A DNA stretch of 64,000 nt, from the NCBI RefSeq assembly GCF_009767915.1, contig NZ_WSRP01000001.1, positions 1 to 64,000 of the forward strand, read 5' to 3'. Numbering within the stretch: the first letter of the stretch is position 1; each line of letters begins with the position of its first letter. The translations under genes and the position numbers were made by a program. Source of the DNA: Parasutterella muris. GTDB taxonomy: Bacteria; Pseudomonadota; Gammaproteobacteria; Burkholderiales; Burkholderiaceae_F. Below are positions 1-64,000 of the stretch, piece after piece. The notes beneath the pieces are model-generated. The model did no database searches and was not told the DNA's origin. It saw nothing but the letters and a program-made list of their open reading frames with translations.

Positions 1-221
1 CGTTGGCAAATAAAATCCCTTAATTCAGGGCGCTCAGCTAAAAAGTGTTCGTCCCAGCGGATTCGGCCTTCCTTCTGACCGGAGGTAACAGTACCGACCT
101 TCTTGAAGCTAACTCGATAACTTCTCTTTTTCTCGGAATCCCACTTATTTTTATAGGTGTAAACGTAATAAGCCGAAGGGCTCTTTTTAATAATGAGCGG
201 AGGAAGTTTTGGTGTATTCAT
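1..221 (-). CDS. IS transposase, N-terminal part (runs off the window)
   Basis: The minus strand is open from an ATG at 221 to the left edge, giving about 73 residues beginning MNTPKLPPLIIKKSPSAYYV and going on with WDSEKKRSYRVSFKKVG and RIRWDEHFL. This resembles, from memory, the N-terminus of IS1634/IS4-type DDE transposases, which open with a short basic beta-rich segment before the catalytic core. The catalytic residues lie outside the window, so neither family nor integrity can be confirmed. A TATACT box at 251..256 on the minus strand could be its -10 element. The plus-strand open frame over the same bases (45..245) is best explained as its shadow. Confidence 0.55.
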   Translation of the reverse strand, partial: MNTPKLPPLIIKKSPSAYYVYTYKNKWDSEKKRSYRVSFKKVGTVTSGQKEGRIRWDEHFLAERPELRDFICQ

Positions 222-259
222 AATTACAATCGATTATCTAATTAGGTAATCTAGTATAA

Positions 260-304
260 CACAAAAAATCCTTTTATTCCACTGAAATAAATGGATTTTT
301 TGTG
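260..304. repeat. 12-bp inverted repeat upstream of the transposase
   Basis: CACAAAAAATCC at 260..271 is the exact reverse complement of GGATTTTTTGTG at 293..304, with a 21-base AT-rich spacer. It lies directly upstream of the transposase promoter region. It could be an IS end, a terminator stem or an operator. No target duplication can be tested because the other IS end is outside the window. Confidence 0.5.
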
Positions 305-1384
305 ATTTTTAAATTTTTAGTTCTCTAGTTCTGCAATTTTTCAGTAAATAAAAAAGCCTTTATCCCTTGTGTTACTTAGGTTGGGGGCAGTTTAAGAATT
401 ATTTCTGCGTCATAATAAATCCAACCTCTTTAGAGTCAGCACTGCGCTGTTAGAGTCCTGGAACTTTGTCTTTAGACTTCTAGCGAGCTCTTGCAAGGAA
501 CAGAACCTATTTAGCATTGTTAATCCGCAAGCCTCTAAGATCGACGGTGCCTTTGATGTTTTTTAATCATTTCTACGAGCTCAGAAGTCCTTTGCCGCTC
601 AAGACCCTTTCTGAGGTTGCCCCATCGCTCCATAGTTGCAAAGACTGAGCTGTCTTCACTTAGCAGTTGTGGGGCAACGTTTGCCTCTCGAAGACAAGTG
701 GAAATTTCCTCAGCAGTCACATGCACGGGACTTTTTTCGGCACGACCTATATAAACCGAACAGGGATAAGCGCAAGATAGACAAGCGGTAAATCAAAGCG
801 ATGCTGTTTTAATGGCCCCCGCATTCTGAAATAGCAATACTTGTCGTCTGTAAGCTTTTAATCAAGCTTATTCTGTTCGTTACCTTCCTTATTGTGCAGA
901 ATAAACTCGGTGATTTCCTTGTTCCTTTTATTTTCTTCCTCAAAAACGGTATCATAAGCGATCAGAGATTCTGAGAGCGTTTCAAGACTGCTTCGGCCCG
1001 TTCGCAGCCGGTTATCTGTGGGGCGGGTTTGAGATGGAGCAGCGTGAGCCGGCGCGCTGTCTGAGTTGCGGTTGGTAGTCTGAGATATGACGTGTTGTGC
1101 GCCCGGAGTCCCGCCTCGCGCTCTCAGAATCTCTTTCTGGATCTTGGCTTACCGTCATAGCCTTTAAATAGGCTGTCGTACAGACAAGAACTGACATATC
1201 CTTCCCATGATAGAACCCCCTCCCAACGAACTAATTCCATAGGCTTCGGCTGTTGTATTAGGCAGAAAGGACGGTCCGATCGTTCCGACTCATGCTGCTT
1301 CGTTTCTTATTTTGAAATTCACCCAAAATGGTTTTTGTCGACTTGCACACATAAAAAAAGACTGGTATAGTTCGTTCCTCGGTT
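305..1384. other. Host flank without a confident gene
   Basis: This stretch lies between the transposase and the tRNA and holds no gene I can name. On the minus strand a GTG-started frame at 535..726 gives 63 residues, MHVTAEEISTCLREANVAPQ onward, which matches no family I recognise and lacks a clear ribosome binding site. A second minus-strand frame at 858..1148 is listed separately as a possible decayed gene. The mixed AT-rich and GC-rich composition beside an IS end is compatible with gene debris. Confidence 0.4.
858..1148 (-). pseudogene. Possible 3-prime remnant of a decayed gene
   Basis: A minus-strand frame of 96 codons has no ATG start. It ends in a plausible charged C-terminus: LETLSESLIAYDTVFEEENK, then KEITEFILHN, then NEQNKLD and stop. 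The upstream half is Ser/Thr/Pro-rich and the frame is closed by a TAA at 1149..1151. The composition of the last 45 residues looks coding, so this may be the tail of a gene broken by rearrangement near the IS or tRNA. Chance is a serious alternative. Confidence 0.25.
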
Positions 1385-1461
1385 GCGCCAGTAGCTCAGC
1401 TGGATAGAGTACCTGGCTACGAACCAGGTGGTCGTGGGTTCGACTCCTGCCTGGCGCGCCA
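1385..1461 (+). tRNA. tRNA-Arg (anticodon ACG), phage integration site
   Basis: The acceptor stem pairs GCGCCAG (1385..1391) with CTGGCGC (1451..1457), followed by discriminator G and an encoded CCA (1459..1461). The anticodon arm is CCTGG, loop CTACGAA, CCAGG, giving anticodon ACG, which reads CGN arginine codons through inosine. The T loop is TTCGACT. The 3-prime part of the gene is the left attachment core, so the prophage restores an intact tRNA when it integrates. Confidence 0.96.
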
Positions 1462-1472
1462 ACCTCTCCTGA
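1438..1472 (+). repeat. attL core (35-bp direct repeat)
   Basis: Positions 1438..1472 are identical to 52044..52078 over 35 bases. The repeat covers the T loop, T stem, acceptor stem and CCA of the tRNA plus 11 bases beyond. It is the standard signature of tyrosine-integrase insertion in a tRNA 3-prime end and defines the left prophage boundary. Confidence 0.95.
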
Positions 1473-1501
1473 GCCTCAAGGCTTTTAGAGAGTAAACAGT
1501 G

Positions 1502-1524
1502 AAAACACCTCACAAAACACCACA
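1502..1524 (+). promoter_or_regulatory. Candidate integrase arm-type site, left
   Basis: AAAACACCTCA, one C, then AAAACACCACA. The same two blocks without the extra C occur at 51866..51887 next to the integrase start, in the same orientation. A near-identical 22-base sequence at both phage ends is what integrase arm-binding sites look like. Part of this copy also forms the 5-prime arm of the following terminator. Confidence 0.4.
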
Positions 1525-1543
1525 GCGTGTCGTGAGGTTTTTT
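1507..1543 (+). terminator. Terminator downstream of tRNA-Arg, supplied by the phage
   Basis: ACCTCAC (1507..1513) pairs with GTGAGGT (1532..1538) and is followed by TTTTTT. A similar ACCTCAT/ATGAGGT hairpin with a T run lies at 52112..52147 just outside attR, presumably the original tRNA terminator. The phage therefore replaces both the tRNA end and its terminator. Confidence 0.7.
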
Positions 1544-1844
1544 ATTTCTCTATTGTCCTTCGGACGTTATTTGTGGTTCTGCTCGCAGAATTTAATTGCT
1601 CTTTGAGCCTGGTCGAGTAGTTCCCTACCCTCGACTGCCAGTTGTAGACATCGATTACGCTGTCTATCGGCAGCGGTTTTGGCTCTTCTTTCAAGCTCGG
1701 ACAACTGGCCGCGCATCCACTCATACTCATCACGAGCACGAGACTCAGCAATCCGCAGATCAGATAAAGCCTGCGCGTCGTTCGCCTGTTTGGCCTTGTG
1801 TTCCTCGATCGCTCTCTCGAGCGCTGATATTTGAGTACGGGCAT
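1542..1844 (-). CDS. Rz1: Rz1-like o-spanin lipoprotein, overlapping Rz in another frame
   Basis: This 100-residue product is encoded in a second minus-strand frame almost wholly inside the i-spanin gene, extending 25 bases past its end. After a basic N-terminus it has a hydrophobic stretch, LYLICGLLSLVLVMSMSGC, ending in a lipobox cysteine, so the mature part should be an outer-membrane lipoprotein. The mature segment has the proline-containing EEPKPLP typical of Rz1. With Rz it would span the periplasm and fuse the membranes at the last step of lysis. I start it at the ATG at 1844; the frame is open further upstream and an internal start closer to the signal is possible. Confidence 0.8.
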   Translation of the reverse strand: MPVLKYQRSRERSRNTRPNRRTTRRLYLICGLLSLVLVMSMSGCAASCPSLKEEPKPLPIDSVIDVYNWQSRVGNYSTRLKEQLNSASRTTNNVRRTIEK

Positions 1845-1944
1845 GTTTGAGTTCCTCCGTGTTCTGCCCCTGGTGATATCCGTAGAAGTATGCGGAAACG
1901 ACCACAAGGAGCGCTCCGATAACCTTTGCTACCACGGCCACCAC
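1567..1944 (-). CDS. Rz: Rz-like i-spanin
   Basis: The 125-residue protein has one N-terminal membrane segment (about residues 3-22, VAVVAKVIGALLVVVSAYF), then a long charged periplasmic alpha-helical region rich in Glu, Arg and Gln (about 30-110). That is the layout of Rz inner-membrane spanins. It sits at the end of the lysis cassette and overlaps the upstream membrane-protein gene by 16 bases. The nested Rz1 frame supports the assignment. Its role is disruption of the outer membrane after endolysin has cut the peptidoglycan. Confidence 0.85.
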   Translation of the reverse strand: MVAVVAKVIGALLVVVSAYFYGYHQGQNTEELKHARTQISALERAIEEHKAKQANDAQALSDLRIAESRARDEYEWMRGQLSELERRAKTAADRQRNRCLQLAVEGRELLDQAQRAIKFCEQNHK

Positions 1945-2384
1945 CCGTAGAAATAAGCTTGGTAGCTATACGACACTGCCAAGGTGGTCAGATCAACGAT
2001 GTAAAACCACTTCCAGCGGGCGATAGCATTTAACAAGCCCTGCCTAAGTTGCCCCAGGTCGAAGAGATATTTATCCCGCACAAGGAAACAGAGGAAGAGC
2101 CATAAAACCAAAGACGAAATTAATCCCCCAGCTAACCACTCCTGCGGGCTTCTGGATATATAGGTCGGATAGAGAGACCCTCCTCCCTGTACGTTAAAAA
2201 GCCGCCAAAGGTATATTCCGAGATTAAGAAGCACCACACAAATGAAGCAGAGGCCGTATGTCTTCCGCAGTGTTGTTCTAGTCGGACCCATCTGCCACTC
2301 TTCAAGCAGCTTCCAAAAGTTCATACCGAATGTGCCCATCAATGTTGCTAAGAATATTCCAATAACTGATATAATTTCACTCAT
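1929..2384 (-). CDS. Membrane protein in the lysis cassette, function unknown
   Basis: The 151-residue product has about three hydrophobic segments: residues 3-21 (EIISVIGIFLATLMGTFG), 43-63 (LCFICVVLLNLGIYLWRLF) and 86-104 (LAGGLISSLVLWLFLCFLV). Its C-terminus is aromatic and ends GWWPW. It lies between endolysin and Rz. A second holin, an antiholin or a lysogeny-related membrane protein would all fit; I recognise no family. A stem-loop in the 64-base gap before it could reduce its expression relative to the endolysin. Confidence 0.7.
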   Translation of the reverse strand: MSEIISVIGIFLATLMGTFGMNFWKLLEEWQMGPTRTTLRKTYGLCFICVVLLNLGIYLWRLFNVQGGGSLYPTYISRSPQEWLAGGLISSLVLWLFLCFLVRDKYLFDLGQLRQGLLNAIARWKWFYIVDLTTLAVSYSYQAYFYGWWPW

Positions 2385-2411
2385 GGGTAAGCTCCATAAA
2401 GATTGTTAAAG

Positions 2412-2440
2412 ACCGCTCTGTGCTACCAACACAGGGCGGT
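2412..2440. terminator. Stem-loop between endolysin and the membrane protein gene
   Basis: ACCGCTCTGTG (2412..2422) pairs with CACAGGGCGGT (2430..2440) with one mismatch. On the plus strand it is followed by TTTTAATTTTT, a good intrinsic terminator for antisense transcription. On the late-operon strand it is followed only by CTTT, so it would act at most as an attenuator. Confidence 0.5.
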
Positions 2441-2448
2441 TTTAATTT

Positions 2449-2895
2449 TTACGAAAAGAAAAGTTCTAATTCCCGCATTCGCCGATCTCTCAGTCCTTTC
2501 TCATACTTGGTACCGGGACTGCAATATTTTGGCCACCATGTCCGGACGTTATCCCACTCGCCTCGGTTGATCATCCCGAACAACCGATACGTCCGACACT
2601 TGATAAGTCCGAAGTTGTAGACAAAACTCATGAGGGCGACGAACTGATTCTCATTGATATCGATATAAATCAGCGTTGCCAGCTCCTCCTGAGTGCGCTG
2701 TAGGTCTCTATCTAAAAGCTTGTAGGCCTCACCCTTGTTAACGACGTCACCCTCGTGAACGTCTCCTGTGTGGCCGAATCCGATCGTCCACCGCCCCGCC
2801 GGGCACCGGTAAGCGAGCGCAGAAAAACCCTCCTGCTCGGCAATGAAGCTGGACGCTATCTCAGGCGGGTACAGCATAAGGTTTTGTTTTCTCAT
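2449..2895 (-). CDS. Endolysin, GH24 lysozyme with catalytic cysteine
   Basis: The 148-residue protein is a T4/P22-type muramidase that hydrolyses the MurNAc-GlcNAc bond. The active-site region is visible: E22 in EQEGF, C31 in AYRCPAGRW and T37 in TIGFGHT, spaced as E-C-T with gaps of 9 and 6. T4 lysozyme has Asp in the middle position; the Cys version is known in P1 Lyz and many other phage lysozymes. There is no signal peptide or signal-anchor segment, so export should need the holin. The start overlaps the stop of the preceding gene as ATGA. Confidence 0.93.
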   Translation of the reverse strand: MRKQNLMLYPPEIASSFIAEQEGFSALAYRCPAGRWTIGFGHTGDVHEGDVVNKGEAYKLLDRDLQRTQEELATLIYIDINENQFVALMSFVYNFGLIKCRTYRLFGMINRGEWDNVRTWWPKYCSPGTKYEKGLRDRRMRELELFFS

Positions 2896-3107
2896 CTGCC
2901 CTCCTCATGCTTCTTATAAAGCTCGTGAATCAGTTCAGTGTTGTGTTGGATGGCTCGCTCGTTGGCCCAAATGCCCTTTTTGATCTCGTCAAATACAACA
3001 GACCTCTCGCAGTAGTAATAACCCAGTAGGAAACCGAAACAGATGGCGATGGCAATGGCCGCTGATCTGCATAAGCGGATAGCCCACTCGTTTAAGAAGA
3101 TGCTCAT
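2892..3107 (-). CDS. Small single-span membrane protein between holin and endolysin
   Basis: The 71-residue protein has one hydrophobic segment (about residues 13-32, CRSAAIAIAICFGFLLGYYY) followed by a charged C-terminal helix ending KKHEEGR. It overlaps the holin gene and the endolysin gene by four bases each (ATGA), so it is translationally locked into the lysis unit. An accessory holin or holin regulator is likely from position; I recognise no family. Confidence 0.75.
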   Translation of the reverse strand: MSIFLNEWAIRLCRSAAIAIAICFGFLLGYYYCERSVVFDEIKKGIWANERAIQHNTELIHELYKKHEEGR

Positions 3108-3424
3108 GATTTAGCTCCTAATCTGTTATCCAGAAATTTTTTGACGTAATAGGCAATAATCCTTACGCCCAGATATGCGGCCATAAATGAAATCCCGACG
3201 GCGGCAAGCTCGTTGACGCCATTCCCCTGAAGAATCCAGAAGACCCCGATAGCAGTAACGCCTCCTGATAGTGCTTCCCACATTGCTTCAAGGACAGAGA
3301 ACTCGATTGGCTTTTCTTTTCGTTTTTCTCTCCAGTCGTCAACGTAGCGGAGAAGCCCCGCTATTAAGCCGAGACCTCCCACACAGGCGATGAGAGTATT
3401 AATTAGATCAGTGTGCTTAATCAT
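3104..3424 (-). CDS. Holin
   Basis: The protein has 106 residues from the ATG at 3424, whose bases overlap the stop of the upstream radical SAM gene (ATGATTAA). An N-terminal hydrophobic segment LINTLIACVGGLGLIAGLL is followed by the charged stretch DDWREKRKEK and two further hydrophobic segments (GGVTAIGVFWIL and AAVGISFMAAYLGV). It ends in a basic tail, VKKFLDNRLGAKS. This size, topology and place before the endolysin are typical of phage holins, which open the inner membrane for endolysin. An upstream in-frame ATG at 3454 lies within the neighbour and is less likely. Confidence 0.82.
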   Translation of the reverse strand: MIKHTDLINTLIACVGGLGLIAGLLRYVDDWREKRKEKPIEFSVLEAMWEALSGGVTAIGVFWILQGNGVNELAAVGISFMAAYLGVRIIAYYVKKFLDNRLGAKS

Positions 3425-4670
3425 GCGGGTCCTCCAGAGGGACGAAACTCTCAAGACTCAGGCCGAAGAGAAGCCAGAAGACCGCCTGAAAAACAGCGAA
3501 GTGGTAGCCAAATTCGTTCTTGCATGTAAGCGTTCTCGCAAGCCCCTCGATCTGGGGGCAGGCTCCGCGGCACAGAGTGAGCACCAGGCACTTCTTGCAC
3601 TTCTCTCTGACACTCCACGGCTTGAAGTGCTTCGAGATATCGACTGCTTCAGGAGCCTCGATCGTGCCAACACATCCCTCCTCTGTGCAGTGATCGTGGC
3701 AGGAAAGGAAGTCGCCTTTGAGGTTTATCGCCGCGTTGTCCTCTCGGTTCATCATGCACTTGACCGCATTAGGGCTGAGCTTCGTTCTTTTCACAAGCGC
3801 TTTGAGAAGGCGGTCACTCTCGCCTGTAAGCGCGGGGAACTTGTCCCAACCTTCCCGGGTCAGCGCTTTAAAAATATTCTTCTGAAGCGTGAGCATCTGT
3901 TCTGCCGTAAACATCAGCTCGGAGTCTTGGACGCCCACGTGCGTCATGATGCCCTCAAAGTTCAGATGGATGCTCCCTAACTTAGCCTTGAAGAAGTCGG
4001 CGATGGCGTCCACGTCGGTATTCGCGGGCGACAGCACGCAGTTGATTGAGCAGTGCAGTTTGGAAAACGCTAGTCGCCACATGTCTACCATTGCCGGGTC
4101 ATCCAGCGGGTCAGCTCCTCTCAGGTGGTAGCCCGGACCGTCATGGGAGAATGTGAGACTGATGCCGTAGGCCTCGCAGAACGCTATCTTCTCCTCATCA
4201 ATCAAGGTGCCGTTGGTGATGATGGCAAAGCGCACCTCTGGGTACAGCTCCCGCAGTGCAGGTACGAGCTTTTGAAGAGTCTTCCAATAGACGAAGGGCT
4301 CGCCGCCCCAAAGCTCGATCACGCCGTGAACCCTAATGCCGGAGGCTTTCAGCCGTTCGATGAATGCAGGAACATCTTTAGGGGACGACACCCAGCGTTC
4401 ATTTTCCCTATCACTTTGGGCGCAGTACTTACAGCTCATGTTGCACTTGAGACCGAGCTGAATGCGCAGGTCCCAGAGGTCCTTAGACTTTGAGTTTGAG
4501 AAACCCGCCTGTCCTTTCTGCTCCCTGAGCATGGCATAGGCCCGGAGTCGTTCATCTTTGGTAAGATCAACAGGATTACCCTGCCCGTCAAAAATTTCAT
4601 TTGTTACGTTGTCGTAGACCCACGTTTCATTTTTACCGTCGTGGGTTCTACAGTTAAGCGCAAGTTTCAT
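3417..4670 (-). CDS. Radical SAM/SPASM enzyme (1), candidate tail-fibre modifying enzyme
   Basis: The protein has 417 residues from the ATG at 4670, which overlaps the preceding stop as ATGA. The radical SAM cluster motif C76-x3-C80-x2-C83 (LKCNMSCKYC) and the SAM-binding WGGEP (121-125) are present. The C-terminal third has a full SPASM signature: CX13GX4C, then CKKC..LCRGAC (CX2CX5CX3C), then a last Cys near 383. SPASM domains hold two auxiliary 4Fe-4S clusters and are used by enzymes that modify peptides and proteins, such as PqqE, sactisynthases and anSME. The first 60 residues are not a recognisable leader-binding domain. It shares GGEP-x2-YW with enzyme 2, so the two look paralogous. 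The substrate is inferred to be the Cys-rich fibres encoded just upstream. Confidence 0.9.
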   Translation of the reverse strand: MKLALNCRTHDGKNETWVYDNVTNEIFDGQGNPVDLTKDERLRAYAMLREQKGQAGFSNSKSKDLWDLRIQLGLKCNMSCKYCAQSDRENERWVSSPKDVPAFIERLKASGIRVHGVIELWGGEPFVYWKTLQKLVPALRELYPEVRFAIITNGTLIDEEKIAFCEAYGISLTFSHDGPGYHLRGADPLDDPAMVDMWRLAFSKLHCSINCVLSPANTDVDAIADFFKAKLGSIHLNFEGIMTHVGVQDSELMFTAEQMLTLQKNIFKALTREGWDKFPALTGESDRLLKALVKRTKLSPNAVKCMMNREDNAAINLKGDFLSCHDHCTEEGCVGTIEAPEAVDISKHFKPWSVREKCKKCLVLTLCRGACPQIEGLARTLTCKNEFGYHFAVFQAVFWLLFGLSLESFVPLEDPHD

Positions 4671-5647
4671 TTGAATAGTTTCTCCATGGTTTGGTAAAGA
4701 CGGTACCGTTTGCGGGCAAAGTAGCAATCGATCTCATGAGTGTTGGACGTGTAGCAACCCCCTCGACACTCCTCAAGCGCCTCGCACTGCCGGCACTCGT
4801 CGCTGTCGAAGAACCGTCTCGGTGAAAGCTGAGCAACGGCTTTGATCGGGATAATCTTTTTGAAGATGTTTCCGGTAATGTTGGATGCGTCGTAATTGTG
4901 ATGGCAGGCGTAAGTGTTCCCGTGCAGATCAACACTCAGAAGCTCGTCTCTCACGCACATCGGACCGACCCGAGACCTAACTGTGTTGCGGTGGTAGAGA
5001 AGCTGAGAGCACTGCCAAAGCGCCCACTGGTCGCCAAGGCGCGCCATCTCGATCACCGTTTCGAGGTGCGAGCAGAAGACATCCACGTCTTCCTGCGTCA
5101 TGTAGTAGTCCTTAGCGCATCCGTCGTTGGCCCGTAAAAAATGTACAGCTGTATTGGGATATCGCCCGTAGCGCTCGCCCAGTGCATAGTAGAGGTCCCG
5201 CGCCGCCCACATGTCCGTCTGATAGTGGTGGACCAACATCGAGATTGAGAACTGATTGAGCTGGAAAATCAAGTCGAGCTGCTCGTCCGTGAATTCCCCG
5301 TCGTGCCAGGAAACCACCGTAAAAATGTCAGGATTGGCATTGGCATACTCGACGTAACCATCCGTCAGCGCTCGCCCGTTTGTTGTAATCGTGGACTGCT
5401 GAGGCGTGATACCGAGGCCCCTCAGGGTGCTGTGCAGAGCTTTGATTCGCTCCCAGTACAGCATGGGCTCGCCGCCCCAATATGCGATGCGCTCAACACG
5501 GCAACCCTCCAAATACTTCACAAGCCTATGCGCAAATGCTACAGGGTCGGCCTTGTGGTCGGCAGGGGACTGCTCGTTCGTCTGTAGGCAGTACCCGCAT
5601 TTCATGTTGCAGGCGCTCCCAATCAGGAGGTTGACGTGTTTAACCAT
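4667..5647 (-). CDS. Radical SAM/SPASM enzyme (2), candidate tail-fibre modifying enzyme
   Basis: This 326-residue protein starts directly with the radical SAM barrel: C13-x3-C17-x2-C20 (SACNMKCGYC) and WGGEP near residue 58. The C-terminal SPASM signature is complete: CX11GX4C (MCVRDEL to GNTYAC), CRQCEALEECRGGC (CX2CX5CX3C), then a final Cys in EIDCYF. It lacks the 60-residue N-terminal extension of enzyme 1. It overlaps the upstream gene by 8 bases and the downstream enzyme by 4, so stoichiometric coupled synthesis is likely. Family knowledge supports SAM-radical chemistry on a polypeptide; the reaction (thioether, other Cys- or Tyr-centred change) cannot be read from sequence. Confidence 0.9.
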   Translation of the reverse strand: MVKHVNLLIGSACNMKCGYCLQTNEQSPADHKADPVAFAHRLVKYLEGCRVERIAYWGGEPMLYWERIKALHSTLRGLGITPQQSTITTNGRALTDGYVEYANANPDIFTVVSWHDGEFTDEQLDLIFQLNQFSISMLVHHYQTDMWAARDLYYALGERYGRYPNTAVHFLRANDGCAKDYYMTQEDVDVFCSHLETVIEMARLGDQWALWQCSQLLYHRNTVRSRVGPMCVRDELLSVDLHGNTYACHHNYDASNITGNIFKKIIPIKAVAQLSPRRFFDSDECRQCEALEECRGGCYTSNTHEIDCYFARKRYRLYQTMEKLFK

Positions 5648-6518
5648 CGGCGCTCACCCGAACCACCGCCTCAGCCCTAGACGTGAAGAAGCGGTGATTG
5701 ATTTTCATCCGCATTGACTCACCGTCCTGTAAGCCTAGGGCCTGTGCTCTAAAGCGGCCGACGCCATTAGTGACAGCAAGGCGTTTGTGCGGTGCGTAGC
5801 CATCCACGGGTTCTACAATGTAGCCGTCCCACGTGATGTCGGATGCGACTTCGTGAGTTTTCCCATCCTTTAGTGTCAGCGTGAAATCGACCCACCCGTC
5901 TGGTGCAACGGTTTCAGAAGACGGGGTAAGCTCGTAAGCCAAATTCAGCCACTTAGATGTAGTGCCTGTCATCACGTCGTCAGCCGTCCAAACGTCGCCT
6001 AGGTCATCAACGTTAGTAATTATTGTGGCGTCAGCCGTGGTTGTTATCGATCGGGCACACTCCGTCACTGGCGCTGCCGGGTTTCGAACCCATAAGTCAA
6101 ACAACCACATACCGCCCATGTACCGGCAGTACTCCGCAGTGTTTCGAAAATCAAAGTATGTAAGACCGCCTTTTAGGTCGCAACGGAACACACGACCGTC
6201 AAACCAAGTAACAAAGTGTGCCCCTGGTACCCACACGCGCTGGAACTCCGGCTTAGTTTTATCGATGATTATTTCTGCAAGAATGACATAATCTTGGTCG
6301 TTGATCTGATACAGCTCGCTGTGCTTCATCTTGCAATAGCGACTACCCAGCTCCTCTGTCGTTGACAGCTTCTCGATCGGAACATATTCGGCGTCCGGTG
6401 CAATGTCAAAACCGTCTGTCGGGGCCAGCAATCGAAAAGCGGCTCGGGTTTCGTCCACGGCAAGAGAGAAGTGGTCGATCGGCAGTTCCTTTGCAATGAC
6501 ATGTCTAAAATGAGGCAT
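5640..6518 (-). CDS. Unknown protein linked to Cys-rich fibres and radical SAM genes
   Basis: I do not recognise this 292-residue protein. The N-terminal half has mixed alpha/beta composition with many aromatics (for example FVTWFDGRVFRCDLKGGLTY) and few Cys. The last third, about 205-290, reads like an Ig-like beta sandwich (WVDFTLTLKDGKTHEVASD, then RFRAQALGLQDGESMRMKI). It overlaps the first radical SAM gene by 8 bases and follows the Cys-rich fibre genes, so it probably belongs to the same unit. Possibilities are an attachment or chaperone protein for the fibres, a partner that presents the substrate, or a baseplate-like decoration. Confidence 0.75.
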   Translation of the reverse strand: MPHFRHVIAKELPIDHFSLAVDETRAAFRLLAPTDGFDIAPDAEYVPIEKLSTTEELGSRYCKMKHSELYQINDQDYVILAEIIIDKTKPEFQRVWVPGAHFVTWFDGRVFRCDLKGGLTYFDFRNTAEYCRYMGGMWLFDLWVRNPAAPVTECARSITTTADATIITNVDDLGDVWTADDVMTGTTSKWLNLAYELTPSSETVAPDGWVDFTLTLKDGKTHEVASDITWDGYIVEPVDGYAPHKRLAVTNGVGRFRAQALGLQDGESMRMKINHRFFTSRAEAVVRVSADG

Positions 6519-6567
6519 TTATATTTCCCTAAAAAAGTTAAACAATCGAACAATCAACAAGCGTTTG

Positions 6568-7098
6568 TTATGAACTGTCGTCGCCACAGTCCGCAGAACT
6601 GCAGTTGCTCATACAGTTGTAATACCCCGTATCCATACAGTCACCGTTGCAACGCTCGCATCTGTTGCAGTCACCCGCACACTGGACCTGACCACAGTGA
6701 ACTTGGTTGCACTGAACTTGATAACAGTGCACATTGCTGCATCGGGAGCATTGAGAACAGTACGTGCAGTAAGAGCAATAAGAGCAGTGAGCTGTTTTCC
6801 AATTCAAATTGTTGGCTAGCTGGCTGACCTTGCTGAGTCCTGTCCAATAGCCCACGTCGTCCGTCAATTGACTGACTTTAGTTAACGAGGTCTTTTTCCA
6901 AAGGCCCGCGTTCTCCGTGAGCTGAGACAACTTGGTCGGTATCTCAGACTTTTTCGCTAACGGAATGCCGCCCGCGGTCGAGTCATCATGTACAACTAGG
7001 GTTTTCTTCGTTGTGTCTACCGTGATCTCACGGTTGTAACCTTTAAAGTTTGCGTGCTGAGCGGTCGTTCCGCCGCGCAAAAGAATTGTTTTCACCAT
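6568..7098 (-). CDS. Short tail-fibre protein with 17-Cys C-terminal tip (A)
   Basis: The 176-residue protein has three parts. Residues 1-50 (LLRGGTTAQHANFKGYNREI, then VHDDSTAGG) match the N-terminal domain of the BPP-1 major tropism determinant Mtd. Residues 55-100 carry fibre-type repeats (KLSQLTEN, KVSQLTDDVGYW, KVSQLANN). The rest has 17 cysteines, none occurring before it: HCSYCSYCTYCSQCSRC in CxxC steps, then CxxxxC units of type (Q/H)C-x-QV, then mixed spacings to CGDDSS. Such a tip would be the receptor-contacting end of a fibre. The density and regularity suggest crosslinking, metal binding or enzymatic modification; the radical SAM genes downstream favour the last. Confidence 0.85.
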   Translation of the reverse strand: MVKTILLRGGTTAQHANFKGYNREITVDTTKKTLVVHDDSTAGGIPLAKKSEIPTKLSQLTENAGLWKKTSLTKVSQLTDDVGYWTGLSKVSQLANNLNWKTAHCSYCSYCTYCSQCSRCSNVHCYQVQCNQVHCGQVQCAGDCNRCERCNGDCMDTGYYNCMSNCSSADCGDDSS

Positions 7099-7110
7099 GT
7101 CGAAGCCCTG

Positions 7111-7593
7111 TTAGTTATCATCGCCACATTGGCATGCGGAGCAGTAGTCGTAGTACGCGCACTTAACCGTCGTGCAGTTAACCGTTGTACAGTTCACCGT
7201 CGTGCAGTTCACGGTCGTACAGTTGTGACAATTCGAGCATTGCGAACAGTACGTGCAGTAAGAGCAGTACGAGCAGTGACCCGTTAGATAATTCCTATCG
7301 TTTGTTAACTGACTGATCTTCGTGAGGCTCGTCTTTGTCCGGAAGCCCTTATCGTTTGTCAGTTGAGAAAGTTTTGTAAGCTCAGAAGACCGCCACACCC
7401 CCACGTCGTCCGTAAGCTGAGAGAGTTTTGTCGGAAGCTCACCAAGTTTTGCGAGGACTGTTCCTCCTGCTGTTGAGCCGTCGTGAACTCGGATTGTGTG
7501 GAGATCATCGTCAATCGTGATCTCCTTTGCTCGACCCTTGAACGACGCGTGCTGTGCTGTCGTCCCGTGCTTCCATTGAATGACCTTTGACAT
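7111..7593 (-). CDS. Short tail-fibre protein with 14-Cys C-terminal tip (B)
   Basis: This 160-residue paralogue of A has the Mtd-like N-terminus (WKHGTTAQHASFKGRAKEIT, VHDGSTAGG), then three SQLTND repeats (about residues 55-105). The Cys tip begins GHCSYCSYCTYCSQC and continues as four perfect five-residue units TTV(N/K)C before ending CSACQCGDDN. All 14 cysteines are in the last 50 residues. A strong AGGAG lies seven bases before the ATG. The 15-bp DNA repeats encoding the TTVNC units could expand or contract. The acidic end CGDDN/CGDDSS is shared with A. Confidence 0.85.
   Translation of the reverse strand: MSKVIQWKHGTTAQHASFKGRAKEITIDDDLHTIRVHDGSTAGGTVLAKLGELPTKLSQLTDDVGVWRSSELTKLSQLTNDKGFRTKTSLTKISQLTNDRNYLTGHCSYCSYCTYCSQCSNCHNCTTVNCTTVNCTTVNCTTVKCAYYDYCSACQCGDDN
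7163..7222 (-). repeat. Four tandem 15-bp repeats in fibre B tip
   Basis: Four consecutive 15-base units (plus-strand type TTMACSGTYGTRCAG) encode the pentapeptide repeats ending in Cys. The neighbouring 9-base units encode the CxxC array. Protein A has a comparable set of 15-base units at about 6680-6740. Unit length keeps the reading frame, so slippage or recombination would change tip length without destroying the gene. Confidence 0.85.
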
Positions 7594-7601
7594 TTATTCT
7601 C

Positions 7602-7964
7602 CTAAGAGCAGTGCGTGCAGTAGGCGCAATATGTGCAATGCGAACAATGCCCCGCGATGTACTTTTTATCGTTGGTAAGCTGTGAAACATTCACCAACTC
7701 CGATTTCTTCCAATACGCAACGTCTGCCGTCAGCTGGGATAGCTTTGTCAGATTTGAGCTTGAGCGGTAAACATCGTTTGTCAATTGATTTGTCGCTGTC
7801 GGAATCTCTGATTCTTTGGCGATTCTGTGACCACCTGCGGTCGAGCCGTCATGCACCCGCACTCGTTTCTCTGTCGTGTCCACGGTCACCTCTCGGTCGT
7901 GACCTGTGAACGACGTATGCTCGGCAGAAGTTCCGCCTCGGAATTGAATGATTTTCAATGGCAT
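7602..7964 (-). CDS. Short tail-fibre protein with 5-Cys tip (C)
   Basis: The shortest paralogue, 120 residues, has the Mtd-like N-terminus (IIQFRGGTSAEHTSFTGHDR, VHDGSTAGG), SQLTND-type repeats, and the tip GHCSHCTYCAYCTHCS, where it stops after five cysteines. It may be a natural minimal version or a truncated copy that lost the CxxxxC part. The start overlaps the stop of the large tail fibre (TGATG) behind a good GGAGG, so it is coupled to that gene. The three copies in a row imply repeated duplication of one cassette. Confidence 0.85.
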   Translation of the reverse strand: MPLKIIQFRGGTSAEHTSFTGHDREVTVDTTEKRVRVHDGSTAGGHRIAKESEIPTATNQLTNDVYRSSSNLTKLSQLTADVAYWKKSELVNVSQLTNDKKYIAGHCSHCTYCAYCTHCS

Positions 7965-10201
7965 CAGCTAAGACCTCCTAGATCAACCAATTCAGGGATT
8001 TGCCCTGCGGCACCCGTAGCTCCTGTTTGTCCTCTCGGTATTTTCAACACAAAGCTTGGGGCCTCGGCAGTGCCACTCTTAACCACCGAGGGAGACGCAC
8101 TTGCGTCGAGCATCTCAACTGAAATCGTAATTACGGGGGTGGCACCCGTTGCTCCAGTAGCACCCGTCTCCCCTTTTTCGCCCGTTGCTCCAGTAGCACC
8201 CGTCGGGATCCCAAAGGTAAAAAGCAGAGCTTCGTCGGTGCCCGACTTCGTAACGGTCGCTGCACTACCGGCCGGAAGGGTTGTTGATTCAATATCGATA
8301 ATGGGTGTCGCCCCGGTGTCGCCCTTTTCTCCCGTCTCGCCTTTAAGACCTTGCGCCCCGGTAGCACCCGTCTCCCCTTTCGGGCCAACAAGCTCTCCCG
8401 CGTTAACCCAAGACCCAATGGTAGTAGTTACTCCGTCTTCATCCGTAACCTCTTCCGTCGTCCAAACATAGAGGTTAAGTCCTGCTAAATAGACTTTTCC
8501 TTCTTCCCCCTCAACTTTGGAAAGCGACTCATAGTCGGGATAGGTTCCGGCCACCTGAAGGCCGTCGCCCTTGTCTCCCTTCTCGCCTTTAAAACTACCG
8601 AGCTTGGGCGACAAAGTAGCCGTTCCCGCGGTAGGGTCTACTGCTACAACGGAGAAAAAATCTCCGATTGAGCTGACCACATGGTCGCCGACCTTGGTGT
8701 TGACAGCCGGCGTGATGGGGCTAATCTCAACGGTCTGCGAGCCCTCAGCTGTCGCTAAATAACGGAAAGAAAAGCCAGCCGTAGCGTTGGCTTCTAAGAC
8801 TTCCTGGCGGATTGTCTCCAGCTCTTCCGCAACACCCGCGGCACTCTCAACGATCGCCAAATTGTCAGACACTGCATCGACAGCAGAGAGTTTCTCCTGC
8901 ACAGCCGTGATCTTTTCCAGGTTCTCTGACACCGCCGTCACATGGTTGATGCCGTCCGAAACCGTCCCGATATCGTCCAGTGATCGATAGACCGTTTCGA
9001 TCGTCGGCCAGTTCTCGCTGACAGCATTCACATCAGTAATGCTCTCGGCAACGGTAGTGATGGACGCAAGGTTCCGGTTGGTCGTCTCCAGAGTTGTAAG
9101 GTTGTTTCTCAGCGTGGTGATGTCGTCTGCCTTCGGGCCCAGAGCGGCGATATCAGACGAGATACCCGATAGCGTTTTGAGGTACCCGCCCTCAATAGTC
9201 GGTATGTCTTCAGGCGCTTCTGTGACGAGGCCGAGATCGAGCGTCGGAGAAGAGAACCCCTGCAAATCCGAGGAGACAATCCTAATGTCTTCCATGTTGT
9301 TGTTGACGTTCTCGACTTTCTCAATGTTGTCGCCCACGGGGTGGATGCAGTCGTCGATATGGTCCGCAACCTTCTTGATGTAGCCCTCAGTAACCCGAGT
9401 CTCACCGTCGATGTTTGTGTCCGTGATCGCGCCCAGGTCAAGCGTATCTGTCTCGAACCCCCTGAGATCGGAGCCGACTCGGTGGATTTCATCAATGTGA
9501 TGCGCGTTCGTCTGAAGATCTGCAACATGTGGGGCAAGCACGTCTGTTGCTTTACCGATCACCTCAACTCTAGCCAGTACCTCCTCGGCTCGTGCCACTG
9601 CTGCATCGATCGCCGCCTTGTGGATATCGATAAGCGCCTTGGTTTCCTGAATCTCCTGCCACGTGGCGGAGACATTCTGGCCGGTGGAGACAACCTCGTT
9701 GTAGATTGCCTCCGCCCGCTGAGCGTAATCAGCCGCTCTGTTCGCGACCTCCAGAAGATCAGACATAACCTCCTGTGGTGTTTTCTCGCTGGTGAGAGGA
9801 ACGATCAGACAGCGGCTCAAGGTCTCCTTGAGCTCCTGGCAGATGATGGTGAGTTTGTCGTAGGCGTCGTTCAGCGACTCAGGAAGGAAACCGTCATGGT
9901 TAGTCAGCACCAGCTGTTGGTCAATCGCCGTGTCCGAAGTGATCGCAACCCTCACACCTTTAGCGGGCGCATCCACAAACACTACCGAGCCCCCGGCTCT
10001 TTCGTCCTGGTTGCTGTTCAAGGTAACAGTGTAGTCCGTGCCGTAGCGCAGAGTCACCTCTTCATCCGTAACGCTGGTACCGGATGAGGTCTTGACTACC
10101 ACATCTGTTTCACGAATCGCCTTGAAGGAAAACGGGAATTCCTTGAGAATCCCGTTTCCTATAGTCGGACCCGCTTTGCGGGGAATGTTCTGTACGGCCA
10201 T
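7964..10201 (-). CDS. Large tail fibre, T7-type N-terminus with collagen-like repeats
   Basis: The 745-residue protein begins with a T7 gp17-like virion-attachment domain (about residues 1-150; IGNGILKEFPFSFKAI, YGTDYTV, LNDAYDKLTIICQEL). A long helical, probably coiled-coil region follows (about 150-480). Near 545-580 and 625-735 are collagen-like Gly-x-y runs (GEKGDKGDG, GPKGETGATGAQGLKGETGE, GATGATGEKGETGATG) interrupted by small beta modules (TPVITISVEML). Collagen-like triple helices are known in phage fibres. It lacks a receptor-binding tip of its own, so the short Cys-rich fibres encoded next may form or cap the distal end. Expression may be restrained by the hairpin at its start. Confidence 0.9.
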   Translation of the reverse strand: MAVQNIPRKAGPTIGNGILKEFPFSFKAIRETDVVVKTSSGTSVTDEEVTLRYGTDYTVTLNSNQDERAGGSVVFVDAPAKGVRVAITSDTAIDQQLVLTNHDGFLPESLNDAYDKLTIICQELKETLSRCLIVPLTSEKTPQEVMSDLLEVANRAADYAQRAEAIYNEVVSTGQNVSATWQEIQETKALIDIHKAAIDAAVARAEEVLARVEVIGKATDVLAPHVADLQTNAHHIDEIHRVGSDLRGFETDTLDLGAITDTNIDGETRVTEGYIKKVADHIDDCIHPVGDNIEKVENVNNNMEDIRIVSSDLQGFSSPTLDLGLVTEAPEDIPTIEGGYLKTLSGISSDIAALGPKADDITTLRNNLTTLETTNRNLASITTVAESITDVNAVSENWPTIETVYRSLDDIGTVSDGINHVTAVSENLEKITAVQEKLSAVDAVSDNLAIVESAAGVAEELETIRQEVLEANATAGFSFRYLATAEGSQTVEISPITPAVNTKVGDHVVSSIGDFFSVVAVDPTAGTATLSPKLGSFKGEKGDKGDGLQVAGTYPDYESLSKVEGEEGKVYLAGLNLYVWTTEEVTDEDGVTTTIGSWVNAGELVGPKGETGATGAQGLKGETGEKGDTGATPIIDIESTTLPAGSAATVTKSGTDEALLFTFGIPTGATGATGEKGETGATGATGATPVITISVEMLDASASPSVVKSGTAEAPSFVLKIPRGQTGATGAAGQIPELVDLGGLS

Positions 10202-10236
10202 TGCAAGAATCCTTGTTTGTTTGAAGGATTCTTGCA
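10202..10236 (-). promoter_or_regulatory. Hairpin masking the tail-fibre ribosome binding site
   Basis: TGCAAGAATCCTT (10202..10214) is the exact reverse complement of AAGGATTCTTGCA (10224..10236), a 13-bp stem with a 9-base loop. In the late mRNA the AAGGA that should bind the ribosome lies in the descending arm, and the ATG follows the stem directly. No T run follows, so translational control is likelier than termination. Confidence 0.65.
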
Positions 10237-10246
10237 GACAGGCCGC

Positions 10247-10259
10247 CTCTCAATGCAAC
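10247..10259 (-). promoter_or_regulatory. Late-operon motif, copy 1
   Basis: GTTGCATTGAGAG on the minus strand, located six bases after the stop of the 2142-residue gene and 46 bases before the tail-fibre start. The same 13 bases occur at 25523..25535 and 30003..30015. Nineteen bases after TTGCAT there is AAGAAT, a weak -10-like hexamer. Confidence 0.55.
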
Positions 10260-10264
10260 GATCT

Positions 10265-13200
10265 TTACTTACCGGTAATCAGGGAGAAGTACGAGTCCCC
10301 TTCCTCAATCAGGTTGTAGCCTTTGATCGCCTGGTTGATTGGCGAGACAGGAATACCCGTCCAAGAGCCGAGAGCGGAGATGAAATCCCGCAGCGCTCTT
10401 TCCGTGAACTCCTTATCTTCAAAGAGAATACCCTGAGCGTCTTTGAGCGCCTTGGCTGAGTCCGTGTACTTTCTCATCGCAGTCGGGCCGCGATATCCGT
10501 AGTCGCTCATTGCCGAAGCGAACTCACGTACACCCCACACCATTCCCGCATCGAACTGCAAGGAGGCAATGGCCGCGCCTTTCAGGTGCTTCACCCAGAA
10601 TTCGTCCTCGTCATCGTCGTCCTCCTGCCCGAGAAAAGACGCCGCCTCCCGAATTCCGTACTCAAGCACGGGCTGGAGGATACAAATCGTGAGAATCTGA
10701 GCGGCCGCTTTCATCGTGCTCTGCGTCTTGCCTGACACGACCGCAAGATTCAGCGCGGTGTTGAAGAACGTATAGAAAACAGTGAATAGTTTCTGCCACG
10801 GGTTGCCGCGCTCGACCGCTGATAGGTCTCCAGGTCTTCCCGAGCCCTGAGAGTTCATCACTGCCCAGTCCGCAAGGTCCACAGCTTCAGCGTCAGAGTG
10901 CCCCTCATGGAGCGCTTTCTCGTACGCACCAAACCACGTGGGAATATCGACCATCAGCTGAACCATCGTGAGCGGGGCGTAGGCCGCCTCCTGCAACTTA
11001 GCCATAACTGTGGAAGCCCCGTTGATTCGGGAGCTGATCTCGCTAACCTCTCTGAACTGAGTGCGTGTGCGATCACGCATCATGGCGGATTTTCCGCACA
11101 CCCAAGCGTTGGCATTCGTTCCGTGTTTCATCGCTTCAGCCATACCGCGGCTCAGCCAGCGGGGGCCAAGGAGAGCCGCCGACTGCGTAAGACCGACGAC
11201 CTGAATAGCCGCCACGCCGAAGTTGAACCCGATGCCTGCAATTGACACCCCGTGGCGTAGGAGTGTTGCCACACCGTCAGAGCTCGTCGTCTTCCCTCGC
11301 CCGTTCTCTCGAACGTCTTTGAGCCAATCGATGATCGCTTGGTAATACTCGGAGCCGTAGCGCTCGTGAATCGCTTTTGCGATCGGGCTGTCAGGGTTGA
11401 GAAGTTTTCGCATGTCGTTCATGAACTCGGCAAAGGCACAGTAGTACGTCTGCTCGTTCAGCCCGTCAAAAAGCGCTCGGGTCGTGAGAAGAACAGGCCT
11501 CTTGTATTTCGTCAAGCGACCCTTCAAGTGTCCGTCCGCCACACCTTGGTTAGAGAAGATGGACTGCATGCTGTTGACCCCGTCCACGCTTGCCAAACGG
11601 GCTCCTGACAACGAGGCCTTGCGGTCATAAACAATCGGATAGTAACCGCCCTTAAGGGTTCTGTTTCCAATCTGAACAGGCATCGGCTGAACCCAAAGAG
11701 GAGTGCGGCCGTTCATCCGTTTGATGACCTTATCCACCTCCTGCCGGCTTTTCTCAAATGTGTCCCACACGGCTTCTGCCGCTTTATAGAAACGCTCATC
11801 AGGGAGCATCTCTTGGAAAAACGCATCCATCACTGCGTCAGCTTTTGCCCAAGCCTGGGCGACAGCGGCAGGGTCTTTAGGGTCGTGGTCCTCAAGAATG
11901 TGGATGCCATCAACGGCCAGTGTCTCGGCTATTCGCTGGCGATTCCCTTCGTTGCCGTAGTTAAGAAGGATTGTGAAGGCCTCTTCAATGCTGAATTCAG
12001 CTCCGTTAAATGTTTTGCTTGCGATGGGCCGTCTATTTCTCAGGTCTTTAAGGATTGGCGAGAGCGCTCGGTCAACTTCTTTTGAGAATTTTGCCTGGAG
12101 TTCAGCCTGCTTATTGGCGCAGTGGCCGTACGGGTGGATGATTAGCTTAGTAAGTATTCCGTCGTAAGCCCCGTCCAACACGGCTATGAGCGCGGAGGCT
12201 CGGGCCTGAGATAAGCCGAACTTAATAAGCCAATTCTTGAAGCGCTCTGACTTTCCGCTTCGCTCACGAAGACGCTTCGCTCCTCGGCCGTGCTGGTCTG
12301 CAACCGCTCGGATGCTGTCTGCTCCGTCCTGCTCGAGTTGATCGAGTTCGATCTTTTTATCTTCAAGCGTGAAGTGCTTCTCGTCTCGCCCGAGTTTTTC
12401 AAGCGCGGCCGTGAACTCCTTGAACTGCGTGAACCCCTCAGGCGTCTCCAGAAACGCAGTATCCGCTCGAGTAATCGCATCAGTTATGACTTGGAACTGG
12501 TCGAGGTTTGCTCCTGTTTCCGCTTCCAGCTTGTGAAGGGCTCGTTCAAAGCTTTGGCTCTCGGGATTAAGCGACAGCTGTTTTTCCGTGAAAAGCCCCA
12601 TGTTGGCAAGCGCTCTCTGGATGAGCTCCCAGTGTCTCTGGTCCACGCTCTTTTTGACTTTCGCTTTGAACTTATCGAAAGAGCGACGAGTCTTTGAGCG
12701 GTAAGTCAGCGCCTGTTTTGCCGCCTTTGCCATAAGTGCGAACCCAAGCTCCTTACGCTTTGTTCGGATTGCTCCGTCGATGTCTCCTTTCGCCCACAGC
12801 TGACGGGCTTCTCTCTTTGCTCGATTAGCCTCGGTGATGTACTTGGACGGTTTGATATCCGAGTACTTCATTTTGGAGACAGCCTCTTCAGCAAGGACCG
12901 CCATTTGTTCGTTGTTGATTGCGACGTTTTGCTTTCTTGCCATGCGCAGGAAGGCTTTCAGTTCAGCGGTCAGCACCTTGATCTTGGCGTCATTGAACAT
13001 GGCGGCCACTGCCGCGTCCTGAACCTGCTGAGGCGTCGCAAGCTCAGGGTTCTCGCGAACGAAGCGATCGGCGGCCCGCTGGTTGATGACATCCTTCGGC
13101 TTGAGATTGTTGAGCAAGTCTTCAACCATGGTTTTTGCGTCAGGATAGTTCAGGGCTGCCGCAAGGTCATCAATCGGAAGTCCGCCCTTTCTCGGCTGCT

Positions 13201-16200
13201 TCACCGCAAGCCCAGCCTTGTGAAGCTCTTCAACCTGCCGCTTGGTAAAACCAAGAGCGAGAAGCTCTCCCATCGAGAGCTTGAAGAAAACTTTCTTGCC
13301 GCCAACCGCTGCGCCGTTGTGGATTTTGTCCCAAGCTTTATAGGTGTCGGTTGCTTCAAACGCTTTCTGCTCTTCGTCCCTGATGCGCTTGAGTTCTCCC
13401 TTCACCTCGCCTTGGAGTTCTCTGAGCGCTTTGCGGCGCATAGCGTTCACTCTCTCAGAAAGCCGTGTGTTGCGTTCAGTCTGCTCAGCCTCGGCCTCTG
13501 CGATCATGTCGTTAACACTCTGGTGGTAGCTCTCGAACTCTTCAGGCGTCATACCCGCTTCCTCAGCAGTAGCAAAAAGTGCCTCCACGTTCTGGCGGAT
13601 AGTGGCTTCTCTAATCTGAGCTTCAGCTAAGAACATGTTGGAGAACATATTCTGAACTGACTCGTCGAACTGAGCGCCGGGAATTCCCGAGAGACACATG
13701 TATAGCTTTTTAAGCCAGGAAGCAAACTGAGCGAACACGCCCTGAAGGTTTTCGCTCGGAGCTTTGCCGAGCATAAGCCAAGCCTCGAAGGAGCGGGCGA
13801 ACTTCTCGTGCCCCTTTCTCTTTTGGTCCGTTGACATGGACTGCCACTGCTCAGGGCTTTTCACGCCGACAAACTTGAGCACCTTCTGCATGTTTTCCGC
13901 AAAGTGCTTCTCTCCTTCCGTCTTTGGGCCTCCCCTCTTGAGCATATCCGCGTACGCCTGCATCCTTGCTTCAAGGAACATGTGCCCAGTCTCGTGCAGA
14001 AGCGTCGAGCGGTCCGCACTCTTCCAACGAGCGATAAGTTTCAGCTCGGGATAGAAGTCGCCCCTAGAAGCTTGGGAGAAAGAACCGTTGCGCAAATGAG
14101 ACAGCGCTTCGATAAGCTCTTGAACATCGGGGGACATCGGGGTTATACTTTGGACATCGTGTAGGGGGTTCGCCCGCCTACGTGTGCCCTCCTCTGTAGC
14201 TTCGGTTACAGAGGAGTTTTTCGTCAAGGCCTTGTCTTTCGCGTACGCTTGGTTTACCCAATTTAAACCACTATCGAGACTTTCAATCTCGATAGCATCT
14301 ACCTCGTAGACTTTCTTTCCTACCTTAGGTTCGGAAATAACACGAACCGTAATTCTTGCAGCGTACGGTTTGCCTCTATGGATAAAGCCGGAAAAGTGTT
14401 TCTCCACGTGGTCGATTGCAGGACGGTTCTTTCTGTCGGGAGCTGACCAGCCGTAAAACGAATTAGCAAGAAGCTGCTCAAGATTAGATACCGCAGTTTT
14501 AAACACGTTTTCGTCAACTACACGGGTCGGGTCCGGACGGCTGACGATCTCCCTGATTCCCCTACCATTCAAAGTGGCGGTACCGGAAACCCCCAATTTC
14601 AGCTCCTTCCCGGATAAGCTCTTCAGATGCTTGGCTAGGTCCTTATAGTTGCCTACAAACTTATCCTTAATATCAATGATGGAAATCTTGAATCTCTCAA
14701 GCCTACCCCACGACTGGCTAAACGCATCAGCCTTCCACAGGCTCGGATTCTTTCCTTCTACCTCAACGAGATTACCTTTCGCGTCTCGCTTGACGTCGGG
14801 CTCTCCGAGAATGCTTGCTCCGTACTCCTGCCAGAACTGCTTCGGAGACATATCAAGGTCAAGGGCGTTTGCGGCGACGAAGGACTGGACAATCGCTTGA
14901 AGAGCCTGCGTTTCCTCCTCGCTTCCTGTCGCCTTGAGAACCTGCTCGCCGACAAGTCTTCCAACATCGGCAACCTCAGCGTTGAAAAGCTCAGCCGTTG
15001 CGGAACGTGCGGCCGCAAGCTGTCTGGCCGCAGCCGCTTTAACCTCTTCATCCTGAATAGCCGCCTCATTGACCGACGGCTCTCCGTTGAAGGATAGGTA
15101 GCCCGCAACCTCGGGATTCTCGTTCATCAAAGCTAAGGCCTGCGGAAGGGGAAGCTCAACCGAAGTCCCATTCTGCTTAGCCTGTTTGATGCGCTCCTTT
15201 ACTTCAGGCGACAGGGCCTTGGAGTCGGCCTCAGACAAAACTTCCAGTGCGGTACCGTCGATAGAGACTGAAGTCAAACCTGATCTTTGCGCAACCTCCT
15301 CCATGTGGGACTCGACCGTTGACGGGTCGATCTTCACAGCTGACGATGCCTTTAGCGCTTCATTCAGTTTCTGAGCGGCCTGAGCCTTGAGCTCCGCGCG
15401 CGCCTTGTTTTGCAGAGTTTCTGAACGGGCTTCCAGTGACGTGGACGCCACCTCAATCGGAGCCATGAAGCCTTCGCCTGCGATCTCGGCGTAGATGTCC
15501 GCCCACGAGGTAATCCTCCCCTCAGCGAGAAGCTGGCCGCCTGCTTCGCCCGCACCTCCAAGCGCCCCGCCGAGAGGAACCTGGACGGCCATATTTGCGA
15601 AGTGCTTCTTTGCGGGCGCCTCAGCCCAGCGGGCAACAAGCGCCTTCGGAAGAAGAACCTTGGAGGCGACACCCAAGGACAGAGCATCGAACGCACCGAC
15701 GGAGAGCGCGTGCGCTCCCGCCTTGCGTCTTGCCTCGTCGATAACGTCAGAGGTCAGCGCCTGACCGGCCTTCTTCGGCTCCATGTAGTTCACGCCCGCT
15801 TCTTTGACGCCCTCGTCAACCTGAGACTTGTAATCCAGAGCGGCTGAATAGATACCGGCCAAAGCGGCTGAAACGGCAACGGGGGCGCCGACTGCTGTAG
15901 CGATAGCCGCGCCCGCAAGCGCTGGCGCATACTGCACGACCGATTCAGGAAAAAGATCGGCCGCGATCTGCACAGGGTCCTCGAAAAAAGCGTCCGCCGC
16001 TTTCTTCCAATCGTCTTTGTTTGCGAAGAATTTCTGCGTCGCGTCTGAAACCGGATATTGAGCTTTGCTCCACTCTTGGTAGCGCTTTTTCTCGAGCGCT
16101 GTCTCGTACTGCTTTTCCAGTTCGGGAAGGGAGTCGAGCTCATTTTTAAAGCGCGCGGCATTAATAATCGTCTCTTCCTCGTTTTTGCCTGCGAAGACTT

Positions 16201-16693
16201 CATCAGGAGTTGCCCCGTTGGCAATGAGCGCCTGCTTGGCTTTGATCTCGTCAATCCGCTCTTTCAGATCAATCGCCTCAGTCTCGTTTCTGAATAGGCC
16301 CTGAATCGCTCTCGTCCAGGAGTTGGCGGCAGATCGCCCTACCCCTTTCGGCTTAATACCTGCGGCTGTGGAGAGCTTCCAGATTGCGGACTCCATGAGA
16401 CTCATATTGCCGAGGTCTTCACGTACGACGTTCGCAAAGTTCGGCTCTCTCATCTTTTCAACCAGCACAGGCGCCATGGCCTGAATGCCCGCTATGTTCG
16501 CCTTGTTCGTGAGGCGCTCGGCGTCCTCTTCGGGCGTAACGAGCGCGGCCTGCTCCGGCGTCATGCGAAGCTCTTTTGCCTTGTTCAGAAGCATAGCCGA
16601 CTGCTCGGGTGTCTTCTGGATAAGGTACGACGACATCAGGCCCTGCTCAGCCTTAACCTTGTCTTCCCATTGAAGCTGTTCTTTGAGTCCCAT
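10265..16693 (-). CDS. Giant internal virion/ejection protein (large polyvalent protein type)
   Basis: At 2142 residues this is the largest gene. Its place after two other internal proteins and before the fibre is that of T7 gp16-like ejectosome proteins. A helical N-terminal region is followed by an Ala-rich hydrophobic stretch (about 250-275). About 640-815 is a compact region (VEKHFSGFIHRGKPYAARIT, YEVDAIEIESL) like the BECR-type nuclease domains found in large polyvalent phage proteins. At 900-904 there is a zincin motif HETGH (STLLHETGHMFLE). Long charged helices follow. The C-terminal part has membrane-like segments (LILQPVLEYG region) and ends SYFSLITGK. It probably enters the host with the DNA. 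Domain names are from memory; the zincin motif is seen directly. Confidence 0.8.
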   Translation of the reverse strand: MGLKEQLQWEDKVKAEQGLMSSYLIQKTPEQSAMLLNKAKELRMTPEQAALVTPEEDAERLTNKANIAGIQAMAPVLVEKMREPNFANVVREDLGNMSLMESAIWKLSTAAGIKPKGVGRSAANSWTRAIQGLFRNETEAIDLKERIDEIKAKQALIANGATPDEVFAGKNEEETIINAARFKNELDSLPELEKQYETALEKKRYQEWSKAQYPVSDATQKFFANKDDWKKAADAFFEDPVQIAADLFPESVVQYAPALAGAAIATAVGAPVAVSAALAGIYSAALDYKSQVDEGVKEAGVNYMEPKKAGQALTSDVIDEARRKAGAHALSVGAFDALSLGVASKVLLPKALVARWAEAPAKKHFANMAVQVPLGGALGGAGEAGGQLLAEGRITSWADIYAEIAGEGFMAPIEVASTSLEARSETLQNKARAELKAQAAQKLNEALKASSAVKIDPSTVESHMEEVAQRSGLTSVSIDGTALEVLSEADSKALSPEVKERIKQAKQNGTSVELPLPQALALMNENPEVAGYLSFNGEPSVNEAAIQDEEVKAAAARQLAAARSATAELFNAEVADVGRLVGEQVLKATGSEEETQALQAIVQSFVAANALDLDMSPKQFWQEYGASILGEPDVKRDAKGNLVEVEGKNPSLWKADAFSQSWGRLERFKISIIDIKDKFVGNYKDLAKHLKSLSGKELKLGVSGTATLNGRGIREIVSRPDPTRVVDENVFKTAVSNLEQLLANSFYGWSAPDRKNRPAIDHVEKHFSGFIHRGKPYAARITVRVISEPKVGKKVYEVDAIEIESLDSGLNWVNQAYAKDKALTKNSSVTEATEEGTRRRANPLHDVQSITPMSPDVQELIEALSHLRNGSFSQASRGDFYPELKLIARWKSADRSTLLHETGHMFLEARMQAYADMLKRGGPKTEGEKHFAENMQKVLKFVGVKSPEQWQSMSTDQKRKGHEKFARSFEAWLMLGKAPSENLQGVFAQFASWLKKLYMCLSGIPGAQFDESVQNMFSNMFLAEAQIREATIRQNVEALFATAEEAGMTPEEFESYHQSVNDMIAEAEAEQTERNTRLSERVNAMRRKALRELQGEVKGELKRIRDEEQKAFEATDTYKAWDKIHNGAAVGGKKVFFKLSMGELLALGFTKRQVEELHKAGLAVKQPRKGGLPIDDLAAALNYPDAKTMVEDLLNNLKPKDVINQRAADRFVRENPELATPQQVQDAAVAAMFNDAKIKVLTAELKAFLRMARKQNVAINNEQMAVLAEEAVSKMKYSDIKPSKYITEANRAKREARQLWAKGDIDGAIRTKRKELGFALMAKAAKQALTYRSKTRRSFDKFKAKVKKSVDQRHWELIQRALANMGLFTEKQLSLNPESQSFERALHKLEAETGANLDQFQVITDAITRADTAFLETPEGFTQFKEFTAALEKLGRDEKHFTLEDKKIELDQLEQDGADSIRAVADQHGRGAKRLRERSGKSERFKNWLIKFGLSQARASALIAVLDGAYDGILTKLIIHPYGHCANKQAELQAKFSKEVDRALSPILKDLRNRRPIASKTFNGAEFSIEEAFTILLNYGNEGNRQRIAETLAVDGIHILEDHDPKDPAAVAQAWAKADAVMDAFFQEMLPDERFYKAAEAVWDTFEKSRQEVDKVIKRMNGRTPLWVQPMPVQIGNRTLKGGYYPIVYDRKASLSGARLASVDGVNSMQSIFSNQGVADGHLKGRLTKYKRPVLLTTRALFDGLNEQTYYCAFAEFMNDMRKLLNPDSPIAKAIHERYGSEYYQAIIDWLKDVRENGRGKTTSSDGVATLLRHGVSIAGIGFNFGVAAIQVVGLTQSAALLGPRWLSRGMAEAMKHGTNANAWVCGKSAMMRDRTRTQFREVSEISSRINGASTVMAKLQEAAYAPLTMVQLMVDIPTWFGAYEKALHEGHSDAEAVDLADWAVMNSQGSGRPGDLSAVERGNPWQKLFTVFYTFFNTALNLAVVSGKTQSTMKAAAQILTICILQPVLEYGIREAASFLGQEDDDDEDEFWVKHLKGAAIASLQFDAGMVWGVREFASAMSDYGYRGPTAMRKYTDSAKALKDAQGILFEDKEFTERALRDFISALGSWTGIPVSPINQAIKGYNLIEEGDSYFSLITGK
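14187..14221 (+). terminator. Antisense intrinsic terminator inside the giant gene
   Basis: CTCCTCTGTA (14189..14198) pairs exactly with TACAGAGGAG (14207..14216). The stem extends through G-T and C-G pairs to a TTCG tetraloop, and TTTTT follows. On the plus strand this is a textbook Rho-independent terminator, although the host gene runs on the minus strand. It lies between the nuclease-like and zincin regions of the protein. Confidence 0.7.
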
Positions 16694-16694
16694 A

Positions 16695-19253
16695 TTAATA
16701 TCCCTCGTCTCGAATTACGGAGAACCCCTCCTGCCTGTCTGCTGTTTCGCTCGAACAACGAGCCAAGAAATAGGCTCTGAGAAACTCGGCGCCCACGGGG
16801 TCTCTCCCCTTGATCTCTCTGAAGTCCTTGCGCACCTTCTGAGCGAACGCCTCATCAAAAACGATTTTGCTTACGTCCACGTTCGGAGAGCGGTTCATCA
16901 CGATCTCGCGAGCGACGTTCATGATCTCCAGGTCTGAAGGCTCGTGGCCGTACCTGTCCTTAGCGATTGTTTTGCTGATGTCTCTCACGTCAGTAAGCCC
17001 TTCGTCAGGGAGCGTGCTTGCCTTGGTACCGAAGAGCATCACGAGTTTCCCCGGGTCTGCGCCCCCCAAGCCGTTCGTCATTCGACCGACTGCCTTCATA
17101 ACGCCCAGCTCGTCAGTGATGGCCGTGCCTGAAATCTGCCCCTCAATTGCGATTGCGCTCATAAACGTTTGAGCCGCATTGTTGAAAGACGTACCGTCCT
17201 TGTCTTTATCCTTGAGTTTTGCCAGGGTGGGAACCGCCAGCATGGCCTGTTTGACCTTGGAAGAAGCCGGCACGAATTCAGGCAGGACCTGCCCCTGGAT
17301 GCCTGCGCGGCGTGCCAGCTCCTGTTTTTCCTGAGCGGTTCGCCCTTCGGACTGGACCTTGAACCAACGGGTTTGAAGCACTGCGAAATCACGCTCCGAG
17401 TAATGCGGGCGCAACATTTTCAGCCCGTCAAGAGAAACGGCTCTGAGCTGGTCGTCGTTCGCATAGAGAGATGCGACCGCGGGGTCTGTCGTGTCCTCGC
17501 CTCGTTGCAGTTTTTCAGCGATCGCCAGGGCGTCTGTTTGCTGTTTGCGTGTTAACTGCGCCCACGCTCTCGGGTCAACCGACGACGGGTCGCCGCCGTT
17601 CGCATACATTGTGTCGGTCACGTACGCAAGAAGATTTTCTTGGCGCTGCTTAAATTCGGCTTGCTCTCGGTTCTGCTCGGCAACGAGGCGACCAAACACG
17701 AAATGCCTGTAGCTTGGGTCCGTACGAGCCCTCGGGTCCTTTTCTAAAAGCCATTGTTCAATCTGATTCGGTGTCATCCACGTGGGCTGAGCCCTGAACG
17801 CGGCAGGAGTGAAAGAGTTCACGCTCTTGCCGTCAGCACCCTTAGCACCCGTCGAGGAGTAAGCCTCTAAGGCGTGCATACTTTGTGCGACTTTTTCCTG
17901 TACGTTCTTCGGCAGACGGTCAAACCAGCTTGCGCCCTCGGTATCCTCTTCTGCTTCTTTCTGAGCGGCTTTAACTTCTCGAGGGCTGGAATAATACGCC
18001 GCAAACGCCGCCTGCTTGTCGCCCGCGAATTGTCTCAGATGGTCCTTGTACACCTTCACGCCCATCCCAATGTTGTAGGCCTTGTCGTCTAGGAGGCGCT
18101 TCGGGTCAACGTTTTTGTCGAGCTCATACGCATTCTCGAGCGAAACGTTGGAGGCGCCGTAACGAGACCGGGCAGAGAATTTCTTGCCGTCGTGCGTAAC
18201 TTCGCTCGTGTCCGTCTGAAGTTTCCCCAAGCCGTGAATGACGCCCACGGTGAAGTCCTCAAGCGCCGCAGCGTCTCCTGTGTTTGCGGGGATGCTGACG
18301 CCCTGCTCGCTGAGGATGCGGCGGACCTCTCCTCCGTTTTGCATCAGGGTGTAGCCGCTGTGCTCCGCTTTGAATTTGTCCTCTGTGATCTGCGCCTTAG
18401 CCTCTTTCACCGCAACGTCAATGGTTCTTCTCAGACGGTTGACGTCCGAGCCCAGCATTTTGCTCGAGTGTTTTTGCAAAAGGCCAAGCGCCTGAAAACC
18501 GACTGACGGGTTTGGCCCCGCATTGGACATCACACCGTCGATCGCATTGGCGTACAGATTCGACGTGTATTTGCGCCTAAAGTTTTCCCTCTGGTCCTGC
18601 GGAATACCAAGAAGAGATGCCAACTTGTCCACGTTCTCAGTGAGGCGGCTTTCCCCATCGGCCAGAAGATCGGGCTTATAGCCGTTGACTGAGGCGGCTT
18701 CGACCTCGTAGTCGATTGCAGAGGTGTAGACGCCCTTCTGATACTCCATGCCCTGATTTGCGACGTGACTCGAGACGCCGCCGTAGACCGACTGGTAGAC
18801 GTTCATCGCATGGCGGTTAAAGGCAGCTCTTTGCCGACCCGTGAGCTTCTCTCCGATCTTGTCTCCGTAGGAGCGCATATCTGCGTCCACTCGCTCAACA
18901 AGCCCCCTTCCCTGATCGTCAGGCTCCAGAGCGTTCGCCTGCAAAAGCTTTCTCCAGCCGTTCTCGCCTGCTTCAAGGTCTGTAGCGTGACGCCTTAAAT
19001 CTGTGATCGCCGCGGTGACTCGAGCGTCATCCTGCTCGGCCTGCACCTTTGCTACCATGTGGTCGAACCGAGCGGATGCTTTGTCCAACAGGCCATGAAA
19101 CTTTGACTCCTCAGCGATCGGAATGTTAAGCGATACGGGGTTGTATCCCCATTGGTTCTCTCTGACGTGGAATCCGTCATATTTGGGAACACTGACCGAA
19201 CCTCTTCTCGGCGCGTAGCCGCCCGCGGATACATCTGAAATTTCCTTAGCCAT
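16695..19253 (-). CDS. Internal virion protein (T7 gp15-like position)
   Basis: The protein has 852 residues from the ATG at 19253, which shares its A with the stop of the previous gene (TAATG); an upstream in-frame ATG at 19280 is inside that gene. It is mostly helical and charged, with Arg/Ala/Gln-rich stretches (AAITDLRRHATDLEAGENGW, FRRKYTSNLYANAIDG). I see no lysozyme or transglycosylase active site. Length and order (adaptor, nozzle, small internal, mid internal, giant internal) match podovirus core proteins ejected into the host to form the DNA channel. Function is inferred from position. Confidence 0.75.
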   Translation of the reverse strand: MAKEISDVSAGGYAPRRGSVSVPKYDGFHVRENQWGYNPVSLNIPIAEESKFHGLLDKASARFDHMVAKVQAEQDDARVTAAITDLRRHATDLEAGENGWRKLLQANALEPDDQGRGLVERVDADMRSYGDKIGEKLTGRQRAAFNRHAMNVYQSVYGGVSSHVANQGMEYQKGVYTSAIDYEVEAASVNGYKPDLLADGESRLTENVDKLASLLGIPQDQRENFRRKYTSNLYANAIDGVMSNAGPNPSVGFQALGLLQKHSSKMLGSDVNRLRRTIDVAVKEAKAQITEDKFKAEHSGYTLMQNGGEVRRILSEQGVSIPANTGDAAALEDFTVGVIHGLGKLQTDTSEVTHDGKKFSARSRYGASNVSLENAYELDKNVDPKRLLDDKAYNIGMGVKVYKDHLRQFAGDKQAAFAAYYSSPREVKAAQKEAEEDTEGASWFDRLPKNVQEKVAQSMHALEAYSSTGAKGADGKSVNSFTPAAFRAQPTWMTPNQIEQWLLEKDPRARTDPSYRHFVFGRLVAEQNREQAEFKQRQENLLAYVTDTMYANGGDPSSVDPRAWAQLTRKQQTDALAIAEKLQRGEDTTDPAVASLYANDDQLRAVSLDGLKMLRPHYSERDFAVLQTRWFKVQSEGRTAQEKQELARRAGIQGQVLPEFVPASSKVKQAMLAVPTLAKLKDKDKDGTSFNNAAQTFMSAIAIEGQISGTAITDELGVMKAVGRMTNGLGGADPGKLVMLFGTKASTLPDEGLTDVRDISKTIAKDRYGHEPSDLEIMNVAREIVMNRSPNVDVSKIVFDEAFAQKVRKDFREIKGRDPVGAEFLRAYFLARCSSETADRQEGFSVIRDEGY

Positions 19254-20023
19254 TAGGAGCCTCCAAAGTAGCGGCTCCACCTATCGGCAACAACGGAGCC
19301 TTTTTCCAACAAACTGCCTGCCGCCTGCGACACCCCTTCGCTCGCTCGGTAGTCACCCATGATGCGGGCGATTGAACCCGCGTTGCTTGCCTGAAGCCCT
19401 TGAGCCTTATAGCCCCAAGCAGAGCTGATCGCATTCAGCTTGACCGAATTCATATCGAGTCGCTTCATGACCTCAGTGGAGGCAAGAACTTCAGCAGTTG
19501 AGCCCGAGCCGATCTTCACGCCGTTGGCGCCCATAGCGACTCTTTGCTGAGCTTTGACCTGGCCGGCCTTGTAGGTCAGCTGAGCCATCTGGCTCTCGCC
19601 CTGACGGTACGCCGACTCGGCTGACATCTGCGCCATCTGTCTGTTGTTCTCGGCAATCTCTTCCTGCTTCTTGCTGACGTACTTCAGAGTTTTCCCTGTC
19701 GAGTACGCGGAATAAACCGAGCCGATCATTTGACCGATTGCCAGACCGATGCTGGCGCCCTGCATTCCGTTGCTCAGCCCCTCGGACCAACCGCTCTTCG
19801 AAGCCGTATCGGTCTTCGGAGCCGTATCGATCTTCGGAGACTCCGGAACCACGTACGCTTCGCCAATGAAACTGCTTCCTGACGGCCCTACCGGGGCTGT
19901 CTCCAACAGACTTGGCATGCCAAATTTCTGCGTCACCTCAGCAAAGGGTTCCGTTCTCGTTGTGAACCCTGTGTGACTGAAGCCTAATTTCGGCCCCGTC
20001 CTCAGTGAAAGACTAAGTGCCAT
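19253..20023 (-). CDS. Small internal virion protein (T7 gp14-like position)
   Basis: The 256-residue protein has a Ser/Pro/Thr-rich N-terminus (1-80), a hydrophobic glycine-rich segment (about 86-106, MQGASIGLAIGQMIGSVYSA), then a helical Gln/Ala-rich region (EEIAENNRQMAQMSAESAYR) and a conserved-looking GSGSTAEVLAS near 172. That matches the small ejection proteins of T7- and BPP-1-like phages, which insert in the outer membrane. It lies between the nozzle and the 852-residue internal protein, overlapping the latter by one base. Confidence 0.78.
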   Translation of the reverse strand: MALSLSLRTGPKLGFSHTGFTTRTEPFAEVTQKFGMPSLLETAPVGPSGSSFIGEAYVVPESPKIDTAPKTDTASKSGWSEGLSNGMQGASIGLAIGQMIGSVYSAYSTGKTLKYVSKKQEEIAENNRQMAQMSAESAYRQGESQMAQLTYKAGQVKAQQRVAMGANGVKIGSGSTAEVLASTEVMKRLDMNSVKLNAISSAWGYKAQGLQASNAGSIARIMGDYRASEGVSQAAGSLLEKGSVVADRWSRYFGGS

Positions 20024-20030
20024 GTTATCC

Positions 20031-22112
20031 TCATTGTGCTAAATCAACTGCGACTGAAACGATCGTCAAGGGGAGCGGGTCCACCTGACGCACACAAATC
20101 TGCCCCGCATCGTTCCAGGCGCAGTACGGCATGATTGAAATCTCTTTCTCCATCCAATCGGGAGGAGACCCGTAAGGCTCGCTCGTTCTCTGCTTAGCCT
20201 CCACTAAGTTCTCGAAATCGGGGCCGATGAAAACGCCCGAAGATTTGACGACCCGCAGATACACGTCGTTGATGTTTTTAGAGTGCCCGATACCGTAGGA
20301 GCCATCCTGAAGCTGGACCGAGGCTGGCAGCGTCTGGAAATCCGCTGTGATCGGAAGGCCCACGAACACCTTTGTTGAGGGCTGGCTCAGCGTGATTGTG
20401 CCGTTCACCACGGTCTGCTGTGGAAGAACACAGCCATTGGCGAAGATCGATACTTTCTGTCCTTCAAGCCAGGTAAGGCCCGAGATCGTCTTGGTTGCGG
20501 CGCCTTGATAAATGCCGCCGCAGTCCACGTGGAACGCGTCCTCAAGCCGGGCGCAAAAGCGCTCGTGCATGCGCTCGACGTAACGCACAACGGCCCCGTT
20601 GATCGTGCGTCTCATGCTCAAATAAACGACGTCCTCTTCGCCCTCTACTACCGTCGTCACCGACTCGACCGCTCCGTTCGTGAAGTCGTGACGGTGCCAG
20701 CCGCAGATATTTTGCTCGGGCAGATAAGTACAGCCGATCAGGGAGCCGTCAGACATTGCGCACCAAATGATCGAGTCAGGCGCTTTCGAGAGCGCCATGT
20801 CCTTGACGGGGTTGTTCTCGAAGAAATGTTCGGAACGAATGGAGATGTCGCCCGTCGAGAAGCCCGAGGCCTGCCAGTTGTAACCGAGCTCCCGTACGTG
20901 GTTGCCTCGAGCCGCCGCGTAAACCATGGTCGAATTCACGATCACGGGCTGAACCATGGAGGAGCCAATGTTTGCCTGAACCTTGGCGTCGATCGAATCA
21001 GGAGCCAGGCCAGAACCGCTCCCCGCAGAAATTCGATACTCCGTCGAGTTCGTAAGGGCTACTAGTTGTGAAAGCGGAATCAAGTGGATGATCTTAGACG
21101 CCTCCTGAGCCGCGATTGTGAACCGGATGCGATTGTCGGATTGGCTCGGGATGGTGTAGCTGAGGTCAGACTCCGTGCCGCTTCGAGTCATCCACACCGT
21201 CTGCGGGTTTTGCGGCGTCCCTGCAAAGCATCTTCTCTGCTCGAAATATGCGACAGCACTAGGGTTGCGTCCGTTGCCGAGAACCTGGTCATATCGGGGC
21301 GGTGTAATTCCGCTGTCGGCGTCCAGGTTGTCGTCGTTAAGCGAGAGCTCCTCAGTCTCGCCAATGAAACTGTAAAGACCGCCCTTGTTCTTGTACACGC
21401 GGTATCGACTTGCGCCGGCCACCGCCGACCATGTGATCGTCACACCCGAACTATTCAAATAGAGGTTGCCTTTGCAGGAGCCTATCGCGCTCGCTTCGCT
21501 CTCCTGAATGCCGTCTCCCGTGTCCTGGACGGCAGTCACTTTGTACTTCAGCGTGTAGCGGGTTTTCTCTCCCTCAGTAAGCGTCACCCCGTCGCTTGGC
21601 TCAACGGTGAACACCACCGACGTGATCGTGGGCGGTGTCAGCGGGGCTCTGAACTGAACATCAGTAAGCCGCCAATCCGTCGCGCCGTAGCGCCTCAGCT
21701 CCTTCGGTGGGTAGTTCGCATGAACGATCGTCATCACGTCCATGCTTTGGACGTAATGGAGTTCGAACAAGTCCGCCGCTCGGTAAGGGGTTGCTACCTC
21801 ATAGGGCTGACCGTTAGAGCCCATTAGAGTTTGGCCGATGGTATGAAATCGGATATAGCCGTCGCCGAACTCCAGAACCATCGTCTGATCGACCGTGAAC
21901 GTGAACGGAATCAGACGGCAGGGCCGATCTGCGAACTTTGCAGCACGCACAAACTGAGTGCCCGGGCGAAGCTCCACGGGGCCCTGCGGTCGGACAATGA
22001 AATTCCTGCATCGGGCTAATCCCTGCGCATACTTCGGGTCGTCAAATCTTCCGTACATCGAGGGAGAAAACTCGCCCGACGAAAAACCAACCTGAACCTT
22101 TTTAATGCCCAT
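20031..22112 (-). CDS. Tail tubular protein B / nozzle-like protein
   Basis: The 693-residue beta-rich protein opens with KVQVGFSSGEFSPSMYGRFD followed by CRNFIVRPQGPVELRPGTQF, a pattern characteristic of podovirus nozzle (T7 gp12-type) proteins. A fibronectin-like module, about 175-265, contains YRVYKNKGGLYSFIGETEE. The C-terminal half has further beta repeats. It forms the distal tail tube together with the adaptor encoded directly upstream (3-base gap). Confidence 0.86.
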   Translation of the reverse strand: MGIKKVQVGFSSGEFSPSMYGRFDDPKYAQGLARCRNFIVRPQGPVELRPGTQFVRAAKFADRPCRLIPFTFTVDQTMVLEFGDGYIRFHTIGQTLMGSNGQPYEVATPYRAADLFELHYVQSMDVMTIVHANYPPKELRRYGATDWRLTDVQFRAPLTPPTITSVVFTVEPSDGVTLTEGEKTRYTLKYKVTAVQDTGDGIQESEASAIGSCKGNLYLNSSGVTITWSAVAGASRYRVYKNKGGLYSFIGETEELSLNDDNLDADSGITPPRYDQVLGNGRNPSAVAYFEQRRCFAGTPQNPQTVWMTRSGTESDLSYTIPSQSDNRIRFTIAAQEASKIIHLIPLSQLVALTNSTEYRISAGSGSGLAPDSIDAKVQANIGSSMVQPVIVNSTMVYAAARGNHVRELGYNWQASGFSTGDISIRSEHFFENNPVKDMALSKAPDSIIWCAMSDGSLIGCTYLPEQNICGWHRHDFTNGAVESVTTVVEGEEDVVYLSMRRTINGAVVRYVERMHERFCARLEDAFHVDCGGIYQGAATKTISGLTWLEGQKVSIFANGCVLPQQTVVNGTITLSQPSTKVFVGLPITADFQTLPASVQLQDGSYGIGHSKNINDVYLRVVKSSGVFIGPDFENLVEAKQRTSEPYGSPPDWMEKEISIMPYCAWNDAGQICVRQVDPLPLTIVSVAVDLAQ

Positions 22113-22115
22113 TGC

Positions 22116-22748
22116 TTACCTCGCCTTTATCCATGAAGGGACAAAGTGGATGCGCTTCTGCTCTTGGCTCGCATCCTTGGTTTTTGCGATCGACAGAGAC
22201 ACTTGGAATTGTTTGAACAACGCCTGAGCAAGCGTCTGACCCTCTTTGCCCTTCACCCGTGCGCCTACAAGCTGATGGGCCAAAAAGTACGCTAAGGCCA
22301 CGACGAAATCAGGAGTGAAGCGGCTCACGTCTGTGTTCGAAGAAACGTACTGCACGACGGCGTTTTCAACGTTGGAATATATCTTTCCGTCCTTCACCTC
22401 GAACTCCGCCTGTGTCGGGTCGTGGTCAGGGAAGACATGTGCAAAAGGGTGCCGGAGCACGCTTTGATAGCGGTACTCCTTCACGCTGATAACCCTTAGC
22501 GAGTCAGACGGCAGTTGAAATACTTTCCTCCAGCCAAAGCCCCCTTCGTCAACAAGCTCGGGAACCGCCTTGCGCTTTGTGGCAAAGCTCCAGTCGTGCA
22601 TGTCAAGCAAAGCGCGTACCGCCATGGGGTACAGCCGTCGGCAGAGTTCAGCCTGCGTGCTTTTTTCAGGCGCATCAATTGAGACGACGTTCGCGGCATC
22701 ACCCAAGTACGACAGCGCTAAATTGCAGATAGAAACGACATCAGCCAT
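22116..22748 (-). CDS. Head-tail adaptor / tail tubular protein A
   Basis: The 210-residue protein starts MADVVSICNLALSYLGDAAN and continues with STQAELCRRLYPMAVRALLD and HDWSFATKR, the recognisable motif set of T7 gp11-type tubular protein A/adaptor proteins. It would form the ring under the portal that receives the nozzle. It is the first gene after a terminator that separates head from tail genes. Confidence 0.87.
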   Translation of the reverse strand: MADVVSICNLALSYLGDAANVVSIDAPEKSTQAELCRRLYPMAVRALLDMHDWSFATKRKAVPELVDEGGFGWRKVFQLPSDSLRVISVKEYRYQSVLRHPFAHVFPDHDPTQAEFEVKDGKIYSNVENAVVQYVSSNTDVSRFTPDFVVALAYFLAHQLVGARVKGKEGQTLAQALFKQFQVSLSIAKTKDASQEQKRIHFVPSWIKAR

Positions 22749-22760
22749 TCAATGCTTCCT

Positions 22761-22788
22761 AAAAAGAGGGGCGCACAAAAAGCGCCCC
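22761..22788 (-). terminator. Terminator between head and tail genes
   Basis: On the minus strand GGGGCGC and GCGCCCC (arms at 22782..22788 and 22768..22774) form a 7-bp stem followed by TCTTTTT. It lies just after the cement-protein gene, so it may lower tail-gene expression relative to capsid genes or mark a transcript end. Confidence 0.65.
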
Positions 22789-22816
22789 AAAGGTCCCAAG
22801 GAGTATCTCTGAAAAA

Positions 22817-23230
22817 TTACGAGTTGCGTCCTAGCTCCGGCGCCTGCTCGAAGGCGGGGTTGTCCTGGAAGCCCGAGGTGATGAACGCCTTAACCTTCCC
22901 TGCACTCGCCCCGCTGAAGTGAGCCTGCATGTAACGCTTGTGTCTCAGAGGAAGCGGGATGGCGACTTGCGCACCCGCCTCTCCGTCAACCAACGTCACC
23001 GCTCCCGAGCAGTCCGTGAAAGGACCGTCCAGTGTGTCGGAGTCCTGGAGTTTGAATGTGACATCAGCTCCGGCGGCTTCAAGAAGCGCCGCAACCGCAA
23101 CCGGTCTGCCTTCGTCATAGCCTGTTGTCGGAGACTCCTGCTCGAAATCGATTGCGAACTTGGAGGCCTGATCGCCTGTGAGCTCATCTCCGTCCTTGTC
23201 TGTGAACAGTTCAAGAAAATCAATAATCAT
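22817..23230 (-). CDS. Bbp16-like capsid cement protein
   Basis: The protein has 137 residues from the ATG at 23230, which has GAGGAG at good spacing; an upstream ATG at 23305 lies inside the capsid gene. It contains MIIDFLELFTDKDGDELTG and a beta-rich body with DVTFKLQDSDTLDGPFTDC and PLPLRHKRYMQAHFSG. This reads like the BPP-1 Bbp16 family, jelly-roll cement proteins that stabilise the expanded capsid. It follows the major capsid gene, as in BPP-1. Confidence 0.8.
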   Translation of the reverse strand: MIIDFLELFTDKDGDELTGDQASKFAIDFEQESPTTGYDEGRPVAVAALLEAAGADVTFKLQDSDTLDGPFTDCSGAVTLVDGEAGAQVAIPLPLRHKRYMQAHFSGASAGKVKAFITSGFQDNPAFEQAPELGRNS

Positions 23231-23240
23231 CGCTCTCTCC

Positions 23241-24293
23241 TCAATTTGTGACCTGAGCCTCGCCGAATTCCAAGGCGTCCACTCTGCGGAACGGGATACC
23301 GTCAAATTTGGTAACGGTGCGGCCGCCGACCTCTTCCTGCGTAAGCTGGACGTTGTGAATGTTCGTGCGCTGAAGTCTGAGGTATGTCTCGACCGTTCGG
23401 TTGCAGTAGAACGCGAAGCGAGCTCCGGAGAGAGACGGGACCTGAACCACGGCTTTAACTAAAAGCTCGTAGAGGTTATGGCCCGGCACTTCCTTACCGC
23501 CTACTGTTACGGAGTCGCCGTTGTTGATCGGCGGCTGAGACAGAAGCATCGACTTGCTGATATTTGCGATACGGACGACGTAACGCCAGTCGCGCAATGT
23601 GAAACCCACGTCCCACGAGAAGTGAGTCTTGAACACACGGTACTCGCCGCCGGCTTCGTCGTATGCGGCTTCCTCACCGATGTCATTCTTCTGAAGCCCC
23701 GCGGGGGAGCCTTCTGGATAGATGCAGTGCGCAGTGTCAGGACCCCAGCCGATCAGCCAGATGGAGGTCAGATCGTCACCCGTTCCGCCCGCATCAATCA
23801 CGTTCACGGCGTTGGCGGCCTTCTTCGGGTTCAGTGTGGAGTAACGCGGAGCCAGACCGAGGAACCGTTCAGGATTCTTGGATGTGTCGCCGTACAGTAA
23901 AGTGCGCTGGAACTCGCGGCTCATGGATTCAATGAAGGGGTGCTCTTCGCTAACGCGCCACGACTCCTTCATGCCATTCATCTCGGCAAGCTTCTTGTCC
24001 ACCACGGCGAACGCTTCAAGCATGCCGCATGTATCGAACACAGACTTAACTTGAGACTTGGACGGCTGAACACCGTAGTTCAGCATTCTCCAGGCGACTG
24101 TCGGCAAACCGGAACGGACTGTCGTCTTGTGAGAAAACTTGTTGTTGCACTCCACCCATGTGGCGTCCGGAATCATTTCATTTGTGAGGTCCAGAACCTC
24201 TTTGATCTCGATCAGATCGCCGTTTTTATCCTGGCGGTCAAGCAGATCGGTAAGGTTCGGATTGCGAGGCATCGGCTTAATTTCAGCCATCAT
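23241..24293 (-). CDS. Major capsid protein (BPP-1 Bbp17-like)
   Basis: This 350-residue protein is placed between scaffold and cement genes. The N-terminus MPRNPNLTDLLDRQDKNG is followed by EVLDLTNEMIPDATWVECN and KTTVRSGLPTVAWRMLNYGV, all familiar from capsid proteins of BPP-1-like podoviruses, which have an HK97 fold. The C-terminal half (VQVPSLSGARFAFYCNRTVE, FDGIPFRRVDALEFGE) fits the A-domain pattern. The start is one of two adjacent ATGs; AGGAG precedes them. Confidence 0.9.
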   Translation of the reverse strand: MMAEIKPMPRNPNLTDLLDRQDKNGDLIEIKEVLDLTNEMIPDATWVECNNKFSHKTTVRSGLPTVAWRMLNYGVQPSKSQVKSVFDTCGMLEAFAVVDKKLAEMNGMKESWRVSEEHPFIESMSREFQRTLLYGDTSKNPERFLGLAPRYSTLNPKKAANAVNVIDAGGTGDDLTSIWLIGWGPDTAHCIYPEGSPAGLQKNDIGEEAAYDEAGGEYRVFKTHFSWDVGFTLRDWRYVVRIANISKSMLLSQPPINNGDSVTVGGKEVPGHNLYELLVKAVVQVPSLSGARFAFYCNRTVETYLRLQRTNIHNVQLTQEEVGGRTVTKFDGIPFRRVDALEFGEAQVTN

Positions 24294-24307
24294 CGTTCTC
24301 CTTTAAA

Positions 24308-25006
24308 TTAATCGTCAACGACCATGTTCGAGTTCGGGTAGCGACGGCGCTTCGGCGGGTTTGCCGAGGCGTTTCCGTGAACACCCGAGTCCTGCTGCAA
24401 GGTCTTCCCGAGTCTGAAAAAGTGTCGAACGACTTCAGGGTGGTTGCCCAGCCCGGAAGCGTTCAGGATGGTGCGAAGCTCAGGGGTCGCGAATTCTCGA
24501 TAGCCCGAGATTGCAACCGCCTTGTTCGCCCCGAAATTCGCACCGCCGATCTCGGGGTCCTTTTCACAATCCAACGCCCATTGCTCGGCCTTGGACCGTA
24601 AATCGTTCATCATGTGCGCTCTTGCTGTCGGCACCATCGCCTCAAAAAGCTTTTGGGCGTTCTCCTGAGAAAGGCCTACAGACTTAGCGGCGTCTGCAAA
24701 CTGCTGTACGGACTCAGGTGTGTACTCGTTGCCGTTCACATCTCTGAAAGCCTCGTAGGTCTCAGGAGCACTCTGAGCTGTCTCCTGCTCCTGCGTCTGA
24801 GGCTCGGCCTCTTCAGCGGCCTGATCTCCGCTTCCAAGCAGGGTGTCCCCCATCAGGCTCTCAGCTGTCTGCTCGCTTCCAGAAGGTGCGGCCTGAGTCT
24901 CAGCCTGAGCCTGGTTCTCTGTTGCCTGCGCGGCCTGTTCTGCCGCATCTGGAGCCGCAGTCTGCGCGGTTTCTTGGTTCTGAACTTCCTGACTCTCGTC
25001 AGCCAT
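24308..25006 (-). CDS. Scaffolding protein
   Basis: The 232-residue acidic protein has an extremely Gln/Ala/Glu-rich low-complexity N-terminus (1-85), a helical middle (TPESVQQFADAAKSVGLSQE, NAQKLFEAM), and a basic C-terminus (NPPKRRRYPNSN). This bipolar layout and the position immediately upstream of the major capsid gene are characteristic of phage scaffolds, which direct procapsid assembly and then leave. It overlaps the preceding gene by 8 bases. Confidence 0.85.
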   Translation of the reverse strand: MADESQEVQNQETAQTAAPDAAEQAAQATENQAQAETQAAPSGSEQTAESLMGDTLLGSGDQAAEEAEPQTQEQETAQSAPETYEAFRDVNGNEYTPESVQQFADAAKSVGLSQENAQKLFEAMVPTARAHMMNDLRSKAEQWALDCEKDPEIGGANFGANKAVAISGYREFATPELRTILNASGLGNHPEVVRHFFRLGKTLQQDSGVHGNASANPPKRRRYPNSNMVVDD

Positions 25007-25295
25007 GCTCGTTCTCCTTCATCATCAGTGTGTAGTTTTCGGGACAAATCTCGCTGATCTTTGCCATGAGCCTGTAGCCCATGTCCTTTTTCCCTTCAGC
25101 GTGCGCCATCGCAAGCGCCATGTAGTGCTCACGCTCCTTAACCTCCACGAAGGTCGTGCGCAGAACACCTGAGTTTGCGAGAAGCCAATGGACGATACGT
25201 CTGCCTGAGGGTGCACTCATGAGCTTTCTGAAGTCGTCCTTGAAGAGCTCGTCCCTTCCGGCTTGAGCTTTGATTCGCTCGTCTCGTGTACTCAT
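24999..25295 (-). CDS. Bbp19-like structural-region protein
   Basis: The protein has 98 residues from the ATG at 25295, with GGAG upstream; the open frame extends to 25529 but that part is not protein-like. The sequence DELFKDDFRKLMSAPSGRRI then HWLLANSGVLRTTF is typical of Bbp19-type proteins of BPP-1-like phages, of unknown function, located just before the scaffold gene. It overlaps the scaffold by 8 bases and the small membrane peptide upstream by 4. Confidence 0.8.
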   Translation of the reverse strand: MSTRDERIKAQAGRDELFKDDFRKLMSAPSGRRIVHWLLANSGVLRTTFVEVKEREHYMALAMAHAEGKKDMGYRLMAKISEICPENYTLMMKENEHG

Positions 25296-25402
25296 CGAAT
25301 CAGACTCCAGACAAATGCAGCTTCGATAACAACCACCATCCAAAGTGCGCATCTCGTCCACATGCGCATTTGTCCTTTCTCGTTGAACAGTAGTTTTTCC
25401 AT
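25292..25402 (-). CDS. 36-residue membrane peptide upstream of the Bbp19-like gene
   Basis: MEKLLFNEKGQMRMWTRCAL continues with WMVVVIEAAFVWSLIR. The second half is a hydrophobic segment long enough to cross a membrane. Its TGA overlaps the next ATG as ATGA, the pattern seen throughout this operon, which argues that it is translated. The ribosome binding site is weak. Function is unknown; it could be a small virion or membrane component in the portal-to-scaffold interval. Confidence 0.55.
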   Translation of the reverse strand: MEKLLFNEKGQMRMWTRCALWMVVVIEAAFVWSLIR

Positions 25403-25460
25403 AATGCTTAGCACTCGCTCTGGTATATGTTGAGAATTTCCTAAAGTCTTTTCTCGACAC

Positions 25461-25490
25461 CGCCGCTGAGGTCCAATCAGCGGCGTTTTT
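25461..25490 (+). terminator. Plus-strand (antisense) terminator in the portal-Bbp19 gap
   Basis: CGCCGCTGA (25461..25469) pairs exactly with TCAGCGGCG (25477..25485), and TTTTT follows on the plus strand. Late genes run on the minus strand, where no T run follows the stem. It would stop antisense transcription before it reaches the portal gene, or act as a structured 5-prime leader in the late transcript. Confidence 0.6.
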
Positions 25491-25522
25491 ATTTCCTGAA
25501 GAAACTCTACCTAAGCGGTTTC

Positions 25523-25535
25523 CTCTCAATGCAAC
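25523..25535 (-). promoter_or_regulatory. Late-operon motif, copy 2
   Basis: GTTGCATTGAGAG on the minus strand, two bases after the portal stop codon and about 120 bases before the 36-residue peptide gene. Nineteen bases after TTGCAT there is TAGAGT, -10-like. It is identical over 13 bases to the copies at 10247 and 30003. Confidence 0.55.
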
Positions 25536-25537
25536 AC

Positions 25538-27235
25538 TTAGTAGCCGCTGAACGCTGAGTAGATTTCTCCCGAATCCGCAGACCTCAGACTGTCATCCAG
25601 TGGTTGGCCTGCTTGCGCCCCTCCTAAGTTCTTCATGATTGCCGAAGCCTGCTCGGCGTTTGCGAGCTGTTGCGCCTGCGCCTGAGCCTCTGCCCTCTGC
25701 TGACGGATAAGCGCAACTCGTTCACCTGGAAGAATCAGTTTCGGGTCGATACCCAGAACGTCCGAGTAATAGTCAACCCAATAGTCGCCGTCGAATTTGT
25801 CCAGCATCTCGGGCTTCATGTTCGCCAACACGCCTAGGTTCTGAGTGAATCGGTCCACCGAGTTCGTTGTCACGGCCTTTTGCGCCTGAGCAAGAACCGA
25901 CACAAACTCAACGTTCAGGTCAACACCTTCCAGCTCCTGCGGAACGGGTGGGATGAGACCCACTCGAAGCAGTCGGTCAAACGTCATTGAGATCAGACGA
26001 TCGTTCAGCTCAGCGTTCAGGCGCTCAAGAACAGGCCCCAGCATCAGCATCTTCTCCTCGTGGCGCTCGGCAATCTCTGTTGCGGTCGCTCTCTGAGAAG
26101 CGGGCATCCCCGTAATCATTAAAAAGATGTCCTTGTAGAAAGCCTCGTCGATTCGGCGCCGAGTGTCCTGAATGTCCTGAACCAAGTAGTCAAGCCGCAG
26201 GTTCACCTCGTAGGCAGAGCGTATAGCTTGGACCTGAGCGATGTTGTCCGCGTACACGACGCCGCCCGGTACCAGATTCGCTTCCTGGTTGCGCATGTCG
26301 GCGCTCGCAACTACTGCGGGGTCAGCCTGCAACGCGATTGCCTTGGACTTATAAAACTGCTCCTGCTGAAGCTGACGCAAGTCTCCTAACGCCTCCATGC
26401 CCGGGCCTGTCCCGTATATGTCGCCTCCTGTGACGTTCCAGCGAGCCGCAAGAACAGGGAACTGATAGAAGCCTGTCTCACGAAGCACACCGCCGTAGGT
26501 CCTATCGGCTTTGGAGCTCTCGAAATACACCGAGCGGTACGGCATGTTTTTTGCGTCTCTGCGCGAAGGGTCTCGATAGTCTCTTGGCTCAATGGCGTTA
26601 ACCACGTCAACCCATTTGTCGTAGTCACCTCGGTCGTACAGCTTGCGCACTTCAGGCGAGACGTTCGCATAGCCGAACTCCGCAACAAGCGCAGAGACTG
26701 TCAGTCGGAACTCTCGGTACAAAGTGTTGACGTTTCCACGAGCGTCTGTTGCGAGCGCGAACTCCCCGATCGTCAGCGGCATGCAGTGAATCACGGACTC
26801 AAAGTCATCAAGCAGAACAACTGCTGTGGTGCCGAAAGCTCCGAGCTCCTCGTAGGCCATCTGTAATGCGCGGTAGGTGTTCGACTGATTGAACACCATC
26901 TGCATTAGCGTTGTGACTTTGCTCGACCATTCCTTAACGGCGTAGCTCTCGTCCAGCTTCGGGTCCTTGGTCGTCAGTCGAAACCACGGGCGGGCAGGAC
27001 TTGTCATCCCTGCCATCATGCCGCCCGATAGCGTGCGAAGCGCTCGGGTGCCCGAGTTGTCGAGAATGGCTCTGTGGCGCTTGTCGCCCTTGTTATTGTC
27101 TGAGACAAGGAAGCGCCCCGCTCGAGGAATGAGAACCTCTGATATCTCCTGCCAATGCGGCATCCAGGTTGAGCGCTCCTCTTTCAGAGCTTCCCAGCGG
27201 CGAGCGCATTGCTTGCGCAGACTCGTTTCCATCAT
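25538..27235 (-). CDS. Portal (head-tail connector) protein
   Basis: The 565-residue protein has the hallmark N-terminus of T7/BPP-1-type connectors: LRKQCARRWEALKEERSTW, HWQEISEVLIPRAGRF, RHRAILDNSGTRALRTLSGG and MMAGMTSPARPWFRL. The wing and stem region contains QDIQDTRRRIDEAFYKDIFL and TATEIAERHEEKMLMLGPV. The C-terminus is Gln/Ala-rich. It forms the dodecameric vertex through which DNA is packaged. Two adjacent ATGs are possible; the second is better spaced from AGGAGG. Confidence 0.93.
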   Translation of the reverse strand: MMETSLRKQCARRWEALKEERSTWMPHWQEISEVLIPRAGRFLVSDNNKGDKRHRAILDNSGTRALRTLSGGMMAGMTSPARPWFRLTTKDPKLDESYAVKEWSSKVTTLMQMVFNQSNTYRALQMAYEELGAFGTTAVVLLDDFESVIHCMPLTIGEFALATDARGNVNTLYREFRLTVSALVAEFGYANVSPEVRKLYDRGDYDKWVDVVNAIEPRDYRDPSRRDAKNMPYRSVYFESSKADRTYGGVLRETGFYQFPVLAARWNVTGGDIYGTGPGMEALGDLRQLQQEQFYKSKAIALQADPAVVASADMRNQEANLVPGGVVYADNIAQVQAIRSAYEVNLRLDYLVQDIQDTRRRIDEAFYKDIFLMITGMPASQRATATEIAERHEEKMLMLGPVLERLNAELNDRLISMTFDRLLRVGLIPPVPQELEGVDLNVEFVSVLAQAQKAVTTNSVDRFTQNLGVLANMKPEMLDKFDGDYWVDYYSDVLGIDPKLILPGERVALIRQQRAEAQAQAQQLANAEQASAIMKNLGGAQAGQPLDDSLRSADSGEIYSAFSGY

Positions 27236-27540
27236 CAGCCTCCTAAGAGGGAGCTAACCCCGCCAAGGCTGAGCTTGTCCCGTTCAATGCCGCCGGCGCC
27301 GGTCAGCATTGTCGCTGAGGAGTCTCCTTCCTGAGCCGAGTCAAGAATGGAGCTCACGTCCACCTCGTTCTGGTTGGCTCGGTTGAACTCCTGCTGTTGC
27401 TGGTTCAACTGCTGAGCGCTGGACTTCGCCTGCTGGTCAGCCGCCCGCTTTGTCGCTTTACTCTGTTTTTTGCTGGAGTAAATGGACGCTCCCGCGGCCA
27501 CCGCCGCAGTTACAGCTCCAACGATAGCTGCTCCTGACAT
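27235..27540 (-). CDS. Small structural protein next to portal
   Basis: The 101-residue protein has an Ala-rich N-terminal hydrophobic stretch (GAAIVGAVTAAVAAGASIYS), then a Lys/Gln-rich helical region (KKQSKATKRAADQQAKSS) and a Gly-rich end. Similar short proteins accompany portals in podoviruses, and some are virion-associated. I cannot name a family. It has a strong GGAAGGAG and its stop shares a base with the portal ATG. Confidence 0.7.
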   Translation of the reverse strand: MSGAAIVGAVTAAVAAGASIYSSKKQSKATKRAADQQAKSSAQQLNQQQQEFNRANQNEVDVSSILDSAQEGDSSATMLTGAGGIERDKLSLGGVSSLLGG

Positions 27541-27962
27541 TTCTTCTCCTTCCTTGTTAAAAGCCTTTCGGGCTCGTCTGTAAATTCAGCCTCCGCCTCC
27601 TCAACGGTTTTCGCCTTTGTGGGAAAACACATTGAGAACGCCGAATCGGTTATGGCGTATGCGGCGGCCCTTCGCCCCGCGAGTCCTTCGAGCACGTGAT
27701 ACCCCTTGAACTCGCGGGTGGTTGTTCCGTCGGTGATCTGAAAATGGCCCGCACAAATCAGCTGAGTCTCAATCTTCAGCTTGAGCCCGACAGCCACGCA
27801 TCCTGCGGGCACGTATAAGGTTCTCGTGTACACGCCCGCGTGCAGGTGGTGCTCGGTTCGCACCTGAGGGGGCGCCGGGTACTTAGCGACCTCCTCGCAG
27901 AGCGTCTCGAAGTACTCGTTCACAGCAGGCGTCACCGGCCCCATGGGTTCAATCGACGTCAT
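27510..27962 (-). CDS. Cupin-like phage protein
   Basis: The protein has 150 residues from the ATG at 27962, within the end of the acetyltransferase frame. The centre (about 35-115) is a beta barrel pattern, HHLHAGVYTRTLYVPAGCVA, then AGHFQITDGTTTREFKGYHV, typical of cupin folds found beside portals and terminases in podoviruses. The first histidines could bind a metal. Role unknown, possibly regulatory or structural. It overlaps the GNAT gene and the following structural gene. Confidence 0.65.
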   Translation of the reverse strand: MTSIEPMGPVTPAVNEYFETLCEEVAKYPAPPQVRTEHHLHAGVYTRTLYVPAGCVAVGLKLKIETQLICAGHFQITDGTTTREFKGYHVLEGLAGRRAAAYAITDSAFSMCFPTKAKTVEEAEAEFTDEPERLLTRKEKKCQEQLSLEL

Positions 27963-28410
27963 CACACTTGCACCAAAAAGCGTTGTGGGTGTGCACCATC
28001 CCGAGGTGCTCGCACAGCTTGTCAAGCGAGGAGCCCGGAGGCGCCATGAAGGAGCACCCGGGAGCGCCAAGCGTCCAAGCTGTCTTCTTGATTTCTTTTA
28101 AAAGCCGAAGACCCGTCACGCCTTTGCGCCAGGCCTTGCGCAGGTAGAACGACTCCACCGCAACGATTGGGAACGGATAGTGCTGAGACTCCGCAAGCAA
28201 GAGCCCGACAACCCCTACAACCTTTCCTTCGTCGTAAGCCGCTATGCAAAAGAGATTCCCTGTGTACTCGAGCTTGCGATAGCGCTCATACTGAACCATC
28301 GGGTCCCCGATCGCCTTGTTCGCTGTCTCCTGCGTGTACTCGTTAACCAAATCAGAAAAGCCTTCCGCATGAAAAAGCTCCTCAAAGGTTGTGTGCTGAA
28401 TTTGTACCAT
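27949..28410 (-). CDS. GNAT-family acetyltransferase
   Basis: The protein has 153 residues starting at 28410 (TAATG with the terminase stop, GAGGAG at good spacing); an ATG six codons earlier is possible. The core shows the GNAT pattern: FCIAAYDEGKVVGVVGLLLA (beta 4), VAVESFYLRKAWRKGVTGLR (beta 4/alpha 3 with the acetyl-CoA loop) and LLKEIKKTAWTLGAPG. GNAT proteins at this site occur in many podoviruses and might acetylate virion or host proteins. Substrate unknown. Confidence 0.75.
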   Translation of the reverse strand: MVQIQHTTFEELFHAEGFSDLVNEYTQETANKAIGDPMVQYERYRKLEYTGNLFCIAAYDEGKVVGVVGLLLAESQHYPFPIVAVESFYLRKAWRKGVTGLRLLKEIKKTAWTLGAPGCSFMAPPGSSLDKLCEHLGMVHTHNAFWCKCDDVD

Positions 28411-29960
28411 TACCGTCTCCTCAGACAATCGAACGGGTCAAAGCCCCGCCGACCGTTGGCCTGCGAGCGCATCTTGAGTTCACCCAATGGGGTGTACTCC
28501 TCGACCTTAAAGGCGAATGTGAGCGCCAAAGCGTCCGCCGCGTCAGGTGATCGAAGACCCCGCTTTTTCATTTCCTTCTTAGTTTCAAGCTTTACCTGAC
28601 CGCCCGGAAGAATGTCGTACTCGGGTGCGATCAAATCCTCAACCAACTCGCGATCGTCCGGTATCGTCCCTCCGTCAGAGAGCCACTGCTTCATGCGACC
28701 CCACATTTCCTCTCGTTTACGGGAGTACGTCTGAGGGTCGTCCGCCTTCTCGCCGAACTGCACGCCCCTGACGGGGTAGCCATCATCGCGCAGCATGTCT
28801 TTCGGGCCGCCGCCCACGCCGCCCTCATCCACGAAGATGAAGATGCGGTCAGCGGGAAAACCGAGCTTTTTAACGGAGTCAAAATGCGCCTTCACCTTTG
28901 CCACGAGCTGAGTTGTGGAGAGTCCGTGATAGCGCTTGATCGGAAGATAGCCTCGGCCAATGCGGGTGTAGATCACGGAGTCGTCGTCGCCAAAACGAGC
29001 AACGTCCACTCCGATAATTGCTGAAGTCGCAGTGTTGTGACTGATGCTGGTTTTTGCCGCCTGCTCTGCAACATCCGTAGGAATAAACTGCATTGAGGAA
29101 ACGGACGGGAACTCTCCTCGGACACGCACTCGGAAGAAGTCCGAGTCCTCCCCGTACTCGTCGGCCCATTTAGCGATCTGCTCTTTGTTTGTAATCTCAA
29201 CTGTTCGAGAATCGATATTTCTCAGGTTCCAGTACTGCTGCTTCTTGTAGTTATTGAAGCAGGCGTGAAAGGTCCCTGAAGATCGGGTCGGGTTCCCGAA
29301 AAGAAACATCATGGGTTCTCCGTCGGTGAGGCCGCCTTCAGCCACCTCGTAGACCGCCTCAGGGATAGCGGATGCTTCGTCGAAAATGTAGAACGGTGTA
29401 GAGGATGCGGCATGCAGACCTGCGAAGGACTCGGCGTTCTCTTCTTTGCAGGTGAGCGCGTCCACGCGCCAAGACTCAGGTGACTCTTTGGATTCAATTG
29501 AGCCCGCCTTAACTTCGAACATGTCAGCAACTAGTGAACGCTTCAGCCACTTTTTGATTTCCGCCCATGTCTTGGTCTCAAGCTGGCTTGCCGTGTTTGC
29601 GGTCACGACGCCCTTACAACCGGGACGCGTTGCAAGAATCCAGCACACGAGCCAAGCCGTGACACAGCTCTTTCCGATGCCGTGTCCGGATGCGATCGCG
29701 TAGCGCAGAGGCTCCACGGCATGCGAGCCGTCGAAGTTTCTTTGCTTAACCTCTTGGCCGATATCCTCTAAGAGCTGACAGGCCCATGCGTCGGGACCGT
29801 ACTGAAACTTCGGATACTTAGAGAGCCACGGCTCTTTCAACCGAACCACCGACGTCTCAGGCGTCTCGCCCCAAGGAAAGGCCCAAAGGACAAAACGGAG
29901 CGGGTCCGCATAGCAGCGGGCGAGCTCCTCATTGAAAATTTCTTCAATCCTTTTGTTCAT
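28410..29960 (-). CDS. terL: Terminase large subunit
   Basis: The 516-residue ATPase/nuclease packages DNA into the procapsid. ATPase motifs: Walker A ASGHGIGKS near residue 93, Walker B FYIFDEAS near 190, coupling motif LFGNPTRSSG. RNase H-like nuclease motifs: GVDVARFGDDDS near 317, FIFVDEGGVGGGPKDML near 375, and SPDAADALALTF near 477. It is the first gene of the late operon, about 43 bases downstream of the third copy of the late motif. The small subunit gene is about 6 kb away. Confidence 0.96.
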   Translation of the reverse strand: MNKRIEEIFNEELARCYADPLRFVLWAFPWGETPETSVVRLKEPWLSKYPKFQYGPDAWACQLLEDIGQEVKQRNFDGSHAVEPLRYAIASGHGIGKSCVTAWLVCWILATRPGCKGVVTANTASQLETKTWAEIKKWLKRSLVADMFEVKAGSIESKESPESWRVDALTCKEENAESFAGLHAASSTPFYIFDEASAIPEAVYEVAEGGLTDGEPMMFLFGNPTRSSGTFHACFNNYKKQQYWNLRNIDSRTVEITNKEQIAKWADEYGEDSDFFRVRVRGEFPSVSSMQFIPTDVAEQAAKTSISHNTATSAIIGVDVARFGDDDSVIYTRIGRGYLPIKRYHGLSTTQLVAKVKAHFDSVKKLGFPADRIFIFVDEGGVGGGPKDMLRDDGYPVRGVQFGEKADDPQTYSRKREEMWGRMKQWLSDGGTIPDDRELVEDLIAPEYDILPGGQVKLETKKEMKKRGLRSPDAADALALTFAFKVEEYTPLGELKMRSQANGRRGFDPFDCLRRR

Positions 29961-30002
29961 GCCTTCTCCGACTTTTGCGAAGAAGTATGTCGGATTGGCT
30001 TT

Positions 30003-30015
30003 CTCTCAATGCAAC
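30003..30015 (-). promoter_or_regulatory. Late-operon motif, copy 3, upstream of terL
   Basis: GTTGCATTGAGAG on the minus strand, 43 bases before the terminase start. Nineteen bases after TTGCAT there is CATACT, -10-like. It heads the entire head-tail-lysis operon, so a promoter or activator site for late transcription is the simplest reading. Confidence 0.6.
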
Positions 30016-30018
30016 AAA

Positions 30019-30034
30019 GCCCCGAGAGCGGGGC
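30019..30034 (-). terminator. GC-rich hairpin before the late promoter region
   Basis: GCCCCG, loop of four, CGGGGC with TTTG following on the minus strand. The T run is short, so it may be a weak terminator that isolates the late operon from upstream transcription. Confidence 0.4.
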
Positions 30035-30091
30035 GGATCGTCATAGCACTTAGCTAGTTCGAGATACACATCATCTTGGATTACGGACGTA

Positions 30092-30116
30092 GAAAAGCCC
30101 ACCGATTACGATGGGC
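30092..30116 (-). terminator. Terminator after the toxin-antitoxin-chaperone module
   Basis: On the minus strand GCCCATCG, loop TAAT, CGGTGGGC (one G-T pair) is followed by TTTTCT. It lies 61 bases after the SecB-like gene and would end the transcript of the module. Confidence 0.7.
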
Positions 30117-30176
30117 ATATCTTGATGTAAAAAACAGCGTTATGTAGACAGCGATCGCTCCTGGCCTCACCCAAAG

Positions 30177-30575
30177 CTAAGCTCTGAACGGTGGCTCAAC
30201 AATAGGGAAACTTGTCACTAACCCCGAAGACAGGATGTTGTGCTGCAAGTAGAAACTAAGCATATGGTAGACCGGTTTAATAAAATTGCCGTAAACAAAG
30301 TCCTCTGCTTTTTCCTTTTCTGTTAGAGGCTCCATAAACCAGAAAGCAGCCCGTCCAGTGCAGGAAGCTGAGTAAATTTCCTTATCGTCAGAACTCACAC
30401 CTCTAACCATTAAGGTCCCTTCAACTACCAGCTGTTTTCCATCTTCTCGAAATTTTGTAGTAACAGGAAACGAGATCAGAGAGCGCCCTTCCACTCCATC
30501 GAAATTCGTAAAGGTCGGATTAATGTTAAACGACAGCGAAGTGATAACCAAAGGGTCTTCTTTAAGAATACGCAT
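30177..30575 (-). CDS. SecB-like chaperone of a TAC module
   Basis: The 132-residue protein reads as a SecB fold: an N-terminal run of beta strands (LVITSLSFNINPTF, RSLISFPVTTKFRED, LVVEGTLMVRGV, ASCTGRAAFWFMEPL), then a helix (NFIKPVYHMLSFYLQHNI) and the closing FPIVEPPF. It overlaps the antitoxin gene by 14 bases. A SecB paralogue following a HigBA pair is the organisation of toxin-antitoxin-chaperone systems, where the chaperone folds and protects the antitoxin. I call it from pattern and context; identity to true SecB is low by eye. Confidence 0.72.
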   Translation of the reverse strand: MRILKEDPLVITSLSFNINPTFTNFDGVEGRSLISFPVTTKFREDGKQLVVEGTLMVRGVSSDDKEIYSASCTGRAAFWFMEPLTEKEKAEDFVYGNFIKPVYHMLSFYLQHNILSSGLVTSFPIVEPPFRA

Positions 30576-30900
30576 AGCAACCTACACTCCCATAAACTCT
30601 CGGAATCTTTCTTACCTTAGCCGGCATACAAAGAAGACATTCAGCCTCCTCGTTTCTCTCTTTCCGATACCGCCTCTCCGAATTTTCCCAAAAAATCTGG
30701 GTGCCTCCGATAGATTCAGCTAATCTTTTAGCAAGAGAATCAGACAGCGCAAGCTCTCCCGACAGGAAAGAAGTAAAGTCCACCTCGCCGAGGCCTAACG
30801 CATCACGAAGCTCTTCGCGCTTTACAATCCCATCTTCTATCGCGTCTCTGGCAACATCACCAGGGGATGTAATCCATTTGCCGGTTGCCATATTAATCAT
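30562..30900 (-). CDS. higA: HigA-type antitoxin with C-terminal extension
   Basis: The protein has 112 residues from the ATG at 30900, overlapping the toxin stop (ATGATTAA). The HTH region, TSPGDVARDAIEDGIVKREE then LRDALGLGEVDFTSFLSGE and LAKRLAESIGGTQIFWENSE, is HigA-like and should bind both toxin and promoter. About 30 extra residues follow (ECLLCMPAKVRKIPRVYGSV, then GCYAYS). In TAC systems such an extension is the chaperone-addiction segment that makes the antitoxin depend on the SecB-like partner. Confidence 0.82.
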   Translation of the reverse strand: MINMATGKWITSPGDVARDAIEDGIVKREELRDALGLGEVDFTSFLSGELALSDSLAKRLAESIGGTQIFWENSERRYRKERNEEAECLLCMPAKVRKIPRVYGSVGCYAYS

Positions 30901-31222
30901 GGTAGTTCCCAATGTATTCAACACAAATAATAGTGACTAATTTTTCGCGCTCTTTTAGTCCACAAACGCCCGTTTCCGGTAGGCGAACAGAAAAAACCAA
31001 TCTCATTTTCTTATCCAATTTAAACGCCATTTGTCCAGCTCTGTCTCCTGTTAGTACGTGTAGATGACCGAGAGGCGGAACATCTTCCATACTTGGGGCG
31101 TCCTTTAGAGAATCCAAATACGTATAGAGTTTCCTGGCACAGTGCTGACCAAGTTCAGCTTGAGCTCTTCTTTGGTCGGTACACAATTGTTCAAGATAAA
31201 CGGTTGCGTACTCAACTTGCAT
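30893..31222 (-). CDS. higB: HigB/RelE-type toxin
   Basis: The 109-residue protein has the layout of HigB mRNA interferases: an N-terminal helical part with many basic residues (LCTDQRRAQAELGQHCARKL), then the beta core GHLHVLTGDRAGQMAFKL, RLVFSVRL and the C-terminal VTIICVEYIGNYHD. The toxin-first order and the overlapping antitoxin are typical for HigBA. In a lysogen it may stabilise the prophage or act against other phages through its chaperone-linked control. Confidence 0.82.
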   Translation of the reverse strand: MQVEYATVYLEQLCTDQRRAQAELGQHCARKLYTYLDSLKDAPSMEDVPPLGHLHVLTGDRAGQMAFKLDKKMRLVFSVRLPETGVCGLKEREKLVTIICVEYIGNYHD

Positions 31223-31255
31223 TACTTGTCTCTAAAAATCAATTCGCTTGCATAA

Positions 31256-31261
31256 ATTATA
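31256..31261 (-). promoter_or_regulatory. Candidate -10 box of the TAC module
   Basis: TATAAT on the minus strand, 34 bases upstream of the toxin start, in an AT-rich stretch. No good -35 hexamer is visible at 16-18 bases. HigBA promoters are normally repressed by HigA. Confidence 0.5.
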
Positions 31262-31294
31262 TTTTATTTTTGTCCCTCCATTGGATACTTAGAG

Positions 31295-31310
31295 GCCCCG
31301 AGGTCGGGGC
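31295..31310. terminator. GC hairpin between the 102-residue gene and higB
   Basis: GCCCCG, loop of four, CGGGGC, with only short T runs on either side. It lies between the replication transcript and the toxin module, so a weak terminator is possible. Confidence 0.35.
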
Positions 31311-31316
31311 TTCATG

Positions 31317-31625
31317 CTACTGCTCGTTGGTGAGTTCTAGGAAGGCATCCTCGGAGTCTTTGAGGAAATCCGCAAGACACATGAGCAAAAGTCTCACCCC
31401 TTCGATTCTGAGCCAGACATCCTCCTCTGTAGCCTCTGAAGCGAGCGCCTCCTTCATCAGCTTACGCACCGCCTCCTTGCGGGACGCGGCAGTTCCGTCA
31501 ACCCAATTGGCTGCATCGTAGTCACCTATGAACGAGTAACCGAGCGTGCCTGTAATTTTCTTCCTGAGTGCGAGCGGCTGGGACGCCATCAGCTCGACAA
31601 GATCTTCTGTTGAAATAACTACCAT
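31317..31625 (-). CDS. Unknown protein following the primase-helicase
   Basis: The 102-residue acidic helical protein contains VVISTEDLVELMASQPLALR and RKEAVRKLMKEALASEATEE, then LRIEGVRLLLMCLADFLKDS. Its start overlaps the end of the primase gene by 7 bases, so it is translated with it. I recognise no family; a replication accessory role is suggested only by the coupling. Confidence 0.65.
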   Translation of the reverse strand: MVVISTEDLVELMASQPLALRKKITGTLGYSFIGDYDAANWVDGTAASRKEAVRKLMKEALASEATEEDVWLRIEGVRLLLMCLADFLKDSEDAFLELTNEQ

Positions 31626-33949
31626 AAATCCTCCTTATCTTCTATCAACTTGGCTCCATACAAATAGCTATACCGATGCGCCCCAGCTTTTATCGTGTAC
31701 CCTCGTTCTTTCAGTCTTCTCGTTAACCATTGAGAACTTTGCTTTGTCTGCCCGCTTTCCGCCGCCCAAATCTTGAACGAGGCATAAACCTCACGCATAG
31801 GCACCTTGTAGTCTTTTTCCGCAGATTCCAGGCAATCTTCAATCCAAGTACCGACAACATCCTCCTCGCCGCGCCACTTATTAACGGCTTGTTTCAGGGC
31901 TGCCGGAGTGGCCAAGCCATACTTCTTGTACTTTCGCACACCCTCCAAAATCCAATTCAAAATCCCAGGGGCCTCCTTGAGGAGCTTATCCTTGAGATTC
32001 TCATCCTTCGTATAGTTTGGGTCCTTGTCGAAGCTTCGAGGGAATTCAATCAGAACAATGCGCCTCCAGGCCCCGTCGCTGTCATCGGCAATCTCGGGCA
32101 GGTGGTTCGTACAGACAATGACGGTGTGCGTAGGATTAAACTCAATCGGCGATTGGTACATCTCACGAGCGGCAATTCGCTCAGTCCCCGCAAGGCGCTT
32201 CAGCATCTCGCTTTTAACCTTGGCGCCTTCGGTCAGCTCCTCGGCTAGGGCGAGGCGGGCGCCCTTAAGCTTCACCACCTCAGGCGAAAGACCTGTTGAA
32301 GAGGATGATCTTTTGTCTCCAAGAGACACCAACGTTTCAGGCTGCATGGCAACACCGTACGGCCCGAAAACTTCAAGCAGAACCGACGTGAGGGTTGATT
32401 TCCCGTTACTGCCGTACCCGTGGAAAAAAGCAAGCTTGTTTTCTTTCGGGTCCCCTAACGCTATGTACCCCATAAACCTCTGGAGATAGTCAACGACATT
32501 TTCATCTACAAGGCATTCAAGCAGTGTCTTCTCCCATAGGGGGCACTTGGCTTTTTGGTCAAACACTACAGGGGAGAATTTGGAGACCATTCGGGATGCG
32601 TCGGGAGCAAGGAGCTCGCCAGTCTCAAGGTCAATGTCTCCGTTTGCCACGCCAAAGTAGCGGGTGTTTGTGTCAAAATCCTCGTCCCTTACAAAGGCGC
32701 CCTCGCCTCCAAAAAGGAAGAACGACTGCGTGATCTCTCTCACATAACGCACAGGGTTCTTTTCAAATGCCGCGTAAAACTTAGCTCTTGACTTCAGCTG
32801 TTCGGGGGTCGGGGCGTCTTGAACAAAGCGCTTATACTCGTCCTCAATCCTTTCCGAGAGTACCGACTCGGCAACATCAATGGGGGCCTTAACCCAGTGG
32901 GGGCTCTCAAAAAAGTAGCAGACTGCTTTGTCTCCTCGGCGTCTTTTAAGGTACGAGCCGAGAGAGCGTATCAGCCGCTTGGCAATGTTGAGGACGTACA
33001 TCTGCCTCTCGTTGCCCTTGTTGTTCTTCTGATACGCAGCAATGATCGAGCCGATAGTAACCGGTTTACTCTTGTCGTCGTGAAAAGAGTTCCAGGTCTT
33101 CGCGCAGTCATCGAGTCCCTTATAGTTCGGGGCGCTGGCGCTCCACTTATCCCACAGTCTGAGTGCTTCGTCCGAACCTTCAAAGTGGTGGTGCAGTGCC
33201 ATGCCTGCTTTGTACCAGCTGTCGCGGTCGACATTACTGAGGCCTGAACCCATCAAGTACTCTTCAGCCTCTTCAATCGTAAGTTTTCTCAGTACAAGCG
33301 GGGCGGGTTCCCAATCGTCTGCATCGAACGTGTTTATGTCAAAGCTCTTCTCTTTCGTATCAATTTCAAAGCCTCGTCGCTCAACGATTTCCACGAAGGC
33401 GGTCAGGGCCTGTTGTATTTGCTCGCTTGTTAAAAGCGGAAGCTCCTCAGCTTGCGTCTCGATAAGCGGTATCTCCGGCCAAATGTACGGCTTGTGAGTG
33501 TCGCGGTGGATGTGGTATGCACATAACTGCCCCCCGGCACCGATAACCTCAAGCTGAGCCTTGACGCCGTCTTTTATAAACCTAGGAGTAGTCTCTTTTT
33601 TCGCACCCGCTTCTTCCATTCGGAAGAGAAGCGCGTACTTTGGCGCCTCGCCGATGCGCTTATAGAGCGTGTACTCGAAACCGAAGTGCTCCTCAACCCA
33701 CGATTCAAACTCTTTACTTACCTCTTCGTCGTAGGAGTCCACGTCTAAAGCATGGACCGGCACCGAGCCGACGCCGCACAAAATACCGACTCCAAAACTG
33801 GCTGGTGCCGCCCTGCACTCCTCCTTGGTACGGGAGCGTTTGTTCCAATCCTTTTTACGTGGACCTTTACTTCCGAGAGGTATAGCACAGATGTGATAGC
33901 CGAGATCGATCAGCTGAGGGCCAATTTCTCTGATATTAGAAGTTGTCAT
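31619..33949 (-). CDS. Prim-Pol and D5-type primase-helicase
   Basis: The 776-residue replication protein has an N-terminal Prim-Pol domain (about 10-190): GVGILCGVGSVPVHALDVDS, then a C-terminal primase-associated region (YLMGSGLSNVDRDSWYKAGM near 235). A D5/SF3 superfamily 3 helicase occupies about 430-720: FFHGYGSNGKSTLTSVLLEV (Walker A near 513), ALAEEL (Walker B-like), HTVIVCTNHLPEIADDSDGA (motif C, with arginine finger WRRIVLIEFP). It would prime and unwind phage DNA. It lies leftward of the switch region, in the transcript starting at the small HTH gene. Confidence 0.92.
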   Translation of the reverse strand: MTTSNIREIGPQLIDLGYHICAIPLGSKGPRKKDWNKRSRTKEECRAAPASFGVGILCGVGSVPVHALDVDSYDEEVSKEFESWVEEHFGFEYTLYKRIGEAPKYALLFRMEEAGAKKETTPRFIKDGVKAQLEVIGAGGQLCAYHIHRDTHKPYIWPEIPLIETQAEELPLLTSEQIQQALTAFVEIVERRGFEIDTKEKSFDINTFDADDWEPAPLVLRKLTIEEAEEYLMGSGLSNVDRDSWYKAGMALHHHFEGSDEALRLWDKWSASAPNYKGLDDCAKTWNSFHDDKSKPVTIGSIIAAYQKNNKGNERQMYVLNIAKRLIRSLGSYLKRRRGDKAVCYFFESPHWVKAPIDVAESVLSERIEDEYKRFVQDAPTPEQLKSRAKFYAAFEKNPVRYVREITQSFFLFGGEGAFVRDEDFDTNTRYFGVANGDIDLETGELLAPDASRMVSKFSPVVFDQKAKCPLWEKTLLECLVDENVVDYLQRFMGYIALGDPKENKLAFFHGYGSNGKSTLTSVLLEVFGPYGVAMQPETLVSLGDKRSSSSTGLSPEVVKLKGARLALAEELTEGAKVKSEMLKRLAGTERIAAREMYQSPIEFNPTHTVIVCTNHLPEIADDSDGAWRRIVLIEFPRSFDKDPNYTKDENLKDKLLKEAPGILNWILEGVRKYKKYGLATPAALKQAVNKWRGEEDVVGTWIEDCLESAEKDYKVPMREVYASFKIWAAESGQTKQSSQWLTRRLKERGYTIKAGAHRYSYLYGAKLIEDKEDLW

Positions 33950-33951
33950 GT

Positions 33952-34206
33952 CTAGCCCTCTAGTTTTCTCTCCATCTCGGCAAGACTGACCGCGCGTTTC
34001 AACTCGCTTTCATAGTACGACTGAAGTTTCCCTATGGTCCTAAAACTGAAGGCACTGTCGCGCCGCATAACGTTGTACACCTGCTGAGGAGAAACTCCTG
34101 CCGCCTCAGCAATCTCTGCCGGAGACCGTCCTAGTTTTGACAACTTCTCAACTAAGATGACCGACCTTTCGTTTCTTGTCTCGATACCTGCATCCGCTCG
34201 TCTCAC
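33952..34206 (-). CDS. Small HTH regulator, Cro-like position
   Basis: The 84-residue protein starts at GTG 34206 behind two AAAGGAG copies. It contains a helix-turn-helix, RSPAEIAEAAGVSPQQVYNV, followed by MRRDSAFSFRTIGKLQSYY. It is the first gene of the leftward transcript that carries the primase and is divergent from the repressors, the position of Cro in lambda-like switches. It ends two bases before the primase ATG. Confidence 0.75.
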   Translation of the reverse strand: MRRADAGIETRNERSVILVEKLSKLGRSPAEIAEAAGVSPQQVYNVMRRDSAFSFRTIGKLQSYYESELKRAVSLAEMERKLEG

Positions 34207-34409
34207 TCCTTTACTCCTTTACTCCGACGGCATTACTTGAATATTAAAAATAACAGTACTTAACTTTTACTTACTTAGTATATCTGAAATTTAAAAATTG
34301 ATTTTCCAAGTTTGCAATATATTTATGGAGAAATTAGTGCAATTTTAGTTATACTTTACTTATACTTATAAAAAATCCCTCTAACTCAATTAACTAAAAG
34401 GTCGTCAAA
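34207..34409. promoter_or_regulatory. Divergent switch region between Cro-like gene and repressor
   Basis: This AT-rich 203-bp gap contains repeated ACTTA half-sites. A minus-strand TATACT box (34277..34282) is immediately followed by AAGTAAGT, so the 11-mer ACTTACTTAGT (34269..34279) overlaps that -10. Rightward TATACT boxes lie at 34350 and 34361, before the repressor start. The same 11-mer, inverted, occurs at 37743..37753 before the early operon, so both places are probably read by the same repressor. Confidence 0.65.
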
Positions 34410-35105
34410 ATGGAATTCAACGGCGCAAAAATTAAAGAGTTCGCCGACAAGAAAGGCATCTCTATGTACGCGTTAGCCAAAGGAACAGGCCTTACGCAAG
34501 CAACACTCAGCAGAATCGTTAACTGCAAGATCGAAAAACCGAGAGATAAAACCTTAATCGCGATTGCAGATTTTCTTGGAGTTTCTCCACGCGAACTCGG
34601 CTTAGATACCAACCTTGAAGGCACTAAAGTCGAAAGAGGTCCGGTTGTGCCCGTCTACTCTCCCCGAGAACTTGCTCGCTTCGTCCGAGGCGACAAACAG
34701 CAGGAACCTACAAGACTGATAACCTACCCGTTTACAGACACCGAAGACGCCGACGACGTTCTTCTTTCCGACTTTGCGGGAATTGTGAACTCAGAACTGC
34801 TTTGCCTTCGGGTGTGCGGGCTGTCCGCTTCCCCGCTTTATGAAGACGGAGACTTAGTTTTCATAAAGTACAGCGAACTGGATGACATCCCGGTAAACGG
34901 GGAGGAAAGGGTCGCAGTGTGTCTATTAGGAGACAAAGAGAACGAGTACGCAGCCATCCGAAGAATCTCCGCTGACGAGAGCAGTCTGAACGACTTTTGG
35001 GCAAGACCTATAAACCCTGACTATCCAGATCAGACGGTTTATCAGAATCCCTTAACCATAGGTACTATCGTAGGTTTTATCGGTAAGCCTCGGTCCATTC
35101 GATAA
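34410..35105 (+). CDS. CI-like repressor 1, XRE HTH plus S24-type domain
   Basis: The 231-residue protein has an N-terminal HTH (MYALAKGTGLTQATLSRIVN, about residues 19-38) and a C-terminal LexA/CI peptidase-like domain (about 115-230). The catalytic serine position is kept (S139 in GLSASPLYEDGD), but the lysine expected in Y-x-x-K-R is Arg (R184 in AAIRRIS). Autocleavage may be impaired, so SOS induction may not act through this protein directly. It faces the Cro-like gene and should maintain lysogeny. Confidence 0.87.
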   Translation: MEFNGAKIKEFADKKGISMYALAKGTGLTQATLSRIVNCKIEKPRDKTLIAIADFLGVSPRELGLDTNLEGTKVERGPVVPVYSPRELARFVRGDKQQEPTRLITYPFTDTEDADDVLLSDFAGIVNSELLCLRVCGLSASPLYEDGDLVFIKYSELDDIPVNGEERVAVCLLGDKENEYAAIRRISADESSLNDFWARPINPDYPDQTVYQNPLTIGTIVGFIGKPRSIR

Positions 35106-35126
35106 CGCTTTCATTCGGAGGCATCC

Positions 35127-35849
35127 GTGATTACAAGAACAACAGCTCAAGAGTCTGTGGCCGAGCGCATCAAAGCAGAAATGGAAAGGAAAAATCTAAC
35201 CGCTTACGCTTTAGCTAAGGCCTGCAACATGCCGCCGTCCACAATCTCTCGCATCCTTTCCGGCCAGGCTCACCCGAGACCTTCTACTCTGGCCTTGATT
35301 GCGGCCACACTCGAGACAAGGATTGTCAACCTTATCGGCGAGAAAAAGGCAAAAGCTCTTATGTCTCAGAACCCCGTACTAAAAGCGATCCCGAACAAGC
35401 GTATTCCGCTTATCACCGCAGAGACGGCGTACTGGATTGACGACTCTCGAGACGACGAAGCCGAGAAGCAGTCCGGCGCAAACGTTGTGTGGCTCCCCGG
35501 GCTTCCCGATCCGGAGGTGAGCGGTTTAGTTGACTTCTGCATTGTCGCCCCCGACGACGCTCTTAGCCCGAAAATCCGCAAGGGAGACTATCTGTACTTC
35601 AGAAAAACCTCTTCAAAAGATCATGTGAGAAGCGAAGATATTGTCGCCGCTTTGAAGCGCAATATCGACGGGGGCTATTCGCTCAGCATAAGAAAGTTAT
35701 TTTTCCTGCAAGGCGATGAAGAACTTCTTCTACCGTCCGAACAGATGAGGCCCTACTACAAAGAAATAATCCTTTCTTCCTCAGAGAACGGCAAGCAGGA
35801 CGTCAAAGTAGTAGGAGCTCTAGTCGCAAGACTCTCCGTTCAACGATAA
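35127..35849 (+). CDS. CI-like repressor 2, XRE HTH plus degenerate S24 domain
   Basis: The 240-residue protein lies 21 bases after repressor 1 in the same orientation. The HTH TAYALAKACNMPPSTISRIL (25-44) is followed by a C-terminal S24-like domain where the serine position is Ala (A145 in DDALSPKIRKGD) and the lysine position is Arg (R189 in LSIRKLF). It should not self-cleave. It may be a dimerisation partner, a second-operator repressor or an antirepressor-controlled regulator. HTH recognition residues differ from repressor 1. Confidence 0.85.
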   Translation: MITRTTAQESVAERIKAEMERKNLTAYALAKACNMPPSTISRILSGQAHPRPSTLALIAATLETRIVNLIGEKKAKALMSQNPVLKAIPNKRIPLITAETAYWIDDSRDDEAEKQSGANVVWLPGLPDPEVSGLVDFCIVAPDDALSPKIRKGDYLYFRKTSSKDHVRSEDIVAALKRNIDGGYSLSIRKLFFLQGDEELLLPSEQMRPYYKEIILSSSENGKQDVKVVGALVARLSVQR

Positions 35850-35852
35850 AGG

Positions 35853-36518
35853 CTAATCCAGTCCTTGCAGCCGTCTGCGAGCCGCCAAAATACCGGCGGC
35901 TCTTTTGTCTGTGACGTCAACGGAAATCTTGTCCCCGTAGCGCTCGGGAGCCCACTTCTTCAGAAGCTCCACGCGAGCGTAAAACGCCAGTTTGCGGGCG
36001 TAAGTGTTGTCGCCTCTTTTGCGGACAACCACTCGCTTTCCATCGGCAAGCTCCGTCTCCGCAACCTCTTCACACGTTATCGGACTCGAAGCGATCAGAA
36101 GTGCTTCATCGGCCAACGCGTCCATTCCTACAGCTCTGGCCTCGTCGTATCTTGCGGCAAAGCTCGGGTCCTTTTTCCTGCGATGGTAGATGTCGTTATA
36201 GCTGAGGCCTGCCATGTTCAGCCAGACGCGGATGATTCCACCCTGCATGAGAAAGGCAAAAAGATGCTCCTCACGCTCGGGCGACCACTTCTCTCCGACA
36301 ATGGCGGGCGGCACCTCTGTGATCGGTTTTGTGTATAAGGGGGCGATTGCTTCGCTCATATGGACTTTCTGCTCCCAGGTTGCGCGTTTTGCTTTGGGCG
36401 GCTTCTTGGCGCCGGCAATGTGGTTTACCGCCTGCTTCACCGTCTTCGGCGTGTACCTCGGGTCGGGCTTCTTTGGGTAAAGCCTCTCAAGCGTTTCCTG
36501 CGCAGTTTTTCGTGCCAT
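35853..36518 (-). CDS. terS: Terminase small subunit
   Basis: The 221-residue basic protein has an HTH-like segment after GGIIRVWLNMAGLSYNDIYH, followed by RRKKDPSFAARYDEARAVGM and the C-terminal VELLKKWAPERYGDKISVDV. That combination is typical of small terminase proteins of the Sf6/P22-like group, which bind the packaging site. It is separated from terL by about 5.9 kb of replication and switch genes. It overlaps the upstream HTH gene. Confidence 0.8.
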   Translation of the reverse strand: MARKTAQETLERLYPKKPDPRYTPKTVKQAVNHIAGAKKPPKAKRATWEQKVHMSEAIAPLYTKPITEVPPAIVGEKWSPEREEHLFAFLMQGGIIRVWLNMAGLSYNDIYHRRKKDPSFAARYDEARAVGMDALADEALLIASSPITCEEVAETELADGKRVVVRKRGDNTYARKLAFYARVELLKKWAPERYGDKISVDVTDKRAAGILAARRRLQGLD

Positions 36519-36750
36519 ATTCCCCTCGCATCCATCGGGCCACTGCCTGACCCCTGCTTTCTCCGCTTAACCAGCGGCAAATAGTTGATTTCGGTATCTC
36601 GAGTTTACGAGAAATTTCTGATAGAGAAAAACCCTCGTAACTGAGCTGGATTGCCATCTCAACATCCCGATCGGTGAATTTTGCACGCGGATGCTCCTGA
36701 CCGATTCGTCGGCCCGCAGAGTTGAACGCTATCCAGCGGTGCAGCTTCAT
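36487..36750 (-). CDS. Small HTH DNA-binding protein before terS
   Basis: The protein has 87 residues from the ATG at 36750, which has GGAG at nine bases; an earlier ATG at 36798 lacks one. The resolvase-like HTH GFSLSEISRKLEIPKSTICR occupies about residues 37-56, preceded by FTDRDVEMAIQLSYE. It overlaps the terminase small subunit by 32 bases, so it may be a packaging or late-transcription regulator. The candidate origin region lies directly upstream. Confidence 0.72.
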   Translation of the reverse strand: MKLHRWIAFNSAGRRIGQEHPRAKFTDRDVEMAIQLSYEGFSLSEISRKLEIPKSTICRWLSGESRGQAVARWMRGEYGTKNCAGNA

Positions 36751-37229
36751 GATCTTGGTCTCCGAGAGGTTTTTTATCCTTTTACAGAAGTCTAGCACGA
36801 TTGACTTCTAAAATCGACAGGAAAGCATCAAATCGTCGATTTAAGAGACTTTTATTCTTTGGTCGATAAATTCCTTATCTGAAAATTTAAATGCAGTGAT
36901 GAGCTTAAAAAGCGTCTCAAAATCGATTTTTGAAATTTTTCAATTTTTTTTTGAAAATGGTTTTTCTAAGCCCGCGGAGTTCACAGGAGGTTCCCCGCGG
37001 ACTGGCAGCCAAATTGGGCCCCACCCCTACCTGACGGAAAGCGCGGCCGATCACCCATCCAAGCGGGAATCGCGAATCACCCCGCCAAAAACCCGTGCTA
37101 TTCAATATAACCGCTATTATGTTGAGTAAATTCAATTAGTTAATTACGATCACCCGCGGGGGTTTAGGGTTCACAGGCGCGCTACTTTTCTCGTTTTCTC
37201 GGCTGGAGTTAGGGAGCCTGAAACGCTTG

Positions 37230-37337
37230 CAACCTATCAACCTGTGCAACCTGCCAACCTGTGCAACCTATCAACCTATCAACCTGTGCAACCTATCAAC
37301 CTGTGCAGCCTGTCAACCTACCGACCTACCAATCTAC
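37230..37337 (+). repeat. Thirteen 8-9 bp tandem repeats, CAACCT family
   Basis: The stretch reads as consecutive units CAACCTAT, CAACCTGTG, CAACCTGC and variants, 13 in all; the last four are diverged (CAGCCTGT, CAACCTAC, CGACCTAC, CAATCTAC). Units alternate between 8 and 9 bases. Such arrays occur at phage origins and at protein-binding clusters. Any open frame across it is low-complexity and not a gene. Confidence 0.85.
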
Positions 37338-37516
37338 TGGCGCCGCCCTATCTCCCAGGTGTGTATTTTTGCAGCCGGTGAAAATACGAAAAATAACGGC
37401 GGTTTTTAAAAACTTTTCCTATATATGTATGTTTCTTTATCCTCTGTTCTATTTATTTTTCTACATACGCGAACTTTAGAGAAAATATAAAAATAATTCG
37501 TATATTCACCTGAGCG

Positions 37517-37632
37517 AACCCGCATAAATTTACACACTCGCAAGAATTAACGTATTCAGGCCTGAACCTGCATAAATTTACGGATATCCAACCCGCAAAA
37601 ATTAACGGGTATCCAACCCGCAAAAATCAACG
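37517..37632 (+). repeat. Five iteron-like 18-bp repeats
   Basis: Units start at 37517, 37535, 37565, 37590 and 37615, with consensus AACCCGCAWAAATTWACG. The last two differ at one base and are 25 bases apart; the second is the most diverged. Same orientation, AT-rich neighbours and nearness to the early promoter suggest binding sites of a replication initiator, the standard sense of iterons. Confidence 0.75.
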
Positions 37633-37742
37633 CCTATATAAATAGACCCACTACCGAGGCCACCGCCTAACAAAACGTCTAAGTATTTTCCCTAAAAAAT
37701 CAAAGATACTTGATTTTTCATACTTACATCTATTGCATTAAA

Positions 37743-37796
37743 ACTAAGTAAGTGTTATATTTGCAATCGTGATAGTTAATCACGATACTTACATTT
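37743..37796 (+). promoter_or_regulatory. Early rightward promoter with embedded operator
   Basis: TTGCAA (37761..37766) and GATACT (37784..37789) are separated by 17 bases. A perfect palindrome, ATCGTGAT, 5 bases, ATCACGAT (37766..37786), fills exactly the space between the two boxes. Just upstream, ACTAAGTAAGT (37743..37753) is the inverted copy of the 11-mer found at the divergent switch. A repressor bound here would block polymerase directly, so this is the likely lytic promoter of the replication operon. Confidence 0.72.
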
Positions 37797-37815
37797 AGTT
37801 TATAAAGGTTTAAAT

Positions 37816-37968
37816 ATGACACTTTCTAAATCAATCTCCCGCGCGATCATCTTCGCTCTGGTGGTCCCGTTCTCTGCTCTGGCATTGATCGCCGCCCCGA
37901 TCACAATCGCCGCCCCGTTCGTTATCACAGTGGCAGCGCTCGCGGTCATCCTGTCAACAATCATCTAA
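37816..37968 (+). CDS. 50-residue hydrophobic peptide, first gene of the early operon
   Basis: It begins MTLSKSISRAIIFALVVPFS and continues ALALIAAPITIAAPFVITVA. After a short basic start nearly the whole chain is hydrophobic, enough for two membrane passes. AAGG lies eight bases before the ATG, and the gene sits 20 bases after the predicted transcription start, so it would be the first phage protein made. Host takeover or superinfection exclusion at the membrane is a guess from position; no family recognised. Confidence 0.7.
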   Translation: MTLSKSISRAIIFALVVPFSALALIAAPITIAAPFVITVAALAVILSTII

Positions 37969-37980
37969 GGGGGGCCGAAA

Positions 37981-38745
37981 ATGACAAACAAATTAAACCC
38001 CTCCGCTCTCGCAACCGCTATCATTGCCGCCGCTGAAAATAACGGCGATGCTACTGTTTTGGACCTGACCCACGCCCTCGAGGTGGTGGCTAATCTCCAG
38101 CCGCGCAGTGTTGAAACATCTCTGTCCGATTTCGCGGCTGAATTAGGCGACGCAACCCCCGATACGTATATCAGCGACGCAATTAGTCAGTTTGCAGATA
38201 ACGCGGTTGATATCTATAACTACAATCTCACCACTTGGCTGTATAAATCCAACAGCGCCCCCAGATGGATGGAACGCGTTGTTAATGAGGGTTTATATCC
38301 TGTTGACGCTTATAGTTTCTATGACCACATCCGCGCGGCTCAATACTGCCAGTGTGACACTGAAATTAGAGACAACCGACCGGCCGCGCTGTTCCACTAT
38401 GCACTGTTGAGACTAGCGCCCCTGTATAAGGGTTTAACTCGTGAAACGATTGAGGCGCTCGGTGATATCGACTATGACAGTTTCGAAACTATCGAGGAGC
38501 TCAATCGCGCGATAGATTCAGTGATTGACCCCTATTGGTTGGAGCTGGCACTAATTAAATGCGTCTGCTTCTGCCAGTGCTGGACATATTCCGAGATTGC
38601 CGCTCTGCTGCGCTCCTACGGACTTCCGGGGAGGAATGTTTTAGATCAATTGACCCCGTGGGAGGAATCGCGTGCAGCTAGCACCGTTTTAGCTGAGATT
38701 ATGAACATTACGGCCGCCGCCCGTAACACTGAGAAGGAGGAATAA
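37981..38745 (+). CDS. Unknown early protein, 254 residues
   Basis: I do not recognise this acidic protein. It is helical, with NGDATVLDLTHALEVVANLQ near the start and several Cys in two clusters (QYCQCDTE near 125, KCVCFCQCWTY near 200) that could bind a metal. It starts 12 bases after the membrane peptide gene and ends two bases before the next ATG, so the first four early genes form one unit. Short early unknowns of this kind are often host-modifying or anti-defence proteins. Confidence 0.75.
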   Translation: MTNKLNPSALATAIIAAAENNGDATVLDLTHALEVVANLQPRSVETSLSDFAAELGDATPDTYISDAISQFADNAVDIYNYNLTTWLYKSNSAPRWMERVVNEGLYPVDAYSFYDHIRAAQYCQCDTEIRDNRPAALFHYALLRLAPLYKGLTRETIEALGDIDYDSFETIEELNRAIDSVIDPYWLELALIKCVCFCQCWTYSEIAALLRSYGLPGRNVLDQLTPWEESRAASTVLAEIMNITAAARNTEKEE

Positions 38746-38747
38746 TC

Positions 38748-39434
38748 ATGACTGCTAAATTCTCATTCCTCGCCGCGCTTGCAGCTATGGACGCCGCCGC
38801 GCTTGCTGAAACTGTAGCTATACCGATTCCGTTTTGCGGTTTCTACGAGAGTGCTTTATCTGGTTTTATCGACGATGAAATCGACTCAGCTATCGAGTAT
38901 GAAAATACCGAAACGGGCGCTAATCTCGATTCAGATGATTTCAACCTCAGGCCCTCTATCCGTATCAATCTCGCAAATAAATACGCTGGTTTTTATCCCG
39001 ATTGGCTGAAGGAACACACCTCGGAAATTGACGACGGCGCCAGCGTTGATATCGCCGTATCGTTCGATCATCTCGACTCACCGGCCTATTACAACTATCG
39101 CACTGATTATCTGTATTGCAAGATCAGCCGCCGCGATGTTCTGCGCTGTGGCGCCTGGCTGGAATCACGCGATAAAAACTATTTTGCTGACTATGTTTAT
39201 GGAGTGCTAAAACCTCGCTCCGGTTTCATCCCGCGCTATGACAACGATATCGATCGTTGGGAGGATTGCAGCGCCTGGAGTGGTGTCCAGTTGAGTTTAG
39301 TTTTAGACGCGCTGCAATCTTATTTAGAACGTACCGAGGACGTTTATCCGGCTGATCTGAGTTTTACGGAATACCTGAATGAATCCAGCCAGATAGCGAT
39401 CTGGGATTATATGGAACGGAGGGCCGCGAAATGA
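38748..39434 (+). CDS. Unknown early protein, 228 residues
   Basis: An alanine-rich start is followed by the motif PIPFCGFYESALSGFIDDEI and, in the middle, YYNYRTDYLYCKISRRDV. This pairing of an F-x-GFY motif with an N-(F/Y)-x-TD strand is something I associate with uncharacterised small phage and plasmid proteins, but I cannot name a family. The protein is acidic. It has a good GGAGG before the ATG and overlaps the next gene as ATGA. Confidence 0.75.
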   Translation: MTAKFSFLAALAAMDAAALAETVAIPIPFCGFYESALSGFIDDEIDSAIEYENTETGANLDSDDFNLRPSIRINLANKYAGFYPDWLKEHTSEIDDGASVDIAVSFDHLDSPAYYNYRTDYLYCKISRRDVLRCGAWLESRDKNYFADYVYGVLKPRSGFIPRYDNDIDRWEDCSAWSGVQLSLVLDALQSYLERTEDVYPADLSFTEYLNESSQIAIWDYMERRAAK

Positions 39435-39613
39435 TTACTAGTTTCAGAATTCAGACGCCCGCGGGCGGCCGTGAGGTTTATTCACCTGGTTTAATCGTTG
39501 GCAACCGTGTTTATTGGACACGTGAAACCGACCGACCCGGCGCCCCGATCGATACGCGTTTATTACCGGTCACGGCCCGCCGCCGCGACGTTGTGGCAGC
39601 GTTCAGAAAATAA
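39431..39613 (+). CDS. Small basic early protein, 60 residues
   Basis: The sequence MITSFRIQTPAGGREVYSPG then NRVYWTRETDRPGAP is beta-rich and basic, ending RRRDVVAAFRK. The ATG overlaps the preceding stop by four bases, which supports translation. It is the last of the four-gene early block. No family recognised. Confidence 0.65.
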   Translation: MITSFRIQTPAGGREVYSPGLIVGNRVYWTRETDRPGAPIDTRLLPVTARRRDVVAAFRK

Positions 39614-39690
39614 CGCACCTGGAGGACTCCGGCCGCCTCCTTAAATCCGGGCCGGGGGTTCTATAAGCCGATTTATTAGAGTCGGTTTAT

Positions 39691-39718
39691 AAAACTAAAA
39701 GCGGCGTTAACCCGCCGC
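39691..39718 (-). terminator. Terminator of the leftward cargo gene
   Basis: On the minus strand GCGGCG, a short loop, CGCCGC (39701..39718) is followed by TTTTAGTTTT. It lies just beyond the 24-bp inverted repeat. A closely similar arrangement, hairpin then TTTTAGTT, stands beyond the other repeat copy at 40990..41015. Confidence 0.65.
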
Positions 39719-39722
39719 CCGC

Positions 39723-39746
39723 TCTTTAAAAACTTGTGAATACTTT
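39723..39746 (+). repeat. 24-bp inverted repeat, left copy
   Basis: These 24 bases are the exact reverse complement of 40962..40985. The copy overlaps the last two bases of the stop codon of the leftward secreted-protein gene. Together with the right copy it encloses 1.26 kb carrying two divergent genes. Confidence 0.95.
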
Positions 39747-40131
39747 ACGGCTTATCTGTTTTGTTTTTATCTCGTCTTTCTTTTAAAACAGGTATAACGA
39801 AAGTGCTATATAGAAGTTCGTCACTGTTAAGAAGGTTATTGAGAAAACTATTAGACTCACAGTAAACCCCTTTAGTGGATTTACAAAAATAAATCAACGT
39901 TTTTTTAAAATCCTCTTTACAGTTCACTCTAGCAGCTTTCGCGATGGTCTGGACATCAGATATACCGTCGTCAGTGGTGGCTACAAAGGTATGAATACAA
40001 TAATTTAGTAGGGTTCGATTTATTTGATATTCTGTCTCATAGTCAATTGAAGATTTATCAGGAGTCACCTTTGGAGCAGCCGCGCTAATTAAAGGGATAA
40101 GACAGGCTAAAACGAGAAATATATTTTTCAT
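39745..40131 (-). CDS. Secreted or periplasmic cargo protein
   Basis: The 128-residue protein has a clear signal peptide (MKNIFLVLACLIPLISAAAP, cleavage near residue 19). The mature part is AT-rich in codon use, charged, and has four cysteines (CIHTF, VNCKED, YFCKST, VYCESN) that could form two disulfides in the periplasm. It is transcribed against the early operon, with its own terminator. That is the profile of a moron expressed in the lysogen, for example for superinfection exclusion or host-surface effects. No family recognised. Confidence 0.7.
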   Translation of the reverse strand: MKNIFLVLACLIPLISAAAPKVTPDKSSIDYETEYQINRTLLNYCIHTFVATTDDGISDVQTIAKAARVNCKEDFKKTLIYFCKSTKGVYCESNSFLNNLLNSDELLYSTFVIPVLKERRDKNKTDKP

Positions 40132-40208
40132 AACGAGGGATATAGTTGCATAGACTTATTAATGCAAGTATACAGCCCTCAAGAGTGCACATATTGACAG
40201 CGTAAAAC

Positions 40209-40268
40209 GGCGGTTGTATTCTGCGATCAGGTTCTAAACAAACCTGGTACACAGCGGAAAACACCGCC
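40209..40268 (+). ncRNA. Possible structured leader in the divergent gene gap
   Basis: GGCGGT (40209..40214) can pair with ACCGCC (40263..40268) enclosing a hairpin CAGGTT/AACCTG (40228..40233 with 40241..40246). It lies in the 291-bp gap between the secreted-protein gene and the P22AR-C-like gene. It could be a 5-prime leader or simply promoter DNA. Evidence is base pairing only. Confidence 0.25.
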
Positions 40269-40422
40269 CCGACAGATAAGCGGCTATTTTTATGCCCGGG
40301 CGTGCAGAGAATAAAAGACCCGTAAGGGAAATAATCTCGCCTAACTGTGTATAGGTGTTTAGCACCCGGGCGCCCTCTAAACAGGGGCGATAAATAAACA
40401 TATTTACACAGGATTATTTATC

Positions 40423-40962
40423 ATGAATATCAACTTAAACGCGTCAATCAACGGCGTTAACGCCGCCCGCTTATCCTCTCCAGTCGCTCCGGTAACACCG
40501 GTTAAATTCAACACTGCTAAGGCGATGCCCGGCGATGTTGTTACAGCCGGTTGGTATCGCAACCCGGGCGCGGCCTCTATTGTCCAAAACACACCGGAGG
40601 AAAGAAAGGCGCTGCGGGATGCAATCGCTGCGCATCTTCCGCGGTTTCATTTCTGGACTGGTTATATTGGAGAGGTTAATAACGCTATGGGAGTTAATCA
40701 CTATTGGGAGATTCCCAGTAGTCAGATCAGCCAGGCAATAGCCTACGTTGATTCAATGTTTCAGCCGCAGCCGGTTTATCCCTCCTACTCTCAAGCCCCG
40801 ACGCCCGCTCCTGTTATCTCTGAAGACTGGATTAACGCGCGCTATGAGCTGGAGGCTGCGTTAAACCAATTTGAGACATACCGGAGGTGGTTTAAGGAAC
40901 AGGCGGATTTAATGGACTATGCAATTAAATCAGTTAAATCTACGCTAGCAGCCCTCCAATAA
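40423..40962 (+). CDS. P22AR-C/ORF6C-like protein
   Basis: This is a 179-residue protein. The middle section, AHLPRFHFWTGYIGEVNNAM then GVNHYWEIPSSQISQAIAYV (about 68-110), resembles the C-terminal domain of P22-type antirepressors and ORF6C proteins, where a small phage domain follows a separate DNA-binding part. No Bro-N or KilA-N domain is present here. A Pro-rich linker and a C-terminal helix follow. It pairs back to back with the secreted-protein gene and ends at the right inverted repeat. Confidence 0.6.
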   Translation: MNINLNASINGVNAARLSSPVAPVTPVKFNTAKAMPGDVVTAGWYRNPGAASIVQNTPEERKALRDAIAAHLPRFHFWTGYIGEVNNAMGVNHYWEIPSSQISQAIAYVDSMFQPQPVYPSYSQAPTPAPVISEDWINARYELEAALNQFETYRRWFKEQADLMDYAIKSVKSTLAALQ

Positions 40963-40985
40963 AAGTATTCACAAGTTTTTAAAGA
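40962..40985 (-). repeat. 24-bp inverted repeat, right copy
   Basis: This is the reverse complement of 39723..39746 without mismatch. It begins in the stop codon of the 179-residue protein gene, and a terminator follows. Both divergent genes therefore end in the same sequence after their stop codons. Confidence 0.95.
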
Positions 40986-40989
40986 TCAG

Positions 40990-41015
40990 GCGCCGGATTA
41001 AACCCCGGCGCTTTT
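40990..41015 (+). terminator. Terminator of the P22AR-C-like gene
   Basis: GCGCCGG (40990..40996) pairs with CCGGCGC (41005..41011) and TTTTAGTT follows. It mirrors the terminator on the other side of the inverted-repeat cassette. Confidence 0.75.
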
Positions 41016-41066
41016 AGTTAGACAAATCGAATTGTTAGATCTCTGGCACGCTCGCCAGACAGAAAT

Positions 41067-41104
41067 AAGGACGCCCCGGAACGAACTCCGGAGCGTCCTT
41101 TTTT
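41067..41104 (+). terminator. Second strong terminator before the replication genes
   Basis: AAGGACGC (41067..41074) pairs with GCGTCCTT (41093..41100), with an inner CCGGA/TCCGG stem, then a run of six T. It lies only 15 bases before the next ATG, so replication genes downstream need antitermination, read-through or a promoter within this gap. Confidence 0.8.
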
Positions 41105-41119
41105 GCGTTTTTAGGACCT

Positions 41120-41482
41120 GTGAACATGCATAAAACGAGGATAGAAATAAGGGCCGTTAAAGCGGCTGAAATCGACGGCGCCGCCCCGCCCGCTCGGTAT
41201 GTCGCTCGCCTCTCTATTGAGGCGCTGCCGGCGCCTGTGGTCACGTTCATTTATTTCGAGACTGGATATCAAGGGGCGCCCCTGACAGCGCAGGAAACCG
41301 ACAGCGCCCGCGGTCTCGTTTTCCGTGCATTGGTAGCCGGTTCAATTCGCGAGATGTTGAGAGTGGCAGCCAGGCGCCTGGATAGCGGAGCGACCGAAAA
41401 AATTAAATTCTCCGGGCTTATCGATCTCGATAGGAGACGACCGCCCCGCGCTATTGATGCTCTTCCGGCGCCGGCCGTATAG
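41120..41482 (+). CDS. Unknown protein, 120 residues
   Basis: The basic protein has an alternating beta pattern in the middle (RYVARLSIEALPAPVVTFIY) and a basic end (IDLDRRRPPRAIDALPAP). It may begin at the second Met, two codons later. No family recognised. It is the first gene after the strong terminator and leads into the recombination and replication genes, 55 bases before the next start. Confidence 0.55.
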   Translation: MNMHKTRIEIRAVKAAEIDGAAPPARYVARLSIEALPAPVVTFIYFETGYQGAPLTAQETDSARGLVFRALVAGSIREMLRVAARRLDSGATEKIKFSGLIDLDRRRPPRAIDALPAPAV

Positions 41483-41537
41483 GTTTTAAGCCCTCCGGCG
41501 CCGGGGCTGATCGGTGCTCAAATAATGGAGTGAATGA

Positions 41538-42182
41538 ATGCAGAAAAAACTGAATTTAGGTATAGCTCATAACTCGATCAGGGCCGCCCGCGTGGCTCTG
41601 GAGGAGACAATTAAACAGTTGTTTAACAACAATGCTTACGCGGAGCCCGCCCCCTGCTCGCTCTCCTGGCTGAATCGCGATATCGCAGAAGCGTATAGCC
41701 AAATCGTTTCTATCGAGTGCAGGATAGAGGGCCTCGAAAACCCCGAAACAGAAGGGGTTATTAAATTGAAAAAGCAGGTTGAAACTTGTGACCAAGGCGG
41801 GGAAACCGGAGCTGCGGTCGAGTCGGCCGGCACCGAGGCTGGACTAGGCGAAAAATCTGAACCTGTCGCGCCCGCGCCTGCGAGCGAGGAAAAACCCGCT
41901 AAGACTGCGCCCAAGAAAAAGGCACCTGAAGTAAAACAGGCACCTGAGGTTGTGGACGAGGACGCTGAAAAAGCCGAGAGAACTCGCATTTGCGGAACCC
42001 TATTCCGGGTGCTTAAGGGTCAGATGGATGGTAAAGCCGCCCGCTCGAAGACTGAAGAGGTCCGTGACGCATTCCTGGGCAAACCCACAACCGTGGACGA
42101 CATCACGCACGATCAGCACGCCGCTTTCATAGCTCATATGCAGAAGGCGATCGACGATGCAAATGGTGAGAAAAATGCCTGA
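41538..42182 (+). CDS. Unknown protein before the DUF2800 nuclease
   Basis: The 214-residue protein has an N-terminal helical part (HNSIRAARVALEETIKQLFN), an Ala/Pro/Glu-rich linker (about 100-145), and a C-terminal helical domain (RTRICGTLFRVLKGQMDGKA then DDITHDQHAAFIAHMQKAID). The linker-separated domain and the coupling (its stop overlaps the next ATG) suggest a partner of the nuclease, perhaps a recombination accessory. No family recognised. Confidence 0.65.
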   Translation: MQKKLNLGIAHNSIRAARVALEETIKQLFNNNAYAEPAPCSLSWLNRDIAEAYSQIVSIECRIEGLENPETEGVIKLKKQVETCDQGGETGAAVESAGTEAGLGEKSEPVAPAPASEEKPAKTAPKKKAPEVKQAPEVVDEDAEKAERTRICGTLFRVLKGQMDGKAARSKTEEVRDAFLGKPTTVDDITHDQHAAFIAHMQKAIDDANGEKNA

Positions 42183-43470
42183 GACCCCTATCATTCCCGT
42201 CGCTGACGAGTCCGCAAGCCGCGGCCACTCGCTTTTCCCTCCGTCAGCCGCCTCCCGTTGGATGGTCTGCACGGCCTCTCCCCTGATGGTCCGCGACTAT
42301 GGTGTATTCACCACAAACCCTGATGCGGAGGAAGGCACACGAGCCCATTCCGTGATGGAGCAGTGCGCGATCGCCATGCTCCGTGACGGTGAGGAGATCG
42401 AAACCATCCTCAAGCGGGTCGAGGACCAAGAGCTCAGAGAATGCGCCCGCATATATTTAGAGGAGATTCGTGACTCGTATTTTGACACGCCCGACTCATG
42501 GATTGTCGAAGGCCGCATCCCTCTAAGCCCGATTTACGGGGTGCCCGATCAGTACGGGTACGCAGATTGCATCCTCTCAAGCGGCAACGAGCTTCACGTC
42601 TTTGACTACAAGCACGGCGTTGGCATCCCCGTTCCGGCTGAAAGGAACAAACAGCTCATGATTTACGCATGGGCCGCATTACAGGCCGACGGTGCTCAGG
42701 ACATTGACACTATCACGCTTCACATCGTGCAGCCGAGAGCGCCCGGCCAGAACCCCGTCAACACATGGACATGCTCACGAGAGGACTTAAGGGCCTTTGG
42801 CGTGGATGTCGCTTTAGCAGTCGGCGCGGCAAACGAGATCATGGCAAGAGGCGCCGTGGAGGGCGACTTCACACCGACAGAGCAAGCCTGCCGCTACTGC
42901 CCCGCAAGAAGCTCCTGCCCCGCGTTCGTAACGGTTGTCTCAAAGGCACTCAGCATCCCGAAGCGTCTTCCGACACCGAAGGACGCCACAGACGATCAGC
43001 TTGGAGCCCTCCTGCAATTTAAAAAACAGGTGAACGATTGGTTCTCCGACGTTGAGGCCGAAGTTTTCAACCGCATCAGCCTCGGAAACGAGGTACCGGG
43101 CTTCAAGATCGTGGAAGGCAACAAAGGCATTCGCCGCTGGAAGAACAAGGCTGAAGCCGAGGAGGTGCTCAAGTCCATGCGCATCCCCAAGGACTTCGCC
43201 TACAAGAAAGAGGTCATCGGGCCGACACGAGCAGAGGAGCTTCACAAGAAGGTCAAGCGTGAGGACGGCAAGCCCGTCATCGGTGAGCGCCAGTGGGCAA
43301 CTCTTCAGGAGCTCATCACTCGCAACCCGGGCAAACCTCAGCTCGTGCCTGCGAGCGACAAACGTCCGAGCATCTCACTTGCTCTCGTGACTGAGGACGA
43401 CCTCGAGGAAATTGCAGATGGAACAAAAGAGACGACATCTGAAGCAAATCCCGGCAGCGTACCTATTTGA
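42175..43470 (+). CDS. DUF2800 protein, PD-(D/E)XK nuclease-like with Fe-S motif
   Basis: The protein has 431 residues from the ATG at 42175 (GGTGAG upstream, overlapping the preceding stop). RecB/Cas4-like features: AEEGTRAHSVMEQCAIAML near 45, then YGYADCILSSGNELHVFDYK near 128, giving an acidic pair and Lys of a PD-(D/E)XK site, and a cysteine cluster ACRYCPARSSCPAF near 238 like the 4Fe-4S site of Cas4 and AddB. DUF2800 proteins are found beside DUF2815 and PolA in phages and are thought to act as recombination exonucleases. Confidence 0.85.
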   Translation: MPETPIIPVADESASRGHSLFPPSAASRWMVCTASPLMVRDYGVFTTNPDAEEGTRAHSVMEQCAIAMLRDGEEIETILKRVEDQELRECARIYLEEIRDSYFDTPDSWIVEGRIPLSPIYGVPDQYGYADCILSSGNELHVFDYKHGVGIPVPAERNKQLMIYAWAALQADGAQDIDTITLHIVQPRAPGQNPVNTWTCSREDLRAFGVDVALAVGAANEIMARGAVEGDFTPTEQACRYCPARSSCPAFVTVVSKALSIPKRLPTPKDATDDQLGALLQFKKQVNDWFSDVEAEVFNRISLGNEVPGFKIVEGNKGIRRWKNKAEAEEVLKSMRIPKDFAYKKEVIGPTRAEELHKKVKREDGKPVIGERQWATLQELITRNPGKPQLVPASDKRPSISLALVTEDDLEEIADGTKETTSEANPGSVPI

Positions 43471-43624
43471 GAACCCCCTGCCGCGGGTGGCGCAGGAGGT
43501 GCTCAAAACCGCCGCGTCTATTGAGCCCTGGCTCCCTAGAGGAGAGTCAGCGGCCCGACGGAAAGCGCTGGACGACGCGCGGGACATTATCAGAAGACGC
43601 TTTCCTCAATATTTTAGGAACTGA
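43418..43624 (+). CDS. Small basic protein overlapping the DUF2800 gene
   Basis: 68 residues, MEQKRRHLKQIPAAYLFENP then PWLPRGESAARRKALDDARD. GAGG lies nine bases before the ATG inside the end of the nuclease gene, and its stop is three bases before the DUF2815 ATG. Its position in an otherwise gapless operon supports it. No family recognised. Confidence 0.6.
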   Translation: MEQKRRHLKQIPAAYLFENPLPRVAQEVLKTAASIEPWLPRGESAARRKALDDARDIIRRRFPQYFRN

Positions 43625-43627
43625 AAA

Positions 43628-44221
43628 ATGAATCAACAAAGTTATGGGTTTACAAAGCACGGAGTCATTGTTCTCCGACACGTAAGAGTTCGATTCTTCG
43701 CGCTCTACCGACCGGCGCCTGACTTCTCTGGAAAAGATAAATACAGTATTACTTGTGAAATCAACGAAGATCAGCTCAAGTTCCTCGAAGGCGAGATGAA
43801 GAAAGTCGCCGAAGAGAAATGGAAGGACCGAGCCAAAGCCCTATGGCCGACACTGAACAAAGCGGCCAAGGAACACACCCCGAAAAACGGTGGCCCCTCG
43901 TATTTGCGTGTCACTGCATCGAACAACACTGAAGATCGTCGCGGCAACCCCATTCCACCCCCTCAGCTGTTTACGCACGACAAGAAGCCGTCAAAACTCG
44001 GCGGACCTGACGAAATTTATGCCGGCTGTTACGTGAACCTCTACCTCGCTCCCGCGGCGTACGACCAAGGCAGCACCGGAATCAAGTTTTACATCCGAGC
44101 TGTCCAGTTCGTGGAAGAAGGGCCGCGCCTCGGTGGAAGCTCTGTAGAAACAGATGACCTTGATGATCTGACCGCCACAGAAGAGTTAGACCAGGACTCT
44201 GACGAAGACGTTTCTTGGTAA
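43628..44221 (+). CDS. DUF2815 ssDNA-binding-like protein
   Basis: The 197-residue protein has an OB-fold-like beta pattern: VIVLRHVRVRFFALYRPAPD, KDKYSITCEI, then YAGCYVNLYLAPAAYDQGST and GIKFYIRAVQFVEE. It ends in a very acidic tail (DDLDDLTATEELDQDSDEDV) resembling the SSB C-terminus used to recruit partners. DUF2815 proteins regularly lie between DUF2800 and a phage DNA polymerase. Role: single-strand binding in replication and recombination, inferred. Confidence 0.83.
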   Translation: MNQQSYGFTKHGVIVLRHVRVRFFALYRPAPDFSGKDKYSITCEINEDQLKFLEGEMKKVAEEKWKDRAKALWPTLNKAAKEHTPKNGGPSYLRVTASNNTEDRRGNPIPPPQLFTHDKKPSKLGGPDEIYAGCYVNLYLAPAAYDQGSTGIKFYIRAVQFVEEGPRLGGSSVETDDLDDLTATEELDQDSDEDVSW

Positions 44222-44249
44222 GCACTACTCCTCCTCTTTATGAGGAGGT

Positions 44250-44293
44250 GCCTTAAACTTGAGCTTGTTTTCAAACGAGCTCAGTTTTAAGGC
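44250..44293 (+). ncRNA. 44-nt near-perfect hairpin upstream of the DNA polymerase gene
   Basis: GCCTTAAA (44250..44257) pairs with TTTTAAGGC at the other end, and an inner TGAGCT/AGCTCA stem continues to a TTCA loop. Few bases are unpaired. No T run follows, so it is not an ordinary terminator. It could be a leader element, RNA processing site or origin hairpin. A smaller CCTCCTC/GAGGAGG hairpin precedes it. Confidence 0.4.
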
Positions 44294-44414
44294 AAAGGCG
44301 CGTCAAAACCGAAATGTTCGGCCCCGTCTGAGGCTGTCATGGCCTTAACCGCGGGATACCAAAGGCCTTCCGTAGAAGGACCTGCGCGCCAAGCCTCCAA
44401 ATTTTGGAGCTCAT

Positions 44415-46499
44415 ATGAAAATCAAAACCTATTTTATGGACCTCGAGACCTACTCCGAGGTTCCTATCCAATACGGTACGCATGCCTATGCGGCCGACAA
44501 ATCCGCCCGCATTCTCCTGTGGGCATACGCCCTCAACGACGGGCCCGTGAAAGTTTGGGACGTTGACCAGGAACCTAACATGCCTGACGATCTCAGGGCC
44601 GCCATTCACGACATCCAGTCGTACGGCGCTCGGCACGTGTGGGTAAACGGCGTGATGTTCGACACGGTCTTCCTCCAGTATCGGGACATCGACCTGCCGC
44701 TTATCCAGTGCGACGACGTGAGGGTCATCGCCTATCAGCATGCGCTGCCGGGCGGCCTCGGAGAGCTGTGCAAAATCTTCAAACTGCCGACCGACATCGC
44801 TAAGGATAAGGACGGCTCACGACTGATTCAGAAATTCTGCGTCCCTAAATTTAAGAACGGGATTAAGAACTACCGCATGAAGCGAGAGGACACCCCCGCA
44901 GATTGGGAGCGATTCGTCGAGTACTGCCGCCGTGACGTCTCCTCCATGCGTGAAATCTACAAGCGCTTTCCAGGGTTCAACAACACGGTTCAGGAAAAAG
45001 AATTCCAACTCCTGGACGTCACAATCAACCGCCGAGGCATGTGTGTCGATCTCGACCTCGTGCGTGCAGCGATTAAGCTGGCTGATAAAAGTAAGGACGA
45101 GATGGACGATGCGATCGCCGAGAAAACAGGCGGCGCTGTCTCCTCCGTCAACCAAAGACAGGCCATTCTCGATCATATCCGTGAGGCCTATGGTATCGAG
45201 CTTGAGTCCCTCAGATCAACAGACATTGAGCGGTATCTCGACGACCCTGAGATACCTGAGCCGGTCAAGGACATACTGCGCGATCGACTCAGAGGCGCAA
45301 AGACCAGTAAAGCTAAATACAAGGTGGTTGAAAACTGCAATGTTGAAGGCCGCCTCAAAGGGTGCCTCCAATTCCGAGGCGCCTCCAGAACAGGGCGAGT
45401 TTCAGGGGTTAAGTTCCAGCCGCAAAACCTACCCCGTCCTACCAAAGGAGCTCAGGAGATCGAGGCCGCTATCGAGCTGATGAAAGCCGACGCGCTTGAC
45501 CTTGCGTACGAGCACCCGTCCGAGTTCCTGTCTGAGTGCCTGAGGGGTGTTATCGTCGCATCACCCGGCAAGCGCCTCTGCGTGGCTGACTACTCCAATG
45601 TGGAGGGCCGAGTGCTCGCATGGCTCGCAGGCGAAGAGTGGAAACTGCAAGCCTTCCGAGAGTTCGATGCGGGCCAAGGTCACGACCTCTACAAGCTGAC
45701 GTACGGCCGCACGTTCGGCGTGGACCCTGAGAAGGTGACGAAAGAGCTCCGTCAGATCGGCAAAGTTGAGGAGCTTGCCCTCGGTTACGGCGGAGGAGCT
45801 GGCGCCTTTGCTCAGTTCGCAGACAAATTCGGCATCGACTTCACCCACATGTCAGAGCTCGTCAGAAAAACGGCAGACCCTGAGGTCTATGCGGACTCAG
45901 AAAACATGTGGGAATGGGCGCTCGAGAAGAAGATCACCGCAAAATTGCCACATGACGTATGGGTCGCATGCAACGCAGTGAAACAATCGTGGCGCAACGC
46001 CAACGCTCAGATCGTTGCGTTCTGGTCAGCGTGCGAGACCGCCGTCCGCTCAGCTATTGAGATTCCGAACAAGTCTTTTCCGATTCGCCCCGGCCTATAC
46101 GCTCGACGTTATGGAAACTGGCTTCTGCTGCATCTCCCGTCAGGTCGCTTCCTTGTTTACCCGGCGCCGAGAGCGTCCGACGGAGGCGACGCCACCTACA
46201 TGGGAAACAACCAGCGGACCAGAAAATTCGAGCGCCTCAAGACGTGGGGCGGAAAGATTGTCGAGAACATTACTCAGGCTGTCGCATGCGACTTGTTGTT
46301 TGAAGCAGGCTTGAGACTTGAGAAGGCGGGCTACGAGATCGTCCTGTCTGTACACGACGAGTACATATGCGAAATACCTGATGACAAAACCCGAAATCAT
46401 CGACACATGGAGGAACTCATGTCGTCACTGCCCTCATGGGCTGAAGGCCTGCCGCTTGTAGCGGCGGGGTTTGAAACTTACAGATATAGAAAGGAGTAA
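44415..46499 (+). CDS. Family A DNA polymerase
   Basis: The 694-residue replicative polymerase has a 3-5 exonuclease domain at the N-terminus (D9-x-E11 in FMDLETYSE, and a further Asp in WVNGVMFDTVFL). Polymerase motifs: motif A, CVADYSNVEGRVLAWLAGEE, near 390; a motif B-like region EELALGYGGGAGAFAQF near 453; motif C, VLSVHDEYICEIP, near 645. The length fits phage family A enzymes lacking a 5-nuclease. The 193-base leader contains the large hairpin. Confidence 0.95.
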   Translation: MKIKTYFMDLETYSEVPIQYGTHAYAADKSARILLWAYALNDGPVKVWDVDQEPNMPDDLRAAIHDIQSYGARHVWVNGVMFDTVFLQYRDIDLPLIQCDDVRVIAYQHALPGGLGELCKIFKLPTDIAKDKDGSRLIQKFCVPKFKNGIKNYRMKREDTPADWERFVEYCRRDVSSMREIYKRFPGFNNTVQEKEFQLLDVTINRRGMCVDLDLVRAAIKLADKSKDEMDDAIAEKTGGAVSSVNQRQAILDHIREAYGIELESLRSTDIERYLDDPEIPEPVKDILRDRLRGAKTSKAKYKVVENCNVEGRLKGCLQFRGASRTGRVSGVKFQPQNLPRPTKGAQEIEAAIELMKADALDLAYEHPSEFLSECLRGVIVASPGKRLCVADYSNVEGRVLAWLAGEEWKLQAFREFDAGQGHDLYKLTYGRTFGVDPEKVTKELRQIGKVEELALGYGGGAGAFAQFADKFGIDFTHMSELVRKTADPEVYADSENMWEWALEKKITAKLPHDVWVACNAVKQSWRNANAQIVAFWSACETAVRSAIEIPNKSFPIRPGLYARRYGNWLLLHLPSGRFLVYPAPRASDGGDATYMGNNQRTRKFERLKTWGGKIVENITQAVACDLLFEAGLRLEKAGYEIVLSVHDEYICEIPDDKTRNHRHMEELMSSLPSWAEGLPLVAAGFETYRYRKE

Positions 46500-46501
46500 T
46501 T

Positions 46502-46804
46502 ATGTACAGCACATTCAAAAACTACACCACGGAAGAACTGGAACAGAAAGCAGAGGACGCCGCGAAAGAGGCCGCGGAAACCCTCCGCGAGGTTGAACCC
46601 CTCTGTGACGGGCAAGGCAGAGGCAGGCTCATCCTTCCTCTCGGCCTCGGTCGATTCAATGGCGACGCAGAAGCCCCGTTCTTGAAGTTTGTTGACTCCG
46701 ACGGCAAGAGGTACTGCTGCCTGCTCCCGATTCATGGGCTGAAGGAATTGCATGCGTCAATCCAAGAATATCTGGACGCGTTTGATAACGAGACCCGCCA
46801 CTGA
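46502..46804 (+). CDS. Unknown protein downstream of DNA polymerase
   Basis: The 100-residue protein has a helical acidic start (TEELEQKAEDAAKEAAETLR), then a beta segment (RGRLILPLGLGRFNGD) and a C-terminal helix. It starts two bases after the polymerase stop. No family recognised; a polymerase-associated role is only positional. Confidence 0.65.
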   Translation: MYSTFKNYTTEELEQKAEDAAKEAAETLREVEPLCDGQGRGRLILPLGLGRFNGDAEAPFLKFVDSDGKRYCCLLPIHGLKELHASIQEYLDAFDNETRH

Positions 46805-46815
46805 TTGGAGGACCG

Positions 46816-47031
46816 ATGAAAGCATCTGAGGTTATCAAACACGAGCTCCCCAAGCTCACTGCGGAGCTCGAAGCAAAAGGCTACCTCGTTAAGACCTTCG
46901 AGAAGTCCGGACAGATCAACGTCTATCTGAGCGGGCAGGTTTTTATCTACTACGTCACAACGGGACGGATTGTTATGCACAAAGAGCGAGGGTTTTCCGC
47001 CTTCCTGAAGCTACTTGAGGAGAACAAATGA
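46816..47031 (+). CDS. Unknown 71-residue protein
   Basis: MKASEVIKHELPKLTAELEA is followed by a beta-rich part (INVYLSGQVFIYYVTTGRIV). A good GGAGG stands before the ATG. It ends two bases before the end of the opposing DUF4145 gene. No family recognised. Confidence 0.65.
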   Translation: MKASEVIKHELPKLTAELEAKGYLVKTFEKSGQINVYLSGQVFIYYVTTGRIVMHKERGFSAFLKLLEENK

Positions 47032-47033
47032 GT

Positions 47034-47630
47034 CTACTTACCCAACAATTCTTTGGCACGCTGAGCATCCAGATAGGGCTTCACCCAAATCTCAACGAGT
47101 TGGTTTATCAACCTGGAAAGAATCTGAGCCATTTCAAGGTTATCCGATCCTTCCATGTTAATAACACCCGGATGCGCATATTCATTGCCAATCACTCTAC
47201 AAACGTGAAGAAGTTCTTTGATGTGGGCGCTGGCACCAAGGGACTCAATGCGATCAATAAGACGAGCCTTTTCTTTGAACCCTTCCGGATTTTCAAGTCT
47301 CCCCGCGTAATTAACAAGGAGCTCCAGAGAGATTCTAAGAAGGGCGCAAGCAGCGCGAGGAGAAAGGCTGAGGATGCTTTGAGCCTCTTGGAATATTTCT
47401 TTTGCATCCTCCGGCATTTCTTCGACCGGAAGTATTCCTTGTTTAAGCGGCCAAACAATCGCTTCTTTGTACCAAAGCACAGGCTTCTTACAGCTCAGAC
47501 ACTCTGTAATACAGAGATAGTCGTCCCCGTAAAAATGGGTCTCATAGGTTTCTTGACTTTTAACTGGATGGATATCACTAAATGTTTTAGTCCCGCAATG
47601 CGGGCACACGTATGATGAAGGAATAAACAT
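47034..47630 (-). CDS. DUF4145 protein, antisense insertion in the early operon
   Basis: The protein has 198 residues from the ATG at 47630 (GGAG eight bases upstream). An N-terminal zinc ribbon (CPHCGTK near 9, CLSCKKP near 40) is followed by the DUF4145 core: LSLSPRAACALLRISLELLV then NYAGRLENPEGF and VCRVIGNEYAHPGVINM. DUF4145 domains occur in restriction-linked and other defence-type proteins. It is encoded against the surrounding operon, and its ATG overlaps the start of the next rightward gene in one CATG. Its promoter must lie inside that neighbour, as expected for a cargo gene. Confidence 0.8.
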   Translation of the reverse strand: MFIPSSYVCPHCGTKTFSDIHPVKSQETYETHFYGDDYLCITECLSCKKPVLWYKEAIVWPLKQGILPVEEMPEDAKEIFQEAQSILSLSPRAACALLRISLELLVNYAGRLENPEGFKEKARLIDRIESLGASAHIKELLHVCRVIGNEYAHPGVINMEGSDNLEMAQILSRLINQLVEIWVKPYLDAQRAKELLGK

Positions 47631-47874
47631 GAAAGACTCCAAAAGGGATTTATTTGAAATTCTAAAGGAACGTTCTTTAAACCTCTCCTCGCTTTTTAAC
47701 GCGATCGAATGCGCTGAAGGCGACTTGAACAAGATCAAAAAACTAGCAATTAGAAGAGGCTCCGGCGATTCGGTGGATATCAAGGAGATCACGACCCTAG
47801 TTATTTCTGCCAAAAAGCATCTGGATGAAGCTCTTGTTTTCACCATCGAGTCTCTGCTGGAGAAGAACCAATGA
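47629..47874 (+). CDS. Unknown 81-residue early protein
   Basis: MKDSKRDLFEILKERSLNLS then LFNAIECAEGDLNKIKKLAI; helical and charged. AAGGA stands seven bases before the ATG. It overlaps the VRR-NUC gene as ATGA, which supports translation, and shares its start codon bases with the divergent DUF4145 gene. No family recognised. Confidence 0.65.
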   Translation: MKDSKRDLFEILKERSLNLSSLFNAIECAEGDLNKIKKLAIRRGSGDSVDIKEITTLVISAKKHLDEALVFTIESLLEKNQ

Positions 47875-48182
47875 CCACACCTGAAGGACAGAACACACTG
47901 TTTCTAAAACAAGCCTGCAAGAAGCTCGGCATCACGGCATTCAAGCTCGGCTTCGAGGGCACTGTTGGAGCCCCCGACTGGTTGCTGATGCGTGACGGGC
48001 GTCACATCCTTATCGAACTCAAGGCCAAAAAGGGGCGCCTGTCTCCTCAGCAGCAGAGGATGATTCGCACCCTCGAGGACGAAGGAGCGTTTGAGGTTTT
48101 CGTCTGCCACGATACCGATAGCATCAAGACAGCCATCTGCTGGGGCCTCTTCGGCGGCGTGAACGTGACGAGGGATTTATGA
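47871..48182 (+). CDS. VRR-NUC domain nuclease
   Basis: The 103-residue single-domain protein has the VRR-NUC motifs visible: TVGAPDWLLMRDGRHILIEL followed by KAKKGRLSPQQQRMIRTLED, giving the G-PD, E-x-K and Q residues of the PD-(D/E)XK fold. Stand-alone VRR-NUC proteins are common in phages and cut branched DNA. It overlaps the helicase gene by four bases and probably works with it on replication intermediates. Confidence 0.9.
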   Translation: MTTPEGQNTLFLKQACKKLGITAFKLGFEGTVGAPDWLLMRDGRHILIELKAKKGRLSPQQQRMIRTLEDEGAFEVFVCHDTDSIKTAICWGLFGGVNVTRDL

Positions 48183-49570
48183 AATTCACACCGAGACCCT
48201 ATCAAGAGCGGATGATTCAGGCGATTCTTCAGCGCAAGCGCATTGCGCTGTTCGCAGGGATGGGTATGGGGAAAACATCCTCCACGCTCGAGGCAATTCG
48301 CCGCATCAGGGAAAAGAGACCCAAGCTCAAAGCGCTTATCGTTGCGCCGCTCCGTGTTGCGCAAAGCACGTGGCCCGATGAGCTCCTCAAGTGGGACGAT
48401 TTCAAGCACCTCAAGGTCTCTGTCGTTTGCGGCAATCAGCGTGAGCGCATCCAGACTCTCGAGACAGACGCGGACATTTACACCATCAACTATGAGAACA
48501 TCCCCTGGCTCGTCAACTGGTGCGGAGACGATTGGAAGTTCGACCTCATTGTTGCCGACGAGAGCACGCGGCTCAAAGGCCTGCGCTCTAAGCAAGGCAC
48601 GCAGAGGGCCAAGTTCCTAGCTCGAGTCGCCCATCAGTCAGAGGGGTTCATAGAGCTGACAGGAACACCGGCGCCGAACGGGCTCCTTGACTTGTGGGGG
48701 CAGATGTGGTTTCTCGACAAAGGCGCGCGCCTCGGCAAGTCCTTCACTGCCTACCAAAAGCAGTACTTCTACCCCGTCACACACGGCGGGGCCGCTCAGC
48801 ATTGGTGCGAGTGGAGGCCGTTTGAAGGGTCGGACGAGAAGATCAAGGAGAAGCTGAAGGACATCACAGTTACTGTCAACCCCGAGGACTACTTCGATGT
48901 CGCACAGAACATCTCTAATGACGTGGTGGTTGAGCTCCCTCCTCTTGTTATGAAGCAGTACCGCCGCTTCGCTCGCGAGCTGTACCTTGAGCTTGAGAAC
49001 GGAGAGGAGATCACAGCAGCGAACGCCGCAGTTAAAACGGGGCGCTTGCTTCAGATGGCAAGTGGGGCCGTGTACTCCGAAGAAGGTGAAGGCTTCGAGT
49101 TATTCCACTCCGCGAAGATCGACGCTCTGAGGTCCGTCATCGAGGAGGCAAACGGCATGCCTGTGCTGTGCTCCTATAGTTTCAGGCACGAGGTGGAGCG
49201 CATCAAGCAAGCGTTCCCTCAGGCAAAGCTTCTTGACAAGGACCCACAGACCATCCGCAACTGGAACGCAGGACGCATCCCGCTACTGCTTGCGCACCCC
49301 GCATCATGCGGCCACGGGCTCAACCTTCAGGACGGAGGAAACATTCTGGTGTTCTTCTCCTGCGGCTGGTCCCTTGAGCTTCACGATCAGATCATCGAGC
49401 GCATAGGCGCGGTCCGTCAGGCTCAGGCAGGACACGCGCGCCCCTCCTTCGTGCACTACATCGTGGCCAAGGGGACACTGGACGAGGTGGTGAAAGAGCG
49501 CCTTGCCTCCAAGCGTGAAGTACTGGATGTTCTGCTCGATAAAAAGACTGCGATTTTAGGGGACGAATGA
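48179..49570 (+). CDS. SNF2-like SF2 helicase
   Basis: The 463-residue protein has a Q-like motif PRPYQERMIQAI, Walker A LFAGMGMGKTSS near 28, motif II VADEST (DEST variant) near 125, motif III ELTGTPAPNG, and motif VI LELHDQIIERIGAVRQAQA in which the first part is conserved. It is a phage SNF2/SSL2-type translocase frequently paired with VRR-NUC. Role: DNA remodelling in replication or recombination. Confidence 0.92.
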   Translation: MKFTPRPYQERMIQAILQRKRIALFAGMGMGKTSSTLEAIRRIREKRPKLKALIVAPLRVAQSTWPDELLKWDDFKHLKVSVVCGNQRERIQTLETDADIYTINYENIPWLVNWCGDDWKFDLIVADESTRLKGLRSKQGTQRAKFLARVAHQSEGFIELTGTPAPNGLLDLWGQMWFLDKGARLGKSFTAYQKQYFYPVTHGGAAQHWCEWRPFEGSDEKIKEKLKDITVTVNPEDYFDVAQNISNDVVVELPPLVMKQYRRFARELYLELENGEEITAANAAVKTGRLLQMASGAVYSEEGEGFELFHSAKIDALRSVIEEANGMPVLCSYSFRHEVERIKQAFPQAKLLDKDPQTIRNWNAGRIPLLLAHPASCGHGLNLQDGGNILVFFSCGWSLELHDQIIERIGAVRQAQAGHARPSFVHYIVAKGTLDEVVKERLASKREVLDVLLDKKTAILGDE

Positions 49571-50160
49571 TGCCGTCGAACAAGAAGCCAAGAAAGGCAT
49601 ACAAGCCGCGCACCGTCAAAAACCCGGGCGTGTTCTATTCCCGCAAGAACATCGACCGTGTGAAAGAAATCATCACCGACATCATGCTCGTGGTCGAGAT
49701 CACTCTGCCAAGAGGACTCGCAACGGACGATCACATGCACCAAATCCAAGATTTGCTGAATTGGGGCGGCCTCATGCTGGTCGATCGCCGTTGGCCTGGT
49801 CAGGAGTCCGAGGTGAGAGAGTTCCAAGCCGACCACTACTGCGCCCTCCACGCCTATAGCCGTATCGTAAAGCGCAAGCGCGAGGGAAAGACGCACGGCT
49901 ATACGGGCACCGCTGAGGAGCTCAACGTCCTGCGTGATGTCTGTTGGCAGATCGCTGAGCTACTGCGAGAGGGCATGGAGCACAGCCCGCTGCGCACCCT
50001 GAAGGAGTTCCTTGCCGCTAAGCAGATCGTGGAAGAAGACCACGCAAGACGCGAGGCCCTAGGAATTCCGCACGGCGTCCAAGAAACAGACAAAGACCGA
50101 GTCGGAAGACTCATGAGACAGAAGCATTTCAATAAAAAGGAGAAACGAAATGACAACTGA
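49567..50160 (+). CDS. Unknown helical protein after the helicase
   Basis: This 197-residue protein overlaps the helicase stop as ATGA. A basic N-terminus (KKPRKAYKPRTVKNPG) is followed by a helical body (DRVKEIITDIMLVVEITLPR, VCWQIAELLREGMEHSPLRT) and a Lys-rich end. The helical body shows no active-site motif I can identify. Start may be the second of two adjacent ATGs. Confidence 0.65.
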   Translation: MMPSNKKPRKAYKPRTVKNPGVFYSRKNIDRVKEIITDIMLVVEITLPRGLATDDHMHQIQDLLNWGGLMLVDRRWPGQESEVREFQADHYCALHAYSRIVKRKREGKTHGYTGTAEELNVLRDVCWQIAELLREGMEHSPLRTLKEFLAAKQIVEEDHARREALGIPHGVQETDKDRVGRLMRQKHFNKKEKRNDN

Positions 50161-50524
50161 CCTTATCAACCACCCCGAGCACTATGAGGGGCAGGCAATC
50201 AAGCTGGAGCCGATCGATTTCTGCGAGCGCCTGCCGTTCTGCGAGGGGAACGCTCTCAAATATTGTTTCCGTGCGGGCCACAAGGAGGGCTCCTCTGAAT
50301 TGCAGGACCTGAAAAAGGCTCAGTGGTATCTGAACCGCAGAAAGTCGCCCGGCGCCGCGACAGTGAGCGAGCGATTTTTCGAGCTTCTCGTGTGGCTCCG
50401 TCGAGCCGAGGGAGTCATCGGTGAATCGGCAATGGCAACAACCCGCGGCGACTATGCGGCGTTTTGGGTCAAGCTCGCCGCGCACGTGAACAACCGAATC
50501 AAGGAATTGGAGGATGAGAAATGA
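50150..50524 (+). CDS. DUF3310 protein
   Basis: The 124-residue protein begins with the DUF3310 pattern HPEHYEGQAIKLEPIDFCER then FCEGNALKYCFRAGHKEGSS and LQDLKKAQWYLNR. DUF3310 proteins are common in phages, often near nucleotide metabolism genes, and have no settled function. It overlaps its neighbours on both sides. Confidence 0.85.
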   Translation: MTTDLINHPEHYEGQAIKLEPIDFCERLPFCEGNALKYCFRAGHKEGSSELQDLKKAQWYLNRRKSPGAATVSERFFELLVWLRRAEGVIGESAMATTRGDYAAFWVKLAAHVNNRIKELEDEK

Positions 50525-50751
50525 ACAAGCAAATTTTACAGAAGAGCGATATTGCCGAACTTACAGGCCGCCACGTTAAGACAATCGAGCGCTGGATTCG
50601 TGAAGGGTTCTTCCCCGGCGGCCGGTACATGAAGGGGCGCCAGGTATGGACGGAAAAAGAGTTTTCCGATTGGTTTTCAAAACTTCCGGAAAGGCTGCAA
50701 AGCAAAAACAGTGTCAGCCCACGCCTGCATGACGGGGCGTCTCAACTCTAA
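50521..50751 (+). CDS. Excisionase/AlpA-like protein
   Basis: The 76-residue protein has a MerR-like winged HTH: LQKSDIAELTGRHVKTIERW then IREGFFPGGRYMKGRQVWTE and FSDWF, the pattern of AlpA and phage excisionases. It is the last gene of the early operon and overlaps the integrase gene tail to tail by 75 bases. It probably directs the integrase towards excision during lytic growth. Confidence 0.82.
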   Translation: MNKQILQKSDIAELTGRHVKTIERWIREGFFPGGRYMKGRQVWTEKEFSDWFSKLPERLQSKNSVSPRLHDGASQL

Positions 50752-51864
50752 TAAGTCGCTCCGCTGGTATGCCTGAAAGACAGCGTTGCCCACAGAGTGC
50801 ATCAGACACTTCTCTGCAACGCTGTCGTTTATCTCATTCTCCGCCGCCCAGTCGCGGAACGTTGATCTGAACCCGTGCATTGTGGCAGTTGTCCCCGTCA
50901 TTCGTTTAAGAAGTACGCTCAAAGAGTACTTGCTGCCTAGCGTATCCCGCACCGCAAACACGTACTCACCCTTGCGCTCAATAGAATTTAAAAGCTCGAC
51001 CACCTGATCACTCAAAGGAACTCTATGAGGGTACGGCTTGCTATCCTTACGGCGCTCAGGCGGAATACTCCACACTCTCTCTTCAAAATTAAACTCCGAC
51101 CACTTTGCGCCTGCCGTCTCTCCTACCCTACATGCCGTCAGAATCGTGAAGAGAATAAGCTGACGCGTCCGATTGTTGGCAGGAAGAAAGCACTTGAGCT
51201 TTTCCTGTAGTTCCTCCAAAGGCATAGATATGTGGTGCTTAACCGTTCTGACTTTTGACGGCGGCGGAAGATACTGGTCAAGGTTCCCTTTCCACAACGC
51301 GCAATTAAATTCTAGATACCCCTCGTTTACCGCGTAGGCCAGAATGCTTTCAAGCCTAGTTCTGATTTTCAAAGCCGTCTGATTTTTGGCAGACCATATC
51401 GGCTCGAGAACCGCCACGACATCTGCTCGTTTGATTTCATCTATTCGTTTATTTCCGATGACGGGGTACACGTAGCTATTAAAGTACTGGACCGTGTTGG
51501 CGTACGTCTTATTGCTTCTCCAGCGTTTCACCTCTTTGATCTTCTCTATCGTTTGTTCTGCAAAACTCTTGAAGCTCGGAACCTCTGCCCTTGAGTACTC
51601 CTCAGCGAGTCTCTCCTTCGTACTTTGGGTGAGCGGCAGACCGCTAGCTAGTCGCCCAAGAAACTCTTTGGCGGTACTCTTTGCCTGTGTGAGATCGACC
51701 TTGCTTACAGGTCCGATGGATTTATCCCGCCTCTTACCGTCCACCATGTAGCGGAACACGAAGCGTCGCGTGTTGCCCCTGACAACGTAAAGCAGATTAG
51801 GCGCCGCCGTGTAGAAACCGTCTGGAAGAGTCAGATAATTTTTCAGTGTGACTTTCGCTTTCAT
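50677..51864 (-). CDS. int: Tyrosine integrase, P4-like
   Basis: This 395-residue protein begins with an arm-binding N-terminal domain of the DUF4102 type (TLPDGFYTAAPNLLYVVRGN, then FVFRYMVDGKRRDKSIGP). The core-binding domain is about 95-200. Catalytic residues: Arg in TACRVGE near 245, H-x-x-R in MHGFRSTFRDWAAE near 330, His in CLMHSVGNAV and Tyr in FQAYQRSD near 368. It is encoded next to attR and reads away from it. It should catalyse recombination at the tRNA-Arg site. Confidence 0.96.
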   Translation of the reverse strand: MKAKVTLKNYLTLPDGFYTAAPNLLYVVRGNTRRFVFRYMVDGKRRDKSIGPVSKVDLTQAKSTAKEFLGRLASGLPLTQSTKERLAEEYSRAEVPSFKSFAEQTIEKIKEVKRWRSNKTYANTVQYFNSYVYPVIGNKRIDEIKRADVVAVLEPIWSAKNQTALKIRTRLESILAYAVNEGYLEFNCALWKGNLDQYLPPPSKVRTVKHHISMPLEELQEKLKCFLPANNRTRQLILFTILTACRVGETAGAKWSEFNFEERVWSIPPERRKDSKPYPHRVPLSDQVVELLNSIERKGEYVFAVRDTLGSKYSLSVLLKRMTGTTATMHGFRSTFRDWAAENEINDSVAEKCLMHSVGNAVFQAYQRSDLLELRRPVMQAWADTVFALQPFRKF

Positions 51865-51865
51865 A

Positions 51866-51887
51866 AAAACACCTCAAAAACACCACA
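51866..51887 (+). promoter_or_regulatory. Candidate integrase arm-type site, right
   Basis: AAAACACCTCA followed by AAAACACCACA, the match to 1502..1524 at the other prophage end. It lies directly upstream of the integrase start, so integrase binding could also repress its own gene. Confidence 0.4.
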
Positions 51888-52043
51888 TAAAGCATAGCAA
51901 AAATCTTCCTTCTGCGTTCCTTAACGCTCCGAATCAGAAAATTTTTACGCACTTATTTTGTAAATTTCTATTTGTTTTTAAAGTATTTTTATTAAAATAA
52001 ATCCAAAACGCTCTATCTTTGAACTGGGCTTATTCCTGCATAT

Positions 52044-52078
52044 GTTCGACTCCTGCCTGGCGCGCCAACCTCTCCTGA
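52044..52078 (+). repeat. attR core (35-bp direct repeat)
   Basis: Identical over 35 bases to 1438..1472. It contains only the 3-prime part of the tRNA-Arg sequence, so no second tRNA is encoded here. It marks the right end of the prophage. Confidence 0.95.
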
Positions 52079-52111
52079 AGTTAATTGCTTCAGTGAAGTT
52101 AAAACAGAAAC

Positions 52112-52147
52112 ACCTCATCGGACATTCGGTCTTGCATGAGGTTTTTT
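52112..52147 (+). terminator. Original host terminator of tRNA-Arg
   Basis: ACCTCAT (52112..52118) pairs with ATGAGGT (52136..52142) and a T run follows. Before integration it would have followed the tRNA gene; after integration the phage-borne look-alike at 1507 replaces it. Confidence 0.7.
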
Positions 52148-52200
52148 GTCATATGTGGATAAAATTCTGGTCTTAGGTATCGGCATGGTTTTAGCCAAAG

Positions 52201-52224
52201 AAAAAGCCGCTCAAAGGCGGCTTT
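52201..52224 (-). terminator. Terminator of the small host membrane protein gene
   Basis: AAAGCCGC (52203..52210) pairs with GCGGCTTT (52217..52224), with TTTTT completing it on the minus strand. It lies 19 bases after the stop of the membrane protein gene. Confidence 0.8.
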
Positions 52225-52242
52225 AGATACTTAAACAAGGAG

Positions 52243-52521
52243 TTATTGGTTCTTGTCCTTCAATTCAGGAAGCCTCCAAAGATGCTTCCTGAACCAATTG
52301 ATATAGGTTGTTTTGACAACAAATACGATCACGCAACTTTCGAAAATCAAGGCATAAGTTAAATCGCGCCACAGAGGATCTTCAATTTCTTGTATAAGCT
52401 CGTAGCCAATCAAAATAGTTCCATACCCGACCAGTCCGAGAAGGGGTACGCCGACAATGAGCATCCCGGCACACCAAATCTTCCCGATAATCGAATTCAT
52501 AAAATCATCAATAAGTGACAT
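52243..52521 (-). CDS. Small host membrane protein, unknown
   Basis: The 92-residue protein has two hydrophobic segments (WCAGMLIVGVPLLGLVGYGT, about 16-36, and LIFESCVIVFVVKTTYI, about 58-75) and a charged C-terminus. GGGAG lies nine bases before the ATG. It is the first gene outside the prophage and has its own terminator. No family recognised. Confidence 0.7.
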   Translation of the reverse strand: MSLIDDFMNSIIGKIWCAGMLIVGVPLLGLVGYGTILIGYELIQEIEDPLWRDLTYALIFESCVIVFVVKTTYINWFRKHLWRLPELKDKNQ

Positions 52522-52954
52522 TTCGGGAACTCCCTTTCTTTAATTATAGGGGTTAACAAGTTTTCTTGAAAGGCTTTTCCTGAGTTTTACTATCTACATT
52601 TGTAGGGCGATTGGTTTCTTTCATAGGTAATAAGTTATCGTCTATGAAGTTAAAAAAGTCTATCCTTACATTACCAAAAATAGTCATAAAATCAATTAGT
52701 TAAATTAAAGATGAGACTATTTGTGAAAATAACTCCTAGAATTTTGGGTATTCAGGATGCACTCTAACTCTTCCCGCGAATAACGAAGAAGTAAGGAAGA
52801 TAAGACTCTAAAACCTCACTTTGGCCTTTAACTAGAGATATTCGTTACAAAATCATGAAACTTTCTTCTATGTGTTGTCCCAATTTCGGACCTTAAAAGT
52901 CCCAAAGCTTGAGAGATTCCTATAATCGGAAAATCAATTAATTTTCAGGCTCTA
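52522..52954. other. Host intergenic region with a promoter for the DJ-1-like gene
   Basis: This AT-rich gap lies between two divergent genes. TATAAT at 52921..52926, 29 bases before the DJ-1-like start, is a good -10 box; no clear -35 is present at 17 bases. I see no gene or structured RNA in the rest. Confidence 0.5.
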
Positions 52955-53740
52955 ATGATGCAGAGACGAAATCTATTAACGGTAATTGCAGCAGGCGCAG
53001 TGGCTAGCCCGGTCTTTGCGGCGGAAAATAAAGGTGCGCTAGCCCCTGCAGAGGAACCTCCGAAAAGAGATAAGAAAATCCTTTTCGTGATTACAAGTCA
53101 TTCGGATTTGGGTAAAACCGGTAAGAAAACAGGATATTGGCTTTCAGAAGTAACGCACCCTTGGAAAATTCTTAAAGATGTCGGCTATGAAATCGACTTT
53201 GTCAGTCCGAAGGGCGGCGCTTGCGCTTTTGAGGGCGACGACCCGTCCGATCCGGTGAACAAGGAGTTTTCTCAGGATATGGTCTATCAAAAGAAGATTA
53301 ATTTCACTTTGAAGCCTTCTGATATTAAACCCGATGAATATGCTGCGATTTATTACGCCGGCGGGCACGGCGCAATGTGGGACTTCCTGGACAATAAAGA
53401 ACTTGCGGCTATCGCTTCAAAAATTTATACCAACGGCGGCGTGGTTGCTTCCGTTTGCCACGGAGCGGCCGGACTGATCAATATCAAACTTCCAAACGGT
53501 ACCTATTTAATTAATGGCAAAAAGATTAATAGCTTCACCGATTCCGAAGAGGAAGCTGTTAACCTGAAAAATGTCGTGCCTTTCTCTTTGGAAACAAAAC
53601 TGAAAGCTCAACATGCGCATTTTGAAAAATCCGATAATTTCCAAACCCACTGCGTCGTCAATGACAGAGTCATTACAGGTCAGAATCCGATGTCTGCAGC
53701 CGCTGTCGGTTCTGCTATCAAAAACGCTTTAGACAGCTAA
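52955..53740 (+). CDS. Exported DJ-1/PfpI (Hsp31-like) protein
   Basis: The 261-residue protein has an N-terminal export signal with twin arginine (MMQRRNLLTVIAAGAVASPV, cleavage near FAA), so it is probably a Tat or Sec substrate. The body is of class I glutamine amidotransferase fold: YWLSEVTHPW supplies the conserved Glu, AIYYAGGHGAMWD the GGHG loop, and SVCHGAAG the nucleophilic Cys. Hsp31-like members act as glyoxalase III or protein-repair enzymes, usually in the cytosol, so the signal is unusual. The next gene follows after 17 bases. Confidence 0.85.
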   Translation: MMQRRNLLTVIAAGAVASPVFAAENKGALAPAEEPPKRDKKILFVITSHSDLGKTGKKTGYWLSEVTHPWKILKDVGYEIDFVSPKGGACAFEGDDPSDPVNKEFSQDMVYQKKINFTLKPSDIKPDEYAAIYYAGGHGAMWDFLDNKELAAIASKIYTNGGVVASVCHGAAGLINIKLPNGTYLINGKKINSFTDSEEEAVNLKNVVPFSLETKLKAQHAHFEKSDNFQTHCVVNDRVITGQNPMSAAAVGSAIKNALDS

Positions 53741-53757
53741 AAGAGGAAAACTCATTT

Positions 53758-54468
53758 ATGAACAACAGATTCATCCCCTCAATTATTTTGGCCGCCGGCT
53801 TCATCGGCGGTGTCGCACTCCTCGGGAACCAGCTCGGAGACGCAGCGACCGCCTTCCTGAATAAAGATCGAATCGTTACAGTCAAAGGCCTGAGCGAAAA
53901 AGAAGTGAAGGCCACGCATGTTATTTGGCCCCTCAGTTTCACAGAAATGGGAAATGAACTCGCCGCCGCTTATGATGCGCTTGAAGAAAAACAAAATCTG
54001 GTTCTAAAGTTTCTTAAGGACAACGGTATCGACGAAAGCGAAATCACACTCGCGTCTCCTAAAGTTCAGGACACCCTGGCAAACTCTTACGACGGCAGAA
54101 CACGCCCTTACCGCTATATCCTGACTCAGGTCGTCACGGTTTCTACCGATAAGGTAGATACCATCCGCAAACTTTCCGTGACGCAGCGCGAACTGCTGAA
54201 AAAAGGCGTCGCCCTCAGCAGTGATTACAGCTACATGACCGCCTATAGTTTTACCGGTCTGAATGAAATTAAACCGGAAATGATCGAATCAGCGACGAAG
54301 AACGCTAAGGCGGCAGCCCAAAAGTTTGCAGACGATTCGGGCTCTAAACTCGGAAAAATCCGCAGGGCGAATCAGGGCGTCTTCACCATCACGGACAGAG
54401 ACGAAAACACGCCCTTTATCAAAAATGTCCGCGTAGTCACAACCGTCGAATATTTCTTAAACGATTAA
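53758..54468 (+). CDS. SIMPL-domain (DUF541) periplasmic protein
   Basis: This 236-residue protein has an N-terminal membrane anchor or signal (FIPSIILAAGFIGGVALLG) and a SIMPL domain: RIVTVKGLSEKEVKATHVIW then LKDNGIDESEITLASPKVQD, RYILTQVVTVSTDKVDTIRK, ATKNAKAAAQKFADDSGSKL and the closing VRVVTTVEYFL. SIMPL proteins are periplasmic with roles in stress tolerance that are poorly defined. Probably co-transcribed with the DJ-1-like gene. Confidence 0.88.
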   Translation: MNNRFIPSIILAAGFIGGVALLGNQLGDAATAFLNKDRIVTVKGLSEKEVKATHVIWPLSFTEMGNELAAAYDALEEKQNLVLKFLKDNGIDESEITLASPKVQDTLANSYDGRTRPYRYILTQVVTVSTDKVDTIRKLSVTQRELLKKGVALSSDYSYMTAYSFTGLNEIKPEMIESATKNAKAAAQKFADDSGSKLGKIRRANQGVFTITDRDENTPFIKNVRVVTTVEYFLND

Positions 54469-54520
54469 TCCGGCAGTTCTAAGAGAATAACCGGGACCGT
54501 TTATATGGTCTCAAAAACGG

Positions 54521-54556
54521 AAAAAGCCCGAAAACAGTACTATTCCGGGCTTTTTT
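54521..54556. terminator. Bidirectional terminator between SIMPL gene and rpiA
   Basis: AAAAAGCCCG (54521..54530) pairs with CGGGCTTTTT (54546..54555) with T runs on both strands. It separates the two convergent genes. Confidence 0.88.
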
Positions 54557-54566
54557 CTTTCAGAAA

Positions 54567-55259
54567 TTACTTCTGACGGCCTGAAAAAAATCCTTTTTTC
54601 GGTTTCAGTGTACGGACACCCTCAGGTGTACCGATGAGCAGCACATCCGCACCGCGTTTTCCGAAAATACCGCAGGTCACAACGCCCGGAATCTGGTTAA
54701 TCGCAGCCTCCAAACGAGTCGGCTCCTTAATCTGCAGACCGTGAACATCAACAATATTATTGCCGTTGTCGGTAACCATATCGCGAACCGTCGGATGACC
54801 GCCAAGCTCTTCCATCGCACGGCAGACAGAAGACACTGCCATCGGAATGACTTCCAGCGGAAGCGGGAACTTGCCAAGCTGTTTAACCTCTTTCGAAGCG
54901 TCTGCAATGCAGACATACATATCGGAGGCCTCCGCCAAAATCTTTTCGCGGGTAAGCGCTCCGCCGCCGCCCTTGATCATGCAGAAATTACCGTCAATTT
55001 CATCACAGCCGTCAACATAGACAGGAATTGTTCCGACAATGTCATTTAAATCACAAACCGGAATTCCATAAGCTAAAAGCTGTCGGGTAGTTGCTTCCGA
55101 ACTCGAAACACAGCCTTTGACTCGTTTACCGGAAGTCGCCAGCTCGGTAATGAAAAAGCTAACCGTTGATCCCGTGCCCACTCCGAGGTATTCGCCCTCT
55201 TTCACATATTCCAAGGCAGCTGCGGCCGCTTTTTGCTTTAATTCGTTCTGCAGGTCCAT
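54567..55259 (-). CDS. rpiA: Ribose-5-phosphate isomerase A
   Basis: The 230-residue enzyme interconverts ribose-5-phosphate and ribulose-5-phosphate in the pentose phosphate pathway. Motifs: [13 protein letters not shown] (substrate loop), [30 protein letters not shown] with the catalytic Asp/Glu region, and the Lys of GALTREKI. Length fits the family (about 220). It is transcribed away from the histidine kinase gene. Confidence 0.97.
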
Positions 55260-55455
55260 ATCCTTATCCTAAAAAACCTAACAATCATCTCGACTTGATT
55301 ATTGTATCGGTCCAAACTCAACTTATTCTGTACTCAGATTATTTTTGTTTGAGTACGCAAATTCACCGGACAATCTTTGCGCACATCGAACAGTGTCATA
55401 ATAGACATTGATAATTTGTCTGTTTTCTTTTCCCAACGGTTCGTTTTAACTAACT

Positions 55456-57840
55456 ATGGCTCAGCAAAAAAACTTGTCTCAGAACAATGATCTATTAGAG
55501 CGTTTTACCGCTTCCTTTGCAGGGTTGCGCAGCCATTCAAACTTACCGAACGGAACTACCCCTTTTATTTGGGCGATCGCGGTTCTTCTGATCGTTATCT
55601 TCGCGGCTTTTTATCTCAATGTCCGCTCCAATAACGAAGCCATCCTCAGAACCAATCTGATGAAAAGCACCGCAAAGGTCGCAGACAATATCGAAATGCG
55701 TCTTCGCGCCAGCTCCGCCTCCATGGCGCGCCTTATCGAGCGGCTGGAACTGGACGGAAATACTGCGGCGGTTCTGAACAAATTCTCTCGGGAGCTGCTC
55801 AACAGCAACCCGGAAATCACTTTGATCCGACTGATCGAACCAAGCGGCAAAGGCATCGAATCCATGGTGAACCCCCGTTTGGGAAAAAGAGAACTGCGTC
55901 AGTACAACTATTTGGATTACCCGCAGGTTGTACGGGACGCGATCGCGGACGCGTTTCTCTCAAACCGAGTTTCCATCTCTTCCTTCTGGTTCACGCCGGG
56001 AGATTCAACGTCGCCCTCCGTGGTAATCGTCTACCCGTTCACGCTTGAAGATAAAAGCTATGCGCTCCTGAGCCGAATCTCTCTGAATAAGCTGCTTGAA
56101 GAATCAACGCCCTCCTCTCTCAGAGCCGATTATGAATTCTCCTTGCTGCACGGAACCGAGGAAATTGCCGGTCGGGCGGCCTACAACCCGCCGGATGACT
56201 ACACCATTCCGAGCTATGTCCGCGCAGCGGACCCCCTGCCGCCCTCGATCCAGCTCTACGGCTGCAATATCGTTGAAAGTCCCCTGATCTTTGCCAGTCC
56301 GCTGATCTATTGGCTCGGCGCGCTGATGCTCTTTCTTCTGATCTCGCTCTTTTTCCTGAATAAAGAGATGCGTAAAAACCAGGCGGATCTGGATCGAGCC
56401 AACCGCGAACTCGAATTGCGGCGCTCCATCGAAGATTCGATCAGCTCGGCGATCGTGATTACGGATCTGGAGAATAAGATCGTTTACACCAACCCGGCCG
56501 CTCAGGTGATTACCGGCTACTCTGAAGATGAGCTGCAGGGTAAAACGCCGCCCTATCCTTTCTGGGCGGATACTTCAGTCCTGCCTGCGACTCTGCTGGG
56601 CGATCCTTCTAAACTCGATCCGGCAGCTTTTCCCTACCGCTTTGATCTGCTCGTTCGCCGCAAAGACGATGAACAGCTCAATGTGCTGCTGCTTGCCACG
56701 CCTTTTTATTCGTCTTACAACGAACACATCGGCTGGATCTATATGATGCGGGACAATACGATTGAGTCTCAGTCGATGAACCTCACCAACGACGCGATCG
56801 CTTCCTACCAGAGACTTTTGAATTCCGTAATGTCCTGTATTTCAGTTGTGAGCCACAAGCCGACCGGAACCATGCTCGGGATTCATAACGATCACTACAC
56901 CGAGCAGCTCGGCAACACCGCTGACGGCCACCTGGCGATCTCCCGCGCCTGCAAAATTCCGTTTAATCCGCAGGGAAGCCGAGAGGCCGAAGTTTGGGTT
57001 GATTCCCTTGAGCGCTGGTTCAGCATTACAGAGGCCAGAGTCACTCTGCCCGGCGGCTCTCACGTGATGCTGCAGTCTGCTCAGGACATCACGCAGAGAA
57101 AAATCAACGAAAAAGAATTGGAAGATCAAACCAACCGAATGGAAAATTCTTCTCGTCTGATTACTCTCGGTGAAATGGCCTCTACGATTACGCATGAAAT
57201 TAATCAGCCGCTCACGGCGATTACAGCCTATGCCAACACCGCTATTGAAGTTATCGGGAACGCTCCTGAGGTCAACCGCGGACAAGTCCTCGAGATCTAT
57301 AAAAAGATTGCGAATCAGGCCGGACGCATCGACAAGATTATTAAAAACATCCGCGCATTCGCCAAACGCAGACCGACGACACTCGAAAATGTGCCGCTCG
57401 CCAATGTCATCAATGACACTCAGGAGCTCGGCAAGCTGATCGAGAAAAAGTACGCCGGTATTCGCATTGTCTATGAACTGCCGAAGGTTCTCCCCAATGT
57501 TCTTTGCGACCCGGTACAGATCATGCAGATTCTCATGAACCTGATCCGCAACGCGGCCGAAGCGATTCTGGAAGCGGGCTGCACAGACCGAACCATCGCG
57601 GTTATCGCCAAAGTCGGCGCCAACGAAGTGGAACTTCAGGTCGCCGACCACGGTCCCGGCATCAGCGACACGATGAAAGCCAGCCTCTTTACACCGTTCT
57701 TCTCAACCAAAAAGAACGGGCTGGGTCTCGGTTTGTCCACCTGCCAAACCATCGCCGAATCGCACAACACACGGCTTAGAGTCAGAGATAATGAGGGCGG
57801 CGGTACTGTCTTCGTTTTTGATCTAAAAATCTGCAGCTGA
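55456..57840 (+). CDS. PAS-domain sensor histidine kinase (DctS/FixL type)
   Basis: The 794-residue membrane sensor has TM1 (about 36-56, PFIWAIAVLLIVIFAAFYLN), a periplasmic sensing region to about 275, TM2 (about 277-299, LIYWLGALMLFLLISLFFL) and a PAS domain (about 330-440; YTNPAAQVITGYSEDEL). HisKA has H580 in ASTITHEINQPLTA. The ATPase domain has LMNLIRNAAEAI, VADHGPGIS and KNGLGLGLS. The H box is of the DctS/FixL group, which pairs with FixJ-type regulators as here. The ligand is not determinable; dicarboxylates are a guess from DctS resemblance. Confidence 0.9.
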   Translation: MAQQKNLSQNNDLLERFTASFAGLRSHSNLPNGTTPFIWAIAVLLIVIFAAFYLNVRSNNEAILRTNLMKSTAKVADNIEMRLRASSASMARLIERLELDGNTAAVLNKFSRELLNSNPEITLIRLIEPSGKGIESMVNPRLGKRELRQYNYLDYPQVVRDAIADAFLSNRVSISSFWFTPGDSTSPSVVIVYPFTLEDKSYALLSRISLNKLLEESTPSSLRADYEFSLLHGTEEIAGRAAYNPPDDYTIPSYVRAADPLPPSIQLYGCNIVESPLIFASPLIYWLGALMLFLLISLFFLNKEMRKNQADLDRANRELELRRSIEDSISSAIVITDLENKIVYTNPAAQVITGYSEDELQGKTPPYPFWADTSVLPATLLGDPSKLDPAAFPYRFDLLVRRKDDEQLNVLLLATPFYSSYNEHIGWIYMMRDNTIESQSMNLTNDAIASYQRLLNSVMSCISVVSHKPTGTMLGIHNDHYTEQLGNTADGHLAISRACKIPFNPQGSREAEVWVDSLERWFSITEARVTLPGGSHVMLQSAQDITQRKINEKELEDQTNRMENSSRLITLGEMASTITHEINQPLTAITAYANTAIEVIGNAPEVNRGQVLEIYKKIANQAGRIDKIIKNIRAFAKRRPTTLENVPLANVINDTQELGKLIEKKYAGIRIVYELPKVLPNVLCDPVQIMQILMNLIRNAAEAILEAGCTDRTIAVIAKVGANEVELQVADHGPGISDTMKASLFTPFFSTKKNGLGLGLSTCQTIAESHNTRLRVRDNEGGGTVFVFDLKICS

Positions 57841-57884
57841 CAGCCCGGTAAGAAAACTTAGAAAAGAATTGCTTCTTAATATTT

Positions 57885-57924
57885 AATCACCCCCGCTTTC
57901 TTTGGAAACGGAGGTGATTTTTTT
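57885..57924 (+). terminator. Terminator after the histidine kinase gene
   Basis: AATCACC (57885..57891) pairs with GGTGATT (57913..57919) and a T run follows. It separates kinase and regulator transcripts, so the regulator needs its own promoter. Confidence 0.75.
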
Positions 57925-58101
57925 AGGAAATCCGTTAAAATAGTCGAATTCGGGTTATCACCTGTAAAAATATGTAATAATCCTTACTTAGTTTTAGCTA
58001 AGGTATAGTTCCCGGGTTAATTTGTAAAGAATAGCTTCACCCCCGATATAAATACTTCTCAGGGGTGTGATTTGCGCATATAATTACTATATGTGGTGTG
58101 T

Positions 58102-58120
58102 GATTGAATTTGATTCAATC
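58102..58120. promoter_or_regulatory. Palindrome upstream of the FixJ-type regulator
   Basis: GATTGAAT, 3 bases, ATTCAATC, a perfect 8-bp inverted repeat 43 bases before the regulator start. A TATAAT lies near 58079..58084. The palindrome could be an autoregulatory site of the response regulator. Confidence 0.5.
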
Positions 58121-58162
58121 GGTTAACAGATTTAACGCAAAATAATTTATTGTGGAAGGTAC

Positions 58163-58840
58163 ATGATGATTCAAATGACCTCGAAATCCTTTACTCCGGA
58201 TTCACCGGACACTGCCGGCGTCGTTTACATTGTTGAAGACGACGAGGCCGTCCGTGATTCGCTGAAGTGGCTGCTCGAAGCGTCCAGCTATCGAGTTGAG
58301 CTCTTCGAAAGCGGAGAAATGTTCTTGGCCAAATTCGATCCGAATGCCATCGCTGTTCTCGTACTAGACGTCAGAATGCCGGGCATGAGCGGACTAGAAG
58401 TACAAGAACATCTGATCGCCCGCAAATGCGATATTCCGATTATCTTCATCTCGGGTCACGGCGACGTATCCATGGCAGTCTCCACTCTCAAAAAGGGTGC
58501 AGTGGACTTCATTGAAAAACCGTTCGATCAGGCAGCGCTTCGCTCCTTAATCGAAAGAATGCTTCAGGAAGCCCGTCAGCGCAAACTTAAAGCTGAAAAG
58601 CGCTCGCTCAACGACGCACTTCTCAGCAAGCTGACACCGCGTGAACTGCACGTTCTTGAACGTATTGTCAGCGGCCGCCTGAACAAACAGATCGCTGCCG
58701 ACCTCGGCATTTCCATCAAGACCGTTGAAGCGCATCGCGCCTCAATTATGGATAAGACAAATTCCGGTACGGTTGCCGATCTGATGCGTGTGGTGATGAA
58801 TGCAAACCGCACCCCGCTGAAAGACAACAACATGAACTAA
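58163..58840 (+). CDS. FixJ/NarL-type response regulator
   Basis: The 225-residue protein has a receiver domain (VYIVEDDEAVRDSLKWLLEA, phospho-acceptor Asp in VLVLDVRMPGMSG, IFISGHGD, and Lys in DFIEKPF), then a LuxR-type HTH (LTPRELHVLERIVSGRLNKQ, IAADLGISIKTVEAHR, about 155-205). It is the partner of the upstream kinase, separated by 322 bases and a terminator. GGAAGG precedes two adjacent ATGs. Confidence 0.93.
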   Translation: MMIQMTSKSFTPDSPDTAGVVYIVEDDEAVRDSLKWLLEASSYRVELFESGEMFLAKFDPNAIAVLVLDVRMPGMSGLEVQEHLIARKCDIPIIFISGHGDVSMAVSTLKKGAVDFIEKPFDQAALRSLIERMLQEARQRKLKAEKRSLNDALLSKLTPRELHVLERIVSGRLNKQIAADLGISIKTVEAHRASIMDKTNSGTVADLMRVVMNANRTPLKDNNMN

Positions 58841-58867
58841 TGTTCTGTCGCTAAAGGAACTCAAAAG

Positions 58868-58888
58868 GGAAGGCTTCGGCCTTCCTTT
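58868..58888 (+). terminator. Terminator after the response regulator
   Basis: GGAAGGC, TTCG tetraloop, GCCTTCC, then TTTCTTCTTTTT. A strong intrinsic terminator. Confidence 0.9.
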
Positions 58889-58941
58889 CTTCTTTTTATT
58901 GATATATTTCTAAGTTTCAAATCAAATTATTCGGGGAACTT

Positions 58942-59796
58942 ATGTCTGCCAACATCATTGACGGAAAAGCGCTCGCTGCCGGTATTCGACAGGAAATCCG
59001 CAGTAAAATCCAAAACTTCACTGACGCGCCGAGACCGCCCTGCCTTGCCGTAATTCTTGTCGGAGACAACCCCGCAAGCCAAATTTACGTACGCAATAAA
59101 ATCAAAGCCTGCCTCGACACCGGCATCACCTCTTTGGAAAAACGCCTGCTCGCAGACGCTTCAGAGGCCGAACTGCTCTCTCTCATCAAAGAACTGAACG
59201 AAGACGACTCAGTCGACGGCATCTTGGTACAGCTTCCGCTGCCTAAAGGCTTTGACGAACAGAAAGTCATCCGATCCATCGCCGCGGAAAAGGATGTGGA
59301 CGGCTTCCATGTCGAAAATATGGGCGCGCTAGTGACAGGGCTGAAGGGCTTTCGTTGCTGCACGCCGCACGGCGTCATGAAAATGCTTGAGTCCGTCGGA
59401 TGCCCGCTCGAGGGCGCAAACGCATTGGTGATCGGACGCAGCAACATTGTCGGAAAACCAATGGCCCTCATGCTCCTTGAGAAGAACGCCACCGTCACTG
59501 TTGCGCACAGCAGAACCAAAAACCTTAAGGAACTCGCGAAAAATGCCGACATTATCGTATCCGCCGTGGGCAAAGCCGGTTTGGTGACCGATGACATGGT
59601 CAAGCCCGGCGCCGTCGTGATTGATGTCGGCATGAACAGAAATCAGGAAGGAAAACTCTGCGGTGACGTCGATATCGAAGCTGTTGCTCGTGTCGCGGGC
59701 TTTATTACGCCGGTTCCGGGCGGTGTCGGTCCGATGACCATCGCAATGCTCTTAGACAATACCATGCGCGCCTTCGAGAACCGTTTTAACCTGTAA
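58942..59796 (+). CDS. folD: Methylene-THF dehydrogenase / cyclohydrolase
   Basis: The 284-residue bifunctional folate enzyme interconverts 5,10-methylene-, methenyl- and 10-formyl-tetrahydrofolate with NADP. Motifs: [17 protein letters not shown] with the catalytic Lys, [34 protein letters not shown] (nucleotide site), and [17 protein letters not shown]. The length matches the family. It precedes prlC by 11 bases, likely in one operon. Confidence 0.97.
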
Positions 59797-59807
59797 GGAA
59801 GAATTTA

Positions 59808-61865
59808 ATGTCAGATCGTATTGATATTCTCTCGATTATTGAGGATAAAAGTAAATTTATCGACTTCCCGAATTTAAATCAGGAAAGCTTTAAGCCGGCC
59901 GTTCTGTCGCTCATCAATACATTAAAAGAGACCGTCAGCGCCGTCACGCAAAATACTGAACCCGCGACTTGGGACAATGTCGTCAAACCGCTGGACGACG
60001 CATCGGAAAACCTAAGCTTTGTCTGGTCCGCCATTTCTCACCTCAACAGCGTGGAAGACACGCCTCAGCTGCGCGCGATCGTCAATGAGCTTCTCGCTCC
60101 GATCTCCGCTGTCTTTTCGGAAATCGGCCAAAATGAAGAGCTCTACGCCAAATATAAAGCGCTGAAGGCTGAAGACGCATTCAAATCCTTCAGCGCCGCT
60201 CGCCGCAGAATCATTGATCAGGAAATCGAAGGGTTTGTGCTTTCGGGCGCCGAACTCGATGAGGCCGGCAAGAAGGAAATGACAAAGATCAGCGCTGAAG
60301 AAGCTGAACTCAGCCAAAAGTTCTCTGAAAATCTTTTGGACTGCACCAACGACTTCGCAATCTATCTGCCTAAAGATACAGATCGGCTGCGCGGCATCCC
60401 CGAAGGCGAAAAAGCGCTTTTTGCGCAGCAGGCGGCTTCCGAAGGAACCGAAGGCTATAAGATCACGCTGCACATGCCGAACTATCTGCCAATCATGCAG
60501 TACGCAGATGACTCCTCACTTCGTGAAGAGCTTTATCACGCTTATACGACCCGCGCCTCTGAGTTTTCTCCCGCAGGAAAAGACAATGCGCCTGTCATGA
60601 CGCGTCTGCTTGAGCTCAGAGTCAGAGAAGCTCATCTGCTCGGTTATAAAAACTACGCTCAGGTGTCCCTTGTCAGAAAAATGGCGGACACACCCGAACA
60701 GGTTGTTAAATTCCTGAGAGAGCTTGCCGCAAAAGCGAAACCCGCCGCGCTCAAGGACATGGAAGAGCTGATCCGCTTTGGTACACAGACACTGAACATG
60801 GACCAAATCAATCCTTGGGATTACAGCTACGTCAGTGAAAAGCTTCGCGAAGCCAAGTACTCTTACTCGGAACAGGAAGTCAAGCAGTACTTCCCTGAAC
60901 CCGCGGTCCTCTCCGGAATGTTCTCCTTAGTAGAGAAAATGTTCTCCATCAAGATCGCGCAAAAGAATGTTCCGGTTTGGAATCCTGCCGTGAAATACTA
61001 TGCAATCTCGGATAAGAACGGCAATGAAATCGCCGGCTTCTATACCGACCTGTATGCGCGCAGCGGCAAACGCGGAGGCGCCTGGATGAATGATCTCAGA
61101 AGCCGCCGTCTGCTTGATAACGGAGCCATCCAAACGCCGGTCGCTTATTTGGTCTGCAACTTCTCCGCGCCGGTTGGCGCTCAGCCTTCACTGCTGACGC
61201 TCAACGATGTGGAAACCATCTTCCATGAATTCGGTCACGGCCTGCATCACATGCTCACCCGTCAGACGGAACTCGCGGTTTCCGGTATCAGCGGAGTTGA
61301 ATGGGACGCGGTTGAGCTTCCGAGCCAATTCATGGAAAACTTTGTGCTGAACTGGGACGTGATGCAGACCATCTCCTCGCATGTCAAAACCCATGCGAAA
61401 ATGCCGCGCGCGCTCTTTGACAAGCTTGTCGCATCCAAGAACTTCGAAGCGGGCATGGCGAACGTCCGTCAAATTGAATTCGCCCTTTTTGACATGCTGC
61501 TCCACATGGATGAGCATCCGCATAAAGACACGGTAGAAAAGCTGATTCGTGAGGTCCGCAAGGAAGTTTCCGTTGTCTTCCCGCCGCAGTACAACCGCTT
61601 TGCCAACTCCTTCTCTCATATCTTCGCGGGCGGCTATGCCGCAGGCTACTACAGCTACAAATGGGCTGAAGTCCTCTCCGCGGACGCCTTCTCTTTATTC
61701 GAAGAAAAAGGCATCTTTAATCCGGAAGTGGGAACAAAGTGGCTCGATGAAGTTCTCTCGCGCGGCGGAAGCCGTCCAGCAATCGAAAGCTTTGTCGCTT
61801 TCCGCGGCCGTGAACCTTCCGTTGACGCGCTGCTGCGTCAGTACGGTCTGCTGGAGGAAAAATGA
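59808..61865 (+). CDS. prlC: Oligopeptidase A (M3 metallopeptidase)
   Basis: The 685-residue cytosolic zinc peptidase degrades short peptides. The zinc site HEFGHGLHH starts at H473 with Glu474, preceded by TLNDVETIF. The downstream substrate helix FAGGYAAGYYSYKWAEVLSA is also typical of the family. Length matches E. coli PrlC. It overlaps the next gene by four bases (ATGA). Confidence 0.96.
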   Translation: MSDRIDILSIIEDKSKFIDFPNLNQESFKPAVLSLINTLKETVSAVTQNTEPATWDNVVKPLDDASENLSFVWSAISHLNSVEDTPQLRAIVNELLAPISAVFSEIGQNEELYAKYKALKAEDAFKSFSAARRRIIDQEIEGFVLSGAELDEAGKKEMTKISAEEAELSQKFSENLLDCTNDFAIYLPKDTDRLRGIPEGEKALFAQQAASEGTEGYKITLHMPNYLPIMQYADDSSLREELYHAYTTRASEFSPAGKDNAPVMTRLLELRVREAHLLGYKNYAQVSLVRKMADTPEQVVKFLRELAAKAKPAALKDMEELIRFGTQTLNMDQINPWDYSYVSEKLREAKYSYSEQEVKQYFPEPAVLSGMFSLVEKMFSIKIAQKNVPVWNPAVKYYAISDKNGNEIAGFYTDLYARSGKRGGAWMNDLRSRRLLDNGAIQTPVAYLVCNFSAPVGAQPSLLTLNDVETIFHEFGHGLHHMLTRQTELAVSGISGVEWDAVELPSQFMENFVLNWDVMQTISSHVKTHAKMPRALFDKLVASKNFEAGMANVRQIEFALFDMLLHMDEHPHKDTVEKLIREVRKEVSVVFPPQYNRFANSFSHIFAGGYAAGYYSYKWAEVLSADAFSLFEEKGIFNPEVGTKWLDEVLSRGGSRPAIESFVAFRGREPSVDALLRQYGLLEEK

Positions 61866-62659
61866 GTTTCTCCGTCACGACTTGGAATGTCAACTCTCTA
61901 AAAGTGCGTCTGCCTCAGGTGCTGGACTATTTAGCGGACCGCAAAGACGATGTGCTCTGCCTTCAGGAGCTGAAGATGCAGGAATCAGCCATTGACCGCG
62001 CCGCAATAAACGAGGCGGGCTATGAGATCGACGCGTTCGGTCAGAAGACTTACAACGGCGTTGCCGCTCTGCTTCGCAAGCCCTATGAATTTATTGCCGC
62101 GGAAGAGATCCGCAATATCCCCGGCTTTGAAGATGAACAAAGCCGCCTTATTGCGGTCAGCGTCATGGTCAACGGCTCTAAGCTGAGAATCGTCAACGGA
62201 TACTTTCCCAACGGCGAGTCACTTGAAAGTGAAAAGTTCCCTTATAAGCTCAGCTGGCTTAAAGCGCTTGCCGACTGGCTGCCCTCTGAACTGGAACGTT
62301 ACCCGAACCTCGTTCTGCTCGGCGACTTCAACATCGCGCCTGAAGATCGGGACGTTTGGGATCCGGAGTCCTGGGCTGACAGCGTTCTCTGCGCGCCGCA
62401 GAGCCGTGAAGCCTTCCAAAAGCTCCTCGACTGCGGCCTCACCGACGCGTTCCGCGCTTTTGAGCAGCCCGAGAAGTCGTACTCCTGGTGGGATTACCGA
62501 ATGATGGCCTTTCGGCGCAACCGAGGTCTTCGCATCGACCATATCCTGATTTCGAATACGCTTCGGGATAAAAATCTCGGCGTTGTCATCCACAAGGATG
62601 TCCGCGCCAACGAGCGGCCGAGCGATCATGCGCCCGTTACGCTTACTTTAGATCTTTAA
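61862..62659 (+). CDS. xthA: Exodeoxyribonuclease III
   Basis: The 265-residue AP endonuclease/3-exonuclease acts in base excision repair. Motifs: TTWNVNSLKVRLPQV, LCLQELKMQE with catalytic Glu, GYFPNGE, LLGDFNIAPEDRDVWD, IDHILIS and the terminal RPSDHAPVTLTL. Length matches the family. It is coupled to prlC and converges on the rlmN-type gene with a 17-base overlap. Confidence 0.97.
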   Translation: MSFSVTTWNVNSLKVRLPQVLDYLADRKDDVLCLQELKMQESAIDRAAINEAGYEIDAFGQKTYNGVAALLRKPYEFIAAEEIRNIPGFEDEQSRLIAVSVMVNGSKLRIVNGYFPNGESLESEKFPYKLSWLKALADWLPSELERYPNLVLLGDFNIAPEDRDVWDPESWADSVLCAPQSREAFQKLLDCGLTDAFRAFEQPEKSYSWWDYRMMAFRRNRGLRIDHILISNTLRDKNLGVVIHKDVRANERPSDHAPVTLTLDL

Positions 62660-63686
62660 TCTGAATCACAGCGGTCCCGTCGCGGACCGCTTTCTGTTTT
62701 TCGCGCATTGCGCGAGCTCTGAGCTGTCCGCAGCCGCCGTCCACGTCCTGAGCAGCGGAATCCCGGAACTTCAGCAGAATATGAAAGGATCTGCAGACGG
62801 CTTTAAGCGCCTCAATCCGATCGGGATCAGGCCGATCATAGGGACTGTCGTCAATCTTATTGACCGGAATCATGTTGAGAACCGCAAACTGACCGTCCCA
62901 GAGTGAAGCCAGCTGATCGATTTCATCAGTACCGTCGTTAAGATCTCGGATCAGCGTCCACTGATATTGAATCGGATATTTGCTCAGTCGCGCATACTCT
63001 TTGCCAAAGTCAAGAATCTCTTTAACCGTCAGATCTGCCGCATTCGGAAGCAGCATACGGCGCTTTTCATCAAATGCGGAATGCAGAGATATCGCAAGAG
63101 CGGGTTTAATCTCCCTATGCGAGAGTTCCTCAAAAAGCCGTCTGTCCCCAACAGTGGAAATGACCAGCTCCTTGTAACCGATTCCGGCGTAGCGAGTAAT
63201 ATGGTCAAGCGCGGACAGAACATTTCTGCGATTATGCGAAGGCTCGCCCATCCCCATAAACACGACTTTAGAGATTTTTTGCCGGCTCTTGGCGTAGACC
63301 ACCTGCGCTGCGATTTCAATATCGGAAAGCTGACGAACGAGACCGGAGCGCCCGGTCATACAAAAGCGGCAGCCGACCGCGCAGCCGACCTGCGTTGAAA
63401 TGCAGACTCCGTCTCTCGGAAGCAGCACTGATTCGATCCGCTGACCGTCAGAGGCTCTCAGCACGGCTCTCGCGCCATTTGCTCCGAGATAATCGTCGCT
63501 GTCGGGCATGAGAACCTGAGCCAAACGGGTTCCCAGGGTTGCAGCCGCTTCAGCGGCCGCCTTCGGAAAAGTAAATTTCGCCTGTGTCAGCGGACGACCG
63601 AGATACCAATTGCGCCAGAATGCATCAATATGGCTCTGTTTGCAGCCTAGTGCGGCTAATTCGTTATTTACGCTCTCAAAATTCAT
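62643..63686 (-). CDS. rlmN: RlmN-type 23S rRNA (adenine-C2) methyltransferase
   Basis: The 347-residue radical SAM enzyme has the cluster motif CAVGCRFC and both methyl-transfer cysteines: one in RDGVCISTQVGC, the other in DVDGGCGQL near the C-terminus. FMGMGEPSHNRRNVLSALD and ISLHSAFDEKRRMLLPNA are family motifs. The sequence departs from classic RlmN in places (for example no Cys before the Y-x-Y strand), so a divergent RlmN/Cfr-family paralogue is possible. It is unrelated in type to the prophage SPASM enzymes. Confidence 0.85.
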   Translation of the reverse strand: MNFESVNNELAALGCKQSHIDAFWRNWYLGRPLTQAKFTFPKAAAEAAATLGTRLAQVLMPDSDDYLGANGARAVLRASDGQRIESVLLPRDGVCISTQVGCAVGCRFCMTGRSGLVRQLSDIEIAAQVVYAKSRQKISKVVFMGMGEPSHNRRNVLSALDHITRYAGIGYKELVISTVGDRRLFEELSHREIKPALAISLHSAFDEKRRMLLPNAADLTVKEILDFGKEYARLSKYPIQYQWTLIRDLNDGTDEIDQLASLWDGQFAVLNMIPVNKIDDSPYDRPDPDRIEALKAVCRSFHILLKFRDSAAQDVDGGCGQLRARAMREKQKAVRDGTAVIQIKDLK

Positions 63687-63707
63687 GGCGCAATGATAGC
63701 AGGCGTC

Positions 63708-64000
63708 TTAATCCTCAGTTTTAAGATTTAATTCCGCAATCTTGCGTGTAATGGTATTGCGCCCAATACCAAGTCTGGAGGCGGCCTCCACTCGGCGACC
63801 GTGTGTGAATTCAAGCGCGGTTTCAATAACCGCCGTTTCGAAGGCGTCAGTGAGTTCTTTCATCAGGTCCGGCGTTTCTTCCTTCAATTTCGCCTCAACT
63901 GCCGCCCTCAAACCGTCCTGCCAGGTTCCGCCGACAAGAGGAGCCGCTGAGACCGCTTTAGCGGGAGCCGACTGAAGAATCTCCGCAGGAAGATCGCTCA
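63708..64000 (-). CDS. ntrC: NtrC, C-terminal part (runs off the window)
   Basis: The open frame continues to the window edge without a start. It reads SDLPAEILQSAPAKAVSAAP, then WQDGLRAAVEAKLKEETPDL and the Fis-like HTH EAASRLGIGRNTITRKIAEL near the end. The LPAE, W and RNTxTRK features match the C-terminus of the sigma-54 activator NtrC (GlnG), which controls nitrogen assimilation. Only about 96 residues are in the window; receiver and AAA+ domains lie outside. A short frame started at an internal TTG would be misleading. Confidence 0.82.
   Translation of the reverse strand, partial: SDLPAEILQSAPAKAVSAAPLVGGTWQDGLRAAVEAKLKEETPDLMKELTDAFETAVIETALEFTHGRRVEAASRLGIGRNTITRKIAELNLKTED

Follow-up and report, generated by a model that had tools for sequence, protein, structure and literature searches.

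Here, we report that three overlapping genes inside a prophage of Parasutterella muris most probably (we put the probability at about 0.82) make up a divergent toxin-antitoxin-chaperone (TAC) module of the HigBAC type. An earlier note, made from the DNA letters, had proposed a toxin-antitoxin-chaperone identity, and this held up by two routes, i.e., HigB and HigA are recognised by sequence and a SecB fold by structure prediction. Found together are a HigB-type toxin gene, a HigA-type antitoxin and, in the same operon, a SecB-fold protein (the fold being that predicted for a homologue). The parts, their order and their probable mechanism are already known; the novelty lies in the lineage, which is rare, has a chaperone invisible to profile libraries and is carried in a prophage of a Duodenibacillus relative. 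Throughout, the window means the whole 64,000-nt stretch of DNA that was analysed.

Gene layout and the toxin-antitoxin pair

According to the ORF list of the window, the trio fills 31222-30177 as three overlapping ORFs, all on the minus strand. The features are as follows.

30893 to 31222, minus strand: HigB-like (RelE superfamily) toxin, 109 amino acids; PHROG 3066, a Pfam match below cut-off, a two-sequence profile, 48% identity in L004/L012
30562 to 30900, minus strand: HigA-like antitoxin, 112 amino acids from ATG; profile match to solved HigA, ORFs of HigA loci, PHROG 1381
30177 to 30575, minus strand: predicted SecB-fold protein, proposed chaperone, 132 amino acids; predicted fold, no family match
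30565 to 30660, minus strand: antitoxin C-terminal tail, putative chaperone-addiction sequence; position past the part aligned with solved HigA, composition, length against 30 HigA tails
30893 to 30900, minus strand: toxin/antitoxin overlap of 8 nt, ATGATTAA, kept as ATGACTAA in L012
30562 to 30575, minus strand: antitoxin/chaperone overlap of 14 nt, 4 nt in L012
31256 to 31261, minus strand: exact TATAAT, possible -10 without a good -35, seen by eye and not called by the scan
30097 to 30116, minus strand: terminator-like hairpin just downstream of the trio
30019 to 30034, minus strand: second terminator-like hairpin just downstream of the trio

The order and coordinates of the three ORFs proposed in the earlier note were borne out. 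The same gene order, toxin-antitoxin-third gene, recurs on a contig (L012) of a Duodenibacillus metagenome bin (Sutterellaceae, Burkholderiales) with protein identities of 48, 41, and 48%, respectively, and blastn found no match between that locus and the window. Since chance ORFs would not recur in order and protein identity without a nucleotide match, we consider the three ORFs real. A longer reading of the antitoxin, 120 amino acids from a GTG at 30924 (30924-30562), is available; the ATG at 30900 is the likelier start because it overlaps the toxin stop in ATGATTAA and L012 carries ATGACTAA at the same place. The 8-nt and 14-nt overlaps suggest translational coupling.

The module had also been credited with its own promoter box and terminator. 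The promoter found no support in a sigma-70 scan of 29900-31700, which called none upstream of the toxin; the one site called (31648-31621, with 2.3 expected by chance) belongs to another gene, and just the TATAAT at 31261-31256 is there, without a good -35. For the terminator, the two hairpins are in the right place, but their number is not above chance (2 found versus 1.8 expected from shuffles).

The toxin matches PHROG 3066, "toxin of TA system" (E 5.5e-8), and Pfam HigB-like_toxin at E 8e-4, which is below the cut-off. Of the 30 HigA loci taken from relatives, 17 have one ORF each that is matched by a toxin profile built from the window and Duodenibacillus sequences (best E 4.8e-6), and 13 have ORFs matched by the antitoxin profile, both counted at E up to 0.05. 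The C-terminal Tyr-His of the toxin presumably resembles the catalytic end of HigB. On the antitoxin side, the two-sequence profile matches solved HigA (E 1.8e-7), and PHROG 1381, an antitoxin family, is matched at E 0.0013; the single sequence reaches NCBIfam TIGR02607 only at E 0.047, below the cut-off. By homology, then, the pair is HigBA, because of the PHROG toxin match, the ORFs in 17 and 13 of the 30 HigA loci and the match to solved HigA. A CmdT-type ADP-ribosyltransferase was not seen among the toxin's matches, which are to HigB-like families, bar one chance-level Pfam row.

Another, distant HigB-like toxin is encoded in the same genome (L066; G000:C99:900-1196 plus the next gene, locus 1183-2307) and is paired with a 374-amino acid antitoxin that by eye resembles HigA plus an ImmA/IrrE-type peptidase. 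Two of the nearest plasmid toxins that we examined likewise pair with long HigA-type proteins.

The third protein and the antitoxin tail

Sequence searches did not connect the third protein with SecB. It has no match in Pfam, NCBIfam, PHROGs, or PADLOC at E up to 1, which includes PF02556 (SecB family), and two PDB sequence searches returned neither a SecB chain nor Rv1957. A profile of 20 SecB proteins (L009 and 19 hand-picked from 30 loci) misses it, and hhalign against the same 20 gives a probability of 4.6% (E 0.0088). A profile search of the 132-residue protein against SecB had been proposed in the earlier note, and by all three tools (Pfam, the 20-SecB profile, and hhalign) it came out negative. 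Because the profile and hhalign searches gave no support, we describe the third protein as SecB-fold and not as a PF02556 member by sequence.

The predicted fold is where the SecB likeness appears. The Duodenibacillus homologue, 48% identical, was modeled by AlphaFold2 with a pLDDT of 81, and its model matches Escherichia coli SecB at Z 12.9 over 127 residues; the SecB entries score 12.9, 12.6, 12.3, 11.1 (Rv1957, the chaperone of the Mtb TAC), and 10.3, while the best non-SecB entries are two streptococcal proteins of unknown function (9.5 and 9.0), the next being 6.1. For this model, Foldseek lists SecB in each of its first 11 rows (best E 4.0e-5). The model of the window protein itself is moderate (pLDDT 79) and ends in a tie between actin-capping protein (Z 9.4) and SecB (Z 8.9, 104 residues); among its 50 listed Foldseek rows, the sole SecB-type entry is Rv1957, at rank 41 with E 0.14. 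Please note that both models were built from a two-sequence alignment. The third protein may thus not be SecB-like at all, if that alignment misled the prediction and the real fold is another sheet-plus-helix type, e.g., that of capping protein, in keeping with the window model and with the lack of sequence support for SecB. We hold this very improbable, as the homologue model prefers SecB (Z 12.9) to capping protein (Z 5.5), and we set capping protein aside as the fold. Proteins that are 48% identical share one fold. We therefore take the window protein as SecB-fold on the strength of its homologue's model, and the claim of a SecB-fold-like third protein stands on that prediction, not on sequence.

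Such divergence has precedents. Several pairs of TAC chaperones are only 14-19% identical (available part of PMC5105189), and the Mtb chaperone and SecB share about 15% identity (available part of PMC6377645); the third protein is as divergent from SecB as published TAC chaperones are. Among viral structural models, the seven best matches (E 1.8e-5 to 1.2e-3) comprise two that are named SecB, four that are uncharacterised and one nameless entry. SecB-like proteins in phages are not new, given these annotated viral SecB models and a 2014 review whose available text places secB-like genes in certain phages and plasmids (PMC4257090). The host genome encodes a separate canonical SecB.

A C-terminal extension of roughly 30 residues on the antitoxin had been claimed as well. 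It is there in the sense that 32 residues lie beyond the part aligned with solved HigA, but compared with ordinary HigA tails the surplus is only about 10 residues. Past the same point, the solved HigA 4mcx has 28 residues and others about 19-21. In the 30 HigA loci of relatives, the tails past the profile run from 3 to 30 residues (median 15.5, 29 of 30 at or below 22), and on this scale the window tail measures about 26 and the L012 tail about 25 by hand count, so that the window tail is longer than 29 of the 30 controls, with one longer. These controls are the best-scoring loci, one per genome, from the 82 of 120 genomes with a match, i.e., the most typical HigA proteins, and their tails may be shortened thereby. 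By eye, the window tail has 4 basic residues, 3 Tyr and nothing acidic among its last 25 positions, and the L012 tail has one tryptophan and no acid among its last 16. SecB prefers stretches that are aromatic and basic, not acidic, and in the Mtb and Geobacter TACs it is the C-terminal tail of the antitoxin that confers chaperone dependence, according to PMC5105189. As a description by eye, the composition fits this preference; the length of the tail, taken by itself, argues only weakly for a chaperone-addiction sequence.

The modest excess of the tail, together with the SecB-type proteins predicted in other phages, would also suit an ordinary HigBA pair beside a separate phage SecB-fold gene, e.g., a chaperone for phage proteins or a competitor of host SecB. 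We regard this arrangement as improbable, since the third gene overlaps the antitoxin gene and holds the same place in Duodenibacillus, where no phage genes are visible beside it.

Prophage setting and rarity

The host draft genome comprises 2.7 Mb in 135 contigs. The module had been placed inside a prophage, and the genes around it agree: a major head protein, a head-tail connector, a terminase, and an integrase (50677-51864), further a primase/helicase and a DNA polymerase A domain. A helix-turn-helix protein is repressor-like, given its sub-threshold match to an S24 peptidase. One IMG/VR contig (51,862 bases) probably comes from the same strain, as it matches the window at 100% identity across the 15,548 bases compared (21413-36960); by the same offset, it would stop at the end of the integrase gene.

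The trio is 44.6% G+C, compared with 55.4% for the terminase gene, and falls in the lowest 3.6% of 949 prophage windows. By tblastn, just two of 15 viral loci with related terminases encode the trio, one identical (L043) and one near-identical (L044). Six loci read upstream of the terminase (L045, L046, L048-L051; terminases 41-65% identical) have other genes there. In a further genome of the host's family (G011), the prophage has a terminase 72% identical over its main piece and, upstream, a remote primase homologue (29%) whose end is about 60 nt from the start of the terminase, a gap that leaves no genes between the two; this prophage looks degraded because its terminase is interrupted. From the module to the terminase, L044 does not differ from the window by a single substitution, and its primase is 309 substitutions per kb apart. 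A sharp recombination break between the two lies near 31.60-31.62 kb, with about 31% primase divergence on the other side. Because of the low G+C, the differing related loci, the empty site in G011 and the break in L044, the stretch between replication and packaging genes is probably a variable site that holds the module as cargo. This site resembles the defence hotspot of P2-like prophages, where defence genes lie between the replication endonuclease and the portal gene, as described in the accessible text of PMC9519451.

Several other genes of this prophage were seen along the way. A 102-amino acid ORF at 31317-31625 (minus strand), between the primase and the module, has no clear family, just a weak PHROG repressor match (E 0.001), and is also missing at the empty site of G011. 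A radical SAM protein of 436 amino acids (3417-4727, minus strand; PHROG 1802, E 3e-46) near one prophage end and a DUF4145 protein (47034-47846, minus strand), which lies in the replication/recombination region on the strand opposite to its neighbours, are possible further cargo. Within the structural gene run, a protein of 2142 amino acids (10265-16693, minus strand) matches PHROG 9880, a family of unknown function, at E 3.3e-217.

The trio family is rare: it was seen in one phage (the window strain and one near-identical virus) and on one Duodenibacillus contig. Searching viral contigs with each of the three proteins and two profiles gave two contigs; we dropped a third viral match of 15 residues (L060), where by eye there was no HigA- or SecB-like ORF. 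When genomes were searched with the third gene, in overlapping sets that each include the window's own genome, 2 of 150, 3 of 399, and 8 of 369 matched. The third genome of the 3 in 399 has four stops in its match, and the seven others of the 8 in 369 (eight rows, E 0.009-0.05) have short partial matches; all were dropped as chance. The matching genome (G036) belongs to the same family as the window's host and to another genus. A contig scan for relatives found 1 among 421 stretches, and the toxin profile gave 5 matches in 67 genomes of the family, own genome included, three of them short (E 5e-4 to 1e-3).

The third gene has no match in the phage and plasmid collections searched. The nearest toxins there are in four plasmid and two phage records; in the four of these six that were examined, the toxins are paired with HigA or long HigA-type proteins, and no SecB is annotated. 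The nearest antitoxins in phages are in five records, two of which are the same two toxin-matching phages. As a control, 8 of the 30 HigA loci have an ORF of at least 90 amino acids starting near the HigA stop. Neither the third-gene nor the SecB profile matched anything in these 30 loci, a weak control in that the two profiles also miss each other's members. Across the order, 293 of 300 genomes have a SecB family match, some two or three.

Around the Duodenibacillus copy, SGNH-hydrolase-like and endonuclease-I-like genes are neighbours and a transposon-type gene is nearby, all by eye, and no phage genes are visible by eye in 8.4 kb.

Possible role and known systems

In the mechanism that we propose, the HigB-like toxin, probably a ribosome-dependent mRNA nuclease, would be neutralised by the HigA-like antitoxin, and the SecB-fold protein (a tetramer by analogy) would bind the antitoxin's C-terminal tail and shield the antitoxin from aggregation and proteolysis. 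If the chaperone were lost or occupied by another client, the antitoxin would be degraded and the toxin would stop growth; in this way, when structural proteins of another infecting phage occupy the chaperone, a lysogen could abort the infection. Going by known TACs, dependence of the antitoxin on the chaperone is likely; tail binding, toxin activity, and the trigger are inferred too.

Defence of the lysogen against other phages seems the likeliest benefit, which we propose tentatively and at somewhat less than even odds. PADLOC has no match for the module at E up to 1, which speaks neither for nor against phage defence. A serious rival, possible though we rate it lower, is that the TAC serves maintenance of the prophage (addiction) or a stress response. 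Under addiction, antitoxin and chaperone would be lost with the prophage and the cells then arrested. The location in a prophage suits this. So does the Duodenibacillus copy: no phage genes are visible around it by eye, and it may have a role that involves no phage. For any TA module on a mobile element, addiction arises as a side effect. Against the rival stand the P2-like site (PMC9519451, available text) and three relatives, E. coli HigBAC, CmdTAC, and MqsRAC, that act against phages according to the accessible parts of PMC11980606, PMC11618068, and PMC9519451, respectively.

Because the module sits in a prophage, one may ask how a phage carries a possible sensor of phage structural proteins without self-triggering. 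A bolder and doubtful suggestion is that the third gene comes from a chaperone lineage adapted to phages, which would sample phage structural proteins, the carrier's own included, so that its own late proteins could fire the toxin on induction. If true, the module would keep out both sibling and foreign phages and would also time the lytic cycle of its carrier, whose coat or tail proteins would need to avoid the carrier's own chaperone or be timed against it.

One literature search found no publication joining Sutterella, toxin-antitoxin and SecB, and the trio adds a probable TAC for relatives of Duodenibacillus. Since four profile libraries miss this SecB-fold chaperone, counts of TAC modules may be too low in cases where the third gene is annotated as "hypothetical".

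Among known systems, classical two-gene HigBA shares the toxin and antitoxin homology and the toxin-first order, and differs in lacking a third SecB-fold gene and the longer antitoxin tail found here. CmdTAC has the toxin, antitoxin and SecB-like chaperone in common; however, its toxin CmdT ADP-ribosylates mRNA and the available part of PMC11618068 does not call CmdA a HigA, whereas the pair here is of HigB/HigA type. Mtb-TAC (HigB1-HigA1-Rv1957) and Glov-TAC (Geobacter lovleyi HigBA-SecB) likewise combine HigBA with a SecB-fold chaperone. The addiction tail of Glov-HigA has 30 residues (86-115), a layout similar to that of the 112-amino acid antitoxin here. Chaperone addiction was demonstrated in these two systems, as the available text of PMC5105189 describes them, whereas here it is a likely property by analogy. 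The homologue model matches Rv1957 at Z 11.1 without a sequence match in the PDB searches. E. coli HigBAC (strain C496) shares the HigB-type toxin, HigA-type antitoxin and SecB-like chaperone in one module and is triggered by the lambda major tail protein (accessible parts of PMC11980606 and PMC13415054), as CmdTAC is by the T4 major capsid protein (PMC11618068, likewise); it differs in that the module here sits in the prophage of a Duodenibacillus relative.
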